Below, piece by piece: positions 1 through 64,000 of a stretch of 64,000 nt of DNA. Below the pieces are notes generated by a model. That model ran no database searches. It was given only the letters and a program-made list of their open reading frames with translations, and was not told the DNA's origin. The translations under genes and the position numbers were made by a program. Every line of letters starts with the position of its first letter. The stretch's first letter is position 1. Source of the DNA: Phytoactinopolyspora halotolerans (GTDB lineage: Bacteria > Actinomycetota > Actinomycetes > Jiangellales > Jiangellaceae); assembly GCF_010550675.1 (NCBI RefSeq), contig NZ_JAAGOA010000034.1, positions 1 to 64,000 of the forward strand, in the 5' to 3' direction.

Positions 1-104
1 GGTTCAAGCAATGGCGCGGGATCGCCACCAGATACGACAAGTACGCCCGCACCTACCACGGCGGCGTCCTCCTGGCCGCCACCATCATCCTCGCCCGGCC
101 ATGA
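1..104 (+). CDS. IS5-type transposase, C-terminal end only
   Basis: The reading frame is open from the window edge to a TGA at 102-104 and ends FKQWRGIATRYDKYARTYHG followed by a hydrophobic tail. This is the characteristic C-terminus of IS5-superfamily DDE transposases, which cut and paste the element. Only the last 33 residues are in the window, so completeness and activity cannot be judged. The catalytic residues lie outside. The element end follows at once and has landed in an SDR gene copy. Confidence 0.85.
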   Translation, partial: FKQWRGIATRYDKYARTYHGGVLLAATIILARP

Positions 105-123
105 ATTAGGAGACACGCCCTAG
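105..123. mobile_element. Right end of the IS5-type element and its CTAG junction
   Basis: After the transposase stop the sequence reads AATTAGGAGACACGCC and then CTAG at 120-123. The form TAGGAGACACGCC resembles terminal inverted repeats of actinobacterial IS5-group elements. From CTAG onward the DNA matches the C-terminal part of the SDR gene at 1770-1860, so 119/120 is the element boundary. CTAG fits the YTAR-type target preference known for IS5 members. The left end is outside the window. Confidence 0.6.
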
Positions 124-210
124 GCCGCCGTCGATGATCACGTCCTGCCCGTTGATGTAGGACGCCTCGGCCGAGGCCAGAAAGGCGACCACGTCCGCGA
201 CGTCGTCGGC
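120..210 (-). pseudogene. 90-base remnant of a duplicated SDR gene
   Basis: Bases 121-210 match 1771-1860 of the intact SDR gene with only two differences (positions 127 and 156). Read on the minus strand they encode TADDVADVVAFLASAEAS and INGQDVIIDGGL, the conserved C-terminal segment of classical SDRs. The match ends at the IS boundary on one side and stops abruptly at 210 on the other. There is no start, no Rossmann motif and no catalytic Tyr-Lys, so the piece is non-functional. It probably came from an IS-linked duplication or recombination. Confidence 0.85.
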
Positions 211-305
211 AGTTGTGACGGTCGGCGACTGCCTCGGCGCCGCAGGCCCAGTCCTCGTCGGCGCCGCCTCGGCGGCGGCCACCGGCTGGACTATACCTCT
301 CCTCG

Positions 306-409
306 CTCTCAGATGTCGGTCGGCGATTGCAGATATGTCGGTCAGACTGGCTCTCAAATGTCGGTTGGCATGTGTAGATGTGTCGGCTGCTTTACCTCTG
401 AAATGTCAT
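306..409. repeat. Direct repeats with 22-23 base period upstream of AAA/DUF4143 gene
   Basis: TGTCGG occurs at 314, 336, 359 and 381, and the variant TGTCAT at 404, giving spacings of 22, 23, 22 and 23 bases. A longer unit starting CTCTCA(G/A)ATG or CTCTGAAATG begins at 306, 351 and 396, exactly 45 bases apart. Two DNA turns per unit would place every copy on one face of the helix. The array ends 19 bases before the ATG of the ATPase gene, so it is a likely operator. Bases 211-305 show nothing recognisable. Confidence 0.6.
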
Positions 410-427
410 CTGCCCAGGGAGGATCCT

Positions 428-1683
428 ATGGCGGAAACACTGATTCCACGGCGAGTGGCAGACCTAGCCATTGAGTTCCTCGATAGCTTTCGAGTCTTGA
501 TCTCAACGGACCGCGACAGTCCGGAAAGACCACCCTGCTACAGCAACTGAACGCCGAGCGTCAAGGTACCTACTTGACGCTTGACGACGGCGCGTTCCGT
601 GCATCAGCGCGAGCCGACCCTGGGGTGTTCATCGCGGACGGGCCACGACCCATGTTGATCGACGAAGTCCAACGCGGTGGGGACGATCTCGTGCTGGCGA
701 TCAAGTCAGCCGTCGATCGTGACACACAGCGCGGCCAGTTCGTGCTGGCGGGATCCACGCGTTTCCTGTCTACGCCGTCCCTGAGCGAGTCGCTGCCTGG
801 GCGAGCTGGAATTCTTGAAGTTTGGCCGTTCTCCGAACAAGAGCTGGCCGACAGCACCGCATCGTTCCTGAGCACCGCATTCAGCCAAGCCGACGAGTTA
901 CGCTCGGCGGGTCCAAGTAAGTATGAGCGACATGACTACTTTGAGCTCATCTGCCGCGGCTCGTATCCAGAACCTGTCGCGATGCGATCCCAGCTGGCAC
1001 GCGATGAGTGGTACCGAACCTACCTTCAGGCCGTCATCGACACAGACATTCGAGAGATGGCTCGCATAGAAGAATCGAGCAACCTGGGGCAACTGCTACA
1101 ACTATCAGCCGCCAACACTGCTCAGGAGATCAACACAGTCAAGACCGCCAGCGACCTACAACTACACCGGACCACCGTCACTCGCTACCTCAACTTGCTC
1201 GAGACCGTCTTCTTGATCCGTTTTCTCCCGGCGTGGTCACGGAACCTGACTGCCCGCACCACGCACCGCCCCAAGCTTCATGTCACCGACACTGGTTTAG
1301 CGGCACACTTGGTATCGGTGGACGCCGAAGGACTGGCAGCACGGGTGTCGCCTGCAAGGGGCCCCCTCGTGGAATCGTTCGTCGTCAACGAACTAGCGAA
1401 GCAAGCTACGTGGTCACCGTTTCCGGTGCGCCTCTACCATTGGCGTGTTAGTCGCGGGCCCGAGGTCGATCTCGTCGCCGAACGGACCAACGGCCGGATC
1501 ATCGGTTTCGAGGTCAAGTCCACCGATGCGATCAACCGTGACGACTTCAGAGGCCTAACGACGCTGCGTGATCGTCTTGGCGATGATTTCGTTCATGGAT
1601 TCGTGTGCTACACCGGTCCCCGCACATTGTCCTTTGGAGACCGGCTCACTGCCATCCCGATCAGCGCACTGTGGGACCGCTGA
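428..1683 (+). pseudogene. AAA ATPase with DUF4143 domain, frameshifted near base 503
   Basis: The ATG at 428 opens MAETLIPRRVADLAIEFLDS and runs to RVLI, after which the frame is lost. In the frame beginning at 505 the text resumes as NGPRQSGKTTLLQQLNAE, a Walker A motif, and continues to the TGA at 1683. One missing base near 503 explains the break. The restored protein would be about 418 residues with Walker B (PMLIDEVQ), a DUF4143 region around LNLLETVFLIRFLPAW, and a C-terminal PD-(D/E)XK-like end (EVDLV and GFEVKS). Family members are common single-gene accessory ATPases of uncertain role. The lesion may be real decay or a base-calling error; a downstream-only product would lack the P-loop. 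Confidence 0.8.
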
Positions 1684-1734
1684 GCGCCGCCTGATCGTTT
1701 CCACGGACTCTGCCCCATCGGGTTCCGGGCCGCG

Positions 1735-2511
1735 TCATCCCACCCGATCGGCCTGCGGGATCGCAGCGACTAGGCCTCCGTCGATGATCACGTCCTGCCC
1801 GTTGACGTAGGACGCCTCGGCCGAGGCCAGAAAGGCGACCACGTCCGCGACGTCGTCGGCGGTGCCCACACGCCCGGCGGCGATGTCAGCGACGACGGCG
1901 GCCTGCGCCTCCGCGGAGACGTTGGCGTGGAACATCGGTGTCTCGATGTACCCGGGGCTCACGGAGTTGACCCGCACTCTCCTGGGCGCAAGCTCTGCGG
2001 CGAGGGTGTGTGCGAGGTTATGTACGGCCGCCTTGGTCAACGCGTATACCGAGGCGCCGGGTAGGCCACGATGCAGCGTCCACGACGCGTTGATCACGAT
2101 CGACGCGTGGCCGGACAGCAGCGGGAGCATCTTTTGAACGGTGAAGTAGACCCCTTTGAGGTTGATCCCCACGACGCGGTCGAACTCGTCCTCCGTGACG
2201 TCGGCGATCGGCTGGAAGGAGGCGACTCCTGCGTTGGCGAAGACGACGTCGAGCCGGCCATGCCGTTCCCGGATGGCAGCGGCGAGCGCGTCCAGGTCAC
2301 CCAGGTTCGCCGCGTCTCCGGCGACGGCCAGCAGCCTGTCTCCGGCGGCCAGGCCCTCGACCGCTGTTTCCAGCCGAGCCTTGTCCCGGCCGGTGATGAC
2401 CACATGTGCGCCTTCGGCCAGCAGCCGCCGCGCCGTGGCCAGTCCCATGCCGCTCGTGCCGCCGGTGATGAGCGCGATCTTGTCCTCGAATCGGTGTGTG
2501 TTCGCTGTCAT
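1735..2511 (-). CDS. SDR family oxidoreductase
   Basis: A 258-residue classical short-chain dehydrogenase. It has the cofactor motif TGGTSGMG near residue 14, the NAG motif (FANAGVASF), catalytic Ser and YALTK (Tyr-x-x-x-Lys) near residue 155, and the usual C-terminal GQDVIIDGG. The substrate cannot be predicted. I chose the ATG at 2511 because the fold starts just after it; an ATG at 2559 would add 16 unconserved residues. It lies 70 bases downstream of an XRE regulator on the same strand and could be its target. Its 3' part is the source of the truncated copy beside the IS element. Confidence 0.9.
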   Translation of the reverse strand: MTANTHRFEDKIALITGGTSGMGLATARRLLAEGAHVVITGRDKARLETAVEGLAAGDRLLAVAGDAANLGDLDALAAAIRERHGRLDVVFANAGVASFQPIADVTEDEFDRVVGINLKGVYFTVQKMLPLLSGHASIVINASWTLHRGLPGASVYALTKAAVHNLAHTLAAELAPRRVRVNSVSPGYIETPMFHANVSAEAQAAVVADIAAGRVGTADDVADVVAFLASAEASYVNGQDVIIDGGLVAAIPQADRVG

Positions 2512-2581
2512 GAGATCCAGGCTGCGGCCTGCGGCACGATCCAGGCAGTGCGCAGTCAACCTGTGAGTGGCACCACCACCC

Positions 2582-3430
2582 TCATCCGGCGGTTCGTTCC
2601 GGCACGGACACGCCGGTTCCCAGCAACCCGTTCAGCCGATCCCCGGTTCCGGTTCCGGGCCGCGGGTTGTACAGCTCCAGGTACCAGTCCGGACGATCGG
2701 CGACCACCAGCGGCGTCATGTCGAAGATCAGCTCGCCCACGTCGGGGTGGCGGACGGCCTTCACCGCCTGAACGGGTGCGGCGACGTCGTGCCGCTCCCA
2801 CAGCTCGGCGAACTCGGGGCTGACGGCGCTGAGCTCGGCGACGACCCGGTGGAACTCCGCGTCGTCGGGGAAGTGCGCGGCATCGGCACGGAATGCGGCC
2901 ACCACCGCCGGCGCGACCGATGCCCAGTGCACGTGCACGCTGCGGTACCGGGTATTGGTGAAGAACGTGAACAGGCAGTTGTGATCGGTGTCGCCGTAGC
3001 CGAGCACCGTCCGCGCGGCGTCGTTCACCGCAAGCAGGTTCCAATACCGGTCGCGCAGCAGCGCCGGCGGGCGCCACGAATCGAGCAGGTGCCGCAGTTC
3101 AGGGGTGACCGCGTCACCCCGGGTGCAGCCGGCTGGAGGCGGATTGAGCCCGGCGAGCAGGTAGAGGTGCGCGCGCTCGGACTCGGACAGGCGCAGTGCC
3201 GAGCTGATCGCGTCCAGCACCTCGGCCGAGACGTTGATGTCGCGGCCCTGTTCGAGCCAGGTGTACCAGGAGACGCCCACACCCGCCAGCACGGCGACCT
3301 CTTCACGGCGCAGGCCGGGCGTGCGGCGCTTGCCCGCCGTCGGCATCCCGACGTCCGCCGGGGTGAGCCGCGCCCGCCGGCTGCGCAAGAAGTCACGCAG
3401 CTGCTCACGGTCACCAGAACGTGTGCTCAC
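2582..3430 (-). CDS. XRE-family regulator with MmyB-like ligand domain
   Basis: About 282 residues. The N-terminal helix-turn-helix (RTPGLRREEVAVLAGVGVSW, then YTWLEQGRDINVS) is followed by an MmyB-like domain (LLRDRYWNLLAVNDAARTVL, then FPDDAEFHRVVAELSAVSPEF). Related proteins bind a fatty-acid-like ligand and control a neighbouring oxidoreductase. Here the adjacent SDR gene downstream fits that pattern. The start is uncertain: GTG codons at 3439, 3436 and 3430 are in frame and none has a clear Shine-Dalgarno sequence; the last is used. A long palindrome lies directly upstream. Confidence 0.88.
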   Translation of the reverse strand: MSTRSGDREQLRDFLRSRRARLTPADVGMPTAGKRRTPGLRREEVAVLAGVGVSWYTWLEQGRDINVSAEVLDAISSALRLSESERAHLYLLAGLNPPPAGCTRGDAVTPELRHLLDSWRPPALLRDRYWNLLAVNDAARTVLGYGDTDHNCLFTFFTNTRYRSVHVHWASVAPAVVAAFRADAAHFPDDAEFHRVVAELSAVSPEFAELWERHDVAAPVQAVKAVRHPDVGELIFDMTPLVVADRPDWYLELYNPRPGTGTGDRLNGLLGTGVSVPERTAG

Positions 3431-3454
3431 GAGCACCACACTAAGCGGGCGTCT

Positions 3455-3509
3455 CCATGATCATGAACACTTACCGTGCTATGCGAACGGGAAGTGTTCA
3501 TGATCATGG
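3455..3509. repeat. Nested palindrome, copy A (18-base perfect arms)
   Basis: The left arm CCATGATCATGAACACTT (3455-3472) is perfectly complementary to the right arm at 3492-3509. Inside the 19-base loop is a second inverted repeat, CCGT-N9-ACGG (3474-3490). The right arm abuts the stop codon of the flavin dehydrogenase gene (TGA read from 3512-3510). The same nested design occurs at 50624-50678, also at the stop codon of an FAD enzyme. It could act as a terminator or as a protein-binding site for the XRE gene that starts downstream. Confidence 0.8.
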
Positions 3510-5165
3510 TCAGGCGATGGCGGCTGCGGCCGCTTGACCGGCAATGCGGCCGGAGAACAGGCAGCCGCCGAGGAAGGTTCCTTCCAAGGCACGGTAGCCG
3601 TGCATCCCCCCGCCGCCGAACCCGGCGACCTCCCCAGCCGCATACAGTCCGGGGATCGGTTCGCCGACGTCGTCCAACACCCTGGCCGAAAGATCGGTGT
3701 GCAGCCCACCCAGTGTCTTCCGGGTCAGGATCGATAGTCGCACCGCCACCAGCGGTCCCGCGTCCGGATCCAGGATCGCGTGCGGCGCGGTGACGCGCAT
3801 CAGCCGGTCACCCACATACCGCCGGGCTTCCCGCACGGCCTTGACCTGGGCGTCTTTGCCGAGACCGGTCAGCACTTGATCGTCGCGTGCGACGATCTCC
3901 CGCTCCAGCGCCGTGGAATCCACCAGCTCCTCACCCACCAGCTCGTTCATGGCGTGCACCAGCTCAGGAAGGGTACGCCGCACCACCACGTCGCCGCCGT
4001 GCCGGACGAACGCACCCACCGGCCCTGTCATCACCGAGCCGCGCCGCTGCAGCAGTCCCAGCAAGTCCCGCGAGGTGAGGTCGGGGTTCTGCTCGGACCC
4101 GGACAGCGCGAACTCCTTGGTGAGGATCCGCCGGTTGAGGACGAACCAGGAGTGGCTGTACCCGCTGCGGGCTACGTGAGCCAGCGCGCCGAGGGTGTCG
4201 AACCCGGGAAAGAGCGGTGCCGGCAGCCGTCGGCCGGTCGCGTCGAGCCACAGCGGCGACGGACCGGACAGCACACGCACCCCGTGCCCGTTCCACACCG
4301 GTGTGTGGTTCGCCAGTCCTTCGGGGTAGTGCCACATCCGGTCCATGTTGATCACGCCGCCCCCCGCGGCCTCCGCCGTCTCGAGCATCCGCCCGTCGAC
4401 GCAGTCCGGGACGCCCGACAGCAGATGCCGTGGCGGCTCCCCCATCCGGGACGGCCAGTTCCTGCGCACGAGTTCATGGTTGGCGCCGATGCCGCCCGAG
4501 GTGACGACGACGGCCTGCGCCCGGATCTCGAAGTCACCGACGACGGTTCGCGGGCTCGGCCTGCCACGCTCCGCGCCGCTGGGTTCCAGCACCTCGCCAC
4601 GGACACCGGCCACCGCATCGCCGTCTTTGATCAGTCCGGTCACCCGATGCCGCCAGCGCACCCCGGCCAGGCCGTGCTCTTCAGCGAAACGCAGGCGCCG
4701 GATGAACGGCTCCAGCACTCCCGGGCCCGTGCCCCAGGTGACGTGGAACCGGGGCACCGAGTTCCCCGGGCCGCTCGCCAGTGAGCCGCCCCGCTCGGCC
4801 CATTGCACCAGCGGGAACAGCCGCAAGCCCAGCCCGTGCAGCCACGACCGCTTCTCGCCGGCGGCGAACTCGACATAGGCCTGCGCCCACTTCTTCGGCC
4901 ACTCATCCTCCGGGCGGTCGAAGCCGGCCGAGCCGAGCCAGTCCTGCCACGCCAGCTCCAAGGAGTCCCGGATTCCGAGCCGGCGCTGCTCCGGCGAGTC
5001 GACCAGGAACAGGCCGCCGAAGGACCAGTGCGCTTGCCCGCCCAGCGAAGCCTGCGGCTCCTGCTCGACCAGCACCACGCGTTTACCGGCCGCGACCAGT
5101 TCCGCGGTGACCACCAGGCCTGCCAGGCCCGCTCCTACGACGACCACGTCGGCGTCGTCAGCCAC
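3510..5165 (-). CDS. FAD-binding dehydrogenase (3-ketosteroid-dehydrogenase-like fold)
   Basis: 551 residues. The N-terminus has a Rossmann dinucleotide motif (VVVGAGLAGLVVTAELVAAG) and the acidic ribose-binding end VLVEQ. A second FAD-contact block lies at the C-terminus (PGLYAAGEVAGFGGGGMHG and LEGTFLGGCLFSGRIAG). This arrangement is that of the FAD-binding dehydrogenase group related to succinate/ketosteroid dehydrogenases. The electron acceptor and substrate are unknown. GTG at 5165 is chosen because GGGAGG sits eight bases before it; an in-frame GTG at 5174 would lie on that ribosome site. It is transcribed alone. Confidence 0.88.
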   Translation of the reverse strand: MADDADVVVVGAGLAGLVVTAELVAAGKRVVLVEQEPQASLGGQAHWSFGGLFLVDSPEQRRLGIRDSLELAWQDWLGSAGFDRPEDEWPKKWAQAYVEFAAGEKRSWLHGLGLRLFPLVQWAERGGSLASGPGNSVPRFHVTWGTGPGVLEPFIRRLRFAEEHGLAGVRWRHRVTGLIKDGDAVAGVRGEVLEPSGAERGRPSPRTVVGDFEIRAQAVVVTSGGIGANHELVRRNWPSRMGEPPRHLLSGVPDCVDGRMLETAEAAGGGVINMDRMWHYPEGLANHTPVWNGHGVRVLSGPSPLWLDATGRRLPAPLFPGFDTLGALAHVARSGYSHSWFVLNRRILTKEFALSGSEQNPDLTSRDLLGLLQRRGSVMTGPVGAFVRHGGDVVVRRTLPELVHAMNELVGEELVDSTALEREIVARDDQVLTGLGKDAQVKAVREARRYVGDRLMRVTAPHAILDPDAGPLVAVRLSILTRKTLGGLHTDLSARVLDDVGEPIPGLYAAGEVAGFGGGGMHGYRALEGTFLGGCLFSGRIAGQAAAAAIA

Positions 5166-5310
5166 TCGTCTCACCTCCCGAGTCGGTTCTACGGAGTGTA
5201 GAGGTCGAACCGGTCAGTCAGGGTTGTGGTTTTCCACACCCCTGGCGCTGCGGTGTATCCGCCGGACTGTGCGGCTGACCTCATGGCCCTGACCTGCACG
5301 GATTCGTAGC

Positions 5311-5817
5311 GTGACGGATGTGATAGAAACACGACCCACATCCGCACGCGTTCCGCTGCTCGTGTCCGACGACGCATCTCCGCCGTCCGACGGCATGGTC
5401 GGCCTCGCCGTCGACCTCATGGAGAAGCTCGGGAGCGTGGGCGCGGGCCTCGCCGTCGCACTGGAGAATCTGTTCCCGCCTATCCCAAGTGAGATCATCC
5501 TGCCCTTAGCGGGCTTCACTGCCAGTCAGGGCGAGATGAGCCTCGCCGCCGCAATCGCCTGGACTACCGTTGGCTCGGTGGTCGGTGCTCTGACGTTGTA
5601 TCTGGTCGGAGCCTTGATCGGCCGCGACCGGGTCCGCGCCATCGGCGAGCGGCTGCCGTTTCCCACACGGCCGGATACAGCCGCCGCGTGCTGGCCGTGC
5701 TCCGCTACTTGGGGGCCTGAGCCGAGCGAGATGACGTTCGTCCATTTCCGTCAGCTTCGCGCAATTCGGCCCAACCCGTACCCCTGGAGCGTGATCCGAC
5801 GTTTACCTAAGGGGTGA
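5311..5817 (+). pseudogene. DedA-family membrane protein, truncated
   Basis: Residues 30-117 match the start of DedA/SNARE-associated proteins: VDLMEKLGSVGAGLAVALEN, LFPPIPSEIILPLAGF and TLYLVGALIGRD. The similarity stops near base 5661 in LPF. What follows is proline- and arginine-rich and has no membrane helices. Full DedA proteins are about 200-220 residues with several more helices and a conserved G-x-x-x-R region, all absent here. I read this as a gene cut by a deletion. Another frame at 5685-5718 ends RRVLAVLRYLGA-stop and may be the tail of a different lost gene. Confidence 0.65.
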
Positions 5818-5834
5818 TAGTCGCGCGAGCTTAG

Positions 5835-6485
5835 GTGGAGCCCTTGGATTCGGTAGCACGACGGAACGCGGAGTCGCTGCTCCCAGCCCAGGAAGAGCCC
5901 GTCCGCGGAACCGAACAGTTCGCTCATGTCTTGGCCGCCGCACAGGCGAATGCCGGCTGGGCATTCGAACGGATCTTCCACCTGTTCGCCCCACGGGTCC
6001 GGAGCTTTCTGCAGGCGCGCGGATCGCTCGAACCGGACGAGTTGACCAACGATGTCTTCATGGCGGTGTTCCGCGCCGTGGCCAGGTTCGAAGGAGACGA
6101 GTCCGCGTTCCGGGCCTGGTTGTTCACCATTGCGCACCACCGCCTGATCGATGAGCGTCGCCAGCACGCCCGCCGGGGGTCGGTCGTCCCGTCCGATCTG
6201 ACGGAATACCACGACGAGTCCGGCGGCGACGTCGAGTCCGAGGCGATGGCCATTCTGGACCGCGACTGGGTCGGCGACCTGCTCTCGCAGCTCGTGCCCG
6301 CCCAGCGGGACGTGTTACTGCTGCGCGTCGTCGCGGATCTCACCGTCGATCAGATCGCGCACGTCGTCGGGAAGAGTCCTGGGGCGGTGAAGGCGCTGCA
6401 ACGGCGCGGCCTCGGCGCTCTACGGCGACTCCTTGAACAGCAGGGCGTACCCCTACAGCGGTCCACGGACGTTTTTCAGGATTGA
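5835..6485 (+). CDS. ECF-type RNA polymerase sigma factor
   Basis: 216 residues with a GTG start. Region 2 is visible at about 45-105 (FERIFHLFAPRVRSFLQARG to AFRAWLFTIAHHRLIDERRQ). Region 4 is at about 155-205 (LVPAQRDVLLLRVVADLTVD, QIAHVVGKSPGAVKALQRRG), the helix-turn-helix that reads the -35 element. There is no SnoaL or other extra domain. The next gene starts one base after its stop, so the two are translationally linked, and that gene product is probably a membrane-bound partner or anti-sigma factor. Confidence 0.92.
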   Translation: MEPLDSVARRNAESLLPAQEEPVRGTEQFAHVLAAAQANAGWAFERIFHLFAPRVRSFLQARGSLEPDELTNDVFMAVFRAVARFEGDESAFRAWLFTIAHHRLIDERRQHARRGSVVPSDLTEYHDESGGDVESEAMAILDRDWVGDLLSQLVPAQRDVLLLRVVADLTVDQIAHVVGKSPGAVKALQRRGLGALRRLLEQQGVPLQRSTDVFQD

Positions 6486-6486
6486 G

Positions 6487-7455
6487 ATGGGTATACAACG
6501 AGACCTCGACGAACTGGACGACCGGACCGCAGAAGATCTGCTCTCCGGGCGGTTCCGTGGCGACGACGTCGGCTTGGACGACCTCGCCACGTTCGTCGAC
6601 GAACTGCGCGCCGGAGCCGCCGGTGCCGCTCCGCCCGCGGCACGTCCGGATCTGACCGCCGTCTTCCGGTCCGGTCTGCCGACGGAGCCCGCCCACGCGG
6701 CGACGGCCGTCGCACCCCCGCCTCGGTGGCGACCCAAGCACAGAAGGCGGCCCGCCTTTACCGGCCTCGGCGCGGCACTCGCCTCGGCCACCGGGAAGGT
6801 GCTTCTGGGCACAGCTGCCGCGGTCGTGACCGTCGGCGCCGCGCACGTGGCAGAGGTGGTCCGGATACCCGGATTGCCAGGTCCCGCCCCCGTGGCGGAA
6901 GAGAGCCCGCTCGGAGAAGGTTCGGAGGCCACGAGCGAAAGCGACCAACCGGCTCAGGAAGCCGGTGCGTCGGCAGAACCCGAGGCGGTCGAAGCTCCGG
7001 GGTTCAGCGCGGACGGCCGGTCCGCAGCGGACACCGAGACCGCCCCGGCCGATCACACTGGGGACAACCCGGGGTCAGACGACTCCGGGGACGACGGCTC
7101 CGCCGACACCGAACACGCCCACGGATGCGCCGAGGGGGACGAGGGCGACGACGAGGCTGCCGACGGCGAGGATGAGGCGTCCGACGGCGGGCAACAGACC
7201 GGCTCGGAGGTCTCCGAAGAGGCCGCCGAGGACGGCGGTCCGGCACACGAGCAGACACCTCCGGCCTGCTCCGATGACGACGAGAAGGACTCCGATGGGA
7301 AGGACAAGCCGGACACCCCTGCCAACACGGTGAGCCCCTCGCCCGGTCCCGATTCGAACCCCTCCGACGAGCGCAAGCCCGAGACCGTGCCGCAGGGCGG
7401 CGGCGACAAGGGAGACGTACGCCGGCCGGAACCGCCGAGCGGGGAACGGCCGTGA
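6487..7455 (+). CDS. Acidic single-pass membrane protein, probable sigma-factor partner
   Basis: 322 residues from the ATG at 6487, one base after the sigma-factor stop. The cytoplasmic N-terminus (about residues 1-95) contains ELDDRTAEDLLSGRF and FVDELRAG. This is followed by an Ala/Val-rich segment (ATGKVLLGTAAAVVTVGAAH, then VAEVVRIPGLPG) and a roughly 200-residue tail dominated by Asp, Glu, Pro and Ser. No zinc-finger anti-sigma motif is visible. The membrane segment closely resembles that of the protein at 18534-19319. Position suggests control of the sigma factor, but the function is not demonstrated by any known domain. Confidence 0.75.
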   Translation: MGIQRDLDELDDRTAEDLLSGRFRGDDVGLDDLATFVDELRAGAAGAAPPAARPDLTAVFRSGLPTEPAHAATAVAPPPRWRPKHRRRPAFTGLGAALASATGKVLLGTAAAVVTVGAAHVAEVVRIPGLPGPAPVAEESPLGEGSEATSESDQPAQEAGASAEPEAVEAPGFSADGRSAADTETAPADHTGDNPGSDDSGDDGSADTEHAHGCAEGDEGDDEAADGEDEASDGGQQTGSEVSEEAAEDGGPAHEQTPPACSDDDEKDSDGKDKPDTPANTVSPSPGPDSNPSDERKPETVPQGGGDKGDVRRPEPPSGERP

Positions 7456-7529
7456 TGTCCGGGGCCGCTGCCGCCTGATCTCCCATCGACGCGACCCGTC
7501 AGCCTCGCCCCTCCCCGGGACGCTGCGGC

Positions 7530-7567
7530 GTACGCAACCCTTCCCGGGGGTTCAGCGTCTAACTGAC
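7530..7567 (+). promoter_or_regulatory. Possible ECF promoter giving a leaderless lipoprotein mRNA
   Basis: GCAACCC is followed after about 16 bases by GTCTAAC, then four bases later by the ATG at 7568. The two boxes resemble actinobacterial ECF promoters (GCAAC and CGTCT-like). If used, transcription would begin at or next to the start codon. The neighbouring sigma factor is an obvious candidate for reading it. Confidence 0.35.
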
Positions 7568-8527
7568 ATGCGTACCCTGGCGTTCGGCGCCCTGGCCCTG
7601 CTTGTCCTGACGGCTTGCGGCGAAGATTCAGCAGAACAAGACGACATCGTCGCCCCGGCCGATTCGGTCGCCGTGTCCGAAGGGCAGGACGGCAGCGAAG
7701 AAGGCGAACGCATGGAGTCCGGCGGCGATATCGCACACCCACCGAACGTGGTGGTGCGAGCGGGCGACCAGAGCCTCAGTCTGCAGCCGTACGCGTTCTG
7801 CTGGGGCAACGGTTGCGCTGACGGCGCGCCACCCGAACCGCCCCCCGACATCGGTGAGCATGCCGCGTTGACCGTCGAGTTCCCGGAAGAGAACTGGGAG
7901 TTCTCGGCGAGCTTCCGCCGGGCGGACGACCCATGTGCCCGCACGCAGACCCTCGACCTGGAACGCCGCTCACCGACAACGTTCGAGCTGTCGCCGGCCG
8001 GCTTCGCCGACACGTATGTCGTGGATCTGTTCGGCCAAGGCGACACGGGTGACGTGGCGACGCAGTTCCGCTGGACGACGACCGCCGACGGTGCGCTGCC
8101 CGAGCCGTGGACACACCTCGCGATCCTGGCTGAGCACGACGGCGAAGTCGACAGCTACGGTGTCGAATTCGCCGTCGGCAACCTGGCGCGAAGCCCGGAA
8201 GAGGTAGCGGCCACGATCACGGTCACGGCCGCGGGCGGCGAGTCACTCAGCTTCGAACCGACTCGTAGCGACACGGGGCCGGCGGGGTGCGAAACGACGG
8301 AAGGGCTGCTGAGCTGGTACGGCCCCGAGCGACAGGGGCTCGAAGCCGCCGCGCTCGGCGATCCGCCGTTCACCTACACCGTGGAACTGCTGCTGGACGG
8401 TGAACGCTACGCGGGCACGGCGACGTGGCCGGACGACGAGATACCAGGCAACGAACCCGCCGTCTACCTGGAGTTCGAGCCGGCCCTGCCCGCTCTATCG
8501 ACGGACGACCGTCCAACGGGCGGTTGA
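7568..8527 (+). CDS. Secreted lipoprotein of unknown function
   Basis: 319 residues. The signal peptide MRTLAFGALALLVLTACGED has a clean lipobox (LTAC, Cys at 17), so the protein should be lipid-anchored on the outer face of the membrane. A short acidic linker is followed by beta-rich sequence without a family I recognise; four cysteines lie in mature parts (FCWGNGC, DDPCART, PAGCETT). It follows the sigma-factor pair on the same strand by 112 bases and may belong to that sigma factor's regulon. There is no catalytic signature. Confidence 0.8.
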   Translation: MRTLAFGALALLVLTACGEDSAEQDDIVAPADSVAVSEGQDGSEEGERMESGGDIAHPPNVVVRAGDQSLSLQPYAFCWGNGCADGAPPEPPPDIGEHAALTVEFPEENWEFSASFRRADDPCARTQTLDLERRSPTTFELSPAGFADTYVVDLFGQGDTGDVATQFRWTTTADGALPEPWTHLAILAEHDGEVDSYGVEFAVGNLARSPEEVAATITVTAAGGESLSFEPTRSDTGPAGCETTEGLLSWYGPERQGLEAAALGDPPFTYTVELLLDGERYAGTATWPDDEIPGNEPAVYLEFEPALPALSTDDRPTGG

Positions 8528-8546
8528 CCGACGAACACCAGGACAG

Positions 8547-8579
8547 CGAGAGGGCGACCGGTGCCTGGCCGCCCTCTCG
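8547..8579. terminator. Bidirectional hairpin terminator between convergent genes
   Basis: CGAGAGGGCG (8547-8556) pairs perfectly with CGCCCTCTCG (8570-8579) across a 13-base loop. It sits between the stops of the lipoprotein gene and the small exported protein gene, which converge. There is no U-tract, which is usual for actinomycete terminators. Confidence 0.7.
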
Positions 8580-8598
8580 CCGGCTGTGTCCGAGCAGC

Positions 8599-8976
8599 TT
8601 AGGCGCATGCGGCGATGGCGTCGTCCTCGGCTGCTTCGATCGCTGCGATGTCCAGATGGGAGATCGCCGGCGTCCCGCCGTCCGGCCCCTTCTTCAGGGT
8701 GCCTCCGGCCAGCACGGCCTTGGTGTGGATCAACGTGGACGTCGTGACCCCGGCCGCATCGGCCAGGACCTCGATGCCGGCCGGACACAGGCCGGTGAAC
8801 TGGAACGCCAGCTCTTCAAAGGTCGCCCAAGCGGGAGAGCTTGCGGAGCTCTCCTGGGCGCGTTCGTTGAGGTTCTCCCGGAAGCAGAAGTGTGCCGACG
8901 CCTGGCTCGCGGCGAGTCCCACGATCCCGACCGTCGCCACACTCGTGAGCAGCGCTCGACGCAGCGTTCTTCCCAT
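8599..8976 (-). CDS. Small exported protein of unknown function
   Basis: 125 residues. A twin-arginine-free signal peptide (MGRTLRRALLTSVATVGIVG, then LAASQASA) is followed by a probable cleavage after ASA and the mature start HFCFRENLNE. The mature part is about 97 residues with three cysteines, including one near the end (AACA). I recognise no family. The gene is alone, converging with the lipoprotein gene across a hairpin, and its ATG is preceded by a GGGGGG-rich stretch that could serve as a ribosome site. Confidence 0.7.
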   Translation of the reverse strand: MGRTLRRALLTSVATVGIVGLAASQASAHFCFRENLNERAQESSASSPAWATFEELAFQFTGLCPAGIEVLADAAGVTTSTLIHTKAVLAGGTLKKGPDGGTPAISHLDIAAIEAAEDDAIAACA

Positions 8977-9109
8977 GACGTACCCCCCCTACATGTGGCC
9001 GGCACCGTTGCCGGCCGATGGCGCATCTTAAAACGAAAGTGTTGATCAGGGAACCCCCTGCTCGCACGTCCTGCACACTGCGGGCTCGAGACCGCACGTA
9101 TATGGGGAC

Positions 9110-9742
9110 CTATCCGGGCTGCTGGGCCACGTCGACACGTTGCCGCGCCACGTCGTCCGGTCTGATCGTCTGGCCGTTCACGGTGCCTTCGACGGCCGCT
9201 TCGTACGATCTGGCGACCTCCACCGCTGGTATGCCGCGCGAACCGTCCTCGCCCATCGCCTGCAGCGTCTCTCGCACCCAGCCCGGGCTGACCACGTTGA
9301 GCCGAACGCCGCGCGGCATCTCCGCCGCGGCAGCCCACACGAAGCCTTCCAACCCGCTGTTGGTCAGCGCGGCGAACGAGCTACCAGGCATGGGATGATC
9401 GAAGGCACCGCTGGTCAACGTGATCGACCCGCGGTCGTTCACACGCTTCAGCGCCCGCCGCACCAGGTGTACCTGGCCGAGCAGCTTGTCCCGCAGGCCG
9501 ACCGTGAACGCGTCGTCATGCGGATGCTCGAGCGGCGTCAGCCGTCCGCTCGCGGCGCAGCACACTACCGCGTCGACGTTCCCGACCGACTCGAAAAGGG
9601 CGTCGATGCTGGCATGATCGGCCAGATCGACCCAGACTCGGCCGCGTCGTGAGGCACGGATGACGTCATGCCGCCTTCGCTCGAGGGCGCTCACGACGGC
9701 CGTGCCGATGGTTCCTGTAGCTCCGATGACGATGACTCTCAT
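9110..9742 (-). CDS. SDR family oxidoreductase (short form)
   Basis: 210 residues. It begins MRVIVIGATGTIGTAVVSAL, a nucleotide-binding motif at the very N-terminus. It continues with VDAVVCCAASGRL and a catalytic-type stretch in which the usual Tyr-x-x-x-Lys appears replaced (SSFAALTNSGLEGFVWAAAA). It ends with an SDR-type substrate loop (VSPGWVRETLQAMG). The short length and changed active site fit the group of small SDRs acting on unknown substrates or acting as sensors. It is divergent from an XRE regulator 163 bases away, which probably controls it. Confidence 0.8.
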   Translation of the reverse strand: MRVIVIGATGTIGTAVVSALERRRHDVIRASRRGRVWVDLADHASIDALFESVGNVDAVVCCAASGRLTPLEHPHDDAFTVGLRDKLLGQVHLVRRALKRVNDRGSITLTSGAFDHPMPGSSFAALTNSGLEGFVWAAAAEMPRGVRLNVVSPGWVRETLQAMGEDGSRGIPAVEVARSYEAAVEGTVNGQTIRPDDVARQRVDVAQQPG

Positions 9743-9799
9743 GCCATCCCAGCCTGCGTGTTCGCGAGCGAGCCGACCAGCCACGGCGACACGTACGCC

Positions 9800-9905
9800 C
9801 GGCACGTGTACACCTGCGGCGACCACGCATGCGAAGGGCACACCCGCGGTACGTATACCTGGCAGGTTCAGGCACGAACGACCCGTATCAGGCAGGCTGC
9901 ATGTC
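9800..9905. promoter_or_regulatory. Divergent promoter with repeated TACACCTG/TATACCTG elements
   Basis: Between the small SDR and the XRE gene, GTGTACACCTG (about 9806-9816) and CGTATACCTGG (about 9852-9862) repeat the same core. GGTA-CGTA-TACC at 9848-9859 is a short inverted repeat. These are plausible binding sites for the divergently encoded XRE regulator. The assignment rests on position and repetition only. Confidence 0.35.
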
Positions 9906-10835
9906 ATGAGACCTGTGGAGGCAGCCGAGACGGGTGCAGCCGCGGCAGAGCTCGGCGCGTTCCTGCGGTCGCGCCGTGGCCGCCTCACCCCGGAAGACGT
10001 GGGCCTGATCGACTACGGCGAGCGCCGCCGGGTACCCGGTTTGCGCCGCGAGGAACTCGCTCAGTTGGCCGGGGTCAGCGTCGGCTATTACACCCGCCTC
10101 GAACAGGGCGTGAGCACCAATGCCTCGGATACGGTGCTGGATGCGATCGCGCGAGCGCTGCGGCTCAACGACGACGAGCGAACGCATCTGCATCGACTTG
10201 CGCAGCAGAAGTCGAAGCCGCGTCGGCGCCGGCGGCCGGAACGGCTTCGGCCCGAGGTCGCACGGATGGTCGGGGCGTTGCATGATGCGCCGGCGCTCGT
10301 GCTCGGCCGTCGCCTCGACGTGCTCGCCTGGAACCGGATGGCGCACGCGCTCCTTGCCGGGCACCTCGACCCCGAGAGCCCCGAGCGCCCGGCCGATCGG
10401 CCCAACTGGGTACGGCTGTTCTTCCTCGATCCGCACGTTCGCGACCTTTTCGTGGACTGGCAGCGGAAGGCACGCAACACCGTCGCCGACCTGCGCGTCA
10501 TCGCCGGCCGGTATCCCGACGACGCGGAGCTTGCCGAGCTGGTCGGGGAGCTGACGATGAAGAGCGACGAGTTCGCGACCCTGTGGTCGGCTCACCCGGT
10601 GCAGCGCTGCGCCCACCACACGCAGACCTACCGGCACCCGACCGTCGGCGATCTGACGCTCGCCGACGAACTGCTGGAGTTTCCCGACGACGACGGCCAG
10701 CGTCTTGTCATCTTCCACGCTGAGCCGGGATCGCCGTCCGAGGCCGGACTCAAGCTACTCGGCACCGGCGTCGCCTCCGGCAACCCACGCGTTCCGGGCC
10801 GCACTGGGCAGGGCGCGGCGCGAACCGATACATAG
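9906..10835 (+). CDS. XRE-family regulator with MmyB-like ligand domain
   Basis: 309 residues from the ATG at 9906. The helix-turn-helix is RVPGLRREELAQLAGVSVGY followed by YTRLEQGVSTNAS. The C-terminal MmyB-like domain has VLAWNRMAHALLAGH, NWVRLFFLDPHVRDLFVDW and PDDAELAELVGEL. It is a second member of the same family as the gene at 2582-3430, and like it lies next to an SDR gene, here divergently. That recurring pairing suggests local control of a reductase. The far C-terminus (GRTGQGAARTDT) is not conserved and ends 15 bases from the next convergent gene. Confidence 0.9.
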   Translation: MRPVEAAETGAAAAELGAFLRSRRGRLTPEDVGLIDYGERRRVPGLRREELAQLAGVSVGYYTRLEQGVSTNASDTVLDAIARALRLNDDERTHLHRLAQQKSKPRRRRRPERLRPEVARMVGALHDAPALVLGRRLDVLAWNRMAHALLAGHLDPESPERPADRPNWVRLFFLDPHVRDLFVDWQRKARNTVADLRVIAGRYPDDAELAELVGELTMKSDEFATLWSAHPVQRCAHHTQTYRHPTVGDLTLADELLEFPDDDGQRLVIFHAEPGSPSEAGLKLLGTGVASGNPRVPGRTGQGAARTDT

Positions 10836-10850
10836 CGTCATACACACGCG

Positions 10851-11714
10851 TCAGACGGCGGCGCTGCGGCGTTCCAGGAAGACGGTGTCGCGCCACACGC
10901 CGTGGTGCTGCGCGATCCGGTCGCGCACGCCCAGAGTGCGATATCCGGCCGAGTGGTGCAGCGCGAGGCTCGCCCGGTTCTCCGGGAAGATCGAGGTCTG
11001 CAGCGTCCATAATCCGGCGTCGTCCGCAGCGACCACTTGGCGGCGGATCAGCGCCTTGCCGACGCCCTGCCCGCGGAAGCCGTCGCCGACGTAGACCGAG
11101 GTCTCAGCCACACCCGAGTAGCATTCCCGATCCGAGACCGGCGAGGCCGCGGCCCAGCCGGCCACCTGCCCGTCCACCTCGGCGACCCAGCGATGGCCCG
11201 GTATCCACTTCCCCTCCAGCGCGCGCCGCGACGGCACCTCGGTCTCGAAGGTCGCGTGACCGGTGGCGATCCCCTCGGCGTAGATCCGGCGCACCGCGGG
11301 CCAGTCGTCGTCGGTCAACGGTCGCACCGTCACGCCTGCCGGCACATCCTCCGGGCAGCACGGCCCGGACGTGAGTACCCCCATGACGACGTCGGCAGCG
11401 TGCGGCAACCCGGTGCAGCATGCCGTGTTGACCGAGACAAGCGTGGCCGTACCTTCCTTGCGCACGCGGACGAAGCCGACCTCGGCGAGCTTGCGCACAT
11501 GGTGTGAGCAGGTCGACTGGCTGATGCCCATCCGCTGAGTGAGCTCGCCGATCGTCATCCCGGCGCCCGAACCGGCCACGGCGTGCAGTAACCGGACGCG
11601 CATCGGTTCGGCCAGGCACGCGAACCATTCGGCATAGGTGGCGGCTTCCGCCTCGGGCAGCAGTGGAGCCTGCGCCGATGCGGTGCTCGCGGCTGGAACG
11701 GTCGTCGACGTCAT
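10851..11714 (-). CDS. ArsR-family repressor fused to a GNAT acetyltransferase
   Basis: 287 residues. Residues 20-110 are an ArsR/SmtB winged helix (ECF-free; LAEPMRVRLLHAVAG, then MGISQSTCSHHVRKLAEVGF) with paired cysteines TACCTG and GPCCPED that could bind arsenite. Residues 125-280 are a GNAT domain close to phosphinothricin/arsinothricin N-acetyltransferases (YVGDGFRGQGVGKALIRRQV acetyl-CoA loop; HHGVWRDTVFLER ending). Start at 11714 leaves the operator upstream; a start at 11747 would lie inside it. The fusion would let one protein sense and modify an organoarsenical or related compound, which is inference. Confidence 0.85.
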   Translation of the reverse strand: MTSTTVPAASTASAQAPLLPEAEAATYAEWFACLAEPMRVRLLHAVAGSGAGMTIGELTQRMGISQSTCSHHVRKLAEVGFVRVRKEGTATLVSVNTACCTGLPHAADVVMGVLTSGPCCPEDVPAGVTVRPLTDDDWPAVRRIYAEGIATGHATFETEVPSRRALEGKWIPGHRWVAEVDGQVAGWAAASPVSDRECYSGVAETSVYVGDGFRGQGVGKALIRRQVVAADDAGLWTLQTSIFPENRASLALHHSAGYRTLGVRDRIAQHHGVWRDTVFLERRSAAV

Positions 11715-11731
11715 GCTGACGAGGATAGTGC

Positions 11732-11781
11732 ATGTATCGATCCTCATCGATGGTTGACTTCATCGACGGGGATCGATACAT
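11732..11781. promoter_or_regulatory. ArsR-type operator, 21-base inverted repeat
   Basis: The left arm (11732-11752, beginning ATGTATCGATCC and ending CATCGATG) and the right arm (11761-11781, beginning CATCGACG and ending GGATCGATACAT) pair at 19 of 21 positions around an 8-base centre. It lies between the divergent ArsR-GNAT and flavoprotein genes. A further ATCGA-rich stretch follows to 11804. A symmetrical site in this place is the expected target of the ArsR domain. Confidence 0.8.
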
Positions 11782-11819
11782 TTCCTCCATCGACACCCAT
11801 CGATGAAAGGTTTCGCAGG

Positions 11820-13235
11820 ATGACTCCGTCCCTCCCCTCCTCCGCCCCGACGGCCGCAGCCGCCGTCGAAGCGACCGTCCACAGCGACGAGACGCTACCC
11901 GTGGTTGTGGTCGGTGCCGGCCCGATCGGACTCGCCGCGGCCGCGCATCTGCTCGAGCGCGGACTCGACCCGCTCGTCCTCGAGGCCGGCGACGAGGCCG
12001 GTGCCGCCGTCGCCCAATGGCATCACGTCCGGCTGTTCTCCCCCTGGTCCGAGCTGATCGACCCGGCCGCCGAAAGGCTGCTCAAGCCGACCGGGTGGCG
12101 CGCTCCCGACGCCGGCAGCTACCCGACCGGCACCGAGTGGGCGGACCAGTACCTGCGCCCGCTCGCCGCCGCCCTCGGCGACCGGGTACAGCTCGGCGCG
12201 CGCGTCGTGGGTGTGGCTCGCCGCGGTCGCGACCTGGTGGTCGACGCCGGCCGCGACAGCGAGCCGCTGACCGTGCACGTCGCCTCGGCCGACGGCGAGC
12301 AGCGGATCGTCGCCCGCGCCGTCGTCGACGCCTCCGGCACCTGGTCCCGGCCCAATCCGCTGGGCGGCGACGGCCTACCCGCCACCGGTGAACGCACGGC
12401 GGCCGAACGGATCGCCTACCGCATCCCGAACCTCGACGACGAGCCGGTCCGCGCACGATACGCCGGCAAACGTGTGGCCGTCGCAGGAAGCGGCCACTCC
12501 GCGCTGACGGCGCTGGTGGCGCTTGCCGCGATCGCCGAGGATCACCCCAGTACGGAGATTCTGTGGCTGCTGCGTCGCGGCACACCCGGCGACGTCTTCG
12601 GCGGCGGTGACGCGGACCAGCTCCCCGCCCGCGGCGCGCTGGGCCTGCGAGCCAAGGCCGCCGCGGAGGCGGGTCACGTCCGCACCGTCACGGGGTTCCG
12701 CACCGCAGCCGTATACCGAGAGGCGGACGGGCGCCTGGCGCTCGAGTCGTTCGACGGTCAACGCCTCGATCCGGTGGACGAGGTGGTGGTCCTCACCGGG
12801 TTCCGCCCGGACTTGAACTGGCTCTCCGAAGTCAGGCTTGACCTGGACCCGGTGCTGCAGGCGCCACGAGCGCTCGCTCCGCTGATCGACCCGAACGTGC
12901 ACTCGTGCGGCACTGTCTACCCGCACGGGGTGACCGAGCTCTCCCAGCCGGAGCCCGGCGTCTACCTGGTCGGCATGAAGAGCTACGGCCGAGCGCCGAC
13001 GTTCCTGGCGATGACCGGCTACGAGCAGGTCCGCTCCGTGGCCGCCGCGCTGGCCGGGGATCGCGAGGCCGCCGAGCGGGTCGAGCTGACGCTGCCGGAG
13101 ACCGGCGTCTGCGGCGGATCCGGCCTCTTCGACGAGGTCGGCGCCGAGGGGTCGGACGCGGGCTGCTGCGGCCCGGCCGGCCCGGTAGAGGTCACGCTCG
13201 GGACTCGACTCACCGTCGGCTCGAGCTCCTCGTAA
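11820..13235 (+). CDS. arsO: FAD-dependent oxidoreductase of the ars-associated flavoprotein type
   Basis: 471 residues. FAD motif VVVGAGPIGLAAAAHLLERG at about 26, a second nucleotide motif (VAVAGSGHSALTALVALAA) at about 222, and the monooxygenase-like end GVYLVGMKSYGRAPTFL. The C-terminus carries CGGSG and GCCGPAG, cysteines seen in flavoproteins next to arsR genes. Family members are proposed NADPH-flavin enzymes of arsenic operons. No arsenite pump, reductase or methylase lies nearby, so the full pathway, if any, is elsewhere or different. The symbol is tentative and given by context. Confidence 0.75.
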   Translation: MTPSLPSSAPTAAAAVEATVHSDETLPVVVVGAGPIGLAAAAHLLERGLDPLVLEAGDEAGAAVAQWHHVRLFSPWSELIDPAAERLLKPTGWRAPDAGSYPTGTEWADQYLRPLAAALGDRVQLGARVVGVARRGRDLVVDAGRDSEPLTVHVASADGEQRIVARAVVDASGTWSRPNPLGGDGLPATGERTAAERIAYRIPNLDDEPVRARYAGKRVAVAGSGHSALTALVALAAIAEDHPSTEILWLLRRGTPGDVFGGGDADQLPARGALGLRAKAAAEAGHVRTVTGFRTAAVYREADGRLALESFDGQRLDPVDEVVVLTGFRPDLNWLSEVRLDLDPVLQAPRALAPLIDPNVHSCGTVYPHGVTELSQPEPGVYLVGMKSYGRAPTFLAMTGYEQVRSVAAALAGDREAAERVELTLPETGVCGGSGLFDEVGAEGSDAGCCGPAGPVEVTLGTRLTVGSSSS

Positions 13236-13251
13236 GCGTTCCATGCAGCAT

Positions 13252-13285
13252 GGCGGGGCCATGCGACGCTTCGCGTGGCCTCGCC
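13252..13285. terminator. Hairpin between convergent flavoprotein and IclR genes
   Basis: GGCGGGGCCATGCG (13252-13265) pairs with CGCGTGGCCTCGCC (13272-13285) at 12 of 14 positions around a 6-base loop. It lies in the 93-base gap where the two genes converge, so it can stop transcription from both sides. Confidence 0.6.
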
Positions 13286-13328
13286 GTAGTGAGAGCGACC
13301 CTCGATCCTTGACAATGGCACCGGTGAA

Positions 13329-14087
13329 TCAGAGCCCCCAGTGCGTGAGCTCTTCGTCGACGCGGGCGGCGGCACCTGTCAACTCGGGAACGAGAGACTT
13401 GATGGCGCGGTGGGTAAGGCGTTGCGCGGGTGCCGCCACCGCGAGGGCGCCAACGGCGCGGTCGCCCGCGTGGACCGCGACCGCCACTGCGCGGACGCCC
13501 GGCTCCGTCTCCTCGAAGTTGAGGCCGTAACCACGGCGCCGGACGTCGCGCAACTCGCCGAGCAACGCATCCACGTCGACAGCGTCAGCCGCGGTCTCGA
13601 ACCGGGCGCGGACGTCGTCGTCGCTCATCTCGGCGAGCAACGCCTTTCCTCCCGACGTCCGTGCCGCGGGCAGCGACATCCCCGTGCGTGAACCGATGTG
13701 CAGCATCTGGGTGGATTCCACGGAGTCGATGAACCGTACCTGGGAGCCGGCGAGCACCGCGAGGTTGACCGTCTCCCGCACCCGCGCGGCGAGCGCGTTC
13801 ATGTGCGGCCGCGCAACCCAACGCAGCTGGGCATACCTGGCCGGCAACCCGGAGGCCCGCTCCGCGCCGGTCAGCACAGGCCCGAGACGGTAGCGGCGAT
13901 CGCCGCTCTGCTCCGCGAACCCCCGGTAGACGAGCATTGCCAGCAGCCTGTGGGCGGTCGACCGGGCCACACCGAGCGCGTCGGCGGCGTCGCGCACGCC
14001 CAGCTCCGACTCACGCAACAGCAGGATCAGCCGCAACGCGTTGTCGACGGAGGCCAACGGGTACGGCGGTCGCCCAGCATTCTTCAT
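13329..14087 (-). CDS. IclR-family regulator of the gentisate genes
   Basis: 252 residues. The winged helix lies at about 10-70 (ASVDNALRLILLLRESELGV, DAADALGVARSTAHRLLAML). The IclR effector domain follows (HMNALAARVRETVNLAVLAG, IDSVESTQMLHIGSRTGMSL, ARTSGGKALLAEMS). It is divergent from gentisate dioxygenase, as ring-cleavage regulators of this family usually are, and probably responds to gentisate or a precursor. ATG at 14087 is preferred over 14117, since the longer form would overlap a likely operator just upstream. Confidence 0.9.
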   Translation of the reverse strand: MKNAGRPPYPLASVDNALRLILLLRESELGVRDAADALGVARSTAHRLLAMLVYRGFAEQSGDRRYRLGPVLTGAERASGLPARYAQLRWVARPHMNALAARVRETVNLAVLAGSQVRFIDSVESTQMLHIGSRTGMSLPAARTSGGKALLAEMSDDDVRARFETAADAVDVDALLGELRDVRRRGYGLNFEETEPGVRAVAVAVHAGDRAVGALAVAAPAQRLTHRAIKSLVPELTGAAARVDEELTHWGL

Positions 14088-14088
14088 A

Positions 14089-14105
14089 GAAGAATTGTGT
14101 TCTTT
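14089..14105. promoter_or_regulatory. IclR-type operator candidate
   Basis: AAGAA-TTGTG-TTCTT (14090-14104) is a perfect 5-base inverted repeat within GAAGAATTGTGTTCTTT, directly upstream of the IclR start codon and in the divergent promoter of the gentisate operon. GAA-N-TTC symmetry is common in IclR-family sites. Confidence 0.45.
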
Positions 14106-14248
14106 TCTGCGACACATGGCTAGTAGCGTCGTCCGCGGACGGTGTTGCCGTGCCGGAGACGCGAAGACGACGCCGGCGGCTCACCGCACCACTCGGCGCG
14201 CCACGCGTAGAGCGCCTACCACCGCACGCTCAGCAGGGAGGTCAATCG

Positions 14249-15385
14249 ATGCCCAAGCTCGTGGACCAGGCGGACACCGCACCAGCCGACACACCGTACG
14301 CCGCGCACAACCAGCCCAAGGACACACCCGAGCTGCGCTCGCTGTACGACGCCTTCGACGCCGAACACCTCATTCCGCTGTGGAAGGAGATCGGCGATCT
14401 GATGCCGATGGAGCCGTCGTCGAGGGCTCACCCGCACCTGTGGCGATGGTCCACGATCCACCCGCTCGCCGCGAAGTCAGGCGACCTCGTCCCCGTCGGC
14501 CGGGGCGGCGAACGACGCGCGATCGCGCTGGCCAACCCGGGACTCGGCGGCCGCCCCTATGCCACGCCGACGCTCTGGGCGGCAATCCAGTACCTGGGCC
14601 CGCGAGAGACGGCGCCCGAGCACCGGCACACCCAGAACGCGTTCCGGTTCGTCGTCGAGGGCGAGGGCGTGTGGACCGTCGTCAACGGAGATCCCGTGGC
14701 GATGCGCCGCGGCGACTTTCTGCTCACGCCGGGGTGGAACTTCCACGGCCACCACAACGACACCGACTCCCCGATGGCCTGGATCGACGGCCTGGACATC
14801 CCGTTCGTGCACTACACCGATACTGCGTTCTTCGAATTCGGGCCGGACGAGGTCTCCACCCGCGAGACACCCGAGCGTTCCCGCGCCGAACGCCTCTGGT
14901 GTCATCCGGGCATGCGCCCCTTGAGCGCGCTGGAACCGATGCACAATTCCCCGATCCCGGCCTACCGGTGGGAGCACACCGACCGGGCGCTGAGCGAGCA
15001 GCTCGCCTTGGAGGACGAGGGTTACCCCGCGACGGTTGAGCCGGGCCACGCCGCCGTCCGCTACACGAACCCCACGACCGGCGGCGACGTGATGTCGACC
15101 ATCCGCGCCGAGTTCCACCGGGTCCGGGCCGGCCAGCAGACCGTGGGCCGCCGCGAAGTCGGATCGGCCGTGTTCCAGGTGTTCAGCGGTGAGGGCACGG
15201 TCACCCTGGGCGATGCCCAGCACCGTGTCGGCACCGGCGATCTGTTCGTCGTGCCGTCGTGGACCACCCTGTCCGTTCAGGCCGAGACCGACCTCGACCT
15301 GTTCCGTTTCGCCGACACTCCGATCTTCGAGCGGCTGCACCAGGATCGGGTCGAGGTCGACGCCCCGGACGGGGGGCTCTCGTGA
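14249..15385 (+). CDS. Gentisate 1,2-dioxygenase
   Basis: 378 residues, a bicupin. It would open the ring of gentisate with O2 and Fe(II) to give maleylpyruvate. The N-terminal cupin has the metal-binding run PEHRHTQNAFRFVVEGEG at about 119 and PGWNFHGHHND. The second cupin (VFQVFSGEGTVTLGD) lies near residue 315. The length suits the family. ATG 14249 has AGGGAGG eight bases upstream, so the longer open frame from 14150 is not used. The stop overlaps the next start (GTGA), coupling it to the hydrolase. Confidence 0.93.
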   Translation: MPKLVDQADTAPADTPYAAHNQPKDTPELRSLYDAFDAEHLIPLWKEIGDLMPMEPSSRAHPHLWRWSTIHPLAAKSGDLVPVGRGGERRAIALANPGLGGRPYATPTLWAAIQYLGPRETAPEHRHTQNAFRFVVEGEGVWTVVNGDPVAMRRGDFLLTPGWNFHGHHNDTDSPMAWIDGLDIPFVHYTDTAFFEFGPDEVSTRETPERSRAERLWCHPGMRPLSALEPMHNSPIPAYRWEHTDRALSEQLALEDEGYPATVEPGHAAVRYTNPTTGGDVMSTIRAEFHRVRAGQQTVGRREVGSAVFQVFSGEGTVTLGDAQHRVGTGDLFVVPSWTTLSVQAETDLDLFRFADTPIFERLHQDRVEVDAPDGGLS

Positions 15386-16320
15386 AGCTCGCCACCCTCA
15401 GGTTGCCGGGCCGCACGACGGCCGTCCGCATCGACGGTGACCACGGCACCGACCTCGGCGTTCCCGACGTCGGTGCGGTTCTGGGACGCCGTGACTGGCG
15501 ACGCTGGGCCGCCGGCGTCGCCGGTAAGCGACTCCCGCTTCCCGGTGCCGGCCATTCCGGTGCCGACGGAACCCTGGACGCCGCCGGCAACCGCCCTGTG
15601 GACAACGCCCACGAAGGTTCCGGCGCGTCGTCATACGCGCCTGTGGTGCTCCGCCCGGGAAAGATCATCTGTGTCGGGTTGAACTATGCCCCGCACATCC
15701 GCGAAATGGGCCGCGAGCTGCCCGAGTACCCGACGTTCTTCGCCAAGTATCCCGAGGCGCTGATCGGGGCGCACGACGACATCGAGCTGCCGCCCGAGGC
15801 GCCGGACGCCGTCGACTGGGAGGCCGAGCTCGCCGTCGTCGTCGGAAGCCGCCTGCGTCGTTCGAACGAGGGCGAGGCCGCCGCGGCGATCGCCGGCTAC
15901 TCGGTGCTGAACGATGTGACCATGCGTGACTGGCAGTACCGGACGCCGCAATGGCTGCAGGGCAAGACGTTCGAGGGCACGACGCCGTTCGGGCCGCTCA
16001 TGGTCACACCCGACGAACTGGGAGCATCGGGCGAAGCCGACCCGAAGCTTGCCGACGGCGTCGCACTGGACCTGTCCTGCGACGTGGACGGCGAGGTCAT
16101 GCAGCGTGCCAACACCCGAGATCTGGTCTTCTCGCCCGCGAGGCTGCTCGCCTACGCGTCGCAGATCCTGACGCTGAACCCGGGCGACGTCATCGCCACC
16201 GGTACGCCGGGCGGTGTCGGGCACGCCCGCGAGCCGAAGCGTTACCTCGCCACGGGTTCGACCGTCGTCACCCGCATCGGCGGCGTCGGCGAGCTTCGCA
16301 ACAGGGTGACGACCGCCTGA
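15382..16320 (+). CDS. Fumarylpyruvate hydrolase (FAH family)
   Basis: 312 residues from a GTG overlapping the dioxygenase stop. The FAH domain fills the C-terminal two thirds: KIICVGLNYAPHIREMG, then metal ligands in DWEAELAVVVG and the loop NDVTMRDWQ, and the end TGTPGGVGHAREP. In the gentisate pathway this enzyme splits fumarylpyruvate into fumarate and pyruvate. The N-terminal 85 residues form the small variable domain of the family. Context makes the substrate assignment firm. Confidence 0.92.
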   Translation: MKLATLRLPGRTTAVRIDGDHGTDLGVPDVGAVLGRRDWRRWAAGVAGKRLPLPGAGHSGADGTLDAAGNRPVDNAHEGSGASSYAPVVLRPGKIICVGLNYAPHIREMGRELPEYPTFFAKYPEALIGAHDDIELPPEAPDAVDWEAELAVVVGSRLRRSNEGEAAAAIAGYSVLNDVTMRDWQYRTPQWLQGKTFEGTTPFGPLMVTPDELGASGEADPKLADGVALDLSCDVDGEVMQRANTRDLVFSPARLLAYASQILTLNPGDVIATGTPGGVGHAREPKRYLATGSTVVTRIGGVGELRNRVTTA

Positions 16321-16463
16321 TCGTCGCCGAGCGGTGACTCCGGCCTTATCGCCGCGGTCCGGTGCGACGGACGGCCACGAGCACATCGACGCCCACAGGG
16401 CGTGCATACTGACCGGACGACATCACACGGATCGACACGCCCACACATGGACACGGGACGAAC

Positions 16464-17183
16464 ATGGACACGCGTATCTGGATGGACGACGGCACGGCCC
16501 TGCTGCTCGAGCGGATCGATGCACTCCCGCTGGACGAGCCCGGCGCCGGCGCCGAACCCGTGCCAGGGCTCAAGGGCTGGAGCCGCGGACACCTGCTCGC
16601 CCACATCGGTTACAACGCTCAAGCCTTGCAACGGTTGGCGCATTGGGCACGGACCGGCGTCGAGACGCCGATGTACGCCAGCACGGAGTCGCGCAACGCC
16701 GAGATCGAGGAGGGAGCGAAGCGGCCACTCGGCGAGTTGGCCGGCTTCGTGCGCACCTCCGCCTCCGACCTCGCCCGCGCGCTGGACGACCTGCCGGGGC
16801 CCGCCTGGAAGGCGACTGTGCGCACGGCACAGGGTCGTGAGGTGCCGGCACGCGAGATCCCCTGGATGCGCACCCGGGAGGTGTGGATCCACGCCTTCGA
16901 CCTCGATCCGGAGCACGTCTCCTTCCACGACTTCCCGGCTGACCTGCTCGACGCGCTGATCACGGATGTCGTCGCGATGTTCGGCCGCCGTGGTGAGGTC
17001 CTCGGCCTCACCGTCGCAGCCGTCGACCGCGACCGTACCTGGACCGTCGGCGATACCGGTGCCACCGTCGTCGTGCGCGGCGATCTGGCCGACCTCGCCG
17101 CCTGGCTGACCGGACGCGCATCCGCGGACAACCTCACGGTAAGCGGCGCGGAAGCTCCGCCCGACCTGCCGCCCTGGATCTAG
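16464..17183 (+). CDS. Maleylpyruvate isomerase, mycothiol-dependent type
   Basis: 239 residues of the DinB-like MDMPI family. The metal-binding helices are visible in WSRGHLLAHIGYNAQAL (His43, His47) and MRTREVWIHAFDLDP (Glu and His near 145). The enzyme would convert maleylpyruvate to fumarylpyruvate with mycothiol as cofactor, the middle step between the two preceding gene products. A 143-base gap separates it from the hydrolase gene, with a possible -10 (CATACT) near 16404, so it may also have its own promoter. Confidence 0.9.
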   Translation: MDTRIWMDDGTALLLERIDALPLDEPGAGAEPVPGLKGWSRGHLLAHIGYNAQALQRLAHWARTGVETPMYASTESRNAEIEEGAKRPLGELAGFVRTSASDLARALDDLPGPAWKATVRTAQGREVPAREIPWMRTREVWIHAFDLDPEHVSFHDFPADLLDALITDVVAMFGRRGEVLGLTVAAVDRDRTWTVGDTGATVVVRGDLADLAAWLTGRASADNLTVSGAEAPPDLPPWI

Positions 17184-17213
17184 GGAGCCCCGCCCCGACG
17201 TCCGCTGGTGCTC

Positions 17214-17282
17214 GCTTCTTGAGTGCTCGTAGCGCACAAGGGCGGCCATGACCGCCGTTGACGCAACTGGCGCTCAACAAGC
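17214..17282. repeat. 69-base hairpin repeat, copy 1
   Basis: An imperfect palindrome starts GCTTCTTGAGTGC and ends GGCGCTCAACAAGC, with a central perfect stem GGCGG-CCATGA-CCGCC. It matches copy 2 (18439-18507) at 58 of 69 positions, and two of the changes in the inner stem compensate each other. It sits where the isomerase gene and the AbiEi-like gene converge, so it can serve as a terminator for both. Confidence 0.75.
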
Positions 17283-17290
17283 CACGGTGG

Positions 17291-18310
17291 TTAGCCGGGA
17301 CTCGACCTCGTGTGCCGGTATACGCCTCGTTCCCGGTACCACGGGTACGGGCGGTCCCGAGGTGCACGGTCCGCGATGACCTGCCGGAACCGGTCGGCCA
17401 GCGTCGCGCGCCGGTCACGCGCCATGTCCCAGCCGTACCGCACGACCTCGAATCCCGCCTCGCGCAGGCGCCATTCACGCTCGCGCTGTTGCCGGATGAT
17501 GTGAGCAGCGTCGAGACGAACGTTGTACTTCAGGTCGCCGTCACCTTCGAAGACCAGCCACCGGTCGTCCAGGAGGTGGTCGGCGCGGAATCGTACGGCG
17601 CCGAGGTCAATCCACGGATTCGACACCGGAACCGGCAGTCCGTGCTCGATGAACGTCAAGCGGCCCAAGGTCTCAAGCGCGGACTCCGAGTACGGATCCG
17701 CATGTTCGACAGCCCAGCGCGCTTCGGCCGAACCGGGCCAGCCATGCATACCCGCCAGGACGGCCCGCAGCTCGTCGCGGCCGGTTCGGAGCGCTATCGC
17801 CGCATCGGCGAGAACCAGCGCCTGGTCGCGCGGTGCCGTCCGACCGACGTCGACGACGGCGCGCGGCACCGACACGACACCGCATCCGCCCACTTCATCA
17901 CGGTGCTCGAGGGGAAGCAGAACGGACCGCACCCGACCGAACACGAAGTCACCCGACGCGGCAGCACCACGCGGGACCACCACCGACGGCAGATCAGGTG
18001 GCGGACCGATGGCGGGCAGCTCATGGATCGCTACGGCCGACCATCCAGCCGCGTATGCAGCCGGACCGCACGCCAGCGTAAACGCCCGGGAGCGCAGCGC
18101 GAACGCCGGCCACGGTGGCATCGCCTCGTACGCCTCGCGCGACGCGTACATTCCATACGCGAGGCGGATCAGGAAGCCGCCGCGGCGCAGTCGCGCGATC
18201 CGTCCCCGGTCGATTCCGGCATCGGCCGCTGCCTGCACGCTGACGAGCCCTCGCCCTGCGGCGAGCAGCTGTTCCACCTCGCCCGGCAGCCGGCGGATAC
18301 GCGATGGCAT
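17291..18310 (-). CDS. AbiEi-type N-terminal domain with DUF559/Vsr-like C-terminus
   Basis: 339 residues. The N-terminus (about 10-55: LLAAGRGLVSVQAAADAGID, RIARLRRGGFLIRLAYGMYA) is the winged helix of type IV AbiEi-like antitoxins. The C-terminus (about 225-310: FRADHLLDDRWLVFEGDGDL, REREWRLREAGFEVVRYGWD) has the D, E and core pattern of DUF559/Vsr-like endonuclease folds. No AbiEii nucleotidyltransferase partner is next to it, so a toxin-antitoxin role is not supported here. Such single genes are frequent in actinomycetes and of unknown job. It is flanked on both sides by related hairpin repeats. Confidence 0.82.
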   Translation of the reverse strand: MPSRIRRLPGEVEQLLAAGRGLVSVQAAADAGIDRGRIARLRRGGFLIRLAYGMYASREAYEAMPPWPAFALRSRAFTLACGPAAYAAGWSAVAIHELPAIGPPPDLPSVVVPRGAAASGDFVFGRVRSVLLPLEHRDEVGGCGVVSVPRAVVDVGRTAPRDQALVLADAAIALRTGRDELRAVLAGMHGWPGSAEARWAVEHADPYSESALETLGRLTFIEHGLPVPVSNPWIDLGAVRFRADHLLDDRWLVFEGDGDLKYNVRLDAAHIIRQQREREWRLREAGFEVVRYGWDMARDRRATLADRFRQVIADRAPRDRPYPWYRERGVYRHTRSSPG

Positions 18311-18438
18311 TCAGCCATCATCACGAATGCCTCCACTCCATGGCGAGTGCCTGCGGATCCTGTGGATAACCCCGACTTTCGGCTGACTATTGTCCACAAA
18401 GGCCGCATGCGTATGGTCCAACAGCGAGCCTGGCCGCA

Positions 18439-18507
18439 GCTCCTTGAGTGCCAGTGGCGCACAGGGGCCGCCACGACGGCCGTTGGCGCAACCGGCGCTC
18501 AAGAAGC
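18439..18507. repeat. 69-base hairpin repeat, copy 2
   Basis: It begins GCTCCTTGAGTGCC and ends GGCGCTCAAGAAGC, with inner stem GGCCG-CCACGA-CGGCC. The same length and layout as copy 1, with 11 differences. The inner stem keeps pairing although one base changed on each side. It lies downstream of the acidic protein gene (18534-19319) and upstream of the AbiEi-like gene on the same strand. Confidence 0.75.
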
Positions 18508-18533
18508 GGGCGGCGCGGGGCTGAGCCCTACGG

Positions 18534-19319
18534 TCAGGGCCGCACCTCGGCCAGTCCGCCGGGCAAGTCCTCCGGCCGGTGCTCGTCCGCCACCTCGGAG
18601 CCGTCGGCGGGGAGGTCCTCGGGCAACGTGTCACCAGGAGTCTCCGGGGACTCGGGTGTTTCCGGAGACCCGGGCGTTTCCGGCACCTCCACGTCCGGGG
18701 TCTGCACGTCCGGGACTTCCGGCAGGTCCGGCTTCTCGGGCATGTCGGGCCGCGGCGCCTCGTCATCCTTGCGGCATTCCTCCGGAAGATCCTCGGCCGG
18801 GGTGCCTTCGGCCAGATCCTGCACGATGTCGTCGGCGCGGCCCTCGGCCGCCGAGTCCTGCTTCGCTTCGAGATCCGGCGTGGAGTCGTCGCCCTCCTCG
18901 TCATCGGGGAAGACGCAGTTGTCCGGCAGATCCACGTCCGGCAGATCCACGTCCGGCAGGTCTACATCCGGCAGATTCACGTCAGGGACGCCGCCGGTGG
19001 CCTTCTCCGCCACGTCGACGCCGAATGCCTTGCCGCCCTCCACCGGGTCTCCGTCCGTGGCCCGGTCCGAGATCTCGTCTCCGTCCACGCCGTGATCCGC
19101 CGACGCTTCCGCTTCCGCTTCGGCCCGTGCACTCGCACCGTCCTTGTCGTGTGCCGCGGCGACCTGCGCTTCTGCGGTGGCCGAGGCCGCCTGCGGAAGG
19201 CCCGGGACGTCGACCACACCAGCGGCGTGCGCTCCACCGACCCCTACGGCGACGGCCGCGGTTCCGAGTACGGCCTTTCCGGCCACTGTGGCGACGAACG
19301 CGCCCAGCGTCTCCAACAT
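18534..19319 (-). CDS. Acidic Pro/Asp-repeat membrane protein
   Basis: 261 residues from the ATG at 19319, which has GGAGAG upstream. A short hydrophobic segment (VAGKAVLGTAAVAVGVGGAH, then AAGVVDVPGLPQ) near residue 10 resembles the membrane segment of the sigma-linked protein at 6487-7455. The rest is low complexity: an Ala/Glu/Asp part, a PDV(N/D)L tandem repeat at about 115-135, and Pro-Glu-Thr repeats (PETPGSPETPESPETPGD). I know no family. It looks like an anchored, extended, highly charged surface chain. Confidence 0.7.
   Translation of the reverse strand: MLETLGAFVATVAGKAVLGTAAVAVGVGGAHAAGVVDVPGLPQAASATAEAQVAAAHDKDGASARAEAEAEASADHGVDGDEISDRATDGDPVEGGKAFGVDVAEKATGGVPDVNLPDVDLPDVDLPDVDLPDNCVFPDDEEGDDSTPDLEAKQDSAAEGRADDIVQDLAEGTPAEDLPEECRKDDEAPRPDMPEKPDLPEVPDVQTPDVEVPETPGSPETPESPETPGDTLPEDLPADGSEVADEHRPEDLPGGLAEVRP
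18921..18980 (-). repeat. Four 15-base tandem repeats coding PDVxL
   Basis: Units begin at 18921, 18936, 18951 and 18966 and read GTCCGGCAGATCCAC with a few substitutions. On the minus strand they encode repeated Leu-Pro-Asp-Val-Asp. Nucleotide identity is highest in the first two units, suggesting recent expansion by slippage. Confidence 0.85.
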
Positions 19320-19496
19320 TCGCTCTCTCCTGTCCCACGACGAACTTCCAACGACGCTCACGCGCACCGCCCACACGGCGACCGCCGCCCCGCAGCGGTG
19401 ACGCCTCGCGGTGCGCGAGCCTCACTCAGGTGAACGACACAGATGCCCTCAGGGGGTACGCCCTCTTTCCGCCATACGTCCCGAAATCGGCGCGCC

Positions 19497-19571
19497 GCTG
19501 CTTGTTGAGCGTCCGTGGCGAACGCAGCCCGCCGAAGACATGGTTGGCGAAACGGACGCTCAACAAGCAGC
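19497..19571. repeat. 75-base hairpin repeat, copy 3 (20-base perfect arms)
   Basis: GCTGCTTGTTGAGCGTCCGT (19497-19516) is perfectly complementary to 19552-19571, with 35 bases between. The outer text (CTTGTTGAGCG and CGCTCAACAAG) matches the ends of copies 1 and 2 while the middle differs. It lies 45 bases past the stop of the exonuclease-family gene. The rest of the 297-base gap 19320-19616 shows no gene. Confidence 0.75.
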
Positions 19572-19616
19572 GTCCCACCCGAGAGTCAACGTCCAGCCCG
19601 AGGCATCCAGCGAGGC

Positions 19617-20468
19617 TCAGGGGGCGGTCGGGAGCCTGAGCAGGGCCTGGACGGGAAGGTGATCCGACGGCGCGCACCCTCCCGGGGCGGACGGATTGAT
19701 CGCGGCCGCGTCCGATGCGATACCCGGCGTGGTGAGAATCCAGTCGATGCGCTGCCCGCCCACGGCCGGCTCGCGATAGGCAGTGAACGTGGCGTAGGCG
19801 GGCGTGCGCCGGTCCCGAGCCTCCAGCCACACGTCCCGCAACTCCGCGGCCAGCAGCCGGCGGTACGCGTCGCTGCGCTCGGCAGGCGCGTTGAAGTCGC
19901 CGGTGACGATCGTGGGGACGGGGGCGAAGGACCGTACGGTCGAACCGAGCAGGTCCGCCCCGCGCACCCGGGCCTTTTCCGAGGAGTGGTCCAGATGGGT
20001 GTTCACGACGACGAACTCGCCACCGGTCCCGCGGTCGGTGAACCGCACCCACGTCGCCATCCTCGGGATACTGTTTCCCCACGTCCGCGACGCCACCACC
20101 TCCGGCGTGTCGGAGAGCCAGAAATGCCCGTGCTCGCGTGGTTCCAGCCGCCGCGCGTCGTAGAACACCGCAGTGAACTCGTCTCGCGTTCCGCCGCGGC
20201 GGCCTTCGCCGATCCACTCGTAGCCGCCCGGCAGATCAGCGGCGATGTCCCGCAGCTGGTCGATGACACCCTCCTGGGTGCCGGCGACCGTCGGCCTCTC
20301 CCTGCGCAGGAGCTCCGACATCGCCGGACGGCGGTCTTTCCACAGGTGCCCGGGATCGTTCGCGGGGTAGCGGAGGTTGTACGACATGACGTGCAGCGCA
20401 TCGCGCGGCGCCGGACCGATGAGGCAGGGGGCCGATCCGGTGCCGGACGGCTCATCATGGGCGGTCAT
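19617..20468 (-). CDS. Endonuclease/exonuclease/phosphatase family protein
   Basis: 283 residues of the EEP (DNase I-like) fold. Motifs in order are SYNLRYPANDP (about 29), the metal-binding GTQEGV (about 63), NTHLDHSS (about 157), GDFNAPAERSD (about 190) and the catalytic SDHLPV (about 268). There is no signal peptide or membrane segment. Members hydrolyse phosphodiesters or phosphomonoesters of nucleic acids, lipids or inositols, and the substrate cannot be told from the sequence. It stands downstream of an SDR gene on the same strand, 111 bases away. Confidence 0.9.
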   Translation of the reverse strand: MTAHDEPSGTGSAPCLIGPAPRDALHVMSYNLRYPANDPGHLWKDRRPAMSELLRRERPTVAGTQEGVIDQLRDIAADLPGGYEWIGEGRRGGTRDEFTAVFYDARRLEPREHGHFWLSDTPEVVASRTWGNSIPRMATWVRFTDRGTGGEFVVVNTHLDHSSEKARVRGADLLGSTVRSFAPVPTIVTGDFNAPAERSDAYRRLLAAELRDVWLEARDRRTPAYATFTAYREPAVGGQRIDWILTTPGIASDAAAINPSAPGGCAPSDHLPVQALLRLPTAP

Positions 20469-20579
20469 CGATCACCACTCTCCCGCATCGGCGATCACGG
20501 CGTTCTCCGTCCCCCAAGGACACCTCCCCGGTCGAGCCACCGACGTCACCGCTGTCCCGGTGTGCCGCTGCAGTGAGCG

Positions 20580-21350
20580 CTACAGGTGCGCGCCGCCCGT
20601 GGCGTCGAGCACCTGTCCGGTCACCCATCGCCCGTCGTCCGAGCACAGAAACGCCACCACACCGGCGACGTCCTCGGGTTCACCGAGCCGCTTGAGCGCG
20701 GAGAGCTCCCTCGCGTAGTCGGCGAATCCGGGATTCGCCCGCATCTGATCGCGGGTCCGGTCGTTGACGACGACGCCGGGCGCCACGGCATTCACCGTGA
20801 TGCCGCGTGACCCGAGTTGCTGCGCGAGCTGGAAGGTGAAGACCTCGAGCGCACCCTTGGTCATCGCGTAGGGCATGATCGCGGGCATCGCGATGCGCGC
20901 GACGCCGGACGAGATATTGACCACCCGCCCGCCGTCGCGCAGTCGCGGCAGCAACCGCTGCGTCACGAACAATGGCGCGCGCACATTGACGGCGAAGAGG
21001 CGTTCGTACTCCGCGAGGGTGAGACTCTCCACGTCGCTGGACTCACCGACTCCGGCATTGTGCACGACGATATCCAGTTCGGCAGGCGCAACGTGGCTAC
21101 CCAGCACTGAGTCAAGGCCCGCCAGCACGGACTCCGGCGCGTCGTCGGCGGCGAGGTCCGCATGGATCGCGACGGCGTGGCCGCCGTGCCGCTCGATCTC
21201 GTGCACTGTTTCCTTGGCGCCCTCCGCGTCGCTGTTGTAGTGCACGGCGACGACCGCACCGTCCTGGCCAAGGCGGACGGCCAACGCTCGGCCTATACCC
21301 TTGCTCGCCCCGGTGACCAGGGCGTTCTTCCCCATGAGTGGTTTCGACAT
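20580..21350 (-). CDS. SDR family oxidoreductase
   Basis: 256 residues with all classical features: TGASKGIGRALAVRL (cofactor), HNAGVGES, Ser in NISSGVARIAMP, and YAMTKGALEV as Tyr-x-x-x-Lys. It resembles 3-oxoacyl-ACP reductase-like SDRs, with an Asn-Ser-Asp run after the second strand that suggests NADP preference. The specific substrate is unknown. It is divergent from the TetR gene at 21428 with an inverted repeat between, the usual arrangement for a regulator and its target. Confidence 0.9.
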   Translation of the reverse strand: MSKPLMGKNALVTGASKGIGRALAVRLGQDGAVVAVHYNSDAEGAKETVHEIERHGGHAVAIHADLAADDAPESVLAGLDSVLGSHVAPAELDIVVHNAGVGESSDVESLTLAEYERLFAVNVRAPLFVTQRLLPRLRDGGRVVNISSGVARIAMPAIMPYAMTKGALEVFTFQLAQQLGSRGITVNAVAPGVVVNDRTRDQMRANPGFADYARELSALKRLGEPEDVAGVVAFLCSDDGRWVTGQVLDATGGAHL

Positions 21351-21377
21351 GGTGAGTCCAATTCGGGAGTGAACGAT

Positions 21378-21403
21378 CCAGATATCGACCGTAGCAGATC
21401 TGG
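21378..21403. promoter_or_regulatory. TetR operator candidate CCAGAT-N14-ATCTGG
   Basis: CCAGAT (21378-21383) and ATCTGG (21398-21403) form a perfect 6-base inverted repeat in the 77-base gap between the divergent SDR and TetR genes. ACTCTAGAATTCTGTT next to it may contain the -10 for the TetR gene. Confidence 0.45.
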
Positions 21404-21427
21404 AGCGGTTACTCTAGAATTCTGTTC

Positions 21428-22057
21428 ATGCCCCACCCACGCGGACGACCACGCTCCTTCGATGAGGCCGCGGCGCTGGACCGGGCCACACGTGTCTTCT
21501 GGGCACAGGGTTACGAGCCGACCTCGATGAGCGACCTCACCGAAGCGATGGGCATCTCGCTTTCCAGCCTGTACGCCGCGTTCGGCTCCAAGCGTGAACT
21601 GTTCCGCCGGGTGGTCGAGGACTACCAGGCCCGGTTCGGCATGGACGTGCCGGCGATGCTCGCGGAGGCCGCCACCGCGCGCCAAGGGGTCAGTGCGATG
21701 CTGCACACCGCCGCACGCACGTATACCGGCTCCGACCATCCACCTGGTTGCCTGATCATCAGCGCCGCGAACAACTGCGGCGAGGAGTCCGCCGACGTCC
21801 GCGCCGACTTGCGCCACCGCAGGAAGCGCAACGTCGCAGCGCTGGCGGATCGCATCGACACCGACATCGCCCGGGGACTGGTGCCGCAGCAGACAGAGCC
21901 GCACGCACTGGCGAGCTTTTACGCGGCCGTTCTCCAAGGCATGTCTCAGCGCGCGCAGGATCACGCGACGGAGGCCGACCTACAGACCATCGCCGACACG
22001 GCGATGCAGGCGTGGCCGGATGCACAAGCCGGCACGAGCGGGCGCGCCGGACGATAA
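21428..22057 (+). CDS. TetR/AcrR-family regulator
   Basis: 209 residues. The DNA-binding helices lie at about 10-60 (RATRVFWAQGYEPTSMSDLT, EAMGISLSSLYAAFGSKREL). The ligand domain has CLIISAANNCGEES, a pattern of the YcdC/NemR-like subgroup with a conserved cysteine. A Cys in this place is used for electrophile sensing in some relatives; that is inference here. It is paired with the divergent SDR gene, and ends 5 bases from the next TetR gene, which converges on it. Confidence 0.9.
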   Translation: MPHPRGRPRSFDEAAALDRATRVFWAQGYEPTSMSDLTEAMGISLSSLYAAFGSKRELFRRVVEDYQARFGMDVPAMLAEAATARQGVSAMLHTAARTYTGSDHPPGCLIISAANNCGEESADVRADLRHRRKRNVAALADRIDTDIARGLVPQQTEPHALASFYAAVLQGMSQRAQDHATEADLQTIADTAMQAWPDAQAGTSGRAGR

Positions 22058-22062
22058 CCACA

Positions 22063-22680
22063 TCATGCCGCCTTCGGGCCACCGACCAGGGCGTCCCAGG
22101 CCGTCATGGCCGATTCCACGATCGAGTCGAGCTGCTCCTTGGACGCACCGTCGCGCGCCTCGACAGCCATCCCGTGCAGGACCGTGCCGAGGAAGGCCGC
22201 GACGGCCGACACGTCAACGTCGGGGCGCAGCTCCGCCTCGGACTGCGCGCGCCGGAGCCGTGCCTCGATGGCGGCGACGGTCTGGCGGCGCAACTGGGCC
22301 AGGTGGTCGCGAATGCCCACATTCTTCTCGCTGCAGTTGGTCGCGGCCAGCACCATCATGCATCCGCCCGGCCGATCCGCCCGCACATGCAGGTCGGCGT
22401 TTCCCCGCAGCATCGCCTCGACGGCGGCGCGGGCACTCGGCTCGCCACTGAGCGCCCGGTCCGTCGCAGAACCATCGGTGTCCCGGTACAGCGCCACCGC
22501 TTCGCGGAACAGCTCATCCTTTCCGCCGAAGGCCGCGTAGAGGCTGGGCGCCTTGATGCCCATCGCCGTGGTCAGATCACTGATGGACGTCCCCTCGTAG
22601 CCGTGCTCCCAGAACAGCCACATCGCCTGCCGCAGCGCCGCGGCCCGGTCGAACCGGCGCGGGCGACCGCGCTCAGCCAC
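22063..22680 (-). CDS. TetR/AcrR-family regulator
   Basis: 205 residues, related to the preceding TetR (AMWLFWEHGYEGTSISDLTT, AMGIKAPSLYAAFGGKDELF and GGCMMVLAATNCSEKN). The two probably arose by duplication together with their SDR partners, since each faces an SDR gene. GTG at 22680 is chosen because GAGAGG lies eight bases upstream; another GTG at 22689 overlaps that site. Its likely target is the SDR-SMR operon starting at 22772. Confidence 0.88.
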   Translation of the reverse strand: MAERGRPRRFDRAAALRQAMWLFWEHGYEGTSISDLTTAMGIKAPSLYAAFGGKDELFREAVALYRDTDGSATDRALSGEPSARAAVEAMLRGNADLHVRADRPGGCMMVLAATNCSEKNVGIRDHLAQLRRQTVAAIEARLRRAQSEAELRPDVDVSAVAAFLGTVLHGMAVEARDGASKEQLDSIVESAMTAWDALVGGPKAA

Positions 22681-22732
22681 GCCGCTCACCTCTCTCCGTG
22701 ACGCGTGTTTGACGTGTCGTCGTCGCCTTGAT

Positions 22733-22764
22733 ACTAATTTATTTATCGATCGCTACAAAATAAG
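22733..22764. promoter_or_regulatory. AT-rich divergent promoter with inverted repeat
   Basis: TTATTT-ATCGATCGCTAC-AAAATAA (about 22739-22763) is a near-symmetrical AT-rich block centred on CGATCG, sharply different from the flanking GC-rich coding DNA. It sits between the divergent TetR and SDR genes and is the probable operator and promoter. Confidence 0.5.
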
Positions 22765-22771
22765 GAGTCTC

Positions 22772-23512
22772 ATGCCTGACCTCACCGGACAGGTGGCCTT
22801 CGTCACCGGGGGAAGCCGCGGGATCGGCGCGGCCATCGCCACACGTCTCGCCCAGGACGGAGCCGACGTCGCCTTCACCTACCGCGCCGACAAGCGCAGC
22901 GCCGACGAGACGGCCGGCCGCATCCGCGCCGCCGGTCGCACGGCGCTGGCCATTCAGGCCGACAGCGCGGAGCCGCACGCCGCGACCGAGTCCGTGGACA
23001 CCGTCGTGCGAAACCTCGGACGGCTGGACATCCTGGTCGCGAACGCCGGGATCTTTCCGAACGGCCCGCTCGACGACGTCACCCTTGACGAGATCGACCA
23101 GACCCTGGCCATCCACGTCCGTGCGCCCCTTCTCGCGGCACAGGCGGCAGCGGCGCACATGGGCGACGGCGGCCGGCTCATCGCCATCGGAAGCTGCTAT
23201 GCCGAGCGCGTGCCGGTACCCGGCGTGACGCTCTACTCGATGACGAAGTCCGCGCTGACCGGACTGGTCAAGGGGCTCGCCCGCGACCTCGGGCCGCGTG
23301 GCATCACCGCCAACGTGGTGCACCCCGGCCCGACGGACACGGACATGAACCCGGCCGACGGCCCGGACGCGGAAGCCGAACGCGCGCTCACGGCGCTCGG
23401 ACGATACGGCACGGGCGCGGACGTGGCCGGCATGGTGGCCTTCCTTGCCAGCCAGGAGGGTGCCTGGGTGACCGGCGCGTCGTTCGCCGTCGACGGCGGA
23501 TACGCCGCATGA
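22772..23512 (+). CDS. SDR family oxidoreductase
   Basis: 246 residues. The motifs are TGGSRGIGAAIATRL, ANAGIFPNGPL, Ser in GSCYAERVPVPG and YSMTKSALTG, and the C-terminal ASFAVDGGYAA. TYRADKR after strand two suggests NADP. It is the first gene of an operon with the SMR transporter 22 bases downstream. ATG at 22772 has AAGGAG five bases upstream. Divergent TetR control is likely. The enzyme and efflux protein together may deal with a toxic carbonyl or cationic compound. Confidence 0.9.
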   Translation: MPDLTGQVAFVTGGSRGIGAAIATRLAQDGADVAFTYRADKRSADETAGRIRAAGRTALAIQADSAEPHAATESVDTVVRNLGRLDILVANAGIFPNGPLDDVTLDEIDQTLAIHVRAPLLAAQAAAAHMGDGGRLIAIGSCYAERVPVPGVTLYSMTKSALTGLVKGLARDLGPRGITANVVHPGPTDTDMNPADGPDAEAERALTALGRYGTGADVAGMVAFLASQEGAWVTGASFAVDGGYAA

Positions 23513-23534
23513 GAGCCCACACGGAGACGGAGGC

Positions 23535-23858
23535 GTGCCGGTGGCATGGATCGTACTGATCGCCGCAGCATTACTGGAGACGGTATGGGCGATCGCACTG
23601 AAGAAGTCCGACGGGTTCTCGCACGTCTGGCCCAGCACCATCGGCATCGCCGCGGCGGTGACGAGTTTCGTGCTGCTCGCGCTCGCGTTGCGTAGCCTGC
23701 CGGTCGGCACGGCGTACGCCGTGTGGGTCGGCCTCGGTGCGGCCGGCGTGGTCGCGGCGGGGATCGCGGTGTTCGGTGACGACGCGAGCCTGCTGCGGAT
23801 CGGCGCCGTGGCGCTCATCTTGATCGGCGTCGTCGGCCTGCGCGTCCTGGGTGAATGA
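23535..23858 (+). CDS. SMR-family efflux protein (SugE/Gdx-like)
   Basis: 107 residues, four membrane helices, from a GTG start after GGAGG. The conserved glutamate is in AALLETVWAIALKKSDGF near residue 13, and the WAIALKKSDGF and GTAYAVWVGLGAAG runs are typical of the SugE/Gdx branch, whose members export guanidinium or quaternary ammonium ions by proton exchange. SMR proteins work as dimers; no second SMR gene is adjacent, so a homodimer is expected. It is co-transcribed with the SDR gene. Confidence 0.9.
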   Translation: MPVAWIVLIAAALLETVWAIALKKSDGFSHVWPSTIGIAAAVTSFVLLALALRSLPVGTAYAVWVGLGAAGVVAAGIAVFGDDASLLRIGAVALILIGVVGLRVLGE

Positions 23859-23870
23859 ACGACGCCGGGC

Positions 23871-24692
23871 TCAGGCGGGAGCCACCAGAAAGGAGAGGGC
23901 CAGCACCAGGAACGCGGCCGCGCTCATGCCGTTCATCGTCCGTTGCCAGCCGGGCCCGATCAGCGGTTGGACGCCGCGCCCGACAGTGAACACCACGGCT
24001 GCCCACCACATCACGACGAACCCCAGCGTCGTTCCCGCCAAAACCATGGTCTGGGCGGTGACGCTACCGTCCGGCGAGACGAACTGCGGGATGACTCCGA
24101 CGAAGAACAGCACGGCTTTGGGGTTGAGCAGATTCGTGGCGACGCCGTCCCGGTACGGATGGACGGCGAAACCGTCGGTGCGCGGCGCCGTGTCCGCGTC
24201 CAGGTGTTCTGGCGGCGTGGACACCTCCCGGACGTCGCCGTCGCCGCGTGCGCGAACGCCGTCGCCGCGTGCGCGAACGCCGTCGCCGCGTGCGCGAATG
24301 CCAGCGCTACGCAGCACGGATCTGAATCGCTGCTCGTCCGAAGCGGCGCCGCCCGCGGCCGACCCGGTCTCCGCGGACCGCGGCATTGACGGTGCCTTCG
24401 CGGACCTGGCCAGAAATGCACGGAGAGCGCCGACGCCCAGCCACGCGAGGTAGCCGGCGCCGGCGTAGCGGACGGCGTCGAGCAACGCGGGACGGGCGGC
24501 GAGGAGCGCGCCGACTCCGACGGCCGCAAGCGTGGTGTGCACCATCAACCCGGTGACATTGCCGGCGGCGGCGCGGATTCCCGCGCGCGTGCCGGTCAGC
24601 GAGTATCTGACGATGACGAAGAAGTCCGGCCCGGGGACGCACAGAACGATCACGAGGACGCCGACGAAGGCCGGCCACCGATCTGGCCACAT
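23871..24692 (-). CDS. LysE/RhtB-family exporter with a charged repeat insert
   Basis: About 273 residues, where the family usually has 200-210. N-terminal helices begin FVGVLVIVLCVPGPDFFVIV, with GPDF as the family signature, and the C-terminal half begins NLLNPKAVLFFVGVIPQF, the second signature. Between helix three and four a hydrophilic insert of about 65 residues carries three ARGDGVR heptads from a tandem DNA repeat. The family exports amino acids or similar solutes. Start 24692 keeps the divergent operator outside the gene; 24713 is possible. The divergent Lrp regulator fits amino-acid control. Confidence 0.85.
   Translation of the reverse strand: MWPDRWPAFVGVLVIVLCVPGPDFFVIVRYSLTGTRAGIRAAAGNVTGLMVHTTLAAVGVGALLAARPALLDAVRYAGAGYLAWLGVGALRAFLARSAKAPSMPRSAETGSAAGGAASDEQRFRSVLRSAGIRARGDGVRARGDGVRARGDGDVREVSTPPEHLDADTAPRTDGFAVHPYRDGVATNLLNPKAVLFFVGVIPQFVSPDGSVTAQTMVLAGTTLGFVVMWWAAVVFTVGRGVQPLIGPGWQRTMNGMSAAAFLVLALSFLVAPA
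24238..24300. repeat. Three perfect or near-perfect 21-base tandem repeats
   Basis: Units at 24238-24258, 24259-24279 and 24280-24300 are identical except for one C-to-T change in the last. They lie in frame inside the LysE-family gene, each adding one heptapeptide (ARGDGVR on the minus strand). The near identity at synonymous positions points to recent expansion. Confidence 0.92.
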
Positions 24693-24711
24693 AGAGTCAG
24701 ACTGCGAACAC

Positions 24712-24739
24712 ATCCGGGCATAGGCAAGGACGCCCGGAT
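24712..24739. promoter_or_regulatory. Lrp-type operator candidate ATCCGGGC-N12-GCCCGGAT
   Basis: Perfect 8-base arms at 24712-24719 and 24732-24739, followed by another half-like ATCCGGAT at 24743-24750 directly before the Lrp start codon. It is located between the divergent exporter and Lrp genes, so it could serve both promoters. Confidence 0.55.
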
Positions 24740-24751
24740 AGAATCCGGATA

Positions 24752-25276
24752 ATGAGCGAATCTGTACAACTGGATCCGGTGGACTGGCAGATTCTGTCCA
24801 TCCTTCAGGACGATGCGTCGATCACCAACAAGGCTCTGGCGGACCGGGTCGGCCTGCCGACGTCGTCGTGCCATGAGCGCGTGCGACGACTCCGGACGGC
24901 CGGGGTCATCGACGGCATCCGAGCGTCCGTCAACCCCGCCGCTGTCGGACGGGGCCTCCAAGCATTCATCGCCGTACGCCTCCGTCCGCACCGGCGCGAC
25001 ATGATCGAGAGCTTCACGGCGGCGGTGCTGGAGCTCCCCGAAACGCTGGCCCTGTACAACGTCTCAGGACCGGAGGACTTCTTTCTGCACGTCGCCGTCG
25101 TCGACAGCACCGATCTGCAGCGACTCATCATCGACGATCTCGCCTCTCGACCGGAGATCGCCCACTGCCAGACGCACCTGATCTTCGACCGGCCGCTCGT
25201 CACATCGATGCGACCGTACCCGGACACCCACACCGGCCCGACCACAGGATGGCGCAACCGCGGATCCACCCCGTGA
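24752..25276 (+). CDS. Lrp/AsnC-family regulator
   Basis: 174 residues. The N-terminal helix-turn-helix (LDPVDWQILSILQDDASITN, KALADRVGLPTSSCHERVRR) leads into the RAM/AsnC effector domain (LQAFIAVRLRPHRRDMIESF, VSGPEDFFLHVAVVDS). Such proteins bind amino acids as octamers or dimers and often activate a divergent LysE-type exporter when that amino acid is in excess. That is the arrangement here. Confidence 0.93.
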   Translation: MSESVQLDPVDWQILSILQDDASITNKALADRVGLPTSSCHERVRRLRTAGVIDGIRASVNPAAVGRGLQAFIAVRLRPHRRDMIESFTAAVLELPETLALYNVSGPEDFFLHVAVVDSTDLQRLIIDDLASRPEIAHCQTHLIFDRPLVTSMRPYPDTHTGPTTGWRNRGSTP

Positions 25277-25303
25277 TCACCGGCCCTCTGGCGCGCCTAG
25301 ATT

Positions 25304-25343
25304 ACCGACAACAAAAACTGTCTTGACAATTTGATTTGTCGGT
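25304..25343 (+). promoter_or_regulatory. Promoter and ArsR-type operator candidate
   Basis: ACCGACAA (25304-25311) and TTGTCGGT (25336-25343) form a perfect 8-base inverted repeat around an AT-rich centre that includes TTGACA at 25323-25328, a good -35 box. It lies just before the ArsR-like gene, consistent with autoregulation. Confidence 0.55.
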
Positions 25344-25357
25344 GCGATGGTTGGTCC

Positions 25358-25972
25358 ATGTTCGATGTGACAGTGATCGAAAACGCGGCGGCAGCCGAGG
25401 CATCGCTGGACCCGGTCCGCGCCCGGCTTCTGGCCGAGCTCTCCGAGCCGGGCTCGGCCAGCACGCTCGCCCGAAAGGTGGGGCTGCCGCGGCAGAAGAT
25501 CAACTACCACCTGAAGACGCTGGAACGGCACGGCCTGGTCGAACTTGTCGAAGAACGGCGGAAGGGCAACGTCACCGAGCGCGTGATGCGCGCCTCGGCC
25601 GCGTCGTACGTGATCTCACCTGCCGCGCTCGGTGCCGTCCAGCCCGATCCATCCCGAGCACCCGACCGGCTCTCCGCGCGCTGGCTGCTCGCCGTGGCAT
25701 CTCGGCTCGTTCGGGACGTCGGATCGCTGATCACCGGCGCCGCCAAGGCGAACAAGCGGGTGGCGACGTTCGCCATCGACGGTGAGGTGCGCTTCGCGTC
25801 GGCCGCCGACCGGTCGGCGTTCGCCGAAGAACTGGCCACGGCGGTGACCGCTCTCGTCAGCAAGTACCACGACGAGTCGGCGGAGAGAGGACGCACGCAC
25901 CGGATCGTCGTCGCCGTACATCCCAGCGTCTCCGACGACGCCGCACCCCCCTTCACGGACAAGGAACAGTGA
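25358..25972 (+). CDS. ArsR-like winged-helix regulator
   Basis: 204 residues. The N-terminal winged helix is LDPVRARLLAELSEPGSAST, LARKVGLPRQKINYHLKTLE, RHGLVELVEER. The remaining 110 residues lack metal-binding cysteines and have no family that I recognise. ArsR-like genes of this type commonly precede an AHSA1/SRPBCC gene and repress it. Here the SRPBCC gene starts one base after the stop. ATG 25358 begins the conserved sequence; the earlier in-frame start lies within the operator. Confidence 0.88.
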   Translation: MFDVTVIENAAAAEASLDPVRARLLAELSEPGSASTLARKVGLPRQKINYHLKTLERHGLVELVEERRKGNVTERVMRASAASYVISPAALGAVQPDPSRAPDRLSARWLLAVASRLVRDVGSLITGAAKANKRVATFAIDGEVRFASAADRSAFAEELATAVTALVSKYHDESAERGRTHRIVVAVHPSVSDDAAPPFTDKEQ

Positions 25973-25973
25973 G

Positions 25974-26777
25974 ATGGGCCATCAGTTCGAGGGACATCAG
26001 GAAGCTCGGGTCGACGCCACCGCCGAGGAGGTGTGGGAGGCGATCGCCACCGGCCCCGGCATCGATTCGTGGTTCATGGGACGCAACGAGGTCGAGGGCG
26101 GCCAGGGCGGGGCGGTCCGGACGGCCTTCGGCGGTTACGCCCCGGAACACCGGATCACGGAATGGCGGCCCGGCGAGCGGTTCGCGTACCGGAGCGACGA
26201 CGCGCCGGACGGCCGGTTCATCGCCTACGAGTTCATGATCGCCGGGCGCGACCGGGGAAGCACCGTGGTGCGCATCGTCACCAGCGGTTTTCTCCCCGGC
26301 GACGACTGGGAAGACGAGTACGACGCGATGCTCAAGGGCGGCGAACTCTTCTTCCACACGCTGGTGGAGTACCTTTCCCACTTCGCTGGGCGCCACGCGA
26401 CGCCCGTCACCGCGTTCGGCCCGCCGGTGGCCGACTGGGACCACGCCTGGGCGACGCTGCGTCGCGCCTTCGGATTGGCCGAACCTGTCGACGTCGGCTC
26501 CGCTGCCCGGTTCGCCGGTGTGCCGACGAGCGCAGGCCGCACCGGTGACGATGACGGCGACGGCGACGGCGAACCCGAGACCACCCTGGTTGACGGCGTC
26601 GTCTACTTCACCAACGCCCACACGCTGGGCATCCGCACCGACGATGCGCTCTACCGGTTCATGAAGGGCTTCCACGGCCCGATGATCGCCAGCCACCACA
26701 TCTTCGCCGGCACCGACCGGGAACCGGCGGAGCGAGCCTGGACGGACTGGCTGGCGCGGGCCCTGACCACGCGTTGA
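25974..26777 (+). CDS. SRPBCC/AHSA1-domain protein
   Basis: 267 residues. An AHSA1-like ligand-binding fold occupies about 5-145 (VDATAEEVWEAIATGPGIDS, WFMGRNEVEGGQGG, RITEWRPGERFAYR). A second part from about 150 has an acidic linker (DDDGDGDGEPE) and a weaker SRPBCC-like stretch. Members bind hydrophobic ligands or act as Hsp90-ATPase activator-like proteins; the role here is unknown. It is translationally linked to the ArsR-like gene and followed 24 bases later by a hydrolase gene. Confidence 0.85.
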   Translation: MGHQFEGHQEARVDATAEEVWEAIATGPGIDSWFMGRNEVEGGQGGAVRTAFGGYAPEHRITEWRPGERFAYRSDDAPDGRFIAYEFMIAGRDRGSTVVRIVTSGFLPGDDWEDEYDAMLKGGELFFHTLVEYLSHFAGRHATPVTAFGPPVADWDHAWATLRRAFGLAEPVDVGSAARFAGVPTSAGRTGDDDGDGDGEPETTLVDGVVYFTNAHTLGIRTDDALYRFMKGFHGPMIASHHIFAGTDREPAERAWTDWLARALTTR

Positions 26778-26801
26778 ACAACACTCGGAGGGAAACCACC
26801 C

Positions 26802-27602
26802 ATGTACACCACCACCTCGAACGACGGCACCACCATCGCGTACGACCGAACCGGCGACGGCCCACCCGTCATCCTGGTGGACGGCGCGCTCTGCCACCGG
26901 GCGTTCGGACCTGCCGCTCCCCTCGCCAAGCAGCTGGCCGACCGGTACACCGTGTACACCTACGACCGTCGCGGCCGCGGCGACAGCACCGACACACCGC
27001 CGTACGCCGTGGAGCGAGAGATCGAGGACATCGAGGCGCTGATCAAAGAGGCGGGCGGCTCCGCCTTCCTGTACGGCATCTCGTCCGGAGCCGCGCTCGC
27101 CATCGAGGCGGCCAACCGCGGCATCGGCGTCACCCGGCTCGCGACGTATGAAGCGCCGTACCTGGTCGACGAGACCGCGCCGCCGGAGCCGGCCGACTAC
27201 CGCGAACGGCTCGAAGCGAACATCGCCGCCGGCAAGCGCAGCGACGCCGTGCGGCTGTTCATGAAACTGGTCGGAACGCCCGGTTTCGCCGTCGTCATGA
27301 TGCGCATGATGCCGGTGTGGAAGAAGCTGAAGGCCGTCGCGCACACCCTTCCGTATGACCACGAGATCCTCAAGGTGGGCCGCCATCGTCGCCCGTTGCC
27401 GGCGGACCGCTGGACGTCGGTCACCATGCCGACGCTGGTCATGGCCGGCGGAAAGAGCCCGGACTGGATGCGCAACGCACAGACATCGCTCGCCGACGTC
27501 CTGCCGAACGCCGAGTACCGGACCCTGGAGGGCCAGACCCACCTGCTCAAGCCCGAGGCCGTCGCGCCCGTACTCAAGGGGTTCTTCACCTCGAGCCCGT
27601 GA
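26802..27602 (+). CDS. Alpha/beta hydrolase
   Basis: 266 residues. The oxyanion region is ILVDGALCHRAFGPA, the nucleophile elbow YGISSGAAL (Ser near 97) replaces the usual Gly-x-Ser-x-Gly by Gly-Ile-Ser-Ser-Gly, and the catalytic His is in GQTHLLKPEAV. A GGAGGG ribosome site precedes the ATG. It is the third gene of the ArsR-SRPBCC operon. The substrate is not predictable; small esters or lactones are typical for this group. Confidence 0.9.
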   Translation: MYTTTSNDGTTIAYDRTGDGPPVILVDGALCHRAFGPAAPLAKQLADRYTVYTYDRRGRGDSTDTPPYAVEREIEDIEALIKEAGGSAFLYGISSGAALAIEAANRGIGVTRLATYEAPYLVDETAPPEPADYRERLEANIAAGKRSDAVRLFMKLVGTPGFAVVMMRMMPVWKKLKAVAHTLPYDHEILKVGRHRRPLPADRWTSVTMPTLVMAGGKSPDWMRNAQTSLADVLPNAEYRTLEGQTHLLKPEAVAPVLKGFFTSSP

Positions 27603-27646
27603 TCGTCAACCCCTGGCCGGACTTTCACCGGAGCAACGGCTGATGA

Positions 27647-28504
27647 TCATCGGAGCCTCGGCAAGGCGGTGGCGATCCGTTCCAGGTCGGCGACCGCGTT
27701 GCCCGGCGGGACGTAAACGATGATCTCGCTGATACCCATCGACACATGCTGGTCGACGTTCCGGACCAGCTCATCGACCGACCCCTCGAACCGCAACTGG
27801 CTGGAACGCCGGATCTCCTCGGGGTCGCGGCCGACGTCGTCGCAATGCCGGTCCAAGACGGCGGAGAGATCGGCGATCTCCTCCGCATCGGCGTTGGGCA
27901 CGTTCCACACGTCGGCGTACTGAGCCGCGATCCGCAGGGTCCGCTGACGGCCCCGCCCACCCACCCAGATCGGCGGGTAGGGCCGCTGGACCGGCTTCGG
28001 GTTCGCATACGCCTCGCTCAGCCGGTAATGCCGGCCGTCGAACGTCGCGCGCTCCTCGGTCCACAGCGCACGGACCACCTGGCACGCCTCCTCGAACCGG
28101 TCGATCCGCTCCCGCAGGGTCCCGAACTCGATGCCGAGCATGGTGTGTTCTTCCTCGACCCACGCCGCGCCCAGCCCGAACTCCAGCCGTCCGGCGGAGA
28201 GGTGGTCCACGGTGACGGCCATCTTCGCCAGCACCGCCGGATGCCGGTAGGTGTTGCCGGTCACCATGCAGCCGATCCTGATCCGCTCCGTCGCCTGCGC
28301 CATCGCGCCCAGCAACGTCCACGCTTCGAAGACGTCGCCGGGCAGCACATCGGGCTCGGGAGGCAGCGCGGCGAAATGGTCGTAGTTCCACAGATGGTCG
28401 AATCCGGCCTCGTCCGCGGTCTGCCAGAACGCCGTGAGCTCATCGATGGTGGTCAGCTGCTGGCTGAGCTTGACGCCGATATGCAGCGGATGGGATGCGG
28501 TCAT
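27647..28504 (-). CDS. LLM-class F420-dependent oxidoreductase
   Basis: 285 residues of the luciferase-like TIM-barrel family. Characteristic blocks are WQTADEAGFDHLWNYDHFAA, RIRIGCMVTGNTYRHPAVLA, KMAVTVDHLSAGRLEFGLGA, and PYPPIWVGGRGRQRTLRIAA. Actinobacterial members use F420H2 rather than FMN; the TIGR03560-like pattern favours F420. The substrate is unknown. ATG at 28504 is used; the longer frame would add 13 residues with no similarity. It is transcribed divergently from the VOC operon. Confidence 0.9.
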   Translation of the reverse strand: MTASHPLHIGVKLSQQLTTIDELTAFWQTADEAGFDHLWNYDHFAALPPEPDVLPGDVFEAWTLLGAMAQATERIRIGCMVTGNTYRHPAVLAKMAVTVDHLSAGRLEFGLGAAWVEEEHTMLGIEFGTLRERIDRFEEACQVVRALWTEERATFDGRHYRLSEAYANPKPVQRPYPPIWVGGRGRQRTLRIAAQYADVWNVPNADAEEIADLSAVLDRHCDDVGRDPEEIRRSSQLRFEGSVDELVRNVDQHVSMGISEIIVYVPPGNAVADLERIATALPRLR

Positions 28505-28592
28505 GTTCCCTTCTCTACCGCACGCCGCGTCGGCGCATCGCATCGGGATCCGATCCGGGCGCGCCCGGGCGATGAGTTTTCGCCGGCGGCGC

Positions 28593-28607
28593 GGTCACTA
28601 CATGTGA
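28593..28607. promoter_or_regulatory. Palindrome GTCAC-TACAT-GTGAC in divergent promoter
   Basis: A perfect 5-base inverted repeat in the 149-base region between the LLM oxidoreductase and the VOC-sigma operon. No dedicated regulator gene is adjacent. It is a candidate operator only. Confidence 0.3.
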
Positions 28608-28653
28608 CGGCATCACGAAGCCCCCACGCGGGACGAGGAGAAGGAGCACCGAT

Positions 28654-29055
28654 ATGGCGAAGGCTTCCCTGGGCAGCATGTTGCTCTCCAGCACCGATCC
28701 GGAGCGGTTGCACACGTGGTACGCGGCCGCCCTGACGCCGAACGACGACGCGCGGGTCGGCGATTACCGGGTGCTCAAGTTCGGCGAGTTCTACCTCATG
28801 TTCGACAACCGCGACGACGTCACGGAGAAGAACCGCGAGCCGGGACGGATGATTCTCAACTTCGACGTGGAGGATGCGCCCGCGGTCGCCGCGCGCATGG
28901 ACAGCATGGGGGCGGCGTGGCTGTCACCGCTGGAAGACCGGGACGGGAGTTACTTCGCCACCGCGATCGACCCGGACGGCAACTACGTCCAGATCGTCCA
29001 GATCAGTGAAGAGCACCAGGCGGCGATGGAACGCATGACCGAGGCGAAGGAGTGA
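28654..29055 (+). CDS. VOC-family protein
   Basis: 133 residues in the vicinal oxygen chelate fold: [20 protein letters not shown] at the start and [20 protein letters not shown] at the end, the usual beta-alpha-beta-beta-beta pairs. Possible metal ligands are incomplete, so it may bind a ligand rather than catalyse. An AAGGAG site precedes the ATG. It is the first gene of a four-gene operon leading to an ECF sigma factor. Confidence 0.88.
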
Positions 29056-29462
29056 CGACGATGTTCCGTGACACCAAGGCCTTCAGCGGGTTCTCCGTGA
29101 ACGACCCCGAGGCCGCCCGCACGTTTTACGGCGAGACGCTCGGCATGCACGTGACCGACGTCGAAGCGATGCCAGGCTACGGACTGCTGACGCTGCACGT
29201 CGCCGGCAGCAACAACATCTTGATCTACCCCAAGCCGGACCACACGCCGGCGACGTTCACCATCCTCAACTTCCCGGTGGAGGACATCGACACGGCCGTC
29301 GACGAGCTCACCGCCCGCGGTGTGGAGTTCCTCCGATACCCGCAGTTCGAGGACGCCATGGACGACAAGGGAATCGTCCGCGCCGGACCCGGCGAAGGTC
29401 CGCAGATCGCGTGGTTCACCGATCCCGCCGGAAATGTTCTCTCTGTCCTTCAGGAGGCATAG
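29052..29462 (+). CDS. VOC-family protein
   Basis: 136 residues starting at a GTG that overlaps the preceding stop (GTGA). It reads [60 protein letters not shown] and [17 protein letters not shown], the glyoxalase/bleomycin-resistance type. Its adjacent VOC partner suggests the two act together, perhaps as a heterodimer. Genes of this type often sit next to sigma factors with a SnoaL-like tail, as here. Confidence 0.88.
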
Positions 29463-29463
29463 A

Positions 29464-30534
29464 GTGCCAACCATGACGGAAACGCGCGCCACGACGGGTA
29501 CCCGCGCCGAGAGCGGCACACCGGTCGAGACCAGAACGCCGGTCAACGACGACGAGTTCGCCCGCCTGGCGGATCCCTACCGGCGCGAACTGATGGCGCA
29601 TTGCTACCGCATGCTCGGTTCGGTGCACGATGCGGAGGACCTGGTCCAGGAGACCTACCTGCGCGCGTGGAAGGCCTACGACAAGTTCGAGGGCCGGTCG
29701 TCGCTGCGCACCTGGCTGCACCGGATCGCGACGACGGCGTGCCTGACCGCGCTGGAAAGCCGGAACCGGCGTCCGCTGCCCACCGGACTGGGCGCCCCGA
29801 GCTCGCATCCTGCCGACGACATCTCCGAGCAGGCCGAGGTCCCGTGGCTGGAGCCGGTCCCGGACGACATGGTCGTCTCCGACGGTGCCGATCCGGCGGC
29901 GGTCGTGACGTCGCGGGAGAGTGTCCGGCTGGCGCTGATCGCAGCGCTGCAGCATCTACCGCCTCGGCAGCGTGCTGTGCTCATCTTGCGTGACGTGCTC
30001 AAATGGCGCGCATCCGAGGTCGCAGACGCGATCGGGATCTCCACGGCGGCGGTGAACAGCCTGCTCCAGCGGGCGCGCGCCCAGCTTGAGGAGGCCGCCC
30101 CGTCCGAGGAGGACACCACGCAGCCGACGTCGGCCGAACAGCTCGAGCTCCTCGAGCGTTACGCCAAGGCGTTCGAGACCTATGACGTCGAGGGAATGGT
30201 CAAACTGTTCACCTCGGACGCCGTGTGGGAGATGCCGCCGTTCCCGACGTGGTACCAGGGGCCGGAGAACATCGTCGGTCTGGTGCATCACCAGTGCCCG
30301 GCGCAGGGGCCCGGCGATATGCGCATGGTCCCGACGTTCGCCAACGGCCAGCCCGCGTTCGCCACGTACATGCGCGGCGAGGACGGCGTCTACCGGAAGT
30401 TCGGTCTGCAGGTGCTGACACTGCGCGACACCAAGGTCTCGCACGTGGGCATGTTCTTCGACGTCAGCCTGTTCGGAGCGTTCGGACTGCCGGACACGTT
30501 GCCGGCGGACACCGTGCCCGCTCCCACGGATTGA
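29464..30534 (+). CDS. ECF sigma factor with C-terminal SnoaL-like domain
   Basis: 356 residues. Region 2 is RRELMAHCYRMLGSVHDAED, LVQETYLRAWKAYDKFEGRS; region 4 is LQHLPPRQRAVLILRDVLKW, RASEVADAIGISTAAVNSLL. The last 120 residues form a SnoaL/NTF2-like domain (YAKAFETYDVEGMVKLFTSD). This is the SigG/TIGR02960-type architecture, in which the extra domain may replace an anti-sigma factor. GTG 29464 follows AGGAGG by six bases; the ATG at 29473 is an alternative. No anti-sigma gene is nearby. Confidence 0.92.
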   Translation: MPTMTETRATTGTRAESGTPVETRTPVNDDEFARLADPYRRELMAHCYRMLGSVHDAEDLVQETYLRAWKAYDKFEGRSSLRTWLHRIATTACLTALESRNRRPLPTGLGAPSSHPADDISEQAEVPWLEPVPDDMVVSDGADPAAVVTSRESVRLALIAALQHLPPRQRAVLILRDVLKWRASEVADAIGISTAAVNSLLQRARAQLEEAAPSEEDTTQPTSAEQLELLERYAKAFETYDVEGMVKLFTSDAVWEMPPFPTWYQGPENIVGLVHHQCPAQGPGDMRMVPTFANGQPAFATYMRGEDGVYRKFGLQVLTLRDTKVSHVGMFFDVSLFGAFGLPDTLPADTVPAPTD

Positions 30535-30542
30535 GCCTGGCG

Positions 30543-31148
30543 ATGACCGCACAGCCCGTGACGGCGACGCTCACGGGCGGAGTTGAGCTGCTGGAGCGGG
30601 CGATCACCTATACCCGCAGTAACCTGCAGCTCATCACGCCCGGTGACCTGACCGACCCCACGCCCTGCCACGGCTGGGACCTCGCCGCCCTGCTCGCCCA
30701 TATGGAGGATTCGCTCGACGCTCTCTGCGAAGCGGCGGACTTCGGCCGGATCGATCTCGACGACGGCGCCGACCGCCCCTGCATTGAGAGCGCCGCAGCG
30801 AGTGACGTCTGTGTCCGGCTGCGTACACGCGCGATCAGGCTGCTCAACTGGTCCGCTACGGCGCTCGGCGACGAGCCGATCGCGATCGCCGAGCGGCCCC
30901 TGACCGCGAGCATCGTCACCGCCACCGGAGCGCTGGAGATCACCGCCCACGGGTGGGACGTGGCGCAGGCCTGCGGCACCGACCGGCCGATCCCGGAGGA
31001 ACTGGCCGAGGAGCTTCTCGCCGTGGCGCCGTTGCTGATCACCGACGCCGACCGGCCCGCGCGGTTCGCGGCACCGCGAGACGTACCCGAGTCCGCCGCT
31101 GCCGGCCACCGCCTGCTCGCCTTCCTCGGCCGCGAGGCGCGCGGCTGA
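30543..31148 (+). CDS. DinB-like TIGR03086-type metal-binding protein
   Basis: 201 residues. Metal-binding helices occur in TPCHGWDLAALLAHMEDSLD (His near 41 and 53) and EITAHGWDVAQACG (His near 139), the pattern of mycothiol-dependent MDMPI-like proteins. It starts 9 bases after the sigma-factor stop and is probably co-transcribed. A mycothiol S-transferase or a stress-response role would fit; neither is shown. Confidence 0.85.
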   Translation: MTAQPVTATLTGGVELLERAITYTRSNLQLITPGDLTDPTPCHGWDLAALLAHMEDSLDALCEAADFGRIDLDDGADRPCIESAAASDVCVRLRTRAIRLLNWSATALGDEPIAIAERPLTASIVTATGALEITAHGWDVAQACGTDRPIPEELAEELLAVAPLLITDADRPARFAAPRDVPESAAAGHRLLAFLGREARG

Positions 31149-31289
31149 GGAAGGGCCGGCCGCTGCACCGCCCGGCCACCCCACCCGGACCCGGGCAGTA
31201 CCGCCTGCGCAGTCCCGTGCACCCGGCGGCGATTGCTCGCCAGCCGACTGGTTACTACCAAGGGCAGCAGCGTCGGAAGGTGGCGTACC

Positions 31290-32474
31290 GTGACCGAGAC
31301 CGTTCGGCTTGGCACCATCGCAGGGGTCCGGGTCGGCCTGCACTGGAGCGTCCTGGGTATCGTCGTGCTCCTGGTGTTCGGCCTGGCCGGTGGCCTTCTC
31401 CCGGAGCAGTTCCCCGGCGAGCCGGCCGCCGCGTACATCCTGGCGGCGCTCGTCGCCACCGCCCTGTTCGTCCTGTCCCTGCTCGCCCACGAGGTGGGCC
31501 ACGCGGTGGTGGCGACCCGCAACGGGATCGAGGTGGAAGGCATCACGCTGTGGCTGCTCGGCGGCGTGGCAGGGCTGCGTGGCGAAGCCAAGGACGCCGC
31601 CACCGACTTCCGGATCGCGGGCGTCGGACCGCTGATCAGCCTCGGCCTGGGTGGGGTGTTCCTCGCGGCCACCTGGGCGTCGATCACCCTCGACGCCCCC
31701 GATCTGGTCAGCGGCGTACTCGGTTACCTGACGACGATCAACGTGCTGCTCGCGCTGTTCAACCTGATTCCGGCGGCGCCGCTCGACGGTGGCCGCATTC
31801 TGCGGGCCATGTTGTGGGCATGGCGCGGAGACCGGCCGCAGGCTCAGATCTGGTCGGCACGGGCGGGCCGCGTCTTCGGCCTGATCCTGATCGCGCTCGG
31901 GTTGTTCTCCCTGTTCAGCGATTACGGCGGTGGCCTGTGGTGGATCCTGATCGGCCTGTTCGTCGTCACGATGGCGTCGGCGGAGGAACACCACGCCCGG
32001 ATGGGTGCGGTGCTGGCCGGGCTTCGCGCACGCGACATCATGACCGCGGATCCCGACACCGCCGACCCGGACCAGGACGTCGCCGAGTTCGTCCACGACG
32101 TCGCCATGGTCCGGCGGCACTCCGCCTTCCCGTTGCTCAGACCCGGCGGCGAGGTGCAGGGCATGGTGACGCTGAATCGCATCCGCTCGGTTCCGCGGGA
32201 GCAGCACAGCGAGACGACGCTCGGTGAGATCTCCTGTCCCATCGCCGACGTCCCCGTCATCCGGCCCGACGAGCTGGTATCCGACATCCTGGTCCGGCTG
32301 AGCGGCTGCGCCGACGGGCGCGCCCTGGTGATGGACGGCGGTCGCCTGGTCGGGATCATCTCGCCCAGCGACGTCAGCCGGGCGGTGTCGCTGCGGGGCA
32401 TCGGCGTCGACGACTTCAACGGTGCCGACCTCACCTACCGGCGTGGCTCCGACATGGGGAGCCCACGGAGTTAG
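31290..32474 (+). CDS. Site-2 protease (M50) with CBS domains, Rip3-like
   Basis: 394 residues. The zinc site HEVGH lies at 67-71 in a membrane helix, and the partner motif NLIPAAPLDGGRIL near 170 supplies the Asp ligand. Six or so membrane helices are followed by two CBS domains at about 250-385 (LRARDIMTADPDTADPDQDV, VMDGGRLVGIISPSDVSRAV). This is the architecture of mycobacterial Rip3. Such enzymes cut membrane-bound regulators such as anti-sigma factors. GTG 31290 follows GGAAGG. Confidence 0.9.
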   Translation: MTETVRLGTIAGVRVGLHWSVLGIVVLLVFGLAGGLLPEQFPGEPAAAYILAALVATALFVLSLLAHEVGHAVVATRNGIEVEGITLWLLGGVAGLRGEAKDAATDFRIAGVGPLISLGLGGVFLAATWASITLDAPDLVSGVLGYLTTINVLLALFNLIPAAPLDGGRILRAMLWAWRGDRPQAQIWSARAGRVFGLILIALGLFSLFSDYGGGLWWILIGLFVVTMASAEEHHARMGAVLAGLRARDIMTADPDTADPDQDVAEFVHDVAMVRRHSAFPLLRPGGEVQGMVTLNRIRSVPREQHSETTLGEISCPIADVPVIRPDELVSDILVRLSGCADGRALVMDGGRLVGIISPSDVSRAVSLRGIGVDDFNGADLTYRRGSDMGSPRS

Positions 32475-32505
32475 CCGGGAACGGTGCCGTATACCGTCGT
32501 CCTCT

Positions 32506-33717
32506 ATGACGATCGTTCATCCGATTGAGCATGCGTGGATCAGCACGGGCGACACCGGCGCACAGAATTACGACGAGTTCGCCGACGACGCCGAGATCAC
32601 GGCCGTCATCGAGGCGAACCCGAACAGCGCGCTGGCGGTGGAGATGCCCCACCGGGCGCCGGACAGCGTCGGGAAGACATTCGCCGACTCGCTGCCGGAC
32701 GCCGTGCAGCGGCTCGAGCAGGCCAAGGCGGACGGACGCTACGCCGGCGCGGCGAACGTCATCGTGCTCTACCGGATCACTGACCCGGATCCGGCACGTA
32801 CCGCATACGGCATGTTCTGCCTGGTCGACACGGATCAGATCTCCACCCGGGCAGACGAGCCCGGCCTGGTGATCCGGAATGAGGACGTGTTCATCGAGAA
32901 GGTGCGCGAACGCGTCGCCCTGGCCGAGGCCACCGGCCATCTGCTCTCGCCGGTGCTGCTGATGCAGACCGGCGCGGGAGACGAACTGCAGGCCGAACTC
33001 GCCGCGGCGTGTGCGGCCGCGGGTGAGCCGGCCGCGACCGACGTGGACCACGGCGGACGCACGCACGCGATCTGGCCGTTGCCGCCCGGAGCGACGGCGG
33101 ACCGGCTACGCGAACTCGCCGGCGGCGGCGAGCTGGTGGTCGCCGACGGCAACCACCGCAGCCTGGCCGCTCAGACCGGAGGACTCACGCGGTTCCTCGC
33201 CGTGGTCACGACGCCGCAGTCGGTCACCATCGACCCGTACCACCGTCTGGTGCACGACCTGCCGATTCCGGCGGCAGCGCTGCTGGAGGAGCTGCGCGCC
33301 AAGGGAGCGACCGTCGAGGCGCTGACGGCACCGCCGGAGACGCCGGCCAGGGCGGGAACGGTGCATCTTTACGCCGGCGGCACCGGATACGCGGTCAGCC
33401 TGCCGTCCGCGGACGGCGAGGCTGTGACGGAACGCCTGGACCATGCGCTGGTGGAGCGGGTCGTGCTCGGCGATGCACTCGGCCTGGACCCCGGCGACAA
33501 GCGGGTCCGCTACATCGGTGGCGACTACCCGGCTAGCTGGCTGCGTGACGAGGTCGACGCCGGCCGTGCCGACCTGGCGATCCTGATACCGCCGGTGAGC
33601 GTGGACGACTTCGTCGCGGTCAACCTGGCCCGGCAGAAGATGCCGCGGAAGAGCACCTGGTTCACGCCGAAGGCGCGAGCGGGCCTGGTTCTGGCGCAAC
33701 TGCACCAGGCAGGGTGA
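32506..33717 (+). CDS. DUF1015-family protein
   Basis: 403 residues. The conserved DUF1015 features are the N-terminal YDEFADDAEITAVIEANPNS, the central HAIWPLPPG, and the HAIW-downstream block VVADGNHRSLAAQTGGLTRF, with a His proposed as functional in the family. It has no signal or membrane segment. Family members occur near serine metabolism in some bacteria, but no enzymatic activity is established. It lies 31 bases after the protease gene, so it may share its transcript. Confidence 0.88.
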   Translation: MTIVHPIEHAWISTGDTGAQNYDEFADDAEITAVIEANPNSALAVEMPHRAPDSVGKTFADSLPDAVQRLEQAKADGRYAGAANVIVLYRITDPDPARTAYGMFCLVDTDQISTRADEPGLVIRNEDVFIEKVRERVALAEATGHLLSPVLLMQTGAGDELQAELAAACAAAGEPAATDVDHGGRTHAIWPLPPGATADRLRELAGGGELVVADGNHRSLAAQTGGLTRFLAVVTTPQSVTIDPYHRLVHDLPIPAAALLEELRAKGATVEALTAPPETPARAGTVHLYAGGTGYAVSLPSADGEAVTERLDHALVERVVLGDALGLDPGDKRVRYIGGDYPASWLRDEVDAGRADLAILIPPVSVDDFVAVNLARQKMPRKSTWFTPKARAGLVLAQLHQAG

Positions 33718-33775
33718 ACGCCCGGCACGTGGCTGAACCTGCGCGGCACGCCGTCGGCGAGCGTCGGCGAGCCGG

Positions 33776-34684
33776 TCAGCATTCGGCCAGCCGGGACACC
33801 TCCAACGAGGATCCGAGCATCGACACGTTCACGCGGCCGTCGTCCGGTTCGACCGCGTAGCGGGTCACGTCGCCGTCGATCTCGGGCGACCCGAGTCGGG
33901 CCGCGTAGAAGTCCCACGCGTCCGGCGGTACCACGTCTTCACCGCCGCCCAGGACCAGCAGTTCGATACCGTCGTCGCCGCGAGCGAACGCCTGACCGGC
34001 TCCGCAGGTCGCGGGATCCATACCGGCCTCGCCGAAGACACTCACTGCCCAGGCGTCGTCGGCGGCATCGATCAGCGTCTGCGCCGGCGCGGACAACCCC
34101 TCGCCCTCGCCGTAGGCGTCCCGGATCTCCGGCGAGCGGGCCAGCACCAGCAGGCCGTCGTCGACCTTCACCGCCGGATACCGGGCATCGATGTCGGAGC
34201 TCTGCCCGCCGCCCACGTTCAGATAGCTGCCGTCACCCTCGTCATCGAAGCCTGCCTCAGCGTACGCCGCACCGAGCGCGTCGGGGTCCTGGCCGGTCGC
34301 GATCACCGTCAGTCCTTCGATCGGCAGGCTGACGACGATCTCGACCTGTCCGATGTCGATCGCGTCCAGGTGTGCGTTGCCGACCGGCGTGTTGAACGGC
34401 GCGATGACGGCCGCCAGCTCCGCCGCGAGCAGGGCCGGAGGATCCACCTCATCCTGGTGGAAGGTGACATCGGCGATGAACTCCGGGTACCGGCCCAGTG
34501 TGTCCCGGTCGAGTTCGTAGTGCTCTGCCAACGCGGCCACGTCCAGCACCAGCACTGACGCGGAACCACCAGGAAGCCCGTCGACCATGTCGGCCATCCG
34601 TTCCGCGGAATCGCCACTGTCACATGCGGACACCGCCGCCGAGGCCAGCAACGTGGGGAGAACAAGCACACGGTGACGAGCCAT
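33776..34684 (-). CDS. Secreted lipoprotein, function unknown
   Basis: 302 residues. The signal peptide MARHRVLVLPTLLASAAVSA precedes a lipobox cysteine at 21. The mature part contains SVLVLDVAALAEHYELDRDT and a beta-rich repeat-like core (VEIVVSLPIEGLTVIATGQD, YPAVKVDDGLLVLARSPEI). Three more cysteines are present, one terminal. I recognise no family with a known function. It is divergent from the phosphate transporter gene, with a PHO-box-like array closer to the transporter. Confidence 0.75.
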   Translation of the reverse strand: MARHRVLVLPTLLASAAVSACDSGDSAERMADMVDGLPGGSASVLVLDVAALAEHYELDRDTLGRYPEFIADVTFHQDEVDPPALLAAELAAVIAPFNTPVGNAHLDAIDIGQVEIVVSLPIEGLTVIATGQDPDALGAAYAEAGFDDEGDGSYLNVGGGQSSDIDARYPAVKVDDGLLVLARSPEIRDAYGEGEGLSAPAQTLIDAADDAWAVSVFGEAGMDPATCGAGQAFARGDDGIELLVLGGGEDVVPPDAWDFYAARLGSPEIDGDVTRYAVEPDDGRVNVSMLGSSLEVSRLAEC

Positions 34685-34847
34685 AGTGCCGATCCTATGG
34701 GCCGGATGCCGGCCGTGTCGCCCGTCGACTCCGGGCCCGCGCGAGGTGTTCATGCCGGTTTCACCTCACCACCGGATACGGCCATCTGCGCAGGTCGACG
34801 CGGCATGTGCGGGATGAGTCCGAACTGCCGCACATTCGATGCGCCAT

Positions 34848-34880
34848 GTTCGTGCTCAATTCACTGTTTGTTCACGTCTG
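34848..34880 (+). promoter_or_regulatory. PHO-box-like array of three 11-base direct repeats
   Basis: GTTCGTGCTCA (34848), ATTCACTGTTT (34859) and GTTCACGTCTG (34870) follow one another at exactly 11-base intervals. PhoP boxes of streptomycetes are 11-base direct repeats with the core GTTCACC. The array is 64 bases upstream of a Na/phosphate cotransporter start, which makes phosphate-starvation control likely. The remaining gap 34685-34847 shows no gene. Confidence 0.65.
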
Positions 34881-34943
34881 TGCGGCTTCCTTTACGTGGT
34901 TGTCCGATAAAAGGACAGACGTCGACGAAAGGTCGAATGGTAG

Positions 34944-36158
34944 ATGGCGAGCACCCTAGTCGTTCGTGAGAGCGCACGCCGCGTCACTCACGTCGCCGCC
35001 CCTTCCCTTCCCGCCACCACCTCCGCAGTCGCACGGCAGCGCCGCACCCGCACCGTCGCCAACTGGCTGCTGGTCGCCGGCTTGATCTACCTTCTGATCA
35101 GCGCCGTCAGCATCATCGGCTCGGGGTTCAAGACGGCCACCGGGGACCAGGCGGAACAGCTGTTCCAGTTCGCCACCAACCCGATCGTCGGGCTGACGGT
35201 CGGCATCGTCGCCACGGCGCTGATCCAGTCGTCGTCGACGGTGACGTCGATCATCGTCGGCCTCGTGGCCGGCGGACTGCCGGTGAGCGTGGCGGTGCCG
35301 ATGGTGATGGGCGCCAACATCGGCACCACCGTCACCAACACTCTGATCAGTCTCGGATACGCGCGCCAGAAGGACGAGTTCCGGCGGGCGTTCTCCGCGG
35401 CGACCGTGCACGACTTCTTCAACCTCCTCGCGGTCGCCATCTTCCTCCCGCTCGAGATCATGTTCGGATTCATCGAGCGGGTCGCGCTGTTGCTGGCCGA
35501 GCCGTTGGCCGGCGGCGGCGATTACTCGATGTCCGAAGCCAACGTGGTCAGCACGCTGACCTCGCCGGTCACCGATACGGTGGCCAGCGCGGCGGCCGTG
35601 CTGCCGACCACGCTCGAAGGCATCGCGATGATCCTCGCCGGCATGGCACTGATCCTCGTCGCCATCCGCTACGTGGGCCGGCTGCTGAAGTCACTGCTGG
35701 TTGGCCGCGCGCAGCGTATCCTCAATGCCTCGATAGGACGGGGCCCGCTCAGCGGCATGGCCTCCGGCTGCGCCGTCACCGTGCTGGTGCAGTCGTCCAC
35801 AACCAGCACAAGCCTGATGGTCCCGCTCGCCGGATCAGGGGCGCTGAGTCTACGGCAGATCTACCCGTTCACGCTGGGCGCGAACGTGGGCACCACGGTC
35901 ACAGCGCTGCTGGCGTCGACCGCCGTCACCGGGGTCCACGCCGTGCACGCGCTGGAGATCGCGCTAGTCCACCTGCTGTTCAACGTCTTCGCGCTGGCGC
36001 TCATCTACGGCGTGCCGGTGCTTCGTGAGATCCCGCTGGCCGGAGCCCGGTGGCTCGCCTCACTGGCGGTGAAGCAGAAGATGTATGCGGTGGCGTGGGT
36101 GCTCGGCACCTTCATCCTGCTCCCCGGCGCTCTGATCCTGGCCACGTCGCTGTTCTAA
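34944..36158 (+). CDS. Na/phosphate cotransporter family protein
   Basis: 404 residues with two inverted repeats, each holding the QSSS(T) signature: ALIQSSSTVTSIIVGLVAGG near residue 93 and VLVQSSTTSTSLMVPLAGSG near 278, with GANIGTTVTN and GANVGTTVTA after them. This is the NptA/PhoU-linked Na/Pi family. About eight to ten membrane helices are predicted by eye. It lacks the C-terminal PhoU-like domain. The upstream PHO-like array suggests induction when phosphate is scarce. The stop overlaps the convergent SDR gene by four bases. Confidence 0.9.
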   Translation: MASTLVVRESARRVTHVAAPSLPATTSAVARQRRTRTVANWLLVAGLIYLLISAVSIIGSGFKTATGDQAEQLFQFATNPIVGLTVGIVATALIQSSSTVTSIIVGLVAGGLPVSVAVPMVMGANIGTTVTNTLISLGYARQKDEFRRAFSAATVHDFFNLLAVAIFLPLEIMFGFIERVALLLAEPLAGGGDYSMSEANVVSTLTSPVTDTVASAAAVLPTTLEGIAMILAGMALILVAIRYVGRLLKSLLVGRAQRILNASIGRGPLSGMASGCAVTVLVQSSTTSTSLMVPLAGSGALSLRQIYPFTLGANVGTTVTALLASTAVTGVHAVHALEIALVHLLFNVFALALIYGVPVLREIPLAGARWLASLAVKQKMYAVAWVLGTFILLPGALILATSLF

Positions 36159-37039
36159 GCTCCCGGTGGAGCGGTGCCTATCGGTCCGGTCAGCAGACCG
36201 CCGTCGACGGGCAGCGTGACTCCCGTGATCCACGACGCGTCGTCGGACGCCAGAAAGGCGACCGCGGCAGCGACGTCATCTGGTTCTCCGACCCGGTCCA
36301 GGGGGTACAAGCGCCGTATGCGCTCCACCTGGTCGAGCCGTGCTTCCCCCATGTCAGTCCACACGCGGGTACGGATGGTGCCCGGGGCCACCATGTTGAC
36401 CCGCACGGATCGAGCATCGGAACCCGAATGCCGCAGCGTGCGCCGACCATAGCGGACGGCCAGGTTCCGGGTGAGGTTCTCCAGGCCGGCTTTTGCAGTG
36501 GAGTAAGCGATGTCGCCGACGGCAGCCAGGCCGTTCACCGATCCTACAGAGACGATGCTGCCGCCGACCGGTGACGCCAGCAGATGCGGCAGTGCCGCCT
36601 GGATGCATCGGACGGCGCCTTGAAGGTTGAGATCGACTATCCGCCGCCAGTCCTCGTCGTCGAGGTCCTCGAACTCCGCGGCGAACGATCCACCGGCGTT
36701 GTTGACGAGCACGTCCAAGCGACCGAACCGCTCGAGGACGGCGGCGACGGCCGTGTGCACCGAGGACGTTTCGGTGACGTCACACGCCACCACCTGGACG
36801 CTGCTGTCTCCACCGACATCGCCACCGGACGCGGCGACCTCTCTCGCGGCGGTTTCCGCGGCCTCGACATCGACGTCGGCAAGCGCAACGGCGGCGCCCT
36901 CCGCGTGCAGCCGCTCCACAACGGCTCGCCCGATCCCGTGCGCCGCACCGGTCACGAACGCCACGCGGCCGACGAAGCGCCGCATTCCGCCCAATCCTCG
37001 GCCGTCCTGCGCGCCGTCCCCCGCATTCGGATGCACCAT
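36155..37039 (-). CDS. SDR family oxidoreductase
   Basis: About 294 residues. TGAAHGIGRAVVERL, NNAGGSFAAEF, SVGSVNGLAAVGDIAYSTAK (Tyr-x-x-x-Lys present), and VTLPVDGGLLTGP. An extra segment (YGRRTLRHSGSDARS) sits between the catalytic helix and the next strand. An Asp after strand two suggests NAD. The start could also be the ATG at 36985, which would remove 18 unconserved residues. It stands alone and converges with the phosphate transporter gene. Confidence 0.85.
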   Translation of the reverse strand: MVHPNAGDGAQDGRGLGGMRRFVGRVAFVTGAAHGIGRAVVERLHAEGAAVALADVDVEAAETAAREVAASGGDVGGDSSVQVVACDVTETSSVHTAVAAVLERFGRLDVLVNNAGGSFAAEFEDLDDEDWRRIVDLNLQGAVRCIQAALPHLLASPVGGSIVSVGSVNGLAAVGDIAYSTAKAGLENLTRNLAVRYGRRTLRHSGSDARSVRVNMVAPGTIRTRVWTDMGEARLDQVERIRRLYPLDRVGEPDDVAAAVAFLASDDASWITGVTLPVDGGLLTGPIGTAPPGA

Positions 37040-37135
37040 GGGAACTCACCCTAGCGAGGCGGTCTCGTCGTGAGGCGGGTTCGGTGTCCGATTCGTTCAA
37101 GACGAGCCGGGCCGGCCGCGCTTAGCGTGGGTGTC

Positions 37136-37537
37136 ATGAAGCCACGAATCGCAGCAGTCGAACTGGTCGTCGCGGACATGGCCCGCTCCCTCGCGTTCTA
37201 CCGGCGGCTCGGTCTGGACATCCCGGCCGAGGCCGACGCCCAACCGCACGTCGAAGCTGAACTCGGAGGAGGGATCCGCCTGCTCTGGGACACGGTGGAG
37301 ACGATCCGCTCATTCGACCCTGACTACAAGCAGCCCGGCATCAGCCAGATTGCGCTCGCGGTCGACTGCGCCGAGCCGTCGGCCGTCGATGCGCTGTATA
37401 AAGACCTGGTCGACGCCGGTTATCCCGGCGAGCGTGAACCGTGGGATGCCTTCTGGGGCCAACGATACGCTTCGGTCAAGGATCCCGACGGCAACGATGT
37501 CGATCTGTTCGCCGCCCTGCCGTCCGACGACGCCTGA
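37136..37537 (+). CDS. VOC-family protein
   Basis: 133 residues: ELVVADMARSLAFYRRLGLD, ISQIALAVDCAEPSAVDALY, and WGQRYASVKDPDGNDVDLFA, the two paired modules of the glyoxalase fold. It is similar to bleomycin-resistance-like VOC proteins; resistance is not demonstrated. The 3' end overlaps the convergent AraC gene by 118 bases. It is preceded by its own promoter region. Confidence 0.87.
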   Translation: MKPRIAAVELVVADMARSLAFYRRLGLDIPAEADAQPHVEAELGGGIRLLWDTVETIRSFDPDYKQPGISQIALAVDCAEPSAVDALYKDLVDAGYPGEREPWDAFWGQRYASVKDPDGNDVDLFAALPSDDA

Positions 37538-38250
37538 CCTGCGCCGGGGACCTCGTTGGCCGCGTCACTCACCAGAGACGTAAAGGTCGTGCCCGTCAGG
37601 GCCTTCACGTCGCGGGCCAGGTGGGCCTGGTCGGAATACCCGGCCACGAGGGCCGCCTCGGCCGGCTGTCTACCGAGCCGGCCGAGATCCAAGGCCCGAT
37701 TGAGGCGGATGATCCGCGCCAGCGTCTTCGGGCCGTACCCGAACGCGTCGAGGCTCCGCCGGCGCAGCTGCCGCTCGCTGAATCCGACGGCGTCGGCGAC
37801 GCTCTCGACGCTCATGCCGCGCCCGAGCATCTCGACCGCGAACTCCGCTACCGGATCAGGCCGCGCGCCGTCAGCGAGCCTGTCGAGCACAACCTTCTCC
37901 AGAATCCGGGACGGAGGGTGCGCTGCCTGCCCGAGCCGCTCGGATAACCGTCGCACCTCCGCCGAGGGCCAGATCTGCGCGAGCGGCACGCGCTGATCCC
38001 GAACCTCACGCGCCGGCACGCCGATGACGCAGGGACCGACGCCGGCGGCGAACCGTAGCCCCACGTAGACACTCGGCGTCCAGGTGGTGTGGTAGGCCGC
38101 CGTGTCCGGCCCGGCTATCACCAGCTCGCCGTCGAGCCACAGCAGGTCCATGCACCCGTCGGGCAGCACCATGCGGTCTTCGCGCCGGCCCTCGGCTCGC
38201 GCGGTCCACACGACCGTGTGCTCGACGACCGACGGCCACTCCCGGTACAT
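37420..38250 (-). CDS. AraC-family regulator
   Basis: 276 residues. The C-terminal AraC helix-turn-helix pair lies at about 140-235 (MSVESVADAVGFSERQLRRR, AALVAGYSDQAHLARDVKAL). The N-terminal DUF6597-like domain has MVLPDGCMDLLWLDGELVIA. About 39 residues past the usual AraC end (after TGTTFTSLVSD) are encoded antisense to the VOC gene and look unconserved. A lost stop codon may explain the extension. The AraC and VOC genes converge, and the VOC gene could be its target. Confidence 0.87.
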   Translation of the reverse strand: MYREWPSVVEHTVVWTARAEGRREDRMVLPDGCMDLLWLDGELVIAGPDTAAYHTTWTPSVYVGLRFAAGVGPCVIGVPAREVRDQRVPLAQIWPSAEVRRLSERLGQAAHPPSRILEKVVLDRLADGARPDPVAEFAVEMLGRGMSVESVADAVGFSERQLRRRSLDAFGYGPKTLARIIRLNRALDLGRLGRQPAEAALVAGYSDQAHLARDVKALTGTTFTSLVSDAANEVPGAGQASSDGRAANRSTSLPSGSLTEAYRWPQKASHGSRSPG

Positions 38251-38464
38251 ACTCCAAGCCTGGCACGCTCCACCGACAGCATCCAGGCGGAGACGTCGCC
38301 AATGTTACTGAGCTCGCATGCCCGCGATCGCCGGCGTCGACCGCGAAAACCGCGCTTCACCGACCATTCGCACCGGAGGGGTTGTCAAGATCGCCGTCAT
38401 CTACGAAACTTCTTTTCACGTCAGCAGCCGATCTCAGGAAGTCTGAGAATTAGGAGGCAAGCCC

Positions 38465-40501
38465 ATGGGCTCGCTCCGCGCCATCCTGACCGTGTTCACC
38501 ACCACACTGCTGGCGGCCACCCTGGTCGCCGCCACACCCTCCGCCGCCGGCCCAGATGCCCGGGCACGCGCGTCCGACGCCGCCGCCCAGAATCGTTCCG
38601 CCGACACATCGGACGCCGTCGCCCCCGCGCAATGCGACATCGACCCGCCCACACCCAAGCGGCAGTTCCGGGCCATGTGGATCGCCTCAGTGCACAACAT
38701 CGACTGGCCGAGCCGCACCGGCCTCAGCGTCTCCCAGCAGCAGGCAGAGTTCCGTTCCTGGCTGGATGTCGCCGAAGAGAACAACTTCAACGCGGTGATC
38801 GTGCAGATCAGGCCCACGGCCGACGCGTTCTGGCCGTCTCCGCACGAACCGTGGTCACACTGGCTGACCGGGACGCAGGGGCGCGATCCCGGGTATGACC
38901 CGCTGGAGTTCATGGTTGCCGAAGCACACAAGCGCAATATCGAGTTCCACGCCTGGTTCAACCCGTACCGGGTGGCGACGCACACCAACGTCAACAACCT
39001 GGCCGCAGGTCACCCCGTCCGGCAGAACCCGGACTGGGCCTTCGCCTACAACGGCCAGCTTTACTACAACCCGGGCATTCCCGCCGTCCGGGAGTTCGTC
39101 CAGGACGCGATGATGCATGCGGTGCAGAACTACGACGTCGACGGCGTCCACTTCGACGACTACTTCTACCCATATCCGGCAAGCGGCCAACAGATCCCTG
39201 ACCAGGACACGTACAACCAGTACGGCGGCGGGTTCAGCAACATCGGCGACTGGCGGCGAAACAACGTCGACCTGCTCGTGCAGGAGATGAATGCACGGAT
39301 CAAGCAGGCGAAGCCGCACGTCAAGTTCGGCATCAGCCCATTCGGCATCTGGCGGAACAGCTCCACCGACCCGGCCGGCTCGAACACCAACGGTCTGCAG
39401 TCGTACGACGCGATCTACGCCGACTCCCGCCGGTGGGTGACCGAAGGCTGGCTCGACTACATCAACCCGCAGATCTACTGGGAGATCGGCCATTCCGCGG
39501 CCGACTACGCAGTGCTCGTGCCCTGGTGGTCCGACGTCGTCAGCGGCACCGACGTGCAGCTCTACGTCGGCCAAGCCGCGTACAAGGTGGGTGACGGCGG
39601 CGCATGGAACGACGCCACGGAACTCAGCGATCATCTGCACCTCAACCGGAACCATCCCGAAGTCCGCGGCGATGTCTACTTCAGCGCCAAGGACGTGGAC
39701 ACGGACCGGCTGGGTTCGATCAGCCGCCTCACGGCAGACCACTACCGCCGACCGGCCCTGATCCCAGACATGCCCCAGCTGGGCGGCTCCGCGCCGAGTG
39801 CACCGTCGATCACCGACGCCGACCGGACCGGAAGCGGCGTATCGCTGACGATCAGCGGCAACGCCTCGTCGTACGCCGTCTACCGCTTCAACGGCGACAC
39901 AACCGCCGATCCGTGCGACTTCGACGACGCGTCGCACCTCATCGGCACAGTGCGCGCGAGCGGCTCCGGCGCCACGTTCACCGACTCCACCGCCGACAGC
40001 CAGGGCTACACGTATTACGTGACCGCACTCGACCGCACGCAGCTCGAGAGCGAGCCGAGCGCACGTGCCGTCGTGCAGCCCGGGTCCGGCGGATCCTGGA
40101 GCATGACGATCGACGACGCCGACAGCGGCTTCACCGCCGGCGACAGCTGGGGCACATCGTCGTGGTCGTCCGAACGGCACGGTGACGGCTACCGGTACGC
40201 CGACCCGGTAGCCGCCAGCGACGTCGCCTGGTTCCTGGCGGACGTGCCGGCGAACGGAAGCTACCGGGTGGAGGTCTGGTACCCGTCGAACTCGGGCTAC
40301 AACTCGGCGACCCCCTACATCATCGCCACGTCCGGCGGGAACGAGGTGGTGCGCGTGGATCAACGTTCCGGTGGCGGGCAGTGGGTCGACCTCGGCACGT
40401 TCACGCTGCCGGCGGGTGAGCGGAACGTCGTCGGGGTGAGCCGGTGGACGTCGACGAGCGGATACGTCGTCGCCGACGCCGTGCGGATCACCCGGGTGTG
40501 A
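38465..40501 (+). CDS. Secreted GHL10-type glycoside hydrolase-like protein with golvesin-like domain
   Basis: 678 residues. A signal peptide (TVFTTTLLAATLVAATPSAA) precedes a GHL10/DUF187 TIM barrel at about 65-385 (RAMWIASVHNIDWPSR, NAVIVQIRPTADAFWPSPHE, YDVDGVHFDDYFYPYP, WLDYINPQIYWEIGHSAADY). A fibronectin-like linker is at about 430-540. A golvesin-type beta-sandwich (IDDADSGFTAGDSW to GYVVADAVRIT) closes the protein. Relatives act on extracellular polysaccharide or peptidoglycan; the substrate is uncertain. AGGAGG precedes the ATG. Confidence 0.9.
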   Translation: MGSLRAILTVFTTTLLAATLVAATPSAAGPDARARASDAAAQNRSADTSDAVAPAQCDIDPPTPKRQFRAMWIASVHNIDWPSRTGLSVSQQQAEFRSWLDVAEENNFNAVIVQIRPTADAFWPSPHEPWSHWLTGTQGRDPGYDPLEFMVAEAHKRNIEFHAWFNPYRVATHTNVNNLAAGHPVRQNPDWAFAYNGQLYYNPGIPAVREFVQDAMMHAVQNYDVDGVHFDDYFYPYPASGQQIPDQDTYNQYGGGFSNIGDWRRNNVDLLVQEMNARIKQAKPHVKFGISPFGIWRNSSTDPAGSNTNGLQSYDAIYADSRRWVTEGWLDYINPQIYWEIGHSAADYAVLVPWWSDVVSGTDVQLYVGQAAYKVGDGGAWNDATELSDHLHLNRNHPEVRGDVYFSAKDVDTDRLGSISRLTADHYRRPALIPDMPQLGGSAPSAPSITDADRTGSGVSLTISGNASSYAVYRFNGDTTADPCDFDDASHLIGTVRASGSGATFTDSTADSQGYTYYVTALDRTQLESEPSARAVVQPGSGGSWSMTIDDADSGFTAGDSWGTSSWSSERHGDGYRYADPVAASDVAWFLADVPANGSYRVEVWYPSNSGYNSATPYIIATSGGNEVVRVDQRSGGGQWVDLGTFTLPAGERNVVGVSRWTSTSGYVVADAVRITRV

Positions 40502-41075
40502 CGGCATCCGGCGGGGCGACCGCCCGTCGGACCGCCTCCCGCAGTTGACGGCGGCGCCGGTCATGGCCGGCGCCGTCGTCCTGCAGGTGTGTCGCGTAGG
40601 TGAGACTCACCGGTGACCAGCTATGCGACATAGCGATGACGAGCGCGTGCACGTCCCGCGGATCCATCGTCGGGTCGACCACCCCGGTCTGCTGAGCCTC
40701 CACGATCTCATCGATCTTGCTCTGGTGTGACTCATCGTCGGGCACCAGCTCTCCGTGCGGGCGGCGCTCCAGGCGCGCCCACATGGCCAGGCGGACGAGT
40801 GTCGGCGAGGTCAGGTAGAAGTCATAGAGGCGTACCGCATACCGCGGCAGGTCACCACCGGTCAACGGCACAGCGTCCATCAGCCCCACAAGGTGCTGGC
40901 GAAAGACGGCGTCGAACAACCCTTCCTTGCTGCCGAAGTATGCGTACAGCTGTGCCTTGTTCGCGTGGGCTGCCGCGGCGATCCGGTCCACCCGTGCGCC
41001 CGCGATCCCGTAAGCGGCGAATTCGTCGGTCGCGGCGTCCAGCAGGCGACGTCGCGTGGCTTCGGCCCTTCCCAT
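40488..41075 (-). CDS. TetR-family regulator
   Basis: 195 residues. The N-terminal helix-turn-helix is RRRLLDAATDEFAAYGIAGA, RVDRIAAAAHANKAQLYAYF. The C-terminal domain is of the DUF/TetR_C type (FDAVFRQHLVGLMDAVPLTG). It is divergent from the alcohol dehydrogenase gene, with two copies of a 17-base site between them. The 3' end overlaps the GHL10 gene by 14 bases in the convergent direction. Confidence 0.9.
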   Translation of the reverse strand: MGRAEATRRRLLDAATDEFAAYGIAGARVDRIAAAAHANKAQLYAYFGSKEGLFDAVFRQHLVGLMDAVPLTGGDLPRYAVRLYDFYLTSPTLVRLAMWARLERRPHGELVPDDESHQSKIDEIVEAQQTGVVDPTMDPRDVHALVIAMSHSWSPVSLTYATHLQDDGAGHDRRRRQLREAVRRAVAPPDAVTPG

Positions 41076-41086
41076 AGAACCACGAT

Positions 41087-41155
41087 AACCAACTCGTTAG
41101 TTTGCCTCGCCACGTACCACCATTGTAGGTTCCGATAGAAACTAACCAGTTTGTT
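41087..41155. promoter_or_regulatory. Paired TetR operator sites
   Basis: AACCAACTCGTTAGTTT (41087-41103) and AAACTAACCAGTTTGTT (41139-41155) are near inverse copies (15 of 17). Each is itself a partial palindrome of the form AACTAAC-N-GTT. They flank the divergent promoters of the TetR and alcohol dehydrogenase genes and are the likely repressor sites. Confidence 0.65.
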
Positions 41156-41237
41156 TGTTGTCGAAAAGGGACGGCGCCTACCCGCCCCGTGACCGCCACG
41201 AGGAATCCACCCACTCCACCCGCGAAAGCGAGCCATC

Positions 41238-42287
41238 ATGCGCCTCACCACCGGATACGCCGCTCACGAACCCGGCGAACAGCTGCGTCCCTGGTCCTTC
41301 CCGCGTCGTGAGCTACGGCCGGACGACGTCGCGATCGAGGTCATGTACTGCGGCGTGTGCCATTCCGACCTGCACGCACTGCACACGCAGAAGTCCGAGT
41401 CCGGTCCGCTCGTCCCCGGCCACGAGTTCGTCGGCCGCGTCCGCGCCACCGGGGCGGCGGCGACGAGCTTCACCGAAGGAGACCTGGTCGCCGTGGGCAA
41501 CATCGTCGACTCGTGCGGTGCATGCGCGATGTGCGGGGCGGGCCAGGAGAACTACTGCGCACGGTTCCCCACGTTGACCTATGCAGGTGCGGACCGATTC
41601 GACGGCAGCCTCACCCACGGCGCCTACTCATACGAGTACGTGGCCACCCAGCGGTTCGTCTACCCGCTGCCCGGCGGCCTCGACCCGGCGGCGGCCGCAC
41701 CTCTGATGTGCGCCGGGGTCACCGTGTGGGAACCGCTCCAGAGCTCGGACGTCGGACCCGGCATGAAGGTCGGCATCGTCGGTCTCGGTGGACTCGGTCA
41801 TCTCGCACTGAAGTTCGCCCGGGCGCTCGGCGCCGACGTCGCGCTGTTCACCACATCGAAGGCGAAGACCGACGATGCGCGCGCGTTGGGCGCAGACGAG
41901 GTGATCGTCACGGAAGACACCGATGCGCTGGCCACCCAAGCACATCGCTTCGACGTCATCCTCGACACGGCGTCGGCCCCACACGACCTCTCCCCATACC
42001 TGCGTGCCCTGCGGCTGGACGGCACACTGTGGGCGCTCGGTTCCCTGGGCTCAATGGAGTTCGACCCGTTGAGCTTGCTCATCGGCCGCAAGAGACTGGC
42101 CTCCGCAGGCAGCGGCGGCACCCCCGCGACGCGCGAGATGCTGGACTTCTGTGCACGGCACTCCGTCACCGCCGACGTCGAGGTGCTGCCCGCTGCCGAG
42201 GTCAACACGGCTCTGGATCGGCTTCGTCGCGGCGACGTGCGCTATCGGTTCGTGCTCGACCTGACCGACGGCGCGGCAAACGTCTAG
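41238..42287 (+). CDS. Zinc-dependent alcohol dehydrogenase
   Basis: 349 residues of the medium-chain family. Catalytic zinc ligands lie in CGVCHSDLHALH and GHEFVG; the structural zinc site has four cysteines (SCGACAMCGAGQENYC); the cofactor motif is IVGLGGLGHLALKFARALGA. The pattern matches cinnamyl/YahK-like NADP aldehyde reductases. It is divergent from its TetR regulator, with paired operators between. It would reduce an aldehyde or oxidise an alcohol; the substrate is unknown. Confidence 0.92.
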   Translation: MRLTTGYAAHEPGEQLRPWSFPRRELRPDDVAIEVMYCGVCHSDLHALHTQKSESGPLVPGHEFVGRVRATGAAATSFTEGDLVAVGNIVDSCGACAMCGAGQENYCARFPTLTYAGADRFDGSLTHGAYSYEYVATQRFVYPLPGGLDPAAAAPLMCAGVTVWEPLQSSDVGPGMKVGIVGLGGLGHLALKFARALGADVALFTTSKAKTDDARALGADEVIVTEDTDALATQAHRFDVILDTASAPHDLSPYLRALRLDGTLWALGSLGSMEFDPLSLLIGRKRLASAGSGGTPATREMLDFCARHSVTADVEVLPAAEVNTALDRLRRGDVRYRFVLDLTDGAANV

Positions 42288-42335
42288 CCACTTTCCTCAC
42301 GTGACACGCATGAAACAGACGCAGCGTACGGTTCT

Positions 42336-42352
42336 TGTTGATCAGATCAACA
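42336..42352. promoter_or_regulatory. Perfect palindrome TGTTGAT-CAG-ATCAACA
   Basis: Seven-base arms with a 3-base centre, 24 bases upstream of the cupin gene ATG. The symmetry is like GntR- or LacI-type operators. No gene for such a regulator lies nearby. Confidence 0.5.
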
Positions 42353-42375
42353 TCACCCTGAAGGGAAGCACCACG

Positions 42376-42819
42376 ATGAGCGGAGCGCCTCCCGTCGTCC
42401 GTAGGCTCAGCGAGCTGCCCGCCTATCTCATTTCGCCACAGGACACCGTCCGATTGGCGGAGCTGGCCGGCCCGGATCACGGCAGCAGCACCAGCGTGTT
42501 CCTGGAGATCTGGGAGCCCGGTGGCGCGCAACCGATCAATTCACATGAGGACTCGGCGGAGATCTTCATCGTGCTGGCCGGCCAGGCTCAGGCACACAGC
42601 GACGACGACACGGTCGAACTCACGGCCGGAGACGTGCTCATCTTGCAACCGGGGTCAGAACACCGGATCATCAACACCAGCGAGACCGACCGCCTCTACA
42701 CGATCACGGTGATGGCCAACGACGGCGGGTTCGCCAAGCTCGTCACGGACGGAACCCCGGTGGAGCTCACTGCGGAGGACATCGCCATGCTGGTCCGCCC
42801 ATCCGGTGTGCCGTCGTAG
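42376..42819 (+). CDS. Cupin-domain protein
   Basis: 147 residues, one cupin barrel. The motifs are SHEDSAEIFIVLAGQAQAHS (His and Glu ligands) and LQPGSEHRIINTSETDRLYT (second His). The product could be a small metalloenzyme or a binding protein. ATG 42376 is preferred because the earlier in-frame ATG at 42301 would run through a perfect palindrome. It is followed 16 bases later by the acetamidase gene and is probably co-transcribed with it. Confidence 0.85.
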   Translation: MSGAPPVVRRLSELPAYLISPQDTVRLAELAGPDHGSSTSVFLEIWEPGGAQPINSHEDSAEIFIVLAGQAQAHSDDDTVELTAGDVLILQPGSEHRIINTSETDRLYTITVMANDGGFAKLVTDGTPVELTAEDIAMLVRPSGVPS

Positions 42820-42834
42820 GTGTGCCATCGTTAG

Positions 42835-43968
42835 ATGAGAACACTGCAGCCGCTCTCCGACACTCTCGCCGACGCGATGTCCGGCTATCTGCCGGCACAG
42901 CCGGGCACGGTGCTCTGGGGCGAGCTCCCGTGCGCCACTGACCGCCCAGTCGTGACGATCGACGACGGCGAGTCGCTGACCATCGACACCATCAGCCACG
43001 AGGGGATCCTCGAGGACCAAGAGCGAGACCCGATCGCCTATTTCACCGGTCTCGGAATCGAGAAGGACAGCGTTCTCGACGACGCCGTCCAGGTGGCGGC
43101 CGAGGTCCCACACGATCCGGCGATCCATGGCCCCCACGTGGTGACCGGCCCTATAGCGGTCCGCGGCGCTCGGCCAGGCGATGTCCTCGCGATGACGGTG
43201 GAGGACCTGACGCTGCGCTGCGGGTACGGCATCGTCTCCAACCGGCACCGGCGCGGTGCGTTGCCGGACGAGTTCCCGCTCGGCGGATCGACCGAGACGG
43301 TGTCGGTCCTCTGCACGGTCGACGAGGAGCACGAGGGCGCGATGCCCATGGGCTCGATGCCAGCGGCACCCTGCTCGACGGCGCGGGTCCGGTTTCCGCT
43401 GCGGCCTTTCCTCGGGATCATGGGCGTGGCCGTCGCCGACCGTCGTCGCGCGCATTCCGTACCGCCCGGGCCGCACGGCGGCAACCTCGATGTCTCGCTG
43501 CTCGGCACCGGCGCCACGCTGTATCTTCCGGTGCAGACTGACGGCGCGCTGGCTTACGTCGGCGATCCGCACTATGCGCAGGGCGACGGGGAGGTCGCAC
43601 TGACCGCGTTCGAAGCGCCATTGCGGGCACGTGTCCGATTCGACGTCATCCGCGGCGCCGCCGGCTCCGTATCCGCGCGCCCGCGGCTGTGGGCCGAAAC
43701 CGACGAGCTGTTCATTCCTATAGGCCTGCATAAGGATCTGGACGAAGCGATGCGCAGTTGTGTGCGTTCGGCCGTCGAGTACCTCACGGCGGTAGGCATG
43801 CACCCAGCCCACGCCTACGCGTACCTGTCCGCCGCCGGAGACTTCGCCGTCTCGCAGGTAGTGGACGGCGTCAAGGGCATCCATGGCAAGATCCGCAAGC
43901 CCGATCTCATGCACCTCTCGACGGACCTGGACCGTTTCCGGCACACGCGACAGTCGCGGCCGTCCTGA
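42835..43968 (+). CDS. Acetamidase/formamidase family protein
   Basis: 377 residues of the FmdA_AmdA family, which hydrolyses short amides to acid and ammonia with a metal. Conserved blocks are FTGLGIEKDS, HGPHVVTGPIAVRGARPGDV, and GPHGGNLDVSLLGTGATLYL, PVQTDGALAYVGDPHYAQGD. The length and motif order are as in acetamidases. The real substrate is open. It follows the cupin gene closely. Confidence 0.9.
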   Translation: MRTLQPLSDTLADAMSGYLPAQPGTVLWGELPCATDRPVVTIDDGESLTIDTISHEGILEDQERDPIAYFTGLGIEKDSVLDDAVQVAAEVPHDPAIHGPHVVTGPIAVRGARPGDVLAMTVEDLTLRCGYGIVSNRHRRGALPDEFPLGGSTETVSVLCTVDEEHEGAMPMGSMPAAPCSTARVRFPLRPFLGIMGVAVADRRRAHSVPPGPHGGNLDVSLLGTGATLYLPVQTDGALAYVGDPHYAQGDGEVALTAFEAPLRARVRFDVIRGAAGSVSARPRLWAETDELFIPIGLHKDLDEAMRSCVRSAVEYLTAVGMHPAHAYAYLSAAGDFAVSQVVDGVKGIHGKIRKPDLMHLSTDLDRFRHTRQSRPS

Positions 43969-43991
43969 AGCTCTTGCCTCGCGAGCCGAGG

Positions 43992-44657
43992 TCACCGGCC
44001 GTTTGTGGGGTCCTCGCGATCAGCCAGGCGGTTCTCGAGGCTGTCGAGGATGAGATCGAGCCCGAACTCGAACTCATCGGCGTAGTGATAATCCTGGCCG
44101 TGGACCTGCTCGGTGATCATCTCGACCAGATGAGGGTACGCGTCCAGCTGCGGCCGGATCTGGTCGACGAACCCGTCGACCCCTTCGTCGGCGTCGAAGG
44201 GCAGGTTGAGCTCGGTGAGCACGAAGCCGTATACGTAGGCGTCGATCGCCGAGAAGGCATGTGTTGCCAGCACGATCGGGAAACCGTTCTGGCGCAGGCA
44301 GCCGAGCACGGCGTCGTGATGCCGGAGCAGCGCAGATCCGGGTGAACGACGCGACTCGATCAGCCCCAGCGCCCAGGGATGCCGGGCCAAGACCCGACGG
44401 GCGGACACGGCACGGCCGACCATCGCCTGCCGCCACGATTGCTCCGGCTCGGGAAGCTCGATCTGGGTGAAGACCCAGTTCGCCAAGGCGTCCAACAGCG
44501 CGTCCTTGTCCGCGATGTGGTGGTAGAGCGACATCGCTTCAACACCGAGCTCCTTGCCGACGTTGCGCATGCTCACCTGGGTGACGCCGCCACGGTCCGC
44601 GACCCTCACGGCAGCCTCGATGATGCGGTCGCGGTTGAGTGCCGGACGCCGGGACAT
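43992..44657 (-). CDS. TetR-family regulator with TetR_C-type ligand domain
   Basis: 221 residues. Helix-turn-helix: IIEAAVRVADRGGVTQVSMR, NVGKELGVEAMSLYHHIADK. The ligand domain (ALGLIESRRSPGSALLRHHD, AIDAYVYGFVLTELNLPFDA) is the Tet_C_1 type. GGAAGG precedes the ATG. Two CTTACA-type palindromes lie between it and the divergent quinone-oxidoreductase-like gene. Confidence 0.92.
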   Translation of the reverse strand: MSRRPALNRDRIIEAAVRVADRGGVTQVSMRNVGKELGVEAMSLYHHIADKDALLDALANWVFTQIELPEPEQSWRQAMVGRAVSARRVLARHPWALGLIESRRSPGSALLRHHDAVLGCLRQNGFPIVLATHAFSAIDAYVYGFVLTELNLPFDADEGVDGFVDQIRPQLDAYPHLVEMITEQVHGQDYHYADEFEFGLDLILDSLENRLADREDPTNGR

Positions 44658-44687
44658 GCGGAGACCTTCCAGATCGGGGCTTGCTGA

Positions 44688-44734
44688 CTTACAACCGTAA
44701 GGTTATCGTGTCAACATAGACTTACACCTGTAAG
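44688..44734. promoter_or_regulatory. Two CTTACA/TGTAAG operator palindromes
   Basis: CTTACAACCGTAAG (44688-44701) and CTTACACCTGTAAG (44721-44734) start 33 bases apart, three helical turns, between the divergent TetR and dehydrogenase genes. The second is symmetrical over six bases per arm. Confidence 0.7.
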
Positions 44735-44743
44735 GAGAACACG

Positions 44744-45691
44744 ATGCAAGCAGCAGTCGTCGACCGCTACGGCGCGCCCGACGTCGTGCGGGTCGCGGAC
44801 GTTCCACGGCCTACGGCGCGCGCCGACGAGGTTCTGGTGCGGGTCAAAGCGGTGGCGGTCACGTCTGCCGATGCGCGTATCCGCGGCGCCCGGTTCCCCA
44901 AGGGATTCGCCCCCTTCGCCCGGCTCGCCTTCGGCGTCTTCCGGCCTCGTCGCCGGATACTGGGCAGTTCCTTCTCCGGCGAGGTCGAGGAGGCCGGGTC
45001 GCGTGTGCGCGGCTTCACGCCCGGCGACCAGGTGTGTGGCATGACCGGACTCAGACTCGGCGCACACGCCGAATACGTCTCCGTACCGGTGAAGAAGATC
45101 GCGCCGAAGCCGCCCGACGTCAGTCATGACGACGCTGCCGGGCTACTGTTCGGCGGCACGACGGCGCTGTACTTCCTGCGCGACAAGGCCTCCGTCACGC
45201 CGGGCATGTCCGTGCTCGTCAACGGCGCATCCGGCGCCATCGGCACGAACGCCGTGCAGCTGGCGAAGCATTTCGGCGCGACAGTCACCGGCGTGACCAG
45301 CGGAAGCAACGCGGATCTGGTCACCAAACTGGGCGCCGATCAGGTCATCGACTACACCCACGTCGACCTCGGCGACATCACCGAGAAGTTCGACGCGGTA
45401 CTGGATACGGTCGGCAATCTCTCGATCGCATCCGGACGGCGGTTGCTGAACCCACGTGGCGTCCTGCTTCTGGCCGTTGCAGGCCTGAGCGAGACCCTCC
45501 GGGCCCGCGGGAACGTCCGCACCGGGACCACACCGGAACGGGTCGAAGACTTCCGGCTCCTGCTTCAGCTCCTGGCCAACGGCGACATCTCGGTCGTACA
45601 TGACCAGGTCGACGGCCTCGCCGGAGTCGTCGAGGCGTATCGCACCGTCGACAGCGGGCACAAGGTCGGCAACCTCGTGATCCGTCTGTAG
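44744..45691 (+). CDS. Zinc-type MDR oxidoreductase, quinone-oxidoreductase-like
   Basis: 315 residues. Medium-chain reductase fold without zinc-binding cysteines: GSSFSGEVEEAGSRVRGFTP, cofactor motif VLVNGASGAIGTNAVQLAKH, and GATVTGVTSGSNADLVTKLG, ADQVIDYTHVDL. NADPH-dependent quinone or enone reduction is typical for the branch. It is controlled by the divergent TetR through the two palindromes upstream. CCTGA/TCAGG at 45692-45711 may be a weak terminator. Confidence 0.92.
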   Translation: MQAAVVDRYGAPDVVRVADVPRPTARADEVLVRVKAVAVTSADARIRGARFPKGFAPFARLAFGVFRPRRRILGSSFSGEVEEAGSRVRGFTPGDQVCGMTGLRLGAHAEYVSVPVKKIAPKPPDVSHDDAAGLLFGGTTALYFLRDKASVTPGMSVLVNGASGAIGTNAVQLAKHFGATVTGVTSGSNADLVTKLGADQVIDYTHVDLGDITEKFDAVLDTVGNLSIASGRRLLNPRGVLLLAVAGLSETLRARGNVRTGTTPERVEDFRLLLQLLANGDISVVHDQVDGLAGVVEAYRTVDSGHKVGNLVIRL

Positions 45692-45793
45692 CCTGACCGA
45701 GCGAAATCAGGATGTGCCGACACCTCGAACGGGCCGGATCCACGGCGACGTCGCCCGCATGCCGACAGAGCGGTTGCACACACTGACGGCCCT

Positions 45794-47077
45794 TCAAGGA
45801 CCAAGGAGAGCCGCCGGAATGACCGCGACGCCGTCTGGGCGTCGATACGCCGCCTGTCCGGTGGTGACAACCACGAGGTCGCGTACAGATGAACCGAGCT
45901 CTTGCCGGAGCCACTGTAGGTGGCGCACGTCGTCGTCGTTTGCCGTCTGGCCCAGCTTCACCTCTATCGCCACGATGTCCGTGCCGCGCTGGACGATGAT
46001 GTCAATTTCCCGATCTCCGCTCCATGTTCGCAGGTGACTGACCTGTGCCTCAGCGGACTGGGCATAGACGCGGACGCTGAGCGTGACGAGCGATTCGAAG
46101 AGCTTCCCCAACAGTGGACCGTCGGACGGCGACATAGGGCTGCCAGGTTGGCCGTCCAGCAGTGCCGAGGCATCCACATTGAGTAGGCGGGCGGCAAGCG
46201 CCGGATCCGCAAGATGGTGCTTCGGCGGAGCAGTGATCCGCTTGAGTTGGTTCTTCGTCGGCAGCCAGGCCGACAACGGGTCAACGATCCAGAGTCTTTC
46301 GAGCGTGTCTCTATATGGTTGCGCCGTGGTTTTCGATGGAGCGTCGCCCATGTCGTTGGCGGCTGCATCTCGGATCTTCTCGAACGACGCGGTCGTCGAC
46401 GTGGCGGCAGCATATGCGGTCATCCAACGGCGTAGCGTGGCAGGTCGTCTCACCTGCCGTCCGACTTCGTGGAAGTCGCGATCTACGATTCGCTGCAGGT
46501 ACCCATCGAGTTGCGTTCGAAGCAGACGACCTGAATAGTCACGGATCCCGGGGAACCCCGATCGGAGGATCTCGTCGACGTAATACTCAAGCCCTGAATC
46601 CACGGCACCGTCGATGGCCTGCTCGGTTCCGGCAAGCAGACCTGCCAGGCTGACCGTCGAGGAGGAGTCGCGCCGTTCCGCCAGAGAGAGTGGCCGCATC
46701 CGCACAGTCACGATTCGCCCTGCGCCCGTGTGCGTGGGTGGTTCAGTTGGAGAGGCAGAGCCGGTCAGCAGGAAGCTTCCAGCCTCGGCGCCGTCGTCGA
46801 CTGCCCGTCGAACGCGGTCCCACGACTCGGGAAGGCGTTGCCATTCGTCGATCAAGATCGGCCGCTCGCCCCGGACTAGCCTCGCCGGCTCCGCCTCCGC
46901 GATTGAGCGTTCCGCGTCGCTGTCGAGTCGATAGACAGTTTCGGCGCGTCGCAGCGCAGTGACGGTCTTGCCGACCGCCTTCGGGCCTTCGATGGAGACC
47001 GCCGGCAGCCCGGCGGCTAGCTCATCGAGTTCATCATCTACGATGCGACGAATGTACTGCTGAGAGCCGAAAGCCAT
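45794..47077 (-). CDS. AAA ATPase with DUF4143 domain
   Basis: 427 residues. Walker A (EGPKAVGKTVTAL) near 29, Walker B (RPILIDEWQRLPESWDRVRR) near 72, sensor LLTGSASP near 103. DUF4143 occupies about 195-300 (DTLERLWIVDPLSAWLPTKN). The PD-(D/E)XK-like end (WSGDREIDIIVQRGTDIVAI, EVKLG) lies at about 355-395. It is an intact homologue of the broken gene at 428-1683, though not a recent copy. The function is unproven. It has its own direct-repeat operator upstream. Confidence 0.92.
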   Translation of the reverse strand: MAFGSQQYIRRIVDDELDELAAGLPAVSIEGPKAVGKTVTALRRAETVYRLDSDAERSIAEAEPARLVRGERPILIDEWQRLPESWDRVRRAVDDGAEAGSFLLTGSASPTEPPTHTGAGRIVTVRMRPLSLAERRDSSSTVSLAGLLAGTEQAIDGAVDSGLEYYVDEILRSGFPGIRDYSGRLLRTQLDGYLQRIVDRDFHEVGRQVRRPATLRRWMTAYAAATSTTASFEKIRDAAANDMGDAPSKTTAQPYRDTLERLWIVDPLSAWLPTKNQLKRITAPPKHHLADPALAARLLNVDASALLDGQPGSPMSPSDGPLLGKLFESLVTLSVRVYAQSAEAQVSHLRTWSGDREIDIIVQRGTDIVAIEVKLGQTANDDDVRHLQWLRQELGSSVRDLVVVTTGQAAYRRPDGVAVIPAALLGP

Positions 47078-47090
47078 GGATATACGCTAC

Positions 47091-47124
47091 CATTTCTCGC
47101 CACTCTAATATCCAATTTCTCGCC
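47091..47124. promoter_or_regulatory. ATTTCTCGCC direct repeats upstream of AAA/DUF4143 gene
   Basis: ATTTCTCGCC occurs at 47092-47101 and 47115-47124, 23 bases apart, just upstream of the ATPase start codon. The spacing equals that of the TGTCGG array ahead of the other DUF4143 gene. An AT-rich stretch (TCTAATATCC) between the copies may hold the promoter. The rest of the gap to 47301 shows nothing recognisable. Confidence 0.55.
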
Positions 47125-47301
47125 TAGCTACGATTCCATGTCACGCCTCACCACGCTACTGCTCCACACTCGACACTCGGCAACAACGCGCTCGTCGTCG
47201 ACGGTCACTCACCGCACCTACACCGTGAAGCCGTAACCGGCGGCGTCTCCGCGAGCACCGAACCGATCACCCGTTCACCGCAGGCGGCCCGGTATGATGT
47301 G

Positions 47302-47338
47302 GCCTGATCGCGATGATGTAGCACAGCAGCGATCAGGC
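47302..47338. terminator. Hairpin at the end of the racemase gene
   Basis: GCCTGATCGC (47302-47311) pairs perfectly with GCGATCAGGC (47329-47338) across a 17-base loop. It overlaps the stop of the racemase gene and ends the DUF1611-racemase transcription unit. Confidence 0.65.
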
Positions 47339-48442
47339 AGATGCGTCGAGCGGGTGCGCGGGCTCCCGGACGCGGGGTAGGGCGCTTCGCTCGGCCTTGG
47401 TGACGAACGGCGATGTCATGGCCCGAACGAGGGCGCTGTAGTCGAGCCGGAAAGTGAGTTCGTCGCCGACCGACACGCCGTGGTCGCCCACGTCGACGAC
47501 GAGGTGGTCACTGCTCATACCCAGCGCGACGATGCCCGGCGGCGGGGTGATGCCGTCGGGGTCCACGTCTTGGCGGCCAACGGCGAGGATCGCCTGGCGG
47601 ACGGTACCGGTGTCCCTCCGGGGCGGCTGGACGCCGTACGCGGCCTGGGCGATCTCACCCCACGGTTGCGCCGGTTTGGCCTTGGTCTCGATCACCTCGG
47701 CGACAAGGGTGAACGCGTCGGTACGAAGGCCGTCGATCGGGCGTCTGTGCAGCGGTTCGGTGCCGAGCAAGATCGACTCGCCGAGACGCAGCTCGTCGAT
47801 GCGGCCGACGTCGTCGGTGGTCAAAGCCCAGTTCAGGTTCGCGGAGTTGCCGCCCGACACCACGGACAGCTTATGACCGGGCGTCCTTTCCACCTGCTCG
47901 GCGAGACGGGACAGTTCGTCCATCTTGCGCTTGTCGGGTACGACGCCACATTGGCAGGCCAGGTTCGTGCCGAGCCCGGCGAGCCTCAAGCCCGGCCGCC
48001 TCCCCACGGTACGGGCAAGATCAACGATGTCGGCGGCGGCCACGCCCTCGCGGAGGTCCCCCAGCTCGACCATCACGACCACCGCATGGGTGGTGTGCTG
48101 ACGGATAGCGGCGGCGGAGAGCGCGTCGAGCACGACCGCCTCGGTGTTGAGGCTGACGTCGGCGCTGCGCACGACCAGATCGACCTGGCTCAGCATCGGA
48201 GATCGGATCAGGGTGAGTGGGACGGCGATGCCCGAAGACCGCAGCCGCGCCAGATTCTCCACCCGGGAGTCCCCCAGACTGGTCACGCCACCGCGCAGCA
48301 TGGCCGCCGCCACGCCGGGAGAACCGAGGGTCGCCTTGGACACGCCCGTCACTCGGATACCTTTCGGCCTCAGGCGGTCAACCAGGGTGCTGGTGTTGTG
48401 GGTGATCGCGACCAGGTCGATCTCCAGGCGTGGTGCGGTCAC
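47333..48442 (-). CDS. PLP-dependent amino-acid racemase (alanine/ornithine racemase family)
   Basis: 369 residues. The N-terminal barrel begins LEIDLVAITHNTSTLVDRLR, with the PLP lysine expected in VTGVSKATLGSPGVAAAMLR near 36. Then VVVMVELGDLREGVAAADIV and GLGTNLACQCGVVPD; the C-terminal beta domain follows IVALGMSSDHLVVDVGDHG. This is the YhfX/ornithine-racemase-like branch rather than biosynthetic alanine racemase. It overlaps the DUF1611 stop by four bases, so both proteins are probably made together and act on one substrate. Confidence 0.9.
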   Translation of the reverse strand: MTAPRLEIDLVAITHNTSTLVDRLRPKGIRVTGVSKATLGSPGVAAAMLRGGVTSLGDSRVENLARLRSSGIAVPLTLIRSPMLSQVDLVVRSADVSLNTEAVVLDALSAAAIRQHTTHAVVVMVELGDLREGVAAADIVDLARTVGRRPGLRLAGLGTNLACQCGVVPDKRKMDELSRLAEQVERTPGHKLSVVSGGNSANLNWALTTDDVGRIDELRLGESILLGTEPLHRRPIDGLRTDAFTLVAEVIETKAKPAQPWGEIAQAAYGVQPPRRDTGTVRQAILAVGRQDVDPDGITPPPGIVALGMSSDHLVVDVGDHGVSVGDELTFRLDYSALVRAMTSPFVTKAERSALPRVREPAHPLDASA

Positions 48443-49599
48443 CGTCCGCTCGGGACGAGCGACGCCTCGAGTTCGGGGAAGGCGAGCAGCACCATGTCGA
48501 CCAGCCCTCCGAGCGGGCGGGTCAGCGGATCGGTGGCGGGCACACCGATCTCCAGCTCGTGCTCGTCGATTGCGGCGTCGATCTCGTCGTCGGACATGAA
48601 CTCGTGGTTGATGGTGATGCCGATGACCTTGGTGTCGGCGAACGCCTCGATCAGCGCTACCTCACTGGCGGCGGTCGGCATGGGCACCATCGGGAAGTCG
48701 CCCAGCGTCTTGCGCTTAGGTGCATGCTGCACGACGACGCCGGCGGGCCGGCTCCCCCGCAGGATGTGCGCCGAGGTCAAATAGGCGGGATGGCTGAGAG
48801 CCCCCTGGCCCTCGACCACGATCACGTCCGGATCCTCGCCCTCGAAGGCCGCGACGACCTGGGCCTCTACCTCGCCCGAGCAGAACTGCGGGACGAGCGC
48901 GTCGAGCGCCACACCGTACTTCCCGCCCTGGATCAGCGTCGTCTGGCCGGTGCCGACCATGACGGCGTTGATGCCTTGGGCGTTGAGTGCCCGAGTGAGC
49001 AGCGTGGCCGTGGTGCGTTTGCCGATGGAGCCGTCGGTGCCCAGCACCGCGATGCGCGGACAGGTCACGTCGAAGATCCGGCCGGAGAACAGGTGGAGGT
49101 CCTTCTTCTCCTTGGGCCGACGGATGTCGGTGATCGTCACGCCGGCGAGGATCCGCGCTGCGACGAACTCGGCGTCGTCGTTCAGGAACTCGTGCAGCCC
49201 ATTGATGATGTGCATTCCCCTGGCTATGCCGTCCAGCAGCACCACCCGCTGGGCCGCCGACAACAGACCGTCCGCCGGAGCCACCCCGCAGATGAGGTAA
49301 TCGGGAACGTACCCGGCATGGGCGACAGCCTCGGTCAAGGTCGCCAGCACGGGGATACCGTTGGCGGCGCCGTCGAGGAACATGCCCGCGTCGACGCCGG
49401 CCTGCCGGCTGTCGATCACGCTGAGGACCTGGTACTTCTCGGAGTGACGGACGAGGCCGTTGGCCGTCTTGCCGTCCTGTTCACCGAACTGGCCCTCACA
49501 GTAGACGACTGCCGAGCTGCCGAGCGGCAACGACGGTGTGACACTGCCGGGCTCGGGGCGCACGCCGGCGGAGGCAGGATTGGTCGACAGCGGGGGCAT
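48439..49599 (-). CDS. DUF1611 protein (DgcN-like)
   Basis: 386 residues. An N-terminal Rossmann-like part (LPLGSSAVVYCEGQFGEQDG) is followed by a P-loop-like domain: IAVLGTDGSIGKRTTATLLT near 195, then VIVVEGQGALSHPAYLTSAH. DgcN, a member characterised in D-glutamate breakdown, N-acetylates D-glutamate. The usual partner there is an enolase-type epimerase (DgcA), whereas here it is a PLP racemase. An acyl-transfer or ligation step on an amino acid is likely, but its identity is open. Confidence 0.85.
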   Translation of the reverse strand: MPPLSTNPASAGVRPEPGSVTPSLPLGSSAVVYCEGQFGEQDGKTANGLVRHSEKYQVLSVIDSRQAGVDAGMFLDGAANGIPVLATLTEAVAHAGYVPDYLICGVAPADGLLSAAQRVVLLDGIARGMHIINGLHEFLNDDAEFVAARILAGVTITDIRRPKEKKDLHLFSGRIFDVTCPRIAVLGTDGSIGKRTTATLLTRALNAQGINAVMVGTGQTTLIQGGKYGVALDALVPQFCSGEVEAQVVAAFEGEDPDVIVVEGQGALSHPAYLTSAHILRGSRPAGVVVQHAPKRKTLGDFPMVPMPTAASEVALIEAFADTKVIGITINHEFMSDDEIDAAIDEHELEIGVPATDPLTRPLGGLVDMVLLAFPELEASLVPSGR

Positions 49600-49688
49600 G
49601 AATCTCCTCTGAGTAGGCCCAGAGGAGGCGACGGGATCGTGGCGGAGCCAGGCGTGGCCCAGCGGTCAACGAGGCGTCTTCCCTGAGT

Positions 49689-49706
49689 GTCGGCAATGTT
49701 GCCGAC
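49689..49706. promoter_or_regulatory. Perfect palindrome GTCGGCAA-TG-TTGCCGAC
   Basis: Eight-base arms around TG, 90 bases upstream of the DUF1611 start and between it and the creatininase gene. GTCGGCA half-sites recur at about 49717 and 49742. It is a likely operator giving the DUF1611-racemase pair its own control. Nothing else is recognisable in 49600-49817. Confidence 0.6.
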
Positions 49707-49817
49707 TCTTGAAGATTACCAGGGGTCGGCAGAGACCCCCGTCGGCATAGCCGAGCGATGCCGCCGCCCGATCGAATCCGCCATGTACAAATCGGTCACT
49801 GTGAGATGTCAGGTCTT

Positions 49818-50600
49818 TCACGGTCGCACCTCGAACCGGGATGCCTCGTCGATCGCCGCCATCATCGCCTGGACCGCCCCTTCGAAGAGCGACTTGCCGG
49901 ATTCGGCATTCGCTCCGGTGGGGTCGCCGATGTGACCGGCCGGGCCGAAGTCGTCCGAGAGCCAGCCGAAACTCACCGGCTTGCCGAAGCCGATCATCGA
50001 GTACTCGGTCAACGCCTCCGGCACCGCCCGTTCGGCGAGGTCCATCCGTACCAGGTCAGGCCGCAGGTGCAGCATCAGCGAGGTCTCCTTGAACCCGCCG
50101 TGGATGCCGAACCCCAGCTCGTTCGGATCGGCCACATCCATACCCCCGTGGTCCAGCGGCATCATGGAGTGCGCGAGGAACGTCTTCAGGCCGAACTCGC
50201 GCCGCAATTGCCGGCATGCGACCTGCCCGAGTGCGGAATTGCCGCCGTGCCCGTTGACGAACAGCAGGCGCTCGATCGGCGTCGCCGCGAGCGAACGGCC
50301 GATGTCGACCAGCGTGCGCATCAACGTGTCCCACGACAGCCAGATGGTCCCCGGCGCCCAATGGTGCTCGTCCGACTTGGTGTATGCCAGCCCCGGCATC
50401 AGCACCACGTCGGCGCGTCCCGCATCGGCGACGCCAGTGACGGCCGCCTCGGCCACCGACGTCGCGATCGTGTAGTCGGTGGACAGCGGCAGGTGCGGGC
50501 CGTGCTGTTCCACCGCGCCCAGCGGGAGCACCGCCACGGTGTCCGGCGTTAACGCCTGCACCTCTCGGAACGTCAAGTCGATCAGATTGAACCGCGACAC
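49818..50600 (-). CDS. Creatininase-family amidohydrolase
   Basis: 260 residues with the metal-binding features of creatininases: VLPLGAVEQHGPHLPLSTDY (Glu, His, Asp) near 26-42, SDEHHWAPGTIWLSWDTLMR, and FVNGHGGNSALG near 114, plus Glu in GGFKETSLML. The family opens lactam or amide rings or trims peptides (creatininase, MftE, formamidopyrimidine deformylase). The substrate is probably that of the surrounding catabolic cluster. Confidence 0.9.
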   Translation of the reverse strand: MSRFNLIDLTFREVQALTPDTVAVLPLGAVEQHGPHLPLSTDYTIATSVAEAAVTGVADAGRADVVLMPGLAYTKSDEHHWAPGTIWLSWDTLMRTLVDIGRSLAATPIERLLFVNGHGGNSALGQVACRQLRREFGLKTFLAHSMMPLDHGGMDVADPNELGFGIHGGFKETSLMLHLRPDLVRMDLAERAVPEALTEYSMIGFGKPVSFGWLSDDFGPAGHIGDPTGANAESGKSLFEGAVQAMMAAIDEASRFEVRP

Positions 50601-50623
50601 AGCTCGCGCCTCCTCTCACACGC

Positions 50624-50678
50624 CCATGATCATGAACAGAAACCGTTCAAATAGCACGGATAGTGTTCATGATCATGG
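50624..50678. repeat. Nested palindrome, copy B (15-base perfect arms)
   Basis: CCATGATCATGAACA (50624-50638) pairs with TGTTCATGATCATGG (50664-50678). Inside lies CCGT-N9-ACGG (50643-50659), the same inner repeat and spacing as in copy A at 3455-3509. The stop codon of the FAD oxidase (50675-50673) is inside the right arm. It lies 23 bases before the creatininase gene start. Confidence 0.8.
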
Positions 50679-52004
50679 AGAGCGGTGGAGTTTGCCGGGG
50701 TTGAGCAGGCCCTTGGGATCGGTCCGCGGCACGGTCGCCAGGATCTGCTCGACGTGCCGGTCCACATTCCACTGGTGCGGCGAGTGGATGTCGATGCCGA
50801 TCTCATTCAACCGGGCGAACCCGGCCAGCACCTGCGCCTCGCTCTCGTAGTCGGCCGCGAGCATGCCGAACGGTCCACGATTGGGCCCCAGCTCCAGGTG
50901 GATCATCGAGTTCGGATACACCGATTTGACCGCGTCCGGGTCGTCCCACAACGGGCGCCCGTTGACCTCCAGGTGGAAGCACGGGTGCCCGGCCCGCTGG
51001 CGGAAGTAGATGGGGTGGTTGTACGACATGCCGCTGAGCCGGTCGGTCTGCTCGTATCCCTCCAGCACGCCCACCACCTCGCCGCCCGCCTCCGCGACCC
51101 ACCGCGAGACGGTTTCCACCATGGACGGCTCGAGGATGATCCGCAGGCTCGTCCGCCCGGGATCCAGCTCGATCGGCGCCGGCAGGCTCGGTACCAGGGG
51201 CGGCTCATCCGCCGACGCCAGCCGCGGCAGGATGGGCAGCTCCGGCAGCCGCCGGTGGACCTCGACGGCCTGCTCATAGGCCGGGAACGACGCGTAGAAC
51301 GCCAGCCACTCGCGCGCCGGATCGGTCCGCACCACCACCTCGGTCACGATCCCGGAGACACCGTAGGCGTGCGTGTACGCCACCGTGTCCGGCCCGCCGA
51401 CCCAGAAGTCGGTCCCGCTGCCGTCGCACGGCGCAACCCGCAACTCCCGGATCCAACCGTCGGCGACGGTGCCGTGCTTGATGGTCCCGGTGCCCGCACT
51501 CCCGCCCGCGATGAACCCGCCGATGGACGAGTTCTTCGTGGACGGGAACATCCAGATGTCGTGCCCGGCCTCCCGCACTCGCCGGTCGACCGCGGTCAAC
51601 CGGGCACCTGCCTCGGCCCGCACGAACCCGCCCCCGATCTCGACGACGCGGTCCAGCCGGCGCAGATCCAGCAGTAACCCGCCGGCGAACGGGGTGGCCT
51701 GGCCGTAGTTGCCGGTGCCGGCGCCGCGCGGGGTCACCGGCACGTCGTGCTCGTAGGCCAGCCGCAGGATCCGCGGGACGTCATCGACGCTCGCGGGCCG
51801 GACCACCAGGTCTGCCATGAACCGGCCGGGAGGCAACTTCTCCATCAGGATGGGCGACAACCGCGACCAGTCCGAGGAGAGCTTGCGGATGACCTTCGGG
51901 TCGGTGGAGATCACCTCCGTGCCCAGCTCTTCCGCGAGCCGCTCGCGGAACTCCGCCACGCGGTCCTGCACCGCCGTACGGTCGTTGATGCTCGTGATCG
52001 TCAT
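50673..52004 (-). CDS. FAD-linked oxidase (PCMH/VAO type)
   Basis: 443 residues. The FAD-binding PCMH domain is at about 55-235: VRPASVDDVPRILRLAYEHD, VTPRGAGTGNYGQATPFAGG, GFVRAEAGARLTAVDRRVRE, SSIGGFIAGGSAGTGTIKHG. The C-terminus ends TDPKGLLNPGKLHRSP as in glycolate/D-lactate-dehydrogenase-like oxidases. It starts 3 bases after the binding-protein stop, so it belongs to the ABC-transporter operon. Oxidation of a 2-hydroxy acid or amine intermediate is a reasonable guess. Confidence 0.9.
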   Translation of the reverse strand: MTITSINDRTAVQDRVAEFRERLAEELGTEVISTDPKVIRKLSSDWSRLSPILMEKLPPGRFMADLVVRPASVDDVPRILRLAYEHDVPVTPRGAGTGNYGQATPFAGGLLLDLRRLDRVVEIGGGFVRAEAGARLTAVDRRVREAGHDIWMFPSTKNSSIGGFIAGGSAGTGTIKHGTVADGWIRELRVAPCDGSGTDFWVGGPDTVAYTHAYGVSGIVTEVVVRTDPAREWLAFYASFPAYEQAVEVHRRLPELPILPRLASADEPPLVPSLPAPIELDPGRTSLRIILEPSMVETVSRWVAEAGGEVVGVLEGYEQTDRLSGMSYNHPIYFRQRAGHPCFHLEVNGRPLWDDPDAVKSVYPNSMIHLELGPNRGPFGMLAADYESEAQVLAGFARLNEIGIDIHSPHQWNVDRHVEQILATVPRTDPKGLLNPGKLHRSP

Positions 52005-52007
52005 ACC

Positions 52008-53198
52008 TCAGTCCAGACTGATCGACTCGTCCAGGAACTCGTTGGTCACGAGATCCTCCGGGACGAGGTCCGGTTTGATATCGGCGGTGTCCAGGATCGG
52101 CGCGAACGTGTCGATGATCTGCTGGACACGTTCCAGATCGAACGCGCCCAGGACTCCGGTCTCCGGGTCGTTCGCCACGATGCCGTGTTCGAGCATCGCG
52201 TCGACCGCGAACTCGGCGACCCCGGGCGTGTACTCCCAGCCGGTGTTGTACTCCCCGACCAGCTCGACGATCAGCTCGTTGGTCTCGGCCGGATCGTCGA
52301 TGTAGTCGATCTGCGACTGCTGCAGGATCGGCACGAGCTTCTCCAGGCAGTCCCGTTCCTCTTCGATGTCTGCCGTGCGCACCGCGTAGGGCTCGGGATA
52401 GATCGTGAAGCCGACCTCGTACAGCAGCTGCGCGGCGATCGGTCTGCCCCAGTTGCTGACCTCGTGTTCGTAGATGTACGGCTCCGCGCTGATGAAGCCC
52501 TGCTGCAAAATGCTCGGGTCGCCGACGAACCTGGCCGGCGTTCCTTCATAGCCGGTGTCCATCTGCGACTCGTCGATGATCCCCTGCGACAGCAGCAACT
52601 TCTGGATGGTGTCGCCGGCGGTCACCACCGTCGCGCCCTCAGCCGCGACGTCCACCAGGGATTCGGCGTCGGGATAGGTCTCCGGGTCCCACATCAGGAT
52701 CTGTGGGCTGATGTTGAGCGGAGCGACGACGGCGGTCACCGGCTGCTCGCCCGACGAGGAGATCGCGTAGTCGGTGTTGACCGCACCGATCAGGATGTCC
52801 TCGTCCAAGTACATCAGCGCCGCCACCGGCTGGAATCCCACCGTCGAACCACCGGGCCGGACCTCCACCGACACCCCGGTGTCCACGTCGCCCACAACCA
52901 GCGGGCCGGTGACGGTCTTGGCGTCGGCATCGATCTGGTAGCCGGGACCGACCAGGTGGTACATCGCACCATGCTCGGCCTCGGGCTGCCAGTCCTGTTG
53001 CATCACGATGGGGTCCGGGCAGACGCCCGCGAGATCGTGTTCGGATCCGGCCTCGGCCGGGGTGAGCTCGTCGCCGGCCGGCGTGGTCTCGCCTTCCGAC
53101 GCCGACGCGGTTTCGTCGCCGTCGTCGCCACCGCAGGCGGCGACGAACAGGGCGATCGCGAGCGAACCCGCGACGGCGAAGGCACCTCTGGGTCTCAT
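52008..53198 (-). CDS. ABC-transporter substrate-binding lipoprotein (NMT1/SsuA-like)
   Basis: 396 residues. A signal peptide with lipobox (AIALFVAACGGDDGD, Cys near 22) is followed by an acidic linker and the binding domain: VMQQDWQPEAEHGAMYHLVG, TVGFQPVAALMYLDEDI, ILMWDPETYPDAESLVD. The general pattern is that of nitrate/sulfonate/pyrimidine-precursor binding proteins. It is larger than usual (about 330). It is the importer's receptor and, with the catabolic neighbours, implies uptake of a small N-containing solute. Confidence 0.88.
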   Translation of the reverse strand: MRPRGAFAVAGSLAIALFVAACGGDDGDETASASEGETTPAGDELTPAEAGSEHDLAGVCPDPIVMQQDWQPEAEHGAMYHLVGPGYQIDADAKTVTGPLVVGDVDTGVSVEVRPGGSTVGFQPVAALMYLDEDILIGAVNTDYAISSSGEQPVTAVVAPLNISPQILMWDPETYPDAESLVDVAAEGATVVTAGDTIQKLLLSQGIIDESQMDTGYEGTPARFVGDPSILQQGFISAEPYIYEHEVSNWGRPIAAQLLYEVGFTIYPEPYAVRTADIEEERDCLEKLVPILQQSQIDYIDDPAETNELIVELVGEYNTGWEYTPGVAEFAVDAMLEHGIVANDPETGVLGAFDLERVQQIIDTFAPILDTADIKPDLVPEDLVTNEFLDESISLD

Positions 53199-53323
53199 CT
53201 AGGTCTCCTTAAAGTGGTGCGTGACGCGCTAACCAGGCACGACGGCGGAACCGCCGAGCTCGTGTGGACGGATGTGCGCTGTTCTGAGGTCAGTGCTGGA
53301 GTGGCCCGGCGACCGTGCGGTCG

Positions 53324-54214
53324 CTACCGGCGGACCATCCCGTACCAATGGCCGACGACGGCCCGGTCGAGCGTGGCGAACAGCGAGAAGACGACGACGC
53401 CGAAGAGCGACGCCAGCCCGATCGCGGTGAACAGGTCCTCGGTCTGCAACCGTTGCGTGTAGACGTCCAGCAGGCCGCCGATGCCGACCGGCCCCTGACG
53501 GAAGAAGTAGTCGCCGACGATGGCGCCGATCACGGAGAGCCCGGCAGAGATCCGCAACCCGCTGAAGATCGACGGAACGGCGGCCGGAAGCTGCAGCTTG
53601 GTGAGCCGCTGCCACCTGCTCGCCTTCTTCAGCGTGAACAGGTCGTGTGCGGCCGCGCTCGGCGATTGCAGCCCGAACAGGGTGTTGGAGATCATCGGGA
53701 AGAGGGCGATGAGCACGCATACGACGACGCGGCTGCCGAACCCGTAACCGAGCCAGATGCCGAGCAACGGAACCAGCGCCAGGATCGGCATGGTCTGCAG
53801 GATCACCGCGTACGGGTAGAGGATCCGCTCCATCCACCGGGACTGCACCATGACGATCGCCTGCGTCACTCCGAGCGCCACGGCGATCACCAAGCCGAGC
53901 ACGGCGACCTGTACGGTGAGCCACAGGGCCTGCAGCATCGGTGTCATGTGCGACGACTGCAGTACCGAGACCTCGAGCACCTGATGCACCGGCGGCAGCA
54001 TGAACCGCCGGTTCTCCGCGAGCACCAGGTACGTCACCGCATACCAGACACCGACGGCCACGGCGAGCGCGCTGAGCATCGGGCCCACCGCCGCGGCGAC
54101 GCGCCCCACGGTGCGGCGTGCGGCGCCATGCGCGGCCTGCTCTGGCGACTGGGTCTCCGCCGACTCTCCGGTGGCGGGTGGGCGAGAGCCGGCGGAGGTC
54201 ATTGCGGCGGTCAT
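53324..54214 (-). CDS. ABC-transporter permease (SsuC/TauC-like)
   Basis: 296 residues. About six membrane helices with the EAA-like loop in FTLKKASRWQRLTKLQLPAA and PSIFSGLRISAGLSVIGAIV. The ATG at 54214 overlaps the ATP-binding gene stop (ATGA). The 125-base gap to the binding-protein gene holds a small hairpin (GGCGGAACCGCC) near 53244 but no gene. Confidence 0.92.
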   Translation of the reverse strand: MTAAMTSAGSRPPATGESAETQSPEQAAHGAARRTVGRVAAAVGPMLSALAVAVGVWYAVTYLVLAENRRFMLPPVHQVLEVSVLQSSHMTPMLQALWLTVQVAVLGLVIAVALGVTQAIVMVQSRWMERILYPYAVILQTMPILALVPLLGIWLGYGFGSRVVVCVLIALFPMISNTLFGLQSPSAAAHDLFTLKKASRWQRLTKLQLPAAVPSIFSGLRISAGLSVIGAIVGDYFFRQGPVGIGGLLDVYTQRLQTEDLFTAIGLASLFGVVVFSLFATLDRAVVGHWYGMVRR

Positions 54215-54999
54215 TCGTGTCCGCCTTCCAGCGCCGCCGACACCTGGCCGGTGAGTGCAGCGAACTCCGCCTGATAGCGCAGCTCGGGCGGCCGCGGATA
54301 CTGCCACGGGATCGCGATGTCCGCCACGATCCGGCCGGGCCGGCCGGACATCACCAGCACCCGGTTGCTCAGGTAGACCGCCTCGGAGACCGAGTGCGTG
54401 ATGAACAGCCCGGCGAACTGTTTCAACCGGAAGATGCGCTGCAGTTCGGTCTGCATCCGCAGCCGGGTGATCTCATCCAGCGCGCCGAACGGCTCGTCGA
54501 ACAGCGCGAGGTCGGGCTCCGCCACCAGGGATCGGGCCAGCGACACCCGCATCCGCATCCCGCCGGAGAGCTGGCGCGGGAACTGCCGCTCGAAGCCGGT
54601 CAAGCCCACCAGCTCGAGCGCCTCGGTGGCCCGTCGTCTCCGCTCTGCCCTCGGTACGCCACGCAATTCGTCGATCAGCTCCACGTTCTTCTGCGCCGAG
54701 CGCCACTCCAGCAGCGTCGGCTCCTGGAAGACGAAGCTGGTGGCGGCCGCGTTGACCTGGATCGTGCCGCCACTGACGGCGTCCAGTCCGGACGCGAGCC
54801 GGAGCAACGTGGACTTGCCGCAGCCGGACGGCCCGACGACGGACACCAGATCGCCCGCCGCCACCTCCAGGCTCACGTCGGTCAAGGCGACCGTGCCCGT
54901 CGAGAAGGTCTTGCAGACGCCGCGCATCAGCAGGGTGCTGGGGCGGGCAGCCAGGATGTCGGCCGTGGGTGCGTGCAGCGTCGCAGCGTCAACGGACAT
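54211..54999 (-). CDS. ABC-transporter ATP-binding protein (SsuB/TauB-like)
   Basis: 262 residues. Walker A VGPSGCGKSTLL near 57, Q-loop FVFQEPTLLEWRSA, signature LSGGMRMRVSLARSL, Walker B DLALFDEPFGALDE, His in FITHSVSEAV. It would drive the importer formed with the permease at 53324 and the binding protein at 52008. ATG 54999 is eight bases after GGAGG; the GTG at 55008 overlaps that site. It overlaps the amidohydrolase stop. Confidence 0.95.
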   Translation of the reverse strand: MSVDAATLHAPTADILAARPSTLLMRGVCKTFSTGTVALTDVSLEVAAGDLVSVVGPSGCGKSTLLRLASGLDAVSGGTIQVNAAATSFVFQEPTLLEWRSAQKNVELIDELRGVPRAERRRRATEALELVGLTGFERQFPRQLSGGMRMRVSLARSLVAEPDLALFDEPFGALDEITRLRMQTELQRIFRLKQFAGLFITHSVSEAVYLSNRVLVMSGRPGRIVADIAIPWQYPRPPELRYQAEFAALTGQVSAALEGGHE

Positions 55000-56464
55000 G
55001 GCGTTCACCTCCGGACTCGGAGTACATGGGAACTGTCCCGACGGTGGGACCGGTGCTGTCGATGACGGTCGGTTCGGCGGTGTTCGGCGCCGTCCCGGTC
55101 AGGTCGATGGACCGGGCCATCCGGCTATCGGCGACGATCCGACCGGCGTGGACGACGACACGTGCGTCCACTTGGCCGGCCAGGACGTCCCCGAGGTCGG
55201 TGTCCGGTACCAGGATCAGGTCGGCTGCGCACCCGGCGTCGATGCCGACGGGTGGCAGCCCCAGCACGGTCCGGGCTCCTGTCGTCACCGCGGCAAGCGC
55301 CTCGGCCGGTGTGAGATGACCGGCGGTGACCAGCAGTGACGTCGTCTCGAACGGGTCGGCGCGCCCTACCGGGTTGAACGGATCGCGCAGGTTGTCACCG
55401 CCGGCGGCCAGCGGAATGCCCAGGTCCAGGATCGCGCGCAACGCCGGCAGTCCACGTGGTGCCGGCTGCGGAGCGTCGCGACCCTGCAGGTACAGGTTGG
55501 TGATGGGCAGGGTGACGATGCCCAGGCCGGCCCGGCGGACGAGCTCGAGCACCGCCGCGAGCCGTTCGGGCGGCAGGGAACCCAGCCGGACGCAGTGGCT
55601 GGCGACCACCCGGTGCGCGAACCCGCGAGCCAGCACCTGCTCAGCCAGCTCGGCGATGTCGACGTCATGTGCGCCCTCGCCGAGGCTCACCTGCTCGTCG
55701 GTGTGCAGGTCGACGTCGAGCCCGTGCCGCTCGGCCAGATCTGCCAACCGTGCGGTCTCGACCCGCGGATCCGGCGCGAGGTGCGGGCACCCGCCGAGCA
55801 GGTCGACGCCGCGCTCGATCGCCTCCTCGACGACGGGCGTCGGCGTGTCCGACGCCACCAGGGCCACCACCTGGAGCGTGACCCGGCCGCGCAGCTCATC
55901 TCGTAGCCGGGTCAACGCGTCCACCCCGCGCATCGCGTCGCCGGCGGCCGGGACGTCGACGTGCGTGCGGATGGTGGTGATTCCGTGCGTCACGTACCGC
56001 CGGACGGCGTCCGACGCTCGCTGGTAGATGTCCGCGCGATCGATCGAGGCGTACAGCTCGCGCCACTGGGAGATCGCACTCTCCAGGTCGTTCTGCCGCA
56101 GGTCGACCCGAGGCGCGCTGAGCGCCTTGTCCAGATGGGCGTGCGGCTCGGCGGCGGCCGGCAGGATGCGCCAGCCGTGCGCATCGATCTCGGCACCCAG
56201 GGGTCGCGGCCCCTCGTGCACATGTGTGCCGCCCGCTGCTGCGCCGTCCGCCGGAGGTGGCGCGGACGCGGCCGTCACCGCGGAGATCCGGTCCCGATCG
56301 AGGTACACGTCAACGACGGACCCGTCCGGAGCACGCACACCGCGCAGCGCCCGGAGGACGATGCCGGCCGTGCCTGGGGCGTCGTCGGAGCGACCGAGGA
56401 TCGTCGCCGTGCGGGGTCGGTTCGGAGTCGAGGTGTGCGTGGTCCTGATGTCAGCCGAGGTCAT
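54989..56464 (-). CDS. Cytosine-deaminase-like amidohydrolase
   Basis: 491 residues of the metal-dependent amidohydrolase superfamily, CodA branch. Ligand and catalytic positions are EPHAHLDKAL near 109, DVDLHTDEQVS near 257, VVASHCVRLG near 291 and AAGGDNLRDPFNP near 357. The first metal motif is His-x-His within AHAH-like HAHLDK, as in cytosine deaminases. It would hydrolyse an amidine or cyclic amide nitrogen. An N-terminal stretch of about 30 residues is unstructured. It is the second gene of the cluster transcript. Confidence 0.9.
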   Translation of the reverse strand: MTSADIRTTHTSTPNRPRTATILGRSDDAPGTAGIVLRALRGVRAPDGSVVDVYLDRDRISAVTAASAPPPADGAAAGGTHVHEGPRPLGAEIDAHGWRILPAAAEPHAHLDKALSAPRVDLRQNDLESAISQWRELYASIDRADIYQRASDAVRRYVTHGITTIRTHVDVPAAGDAMRGVDALTRLRDELRGRVTLQVVALVASDTPTPVVEEAIERGVDLLGGCPHLAPDPRVETARLADLAERHGLDVDLHTDEQVSLGEGAHDVDIAELAEQVLARGFAHRVVASHCVRLGSLPPERLAAVLELVRRAGLGIVTLPITNLYLQGRDAPQPAPRGLPALRAILDLGIPLAAGGDNLRDPFNPVGRADPFETTSLLVTAGHLTPAEALAAVTTGARTVLGLPPVGIDAGCAADLILVPDTDLGDVLAGQVDARVVVHAGRIVADSRMARSIDLTGTAPNTAEPTVIDSTGPTVGTVPMYSESGGERHVR

Positions 56465-57450
56465 GTACGCCTCCGCCGCTCGTGTGCACCGCGGCGGCCA
56501 CCCGCCTGAGCTTCCACGGGGGTCAGGATCACGACCCCGTCGACGTCGTGGCGCAGCGCCGGCCCGCCGAGCAGATCGGCGCCCGGTGTCGGCATCGACT
56601 CGCCGTCGAGCACGACCCGCGCCGCGGCGGCCACCGCACGGATCTGGTCACCGGGAAGCTCGGCCAGCAGGTTGTGCGCCGTCAGCACCCGGCGCACAGG
56701 CAGCGTGGCCAGGCGTCGCGTGCTCGCCGCGAAAGCGCCGAGGTCCGCGCCGTCCCCATGCAGCCAGTGCGCCGCGGCCAGCACCGTATCGCCGGACAGC
56801 AGAGACCCGGTGGCGGGTTCGAAGAGGCACAGACCGTCGGGGGCGTGGCCCGGTGTGTGCAGGACCGTCAGTACCCGGCCGCCGAGATCGACCGGCTCGC
56901 CGTCGGCCAATGCCCGAGACGGTGCCAGCGCCGGGATGCCCCACGCGGTCAGATCGGGCATCGGACGCATCCGCGGCAGCCGCCCGCAGGCGAAGAAGCG
57001 CTGCGAGTCGAGCGCCAGATAGGCGAGGTAATCGGTGTAGACGGTGCGCATGGCCGCGTCATACGCGGAGAGGAAACTCTGCGGCGCCGCCAGGTGGCCG
57101 CGCCGGAGGCCAAGCGGGTGGCACGCGATGTCGATCAGTCCCAGCTCCTCCTGCCGCTGGAACAGGTCGCTGTTGCCGCCGCGGTGATCGATGTGGTCAT
57201 GCGAGTTGATCACCAGCAGCGGCCGGTCGGTCAGCCGTCTCACCACGTCGGAGATCGGCGCGATCCCCATCCCGGTGTCGAAGAGCAGCGCCGCGTCGTC
57301 GCCGATGATCAGGAAGCAGTTCACGTGACCGGGCTCGGCGATCAGGTAGATGTCGTCGCCGAGATCGCGCACCTCGAACCAGTCGCCGGCGGCCACGTAC
57401 TGGTTGGGAGCCCAGGGCACGGTGGCCGCACCGCGGGTCTGCATCACCAT
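56461..57450 (-). CDS. Metallo-beta-lactamase-fold hydrolase
   Basis: 329 residues. Metal motif NSHDHIDHRGG (H-x-H-x-D-H variant) near 83-93, later HTPGHAPDGLCLFEPATGSL and LLSGDTVLAAAHW, and AHNLLAELPGD with a final His. It is of the glyoxalase II-like or lactonase-like kind. ATG 57450 is five bases after GGGAGG. It is the first gene of the minus-strand cluster, and overlaps the amidohydrolase start by four bases. Confidence 0.9.
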   Translation of the reverse strand: MVMQTRGAATVPWAPNQYVAAGDWFEVRDLGDDIYLIAEPGHVNCFLIIGDDAALLFDTGMGIAPISDVVRRLTDRPLLVINSHDHIDHRGGNSDLFQRQEELGLIDIACHPLGLRRGHLAAPQSFLSAYDAAMRTVYTDYLAYLALDSQRFFACGRLPRMRPMPDLTAWGIPALAPSRALADGEPVDLGGRVLTVLHTPGHAPDGLCLFEPATGSLLSGDTVLAAAHWLHGDGADLGAFAASTRRLATLPVRRVLTAHNLLAELPGDQIRAVAAAARVVLDGESMPTPGADLLGGPALRHDVDGVVILTPVEAQAGGRRGAHERRRRT

Positions 57451-57531
57451 CCGTGCCTCCCTCGTATGCACCGGAGCGGTCGTGTGCCTGGATCTCCTGT
57501 TCCTACTCCCACCAACCGTGGAACCACCGAT

Positions 57532-57550
57532 ATGTTGATGTGAGTAACAT
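57532..57550. promoter_or_regulatory. Operator ATGTT-N9-AACAT, copy 1
   Basis: ATGTTGATGTGAGTAACAT lies between the divergent MBL and XRE-cupin genes. It also contains GATGT-GAGTA-ACATC (57537-57551). On the minus strand it sits between TTGCAG and ATATCG, a -35/-10-like pair with 17-base spacing. The same element occurs at 61318-61336 in front of the amidase operon. Confidence 0.65.
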
Positions 57551-57635
57551 CTGCAATGTACGCAAGCCCGCGTTTCCGGCGCGTAACCGCGACGGCTCCA
57601 CCGTGTGAAGACTCCTCCCGGCCCAGAGAGGACCG

Positions 57636-58256
57636 ATGACCGAACCGCAACGCGAGATCGACAAGCAGCTGGGAGCGGCGATCCGTGCCCTGCGCCACGA
57701 GCGCGGCCTGACCCTGGTCAAGCTCGCGCGGGCCACCGAGTTGTCGCACCCGTTTCTCAGCCAGATCGAGCGTGGACGGGCACGCCCGTCGATGCGTTCG
57801 CTGTTCCTGATCGCCGAGGCGCTGGGCACCACCCAGCAGGAGCTGCTCGCCACCGCGTCGCCGAACACATCCCGCGATCTGCAGCCGCAGCGCGGAGACC
57901 AGGCGGCGACCGTCGACCTGACCCGCGGCGGAGCTCGCCTGCTGTTGCACGACGAGCACGTCGACCTCACCGAATTCGTCGACGTCTGGACGGACTGGGA
58001 GGAGTACTTCGTCCATTCGCGGCACGAGTTCCTCTACGTCACGGCGGGGACGCTGGAGGTGGAGATCCGCGAGCACGGCGCTGACGAGAGCACCTTCGCG
58101 ATACTCAAACCGCGCGACACCATCGGCTATCCGGGCAATACGCTGCACCGCTTCCGCAGCGCGGGGCCAGAGCCCGCGTCGGTCATCGTCGTGCACAGCG
58201 GGCCCGGCACAGCCCACGAAGATCGAGAGGAGGCAGGCGGCACCGCCACACCATGA
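57636..58256 (+). CDS. XRE-family regulator with C-terminal cupin domain
   Basis: 206 residues. HTH at about 12-68 (IRALRHERGLTLVKLARATE, LSHPFLSQIERGRARPSMRS). Cupin at about 110-195 (FVHSRHEFLYVTAGTLEVEI, LKPRDTIGYPGNTLHRFRSA). Such regulators bind a small catabolic substrate in the cupin barrel and control an adjacent catabolic operon. AGAGAGGA precedes the ATG. It faces the seven-gene catabolic run and shares its promoter region. Confidence 0.92.
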   Translation: MTEPQREIDKQLGAAIRALRHERGLTLVKLARATELSHPFLSQIERGRARPSMRSLFLIAEALGTTQQELLATASPNTSRDLQPQRGDQAATVDLTRGGARLLLHDEHVDLTEFVDVWTDWEEYFVHSRHEFLYVTAGTLEVEIREHGADESTFAILKPRDTIGYPGNTLHRFRSAGPEPASVIVVHSGPGTAHEDREEAGGTATP

Positions 58257-58289
58257 CCTTCATGTCTGGAGCGTCGCCGCCGGCACCGC

Positions 58290-58892
58290 ATGACCGACCT
58301 GAGCTTCTCGGACAACCCGCTGCACACCCTCGCGAACTGGGCCGAGCAGGCGGAGAACGCCGGCGAACCCAGCCCGCGGACCATGACCTTCGCGACCGCT
58401 GGAGCCGACGGCATCCCGCACGCTCGCACGGTGCTGACCACCGTGATCGACGACGAGTCCGTCCATTTCCACAGCTCTAGCCCGACGACGAAGACGCTCA
58501 ACCTGGCCGAGAATCCGAGGTGCTCAGGCGTGTTCTACTGGCCCGGCCTGGCCCGCCAGGTGGTGCTGGACGGCACGGCCCGCGAGCTGCCGGACGACGT
58601 GTCCCGGCAGGCGTATCCCACCCGCCCGCCGCAGCTCCAGCTGCTGGCCTGGGTCTATGAAGAGCTCAACGACGACAACCCGATCACCACCGTAGATCCG
58701 GACGAGGTGCAGCGCGCGTTCTATGCCCACGCCCGGCGGGGACCGCTCCAGATGCCGCCGTCGTGGACCACCGTCAGCCTGGCACCGCATCGGATGATCT
58801 TCTGGGTCAGCCACGGCCCCGACGAGCCGCCCACACGCACCTGCTTCGACCTGACCGACGGCAGCTGGCGTCGCCGCCACGTTCTTCCGTAG
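58290..58892 (+). CDS. Pyridoxamine 5'-phosphate oxidase family protein
   Basis: 200 residues. FMN-binding split barrel (MTFATAGADGIPHARTVLTT, VHFHSSSPTTKTLNLAENPR, CSGVFYWPGLARQVVLDGTA) and the PNPOx C-terminal dimer segment ending SWRRRHVLP. A genuine PdxH would oxidise PNP/PMP to PLP; the sequence is shorter and less typical than housekeeping PdxH, so it may be a cluster-specific enzyme. It starts 34 bases after the regulator and is likely co-transcribed with it. Confidence 0.8.
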   Translation: MTDLSFSDNPLHTLANWAEQAENAGEPSPRTMTFATAGADGIPHARTVLTTVIDDESVHFHSSSPTTKTLNLAENPRCSGVFYWPGLARQVVLDGTARELPDDVSRQAYPTRPPQLQLLAWVYEELNDDNPITTVDPDEVQRAFYAHARRGPLQMPPSWTTVSLAPHRMIFWVSHGPDEPPTRTCFDLTDGSWRRRHVLP

Positions 58893-58937
58893 CCCGGTCC
58901 GTCCGCAGCCTCCCAGGCCGGCGGGTAGGCTGAGCAC

Positions 58938-59228
58938 ATGCCGATGCTGCTGGTGCTGCTCGCCGACATCCTGGTCGGCAGCATCAGCGCGGCCATGGAA
59001 CTGACCGGAGGACCGGTCGGTTTGACCACGGTCGCCGTCGCCGCCGCGGCATCGCTGGTCATGCTGCTCGCGGTGGGGCGCCCTGCACTCGCGCCGGTGT
59101 GCGGACAGCTCATCGCGTCGGCCGTTCGGCAACGTGCTGATCGCACCGCCTTCCTGCCGTTGCTCGATCCGATCGCTCCGGGGCGTCCGCAGCCTCGAGC
59201 GCCATCGCCGCGGCCACGGGCCGCGTAA
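58938..59228 (+). CDS. Small DUF6412-like membrane protein
   Basis: 96 residues. Two hydrophobic segments (MLLVLLADILVGSISAAME and LTTVAVAAAASLVMLLAVG) and a Pro/Arg-rich, basic C-terminus (IAPGRPQPRAPSPRPRAA). Genes of this kind lie directly upstream of yidC-like genes in actinomycetes, as here, so an accessory role in membrane insertion is possible. No function is known. Confidence 0.75.
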   Translation: MPMLLVLLADILVGSISAAMELTGGPVGLTTVAVAAAASLVMLLAVGRPALAPVCGQLIASAVRQRADRTAFLPLLDPIAPGRPQPRAPSPRPRAA

Positions 59229-59346
59229 GCGAAACCTCTGCCCGCCACCTCCTCGCGGGCGCGCACCAACCCGGCCGTGCCGTGGGCGTTTTCGCCGCGG
59301 CCCGTCTCGTCGACCGCTCATTCCTCCCATCGACGAGGGGCTGCTC

Positions 59347-60081
59347 ATGTACTCCTTCCCACCGCTTGCCGCCGCCATCGGCGTCCTCTACACCGTCGTC
59401 ACCGCACTGACCACGTTCCTCACACCCGCCGTCGGCACCTCCAGCGCCGCCGTCGCCATTGTCGTATTGACCACGACCATCCGGCTGCTGCTGGTTCCGC
59501 TGGCGCGGGCACAGGTCCGTGCCGAGCGCCGGCGCGCCGAGCTGGCACCGGAACTGCGCAAGCTCACCCGCAAGTACCGGCACGATCCCGAGCAGCTGCG
59601 GCAGGAGATGGCCGCCTTCTACGCCCGGCAGGGCGCATCGCCGGTGGCCGGCTGCCTCCCGTTGCTGGTCCAGGCGCCGGTGTTCACGGTGCTGTACGGC
59701 CTGTTCCTCACCTCGGACGTGTCCGGCGAGGCCAACGCGCTGCTGGCACACACGCTGGCCGGCGTGCCGCTCGGCGCACGCCTCGCGGACATCACCGGTC
59801 TCGCCGACCTGGCGGTCTTCGCCGCGCTCCTGATCTTGCTGGCGGGCGTCGCCTGGTTCACGCGTCGGCAGTCCATCGCGATGGCGGCCCCGGGCACAGC
59901 CGATGAACCCACGCAGGCACGGATCGCGACCTTGCTGCGGCTGCTGCCGTTCGGCACGGTACTCATCGCGGCGTTCGTTCCGCTGGCGGCGGGGGTGTAC
60001 CTGTTGACCAGCTCCTCCTGGACGCTCGGGGAGCGGATCGTCCTGCGGCGCGGCACGGCCGGCCGGAGTTCGGCCGGCTGA
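59347..60081 (+). CDS. YidC/Oxa1-family membrane insertase
   Basis: 244 residues, five membrane helices. It has the cytoplasmic basic loop after helix one (LTTTIRLLLVPLARAQVRAE, ELRKLTRKYRHDPEQLRQEM, FYARQGASPVAGCLPLLVQA), the conserved Arg in the hydrophilic groove, and VFTVLYGLFLTS. It lacks the large YidC periplasmic domain and is shorter than the housekeeping protein, so it is probably a second, specialised insertase. ATG 59347 begins the conserved part. Confidence 0.9.
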   Translation: MYSFPPLAAAIGVLYTVVTALTTFLTPAVGTSSAAVAIVVLTTTIRLLLVPLARAQVRAERRRAELAPELRKLTRKYRHDPEQLRQEMAAFYARQGASPVAGCLPLLVQAPVFTVLYGLFLTSDVSGEANALLAHTLAGVPLGARLADITGLADLAVFAALLILLAGVAWFTRRQSIAMAAPGTADEPTQARIATLLRLLPFGTVLIAAFVPLAAGVYLLTSSSWTLGERIVLRRGTAGRSSAG

Positions 60082-60170
60082 CGCCGGCGAGCAGACGGGG
60101 TCGCCCGTTGGGCGGGCGCACGGTTCGCCCTTGGGTGTGTGCGTCCCGGCCGACACCGTACAGTGACGCC

Positions 60171-61274
60171 GTGGACGTGCGGTTCAAGCAGGCACCGATC
60201 TGGCCGGTCCTGGGGGCGTGGCTGCTTCTGGTCGCCACCTGGTTCGGATACGCCGCGGTGTGCTGCCTGATCTTGCACGTCATCGGCGTCTGGTGGCTGC
60301 CGTGGTGGCTCGGCTTCACGCCTGTGGCGCTGGCGATCGCCGCGGGGTGGATGGGTTGGTCGGACAAGACCGTGCCGGCCACGGTCACGCCCGCCGACGA
60401 TCACGAGGACGCACGGCTGTATGCGGTGGTCGAACGGGTGGCGGCGCTGTTCGGACGGGACGTGCCATCGATGATGGTCATCGAGACCGATGCACCCAAC
60501 TCCGTCGTGCTCGAACCGGACGACGCCGCCCGTCCCACCCTCTATGTGAGCCGGGGACTGCTGGAACGCCTGGACAACGAGCAGCTACAGACGGTCGTTG
60601 CGCACGAGTTCGCACACATGACCCACCGGGACGCCAAGGTGCTGGCCTTCGCCCGCGGAACGGCGATGTGGGTCGTGGTGCTGCCGACGCTTCTGTTCGT
60701 CGCGATCAGCTACCTGGAAGTGCCGTGCTGCATCGTCGCCCGCTGCTGTGGGCGACCGTGGAGTTCGAGTTCCGAGCGGATCACCGAGGCGGATCTCAAG
60801 GAACACCCGCCCCGGAGGAGGCTCCCGCTGATGCTCGCGGTGCCGCTGCTCGTCGCCGCGTGGCTGGTCCGCGTCGCCGTATGGATCGTCCTGCTCACCG
60901 TCGGCGTGGCCATGCTGCTGGCGGGGTTCGTCCTGATGTTGCCCGGCTTCGCCGCCGCCAACCGGCTGGCGCGCCGCCGTGAGCTGGCCGCGGACCGGGC
61001 GGCTGCCGACATGACCGGCGCACCGGCCACGCTCGCGGCCGCGCTCGGCACGATTGAAGGCGGCATGCACACCGCCCCGTCGGCCGATCTCCGCTCGCTG
61101 GCGTCGATGTCTCCCCTGGCGATCGTCCCGTTCGCACGTCCTGCGGAGGAAGGCCACGATGACTGGATGGACCGTCGGCTGGCATGGGCGAACCGTACCC
61201 ATCCGCCGATGCATCGCCGGATGGACCAGCTCGCCAGGTTATCCCGGCGGATGGGCGCAGGCGCATCTCGATAG
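60171..61274 (+). CDS. M48-family membrane metalloprotease
   Basis: 367 residues. Two N-terminal helices (APIWPVLGAWLLLVATWFGY) precede the HtpX-like catalytic helix VVAHEFAHMTHRDAKVLAFA, with the zinc motif HEFAH near 145. The third ligand Glu is in RRRELAADRAAADMTG near 280. An unusual Cys-rich segment (PCCIVARCCGRP) lies between helices. It follows the YidC gene, so the pair may act in membrane protein insertion and quality control. A GTG start at 60171 fits the conserved N-terminus. Confidence 0.9.
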   Translation: MDVRFKQAPIWPVLGAWLLLVATWFGYAAVCCLILHVIGVWWLPWWLGFTPVALAIAAGWMGWSDKTVPATVTPADDHEDARLYAVVERVAALFGRDVPSMMVIETDAPNSVVLEPDDAARPTLYVSRGLLERLDNEQLQTVVAHEFAHMTHRDAKVLAFARGTAMWVVVLPTLLFVAISYLEVPCCIVARCCGRPWSSSSERITEADLKEHPPRRRLPLMLAVPLLVAAWLVRVAVWIVLLTVGVAMLLAGFVLMLPGFAAANRLARRRELAADRAAADMTGAPATLAAALGTIEGGMHTAPSADLRSLASMSPLAIVPFARPAEEGHDDWMDRRLAWANRTHPPMHRRMDQLARLSRRMGAGASR

Positions 61275-61317
61275 GGCGCCGGAAGCACGTTTCAACCAGG
61301 TAAGACCTATGTAGCGA

Positions 61318-61349
61318 ATGTTCACTGTATCAACATCGGCGGCTAGAGT
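61318..61349 (+). promoter_or_regulatory. Operator ATGTT-N9-AACAT, copy 2, on a sigma-70-like promoter
   Basis: ATGTT (61318-61322) and AACAT (61332-61336) repeat the design of 57532-57550. Read on the other strand the two sites also share ATGTTGAT. The site overlaps TTCACT (-35, 61321-61326), with TAGAGT (-10, 61344-61349) 17 bases further on, so a bound protein would block the promoter. The start codon at 61358 would lie near +1. Confidence 0.6.
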
Positions 61350-61357
61350 CGGCGTCG

Positions 61358-62647
61358 ATGCCCCACAACGATGCCCGGACGCCCGGCCCGCCACCACCTA
61401 TCCATGCGCCCGACGACGGCGACGTGGGGTCGCGTGCCGATCATTCATGGCCCGATGACCGCCGCGTCATCGAGAGCGACCAGGACGGCGCGGTCTGGCG
61501 GGTCAAGCCCTCCGACGCTCCCCTGATACCCGGCCGGCCCGGAGGTCCGCTCAGCGGCCGGCGAGTGGCGGTCAAGGACCTGTTCGCCGTGGCCGGCCAG
61601 CGTATCGGGGCCGGCAATCCGTACTGGCTGACGTCGGCGCCCGTCGAGGACACGCACGCCGCCGCGGTCGCCGCCCTGCTCAACGCCGGAGCGGACGTCG
61701 CCGGGATCGCCCAGACCGACGAGCTGGCGTTCTCGTTGGCCGGGGCCAATCTGCACTACGGAACTCCGCGCAATCCCGCGGCACCGGGCCGGGCCACGGG
61801 CGGCTCGAGCAGCGGCCCGGCGGCCGCCGTCGCCGCCGGCGCGGCGGACATCGGGCTCGGCACCGATACCGGTGGATCGATCCGGGTCCCGTCGTCGTAC
61901 TGCGGGCTGTACGGGCTGCGTCCGACGCACGGCGCCGTCGACCGCACCGGCCTGATTCCGCTCGCACCGTCGTTCGACACGGTCGGGATGATGACCCGAA
62001 CCCCGGCCGATCTGCTCGACGCCGCCGACGTCCTCCTGCCGCCCGCCGGCCCGGGTGGCACCGTGCGCGACTACCTGATCGCGCCGTCGTTGATGGACCT
62101 CGCGACGACGGAGACCAGGCACGCCGTCCACCATGCCGTGCGCGCACTCGCCCGGCGCGCCGATGGCTCCGTGCATCTCATCGACCTGCCGGAGGAGATC
62201 CTTGAGGTCTGGTTCGGCGCGTTCCGCACCGTCCAGACCGCCGAGGCCTGGCGCGAGCACGCGGAATTCGTCGGTGCACATGCCGGGCTGCTGGAACCCG
62301 CGATCGAGGCGCGGTTCCGATCCGGCGCGGCTGTCACCCGGGCCGCCGAGGACGACGCCCGAGCCGTGCTGGCGGACGCTCGCGACCGGCTACACGCGCT
62401 CCTCGTCCCCGGCGCCGTTCTGGCGCTGCCGGCCACGTCCAGTCCCGCGCCCCCGGTCGGCGCGGACGCTGCCATGATCGATGCGATCCGGGCCGCCACG
62501 CTCCGGCTGACCTGCCTTGCCGGCGCGGGCGGTCTGCCGGCGCTGACCATACCGACGGCACAAGCGAATGGTCTGCCCGTCGGTCTGTGCCTGGTGGCCG
62601 GCTCGGACGCGGACCGCTCGCTGCTGTCCTTGCTGGAGGTGCCGTGA
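61358..62647 (+). CDS. Amidase-signature family amidase
   Basis: 429 residues. The Ser-cisSer-Lys triad is visible: Lys in GRRVAVKDLFAVAG near 73, cis-Ser in TGGSSSGPAAAVAAG near 149, and Ser in LGTDTGGSIRVPSSYCGLYG near 172. The size and the LAGANLHYGTPRNP segment suit AtzF/GatA-related amidases hydrolysing small amides. Its stop overlaps the next start (GTGA). The start has no ribosome site, fitting a leaderless message. Confidence 0.92.
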   Translation: MPHNDARTPGPPPPIHAPDDGDVGSRADHSWPDDRRVIESDQDGAVWRVKPSDAPLIPGRPGGPLSGRRVAVKDLFAVAGQRIGAGNPYWLTSAPVEDTHAAAVAALLNAGADVAGIAQTDELAFSLAGANLHYGTPRNPAAPGRATGGSSSGPAAAVAAGAADIGLGTDTGGSIRVPSSYCGLYGLRPTHGAVDRTGLIPLAPSFDTVGMMTRTPADLLDAADVLLPPAGPGGTVRDYLIAPSLMDLATTETRHAVHHAVRALARRADGSVHLIDLPEEILEVWFGAFRTVQTAEAWREHAEFVGAHAGLLEPAIEARFRSGAAVTRAAEDDARAVLADARDRLHALLVPGAVLALPATSSPAPPVGADAAMIDAIRAATLRLTCLAGAGGLPALTIPTAQANGLPVGLCLVAGSDADRSLLSLLEVP

Positions 62648-63402
62648 CCGTCGCTCCGACCGCCCGAAACTCCTGGCGACTCAGTCCGGAGGCTGCTGAC
62701 CTGCGCCGCCCGATGCTGCCGCCGCGACCGCTCCGCTTCGAGGCGCAGCCACAGCGGCTCACTGTGGATCTCGCTCGGACCGCGATCGTGGTCATCGACA
62801 TGCAGAACGACTTCTGCCACCCGGACGGCTGGCTGTCCGGCATCGGCGTCGACATCTCCGGCGCGCGCACCCCGATACCGGTGCTGGAGAAGCTCCTTCC
62901 GCATCTGCGTGCGCAGGAAGTCCCAGTGGTATGGCTGAACTGGGGCAACCGCCCCGATCAGGCGAACCTGCCGCCGGGCGTCCGGCACGTTTATGACAGC
63001 GACGGCACCGGCGGCGGCATCGGCTCGACGTCCGGCCCGTCGGGTTCGCCGGTGCTGCAGGCGCGGGCGTGGGCGGCGGCCGTGGTCGATGAACTGGTCG
63101 CCGGCCCGTCCGACATCGGCGTGGACAAGTACCGGATGAGCGGCTTCGTCGACACCCCGCTCGACTCCATCCTGCGTAATCTGCGGGTGGACACGCTGCT
63201 CTTCGCCGGGGTCAACGCCGACCAATGCGTGCTCGCCACGCTGATGGATGCGGCGAACCTGGGATACGACGTGGTCATGGTCTCCGACGCCGTCGGGACC
63301 ACGTCGCCCCAGTACTGCATGGACGCCACCGTCTACAACGTCCGTCAGTGCTTCGGCTTCACGACGACGAGCGCCGATCTGCTCTCCGCGCTGGCAGGCT
63401 GA
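62644..63402 (+). CDS. Isochorismatase-like cysteine hydrolase
   Basis: 252 residues. Catalytic triad Asp (VVIDMQNDFCHPDGWLSGIG) near 59, Lys (VDKYRMSGFVDTPLDSIL) near 163 and Cys (FAGVNADQCVLATLMDAANL) near 197, as in nicotinamidase, biuret hydrolase and ureidoacrylate hydrolase. Activity towards an amide or ureide is expected. It is translationally coupled to the amidase, so the two enzymes probably act one after the other. Confidence 0.9.
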   Translation: MTVAPTARNSWRLSPEAADLRRPMLPPRPLRFEAQPQRLTVDLARTAIVVIDMQNDFCHPDGWLSGIGVDISGARTPIPVLEKLLPHLRAQEVPVVWLNWGNRPDQANLPPGVRHVYDSDGTGGGIGSTSGPSGSPVLQARAWAAAVVDELVAGPSDIGVDKYRMSGFVDTPLDSILRNLRVDTLLFAGVNADQCVLATLMDAANLGYDVVMVSDAVGTTSPQYCMDATVYNVRQCFGFTTTSADLLSALAG

Positions 63403-63444
63403 TCAGAGGCGCGGCGCGGCAGCCGAGCCCCATACCCTCGGTGT

Positions 63445-64000
63445 TCAAGAGCCCCACCCGGACGACAGGCTGGCCGTGAACGTCGGCCCGTCCTCCGCGA
63501 CCAGCTGCACGTACCTGATGTCCCTGATGTCCGCATCCACCGTCGCACCGGCTCCGCAGTCGCCATTCTCGGCATCGCACGTGCCCGCCGCGTGCCGCGC
63601 GTCGTCCGTCGCCACGACGACGTCGTACACCCCTGGCTGGGCGGCCTGGCCCAGCACCGCGAACACCCATGCCGGCTCGCCCTGGTAGAGGAAAACGTGT
63701 CCGACCTGGTTACCGGCCGGATCGAGCAGCGGCGCGGCGGCGAAGTACTGACCGTTCGCGATCTCCAGGGTGTCCCGGTAGCTGGCGGCGATGTCCCGCT
63801 CATCCGAGGTGGCCTGCCAGACGACGCCCGCGCTACCCAGAGCGATCACCACCGCCGCGGCAGCCAGTGCCAACGGCCGGAACGCACGCCGCAGGCCGCG
63901 CCGCTCGGCCGGCAGCGGATGGGGCACCTGTGTCGGCGCTGACGCCGACGCCGGCGCTTGGTCGTCCTCAGGCCGGTCCGCCTGCTCCGCGATGCGCGCG
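63445..64000 (-). CDS. Membrane protein with anti-sigma-like layout, 5' end outside the window
   Basis: The frame stays open to the window edge (ARIAEQADRPEDDQ and further). A cytoplasmic, acidic N-terminal region is followed by one membrane helix (LALAAAAVVIALGSAGVVW) and a 130-residue outer domain with FAAAPLLDPAGNQVGHVFLY and two cysteines (GTCDAENGDCG). The layout matches anti-sigma factors with a sensory outer domain, but the N-terminal part that would show a sigma-binding fold is missing. The GTG at 63927 is not needed as a start. Confidence 0.65.
   Translation of the reverse strand, partial: ARIAEQADRPEDDQAPASASAPTQVPHPLPAERRGLRRAFRPLALAAAAVVIALGSAGVVWQATSDERDIAASYRDTLEIANGQYFAAAPLLDPAGNQVGHVFLYQGEPAWVFAVLGQAAQPGVYDVVVATDDARHAAGTCDAENGDCGAGATVDADIRDIRYVQLVAEDGPTFTASLSSGWGS

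Follow-up and report, generated by a model that had tools for sequence, protein, structure and literature searches.

A conserved six-gene core with an operator-like palindrome in Phytoactinopolyspora halotolerans and its possible role in nitrogen scavenging from modified purines

The stretch of DNA analysed here (the window; 64,000 nucleotides of Phytoactinopolyspora halotolerans, contig NZ_JAAGOA010000034.1) contains a core of six genes whose recurrence exceeds chance, which is widely shared among families of Actinobacteria and has counterparts in Proteobacteria, and an operator-like palindrome is present at three sites around it. The locus is interpreted as a nitrogen-scavenging regulon that may import and degrade an oxidised or modified purine, or a purine-derived ureide, an interpretation to which we give an even chance. 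An earlier note had proposed a unit at 47333-58256 for the import and the stepwise hydrolysis and oxidation of a nitrogen-rich compound. The core, the regulon and the predicted binding-protein fold agree with this proposal; the DUF1611 and racemase genes fall outside the unit, and the real unit extends past both ends to cupin-AmdA, PNPOx-like, amidase and isochorismatase genes. A list of ten adjacent genes is thus replaced by a unit with a defined operator and an exact gene list in the host genome.

All ten genes named in that note were recovered as open frames at the positions of Table 1, and they fall into the expected families. The row on the minus strand (47333-57471) and the divergent XRE-cupin gene (57636-58256, plus strand) were confirmed, as were the overlaps of stops and starts, which occur at four joints: racemase/DUF1611 (4 nt), permease/ATPase (4 nt), ATPase/amidohydrolase (20 nt) and amidohydrolase/MBL (4 nt). 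The remaining gaps on this strand measure 3, 72, 125 and 218 nt, the last falling exactly between the creatininase-family and DUF1611 genes.

Table 1. Genes and operator-like sites by position in the window
Feature	Position	Strand	Remarks
Operator-like palindrome TTGTTGATCAGATCAACAT	42335..42353		1 mismatch; upstream of cupin-AmdA, 22 bp before ATG 42376
Single-domain cupin	42376..42819	+	Cupin_2 match, scanned from longer frame starting 42310
Acetamidase/formamidase family protein (AmdA-like)	42835..43968	+	FmdA_AmdA match
Orr-like PLP racemase	47333..48442	-	Ala_racemase_N; judged outside unit
DUF1611 protein	48439..49599	-	DUF1611_N and DUF1611; judged outside unit
Creatininase-family amidohydrolase	49818..50600	-	PF02633, 229 bits; core gene
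FAD-binding oxidoreductase	50673..52004	-	FAD_binding_4; full-length relative of PDB 6v42/6v43; core gene
ABC substrate-binding protein, ThiY/Thi5 (NMT1) fold	52008..53198	-	predicted fold; core gene
ABC permease	53324..54214	-	PF00528; core gene
ABC ATPase	54211..55008	-	PF00005; core gene
CodA/AtzC-like amidohydrolase	54989..56464	-	Amidohydro_3; core gene
MBL-fold hydrolase	56461..57471	-	PF00753 (Lactamase_B); belongs to type I form
Operator-like palindrome ATGTTGATGTGAGTAACAT	57532..57550		2 mismatches; exact for ATGTT-N9-AACAT; between MBL and XRE-cupin, 60 bp to start of MBL, 85 bp to that of XRE
XRE-cupin regulator, presumed palindrome binder	57636..58256	+	HTH_31, HTH_3, Cupin_2
PNPOx-like FMN protein	58290..58892	+	PF01243; 33 nt behind XRE-cupin gene
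Operator-like palindrome ATGTTCACTGTATCAACAT	61318..61336		1 mismatch; exact for ATGTT-N9-AACAT; 21 bp before amidase
Amidase-signature hydrolase (PRK08310-like, AtzE-related)	61358..62647	+	PF01425
Isochorismatase-fold hydrolase related to RutB and biuret hydrolase	62713..63402	+	RutB 106 bits, biuret hydrolase 93.5 bits

The core comprises the amidohydrolase, the ABC ATPase, the permease, the binding protein, the FAD oxidoreductase and the creatininase-family enzyme, and a locus was scored as core when at least five of the six genes were present, the binding protein, FAD oxidoreductase and creatininase being required. The comparison of gene order across actinomycetes suggested in the earlier note gave the core in 64 of 113 loci, 51 of the 64 lying in named genomes, and the full six-gene set is annotated in 11 of the 17 proteobacterial plasmid loci fetched. 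Within the 51 named core loci the CodA-like amidohydrolase (47) and the XRE-cupin regulator (46) are common, the PNPOx-like gene is found in 32, MTHFR-like genes lie nearby in 11, and the MBL hydrolase (7), the isochorismatase (7) and the AmdA-like gene (5) are less frequent; relatives of the single-domain cupin also adjoin the core elsewhere. The form of the window, type I, carries the amidase, isochorismatase and AmdA tail, and type II carries 8-oxoguanine-deaminase-like and Rieske-type genes. The type II amidohydrolase resembles the triazine hydrolase TrzN (210 bits).

The palindrome ATGTTGA-N5-TCAACAT is a recurrent element in front of the XRE-cupin gene. The three sites in the window, before cupin-AmdA, between MBL and XRE-cupin and before the amidase, bring cupin-AmdA (42376-43968) and amidase-isochorismatase (61358-63402) into the regulon, both lying outside the range of the earlier note. 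The start of the cupin at 42376 was deduced from the position of the operator and from the gene of a relative, P. endophytica, in which the palindrome occupies the same place, 24 bp ahead of the cupin gene. Scanning about 2.05 Mb of loci gave 59 sites at two mismatches or fewer and 39 at one or fewer; the maximum over 200 permuted palindromes was 4 and 0, respectively. Sites are present in 11 of 12 type I, 22 of 40 type II and 3 of 12 other core loci; at up to two mismatches none was detected in 22 of the 51 named core loci. Over the whole host genome at this threshold there are 9 sites against 7 for the reversed pattern, and therefore only sites with one mismatch stand out by themselves. The XRE-cupin protein presumably binds the palindrome and may mediate induction of the regulon.

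The regulator would govern a nitrogen-scavenging regulon in which the ABC importer would bring in a nitrogen-rich heterocycle, the CodA/AtzC-like metal amidohydrolase would deaminate it or open an amidine or ureide bond, the FAD oxidoreductase would then oxidise the product, and the creatininase-family metal hydrolase would open a cyclic amide. The MBL hydrolase, amidase, isochorismatase and acetamidase/formamidase of the type I tail may split smaller amides to ammonia and C1 and C2 pieces, the PNPOx-like FMN protein possibly giving redox help. None of the equivalog cut-offs tried for these accessory proteins was reached: the AmdA-like protein scored 70 of 500 bits as FmdA, the PNPOx-like protein 95 of 180 as pdxH, the amidase 188 of 461 as AtzE (and 390.7 of 391 for PRK08310), and the isochorismatase 122.1 of 370 as BiuH and 121.7 of 378 as RutB.

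The purine assignment rests on genomic context. Urate oxidase, hydroxyisourate hydrolase, OHCU decarboxylase and allantoinase exceed their NCBIfam cut-offs in representative core loci, and urate/allantoin genes or XdhA lie within 10 of the 51 named core loci and in none of 49 non-core loci (Fisher p 0.0012, a test that ignores relatedness, as do all Fisher tests here, with controls of which many are short contigs and two are DUF1611 loci). These neighbours are restricted to Dietzia and to some Microbacteriaceae, namely Herbiconiux, Frigoribacterium, Agreia and Microbacterium, all with type II and none with type I loci, and are not found in the window. Of the 41 genomes that strongly match the binding protein, 36 encode urate oxidase, as do 131 of 352 others, relatedness being uncontrolled. 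No palindrome site was found at the urate oxidase, allantoinase or Xdh genes of the loci scanned, so that shared regulation with the core is not required.

A second link is given by the xanthine riboswitch (NMT1 motif RNA, RF03054). Its proteobacterial gene sets, as described in the accessible text of Yu and Breaker (PMC7373994), share with the present loci NMT1-type binding proteins, ABC genes, 8-oxoguanine/guanine-deaminase-like amidohydrolases, a PDR-type reductase and Rieske and 2OG-Fe(II) oxygenases; NMT1/THI5-like and TauA-type genes, dioxygenases including hcaE, PDR, DIOX_N and PRK12393-type amidohydrolases are named there behind RF03054, and such gene kinds also occur around actinobacterial loci. 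A version of the core borders the riboswitch operon in Klebsiella and Rahnella (RF03054 at 63.4 and 61.8 bits; gathering score 36), the two being the same enterobacterial arrangement and the only cases in 17 proteobacterial loci. The 2OG oxygenase led by the riboswitch in Klebsiella shares 60-64% identity with one that lies next to binding-protein genes in actinobacteria. In contrast to these sets, the window relies on an XRE-cupin gene and a palindrome, and RF03054 was absent at gathering score from the window and 23 actinobacterial loci; it was likewise missing from 296 class genomes, a search in which no control genome gave a match either. None of the FAD oxidoreductase, creatininase-family and CodA-like genes immediately follows the riboswitch, and the accessible text of PMC7373994 uses none of the words creatinin-, cytosine deaminase and FAD.

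It is tempting to speculate that the core dismantles purines aerobically without urate oxidase: after import and deamination of an oxidised (e.g. 8-oxo-) purine, the FAD enzyme would oxidise the product and the creatininase-family hydrolase would open its ring, the two tails being interchangeable; this specific route is rather unlikely as it stands. If true, it would provide the degradation partner that the xanthine-riboswitch gene sets lack and would benefit hosts without urate oxidase, such as the present one, whose genome gave no urate oxidase match and no allantoinase above cut-off. The data also bear on the role of the dioxygenases and amidohydrolases behind the riboswitch, a question left by Yu and Breaker, and on why genes for oxidised-purine degradation were absent among riboswitch-associated genes, as far as the accessible text of that paper goes (PMC7373994).

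The binding protein itself matches none of the Pfam or NCBIfam models at E 0.001. Its predicted structure (mean pLDDT 92.9) is nearest to ThiY (3ix1, Z 26.2, rmsd 3.5, 292 aligned) and the thiamin-binding 4nmy (Z 25.8), above Thi5 (4esx, Z 23.3) and CmpA (19.8), and 3ix1 was also the best Foldseek match (E 6e-14), which upholds the "NMT1-type" importer of the earlier note. W70 is invariant in the alignment and some aromatic and acidic residues are nearly so. A short list of ligands for one protein follows from these data.

Since the closest solved proteins bind thiamin or its pyrimidine, the same regulon could instead serve a thiamin breakdown product (2-methyl-4-aminopyrimidines) or another 4-aminopyrimidine, the CodA-like enzyme taking off the 4-amino group, the FAD enzyme oxidising the side chain, and ring opening supplying the AmdA-like enzyme with acetamide or formamide. 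This alternative, somewhat unlikely in our view, is favoured by the nearness of the fold to N-formyl-aminopyrimidine-binding ThiY, by the CodA-type amidohydrolase, by the AmdA-like gene inside the regulon and by likeness to the Rut pathway, namely the RutB-related isochorismatase and, in some relatives, a RutF-related flavin reductase, a luciferase-type monooxygenase and RidA. However, the RutB and RutF cut-offs were missed (RutF 73 of 255 bits in relative L052) and RutA was not among the matches of the luciferase-type protein of L078. We take H61, H63, H214, E217, H246 and D313 to be the metal ligands and catalytic residues of CodA, and Q156, D314 and W319 to contact its substrate. The window protein retains all of the former, and in the alignment H61, H63, H214 and H246 are present in 68 of 68 rows and E217 and D313 in 65 (the window protein is counted twice and some loci are duplicates); the latter are replaced in the window protein by A, N and F, with N and F in all 68 rows, which speaks against cytosine deaminase. 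Moreover, no thiamin or other small-molecule riboswitch was detected in the window or 23 actinobacterial loci, the core is adjoined by purine and not thiamin genes, and the accessible text of Yu and Breaker (PMC7373994) calls the NMT1/THI5-like label misleading for purine-linked genes. The context thus points to purines first and to the pyrimidine-like substrate of the earlier note second.

Improbable, too, is a xenobiotic-type or triazine/biuret-type pathway for an N-heterocycle with the purine genes as chance neighbours. The amidohydrolase resembles AtzC (83-91 bits) and, in type II, TrzN, and the amidase and isochorismatase resemble AtzE and biuret hydrolase, but the AtzE and BiuH cut-offs were missed, purine genes adjoin 10 of the 51 named core loci, and the spread over many genera suggests an old natural substrate. 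Nitrifier clusters for biuret and triuret with a gatA-like amidase, proposed for purine degradation products in the accessible part of PMC12625717, share an isochorismatase and a GatA/AtzE-like amidase, with a creatininase-like gene near biuH in one genome; they differ in their BmpA-NupABC transport, and neither an FAD oxidoreductase nor a CodA-like gene is named in that part.

The family names could also suggest creatinine, N-methylhydantoin or a related cyclic urea, handled by creatininase or creatinine deiminase chemistry; the fold of the isochorismatase includes N-carbamoylsarcosine amidase (39 bits), the MTHFR-like genes could take C1 units, and a hydantoinase B/oxoprolinase gene adjoins the Nitratireductor version of the core. 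A hydantoinase occurs, however, in only one of the loci read. In the Pseudomonas creatininase, E122 is presumably a metal ligand and W154 and W174 the relevant tryptophans; the window protein keeps the E34, H36, D45, H120 and H178 positions but lacks all three, the aligned residues being G (NGHGGN versus NGHYEN), an M/H region and F, and it scored 99.8 of 235 bits as creatininase. It also missed the MftE cut-off (154.3 of 172). Such a substrate is highly improbable, and with the specificity residues of both enzymes changed, the lactam or hydantoin of the earlier note found no direct support.

A single pathway in which, as the earlier note had it, DUF1611 and the racemase take part, with a D-amino acid derivative or a lactam as substrate, deserves hardly any credence: the two genes are adjacent, overlap on one strand and belong to the families of the N-acetyltransferase DgcN and the ornithine racemase Orr, but neither occurs in 111 binding-protein loci (E 1e-6), the 218-nt gap separates them from the creatininase gene, and they have no palindrome site in the window. 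The NCBIfam cut-offs were missed for both DgcN (150.9 of 480 bits) and Orr (329.7 of 480). In two congeners the pair sits elsewhere together with its own upstream stretch of about 120 bp, and in another genome it adjoins an M19 dipeptidase gene; it is an unrelated pair lying inside the locus.

Comparison of binding-protein loci across Actinobacteria placed the importer of the window in a recurrent core of six genes, commonly in the order amidohydrolase-ATPase-permease-binding protein-FAD enzyme-creatininase. The 111 loci comprised 31 stretches picked by us from class genomes and the best 80 of 192 named-genome relatives, two sets that overlap (L049 = L089, the P. endophytica locus, and L056 = L162); genes were called with a simple codon-score script, and family presence was scored at bit thresholds of our choosing. 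The core was carried by 64 of 113 loci, two DUF1611 loci being left in, and 51 of the 64 came from the named-genome set. The ten genes named in the earlier note were all present as open frames at the coordinates given there, and the import-and-breakdown unit that it proposed was borne out; the inclusion of DUF1611 and the racemase, and the ends drawn for the cluster, were not. The host genome is actinobacterial (7.3 Mb), and among the best 80 of 192 relatives in the named-genome scan its closest match was Phytoactinopolyspora endophytica. In the open-licence PubMed Central literature no description of the core gene set was found, a description elsewhere being possible; excerpts of a study of nitrogen limitation in M. 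smegmatis (PMC4617892) name a creatininase-subfamily gene, uricase and formamidases each separately.

The genes accompanying the 51 named core loci were XRE-cupin (46), 8-oxoguanine-deaminase-like (36), PNPOx-like (32), ferredoxin reductase (20), second amidohydrolase (14), MTHFR-like (11), flavin reductase (8), cupin, MBL and isochorismatase (7 each), and AmdA and amidase (5 each). They defined two forms: type I, that of the window, with MBL, amidase and isochorismatase, and type II with the 8-oxoguanine-deaminase-like gene. This last gene occurred together with at least two of MBL, amidase and isochorismatase in none of the 64 core loci, of which 9 had such a combination and 40 the deaminase-like gene (Fisher p 4.7e-5 for the exclusion, relatedness not being controlled). 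Since regulator, operator, importer and core are common to both forms, this argues for one substrate class handled with two sets of downstream tools. Of the MTHFR-like proteins near the core (L054, L055, L060 and others), one tested has an N-terminal DUF5981 stretch; locus L054 also encodes a 935-residue protein with FMN_dh at 548-934 and about 547 residues ahead of it without a Pfam match.

The palindrome ATGTT-N9-AACAT was found upstream of XRE genes in 27 of 54 regions, and the top palindrome in each of ten shuffles reached at most 3. The longer form, ATGTTGA-N5-TCAACAT, was matched at 59 sites when two mismatches were allowed across the roughly 2.05 Mb of loci: 27 sites were exact, 12 had one mismatch and 20 had two. 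For 200 permuted palindromes the maximum was 4, with no site at one mismatch or fewer. The sites lay by the XRE gene (30), by the amidohydrolase (23) or by flavin reductase, MBL, cupin, ATPase, luciferase-type, amidase or isochorismatase genes. Of the named core loci, 29 of 51 had the operator, vs 4 of 49 non-core ones, among which were two truncated cores. Counting was done on the loci whose 54 upstream regions had served for its discovery; the cupin-AmdA and amidase sites of the window were outside that discovery set. The XRE-cupin protein presumably binds this operator, judging from its position. At two mismatches the host genome has 9 sites, 3 of them within the window, and the reversed pattern gives 7. 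From the three window sites the regulon takes in the run from MBL to creatininase together with XRE-PNPOx, the cupin-AmdA genes and the amidase-isochorismatase genes, boundaries that are very probably correct. A scan of 47000-58400 picked up a single terminator-like site and no promoter-like one, neither outcome departing from chance.

Location of the features described (window coordinates unless a locus is named)
Feature	Location	Strand	Remark
Core	49818-56464	-	six genes
Binding protein	52008-53198	-	ThiY/Thi5 (NMT1) fold
MBL-fold hydrolase	56461-57471	-
XRE-cupin regulator	57636-58256	+
DUF1611 protein	48439-49599	-
Orr-like PLP racemase	47333-48442	-
AAA_14/DUF4143 ATPase	45794-47077	-
Operator site	57532		up to two mismatches
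Operator sites	42335, 61318		only one-mismatch sites in the host genome
Operator-like site	44699		three mismatches needed
Blocks collinear in P. endophytica L089	37934-40495, 42299-43913, 49818-61713		DNA comparison
Stretch with no counterpart in P. endophytica L089	43914-49817		DNA comparison; the creatininase-AmdA interval
Pair plus about 120 bp upstream	47379-49722		matches L050 and L051
Creatininase-AmdA interval, P. endophytica	L049 11612-14499
FMN_dh protein	L054 3249-6056
DUF1611-racemase-M19 dipeptidase	L069 8550-12015
Guanidine-I and guanidine-II riboswitches	L171 26486-29421		R. etli plasmid pC
Complete core	plasmids of Nitratireductor (two), Alloyangia, Rhizobium (two), Klebsiella, Salipiger		PLSDB annotation
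Complete core	plasmids of Roseateles, Rahnella, Comamonadaceae strain, Pseudosulfitobacter		PLSDB annotation

Related proteins, 22-57% identical to those of the window, were found in 17 proteobacterial plasmid stretches, and according to the PLSDB gene table, which is incomplete, 11 of the 17 carry all six core functions. In a Pantoea stretch (L177) the ATPase alone is missing from the annotation, three of the 17 hold part of the set, a second Pantoea stretch (L174) has the creatininase-family gene alone with another transporter, and one is unannotated. RidA often neighbours the proteobacterial core. The guanidine riboswitches of R. etli pC share an island with the rhizobial core and lie near genes of the urea amidolyase type.

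The CodA-like protein matched cytosine deaminase 1k6w at 136.8 bits and AtzC entries at 78-91 bits; it keeps the metal and catalytic residues of CodA, and because Q156, D314 and W319 are changed, cytosine deaminase was rejected as its exact identity. For creatininase, the reference residues were taken to be five metal ligands, E122 among them, with W154 and W174. In the alignment the creatininase-family protein keeps four of the five ligands and lacks E122, W154 and W174; with the cut-off also failed, it was not accepted as creatininase itself, and no relatives were found on viral contigs. The best solved relative of the FAD enzyme is PDB 6v42/6v43, with a match to 6v42 over the full length (159.8 bits). 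In turn, 6v42 shares 66-68% identity with rhizobial FAD enzymes, of which those of R. etli pC, in the 39-67% class of hits, adjoin codA and creatininase genes. No paper naming 6v42 or 6v43 was found in the open-licence PubMed Central literature. The isochorismatase was closest to RutB and biuret hydrolase; Rut, BiuH and AtzE as exact identities failed residue or cut-off tests.

The unit is widespread, has sharp boundaries and lends itself to testing; its substrate is something that we infer. A purine-type compound stands at about even chances. Representatives of the unit's purine-gene neighbours passed the curated cut-offs for urate oxidase (335.6/168.4), hydroxyisourate hydrolase (118.6/87.45), OHCU decarboxylase (146.4/139.4) and allantoinase (562.6/357.85), the XdhA-like protein falling below (506.9/780). 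At least one of these genes lay within 10 of the 51 named core loci vs 0 of 49 non-core loci (Fisher p 0.0012, relatedness ignored); the carriers belonged to five genera, all type II, and no operator site lay by a purine gene in the 2.05 Mb. In Klebsiella L172 and Rahnella L183 a single LysR gene lies between the core operon and a xanthine-riboswitch operon that encodes a binding protein, an amidohydrolase and a 2OG oxygenase, one arrangement seen in 2 of 17 proteobacterial loci. Beside actinobacterial binding-protein genes stand proteins 60-64% identical to this oxygenase; the amidohydrolase led by the riboswitch shares 30% identity with the deaminase-like protein of type II, and the PDR reductase of the core operon shares 35% with the type II reductase. 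Excerpts from Yu and Breaker (PMC7373994) describe matching gene kinds behind the xanthine riboswitch and report that xanthine and urate are bound. Urate oxidase was present in 36 of 41 genomes with a strong binding-protein match vs 131 of 352 others, a comparison confounded by relatedness; in P. endophytica the cluster and urate oxidase occur together. The host genome gave no urate oxidase match, no allantoinase above cut-off (best 222/357.85) and three molybdenum-hydroxylase matches, which leaves room for a different purine route or for some other substrate. A pyrimidine seems rather unlikely. The binding-protein model is confident, and its nearest structures are ThiY, a thiamin-binding protein and Thi5. 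That the nearest solved binding proteins are thiamin-pyrimidine binders speaks against purines, as do the lack of operator sites by purine genes, the restriction of those genes to five genera and type II, and the single riboswitch arrangement; no purine-binding NMT1 protein was among the VIA-align and Foldseek matches listed, an absence that proves nothing. A glutamate/proline context was set aside, P5C dehydrogenase neighbouring the core in just five loci, all from a single family. Paralogous binding proteins (L057, L077, L079-L083, L128 and others) occur in settings without FAD and creatininase-family genes, some adjoining 2OG oxygenases.

The DUF1611-racemase pair was ruled out as part of the pathway by its absence (E 1e-6) from all 111 binding-protein loci, its separate placement in congeners and the lack of an operator site. 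The gaps and overlaps, with the largest gap (218 nt) between the creatininase-family gene and DUF1611, had already suggested two parts. DUF1611 matched at E < 1e-160 in 10 of 393 class genomes, two congeners included, the remaining seven of the 17 genomes listed being weak matches. In P. endophytica (G018) the pair and the binding protein are on different contigs, C27 and C3 respectively, and congener G017 has the pair without a binding-protein match; with its upstream DNA, the pair matches its other places at 81-82%. DgcN and Orr were not accepted as exact identities of the DUF1611 protein and the racemase, the two proteins resembling these models but scoring below cut-off, and a PADLOC scan of both gave no match. 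In L069 an M19 membrane dipeptidase follows the pair, a possible sign that the pair takes part in turnover of D-amino-acid dipeptides. The AAA_14/DUF4143 ATPase, which scored 251 bits for the PADLOC candidate defence family PDC-S01, sits inside the stretch missing from P. endophytica. The creatininase-AmdA interval is a variable insertion spot whose gene content differs between the two congeners: the window carries DUF1611-racemase, ATPase, MDR and TetR genes, and P. endophytica a HipA-type gene among others.
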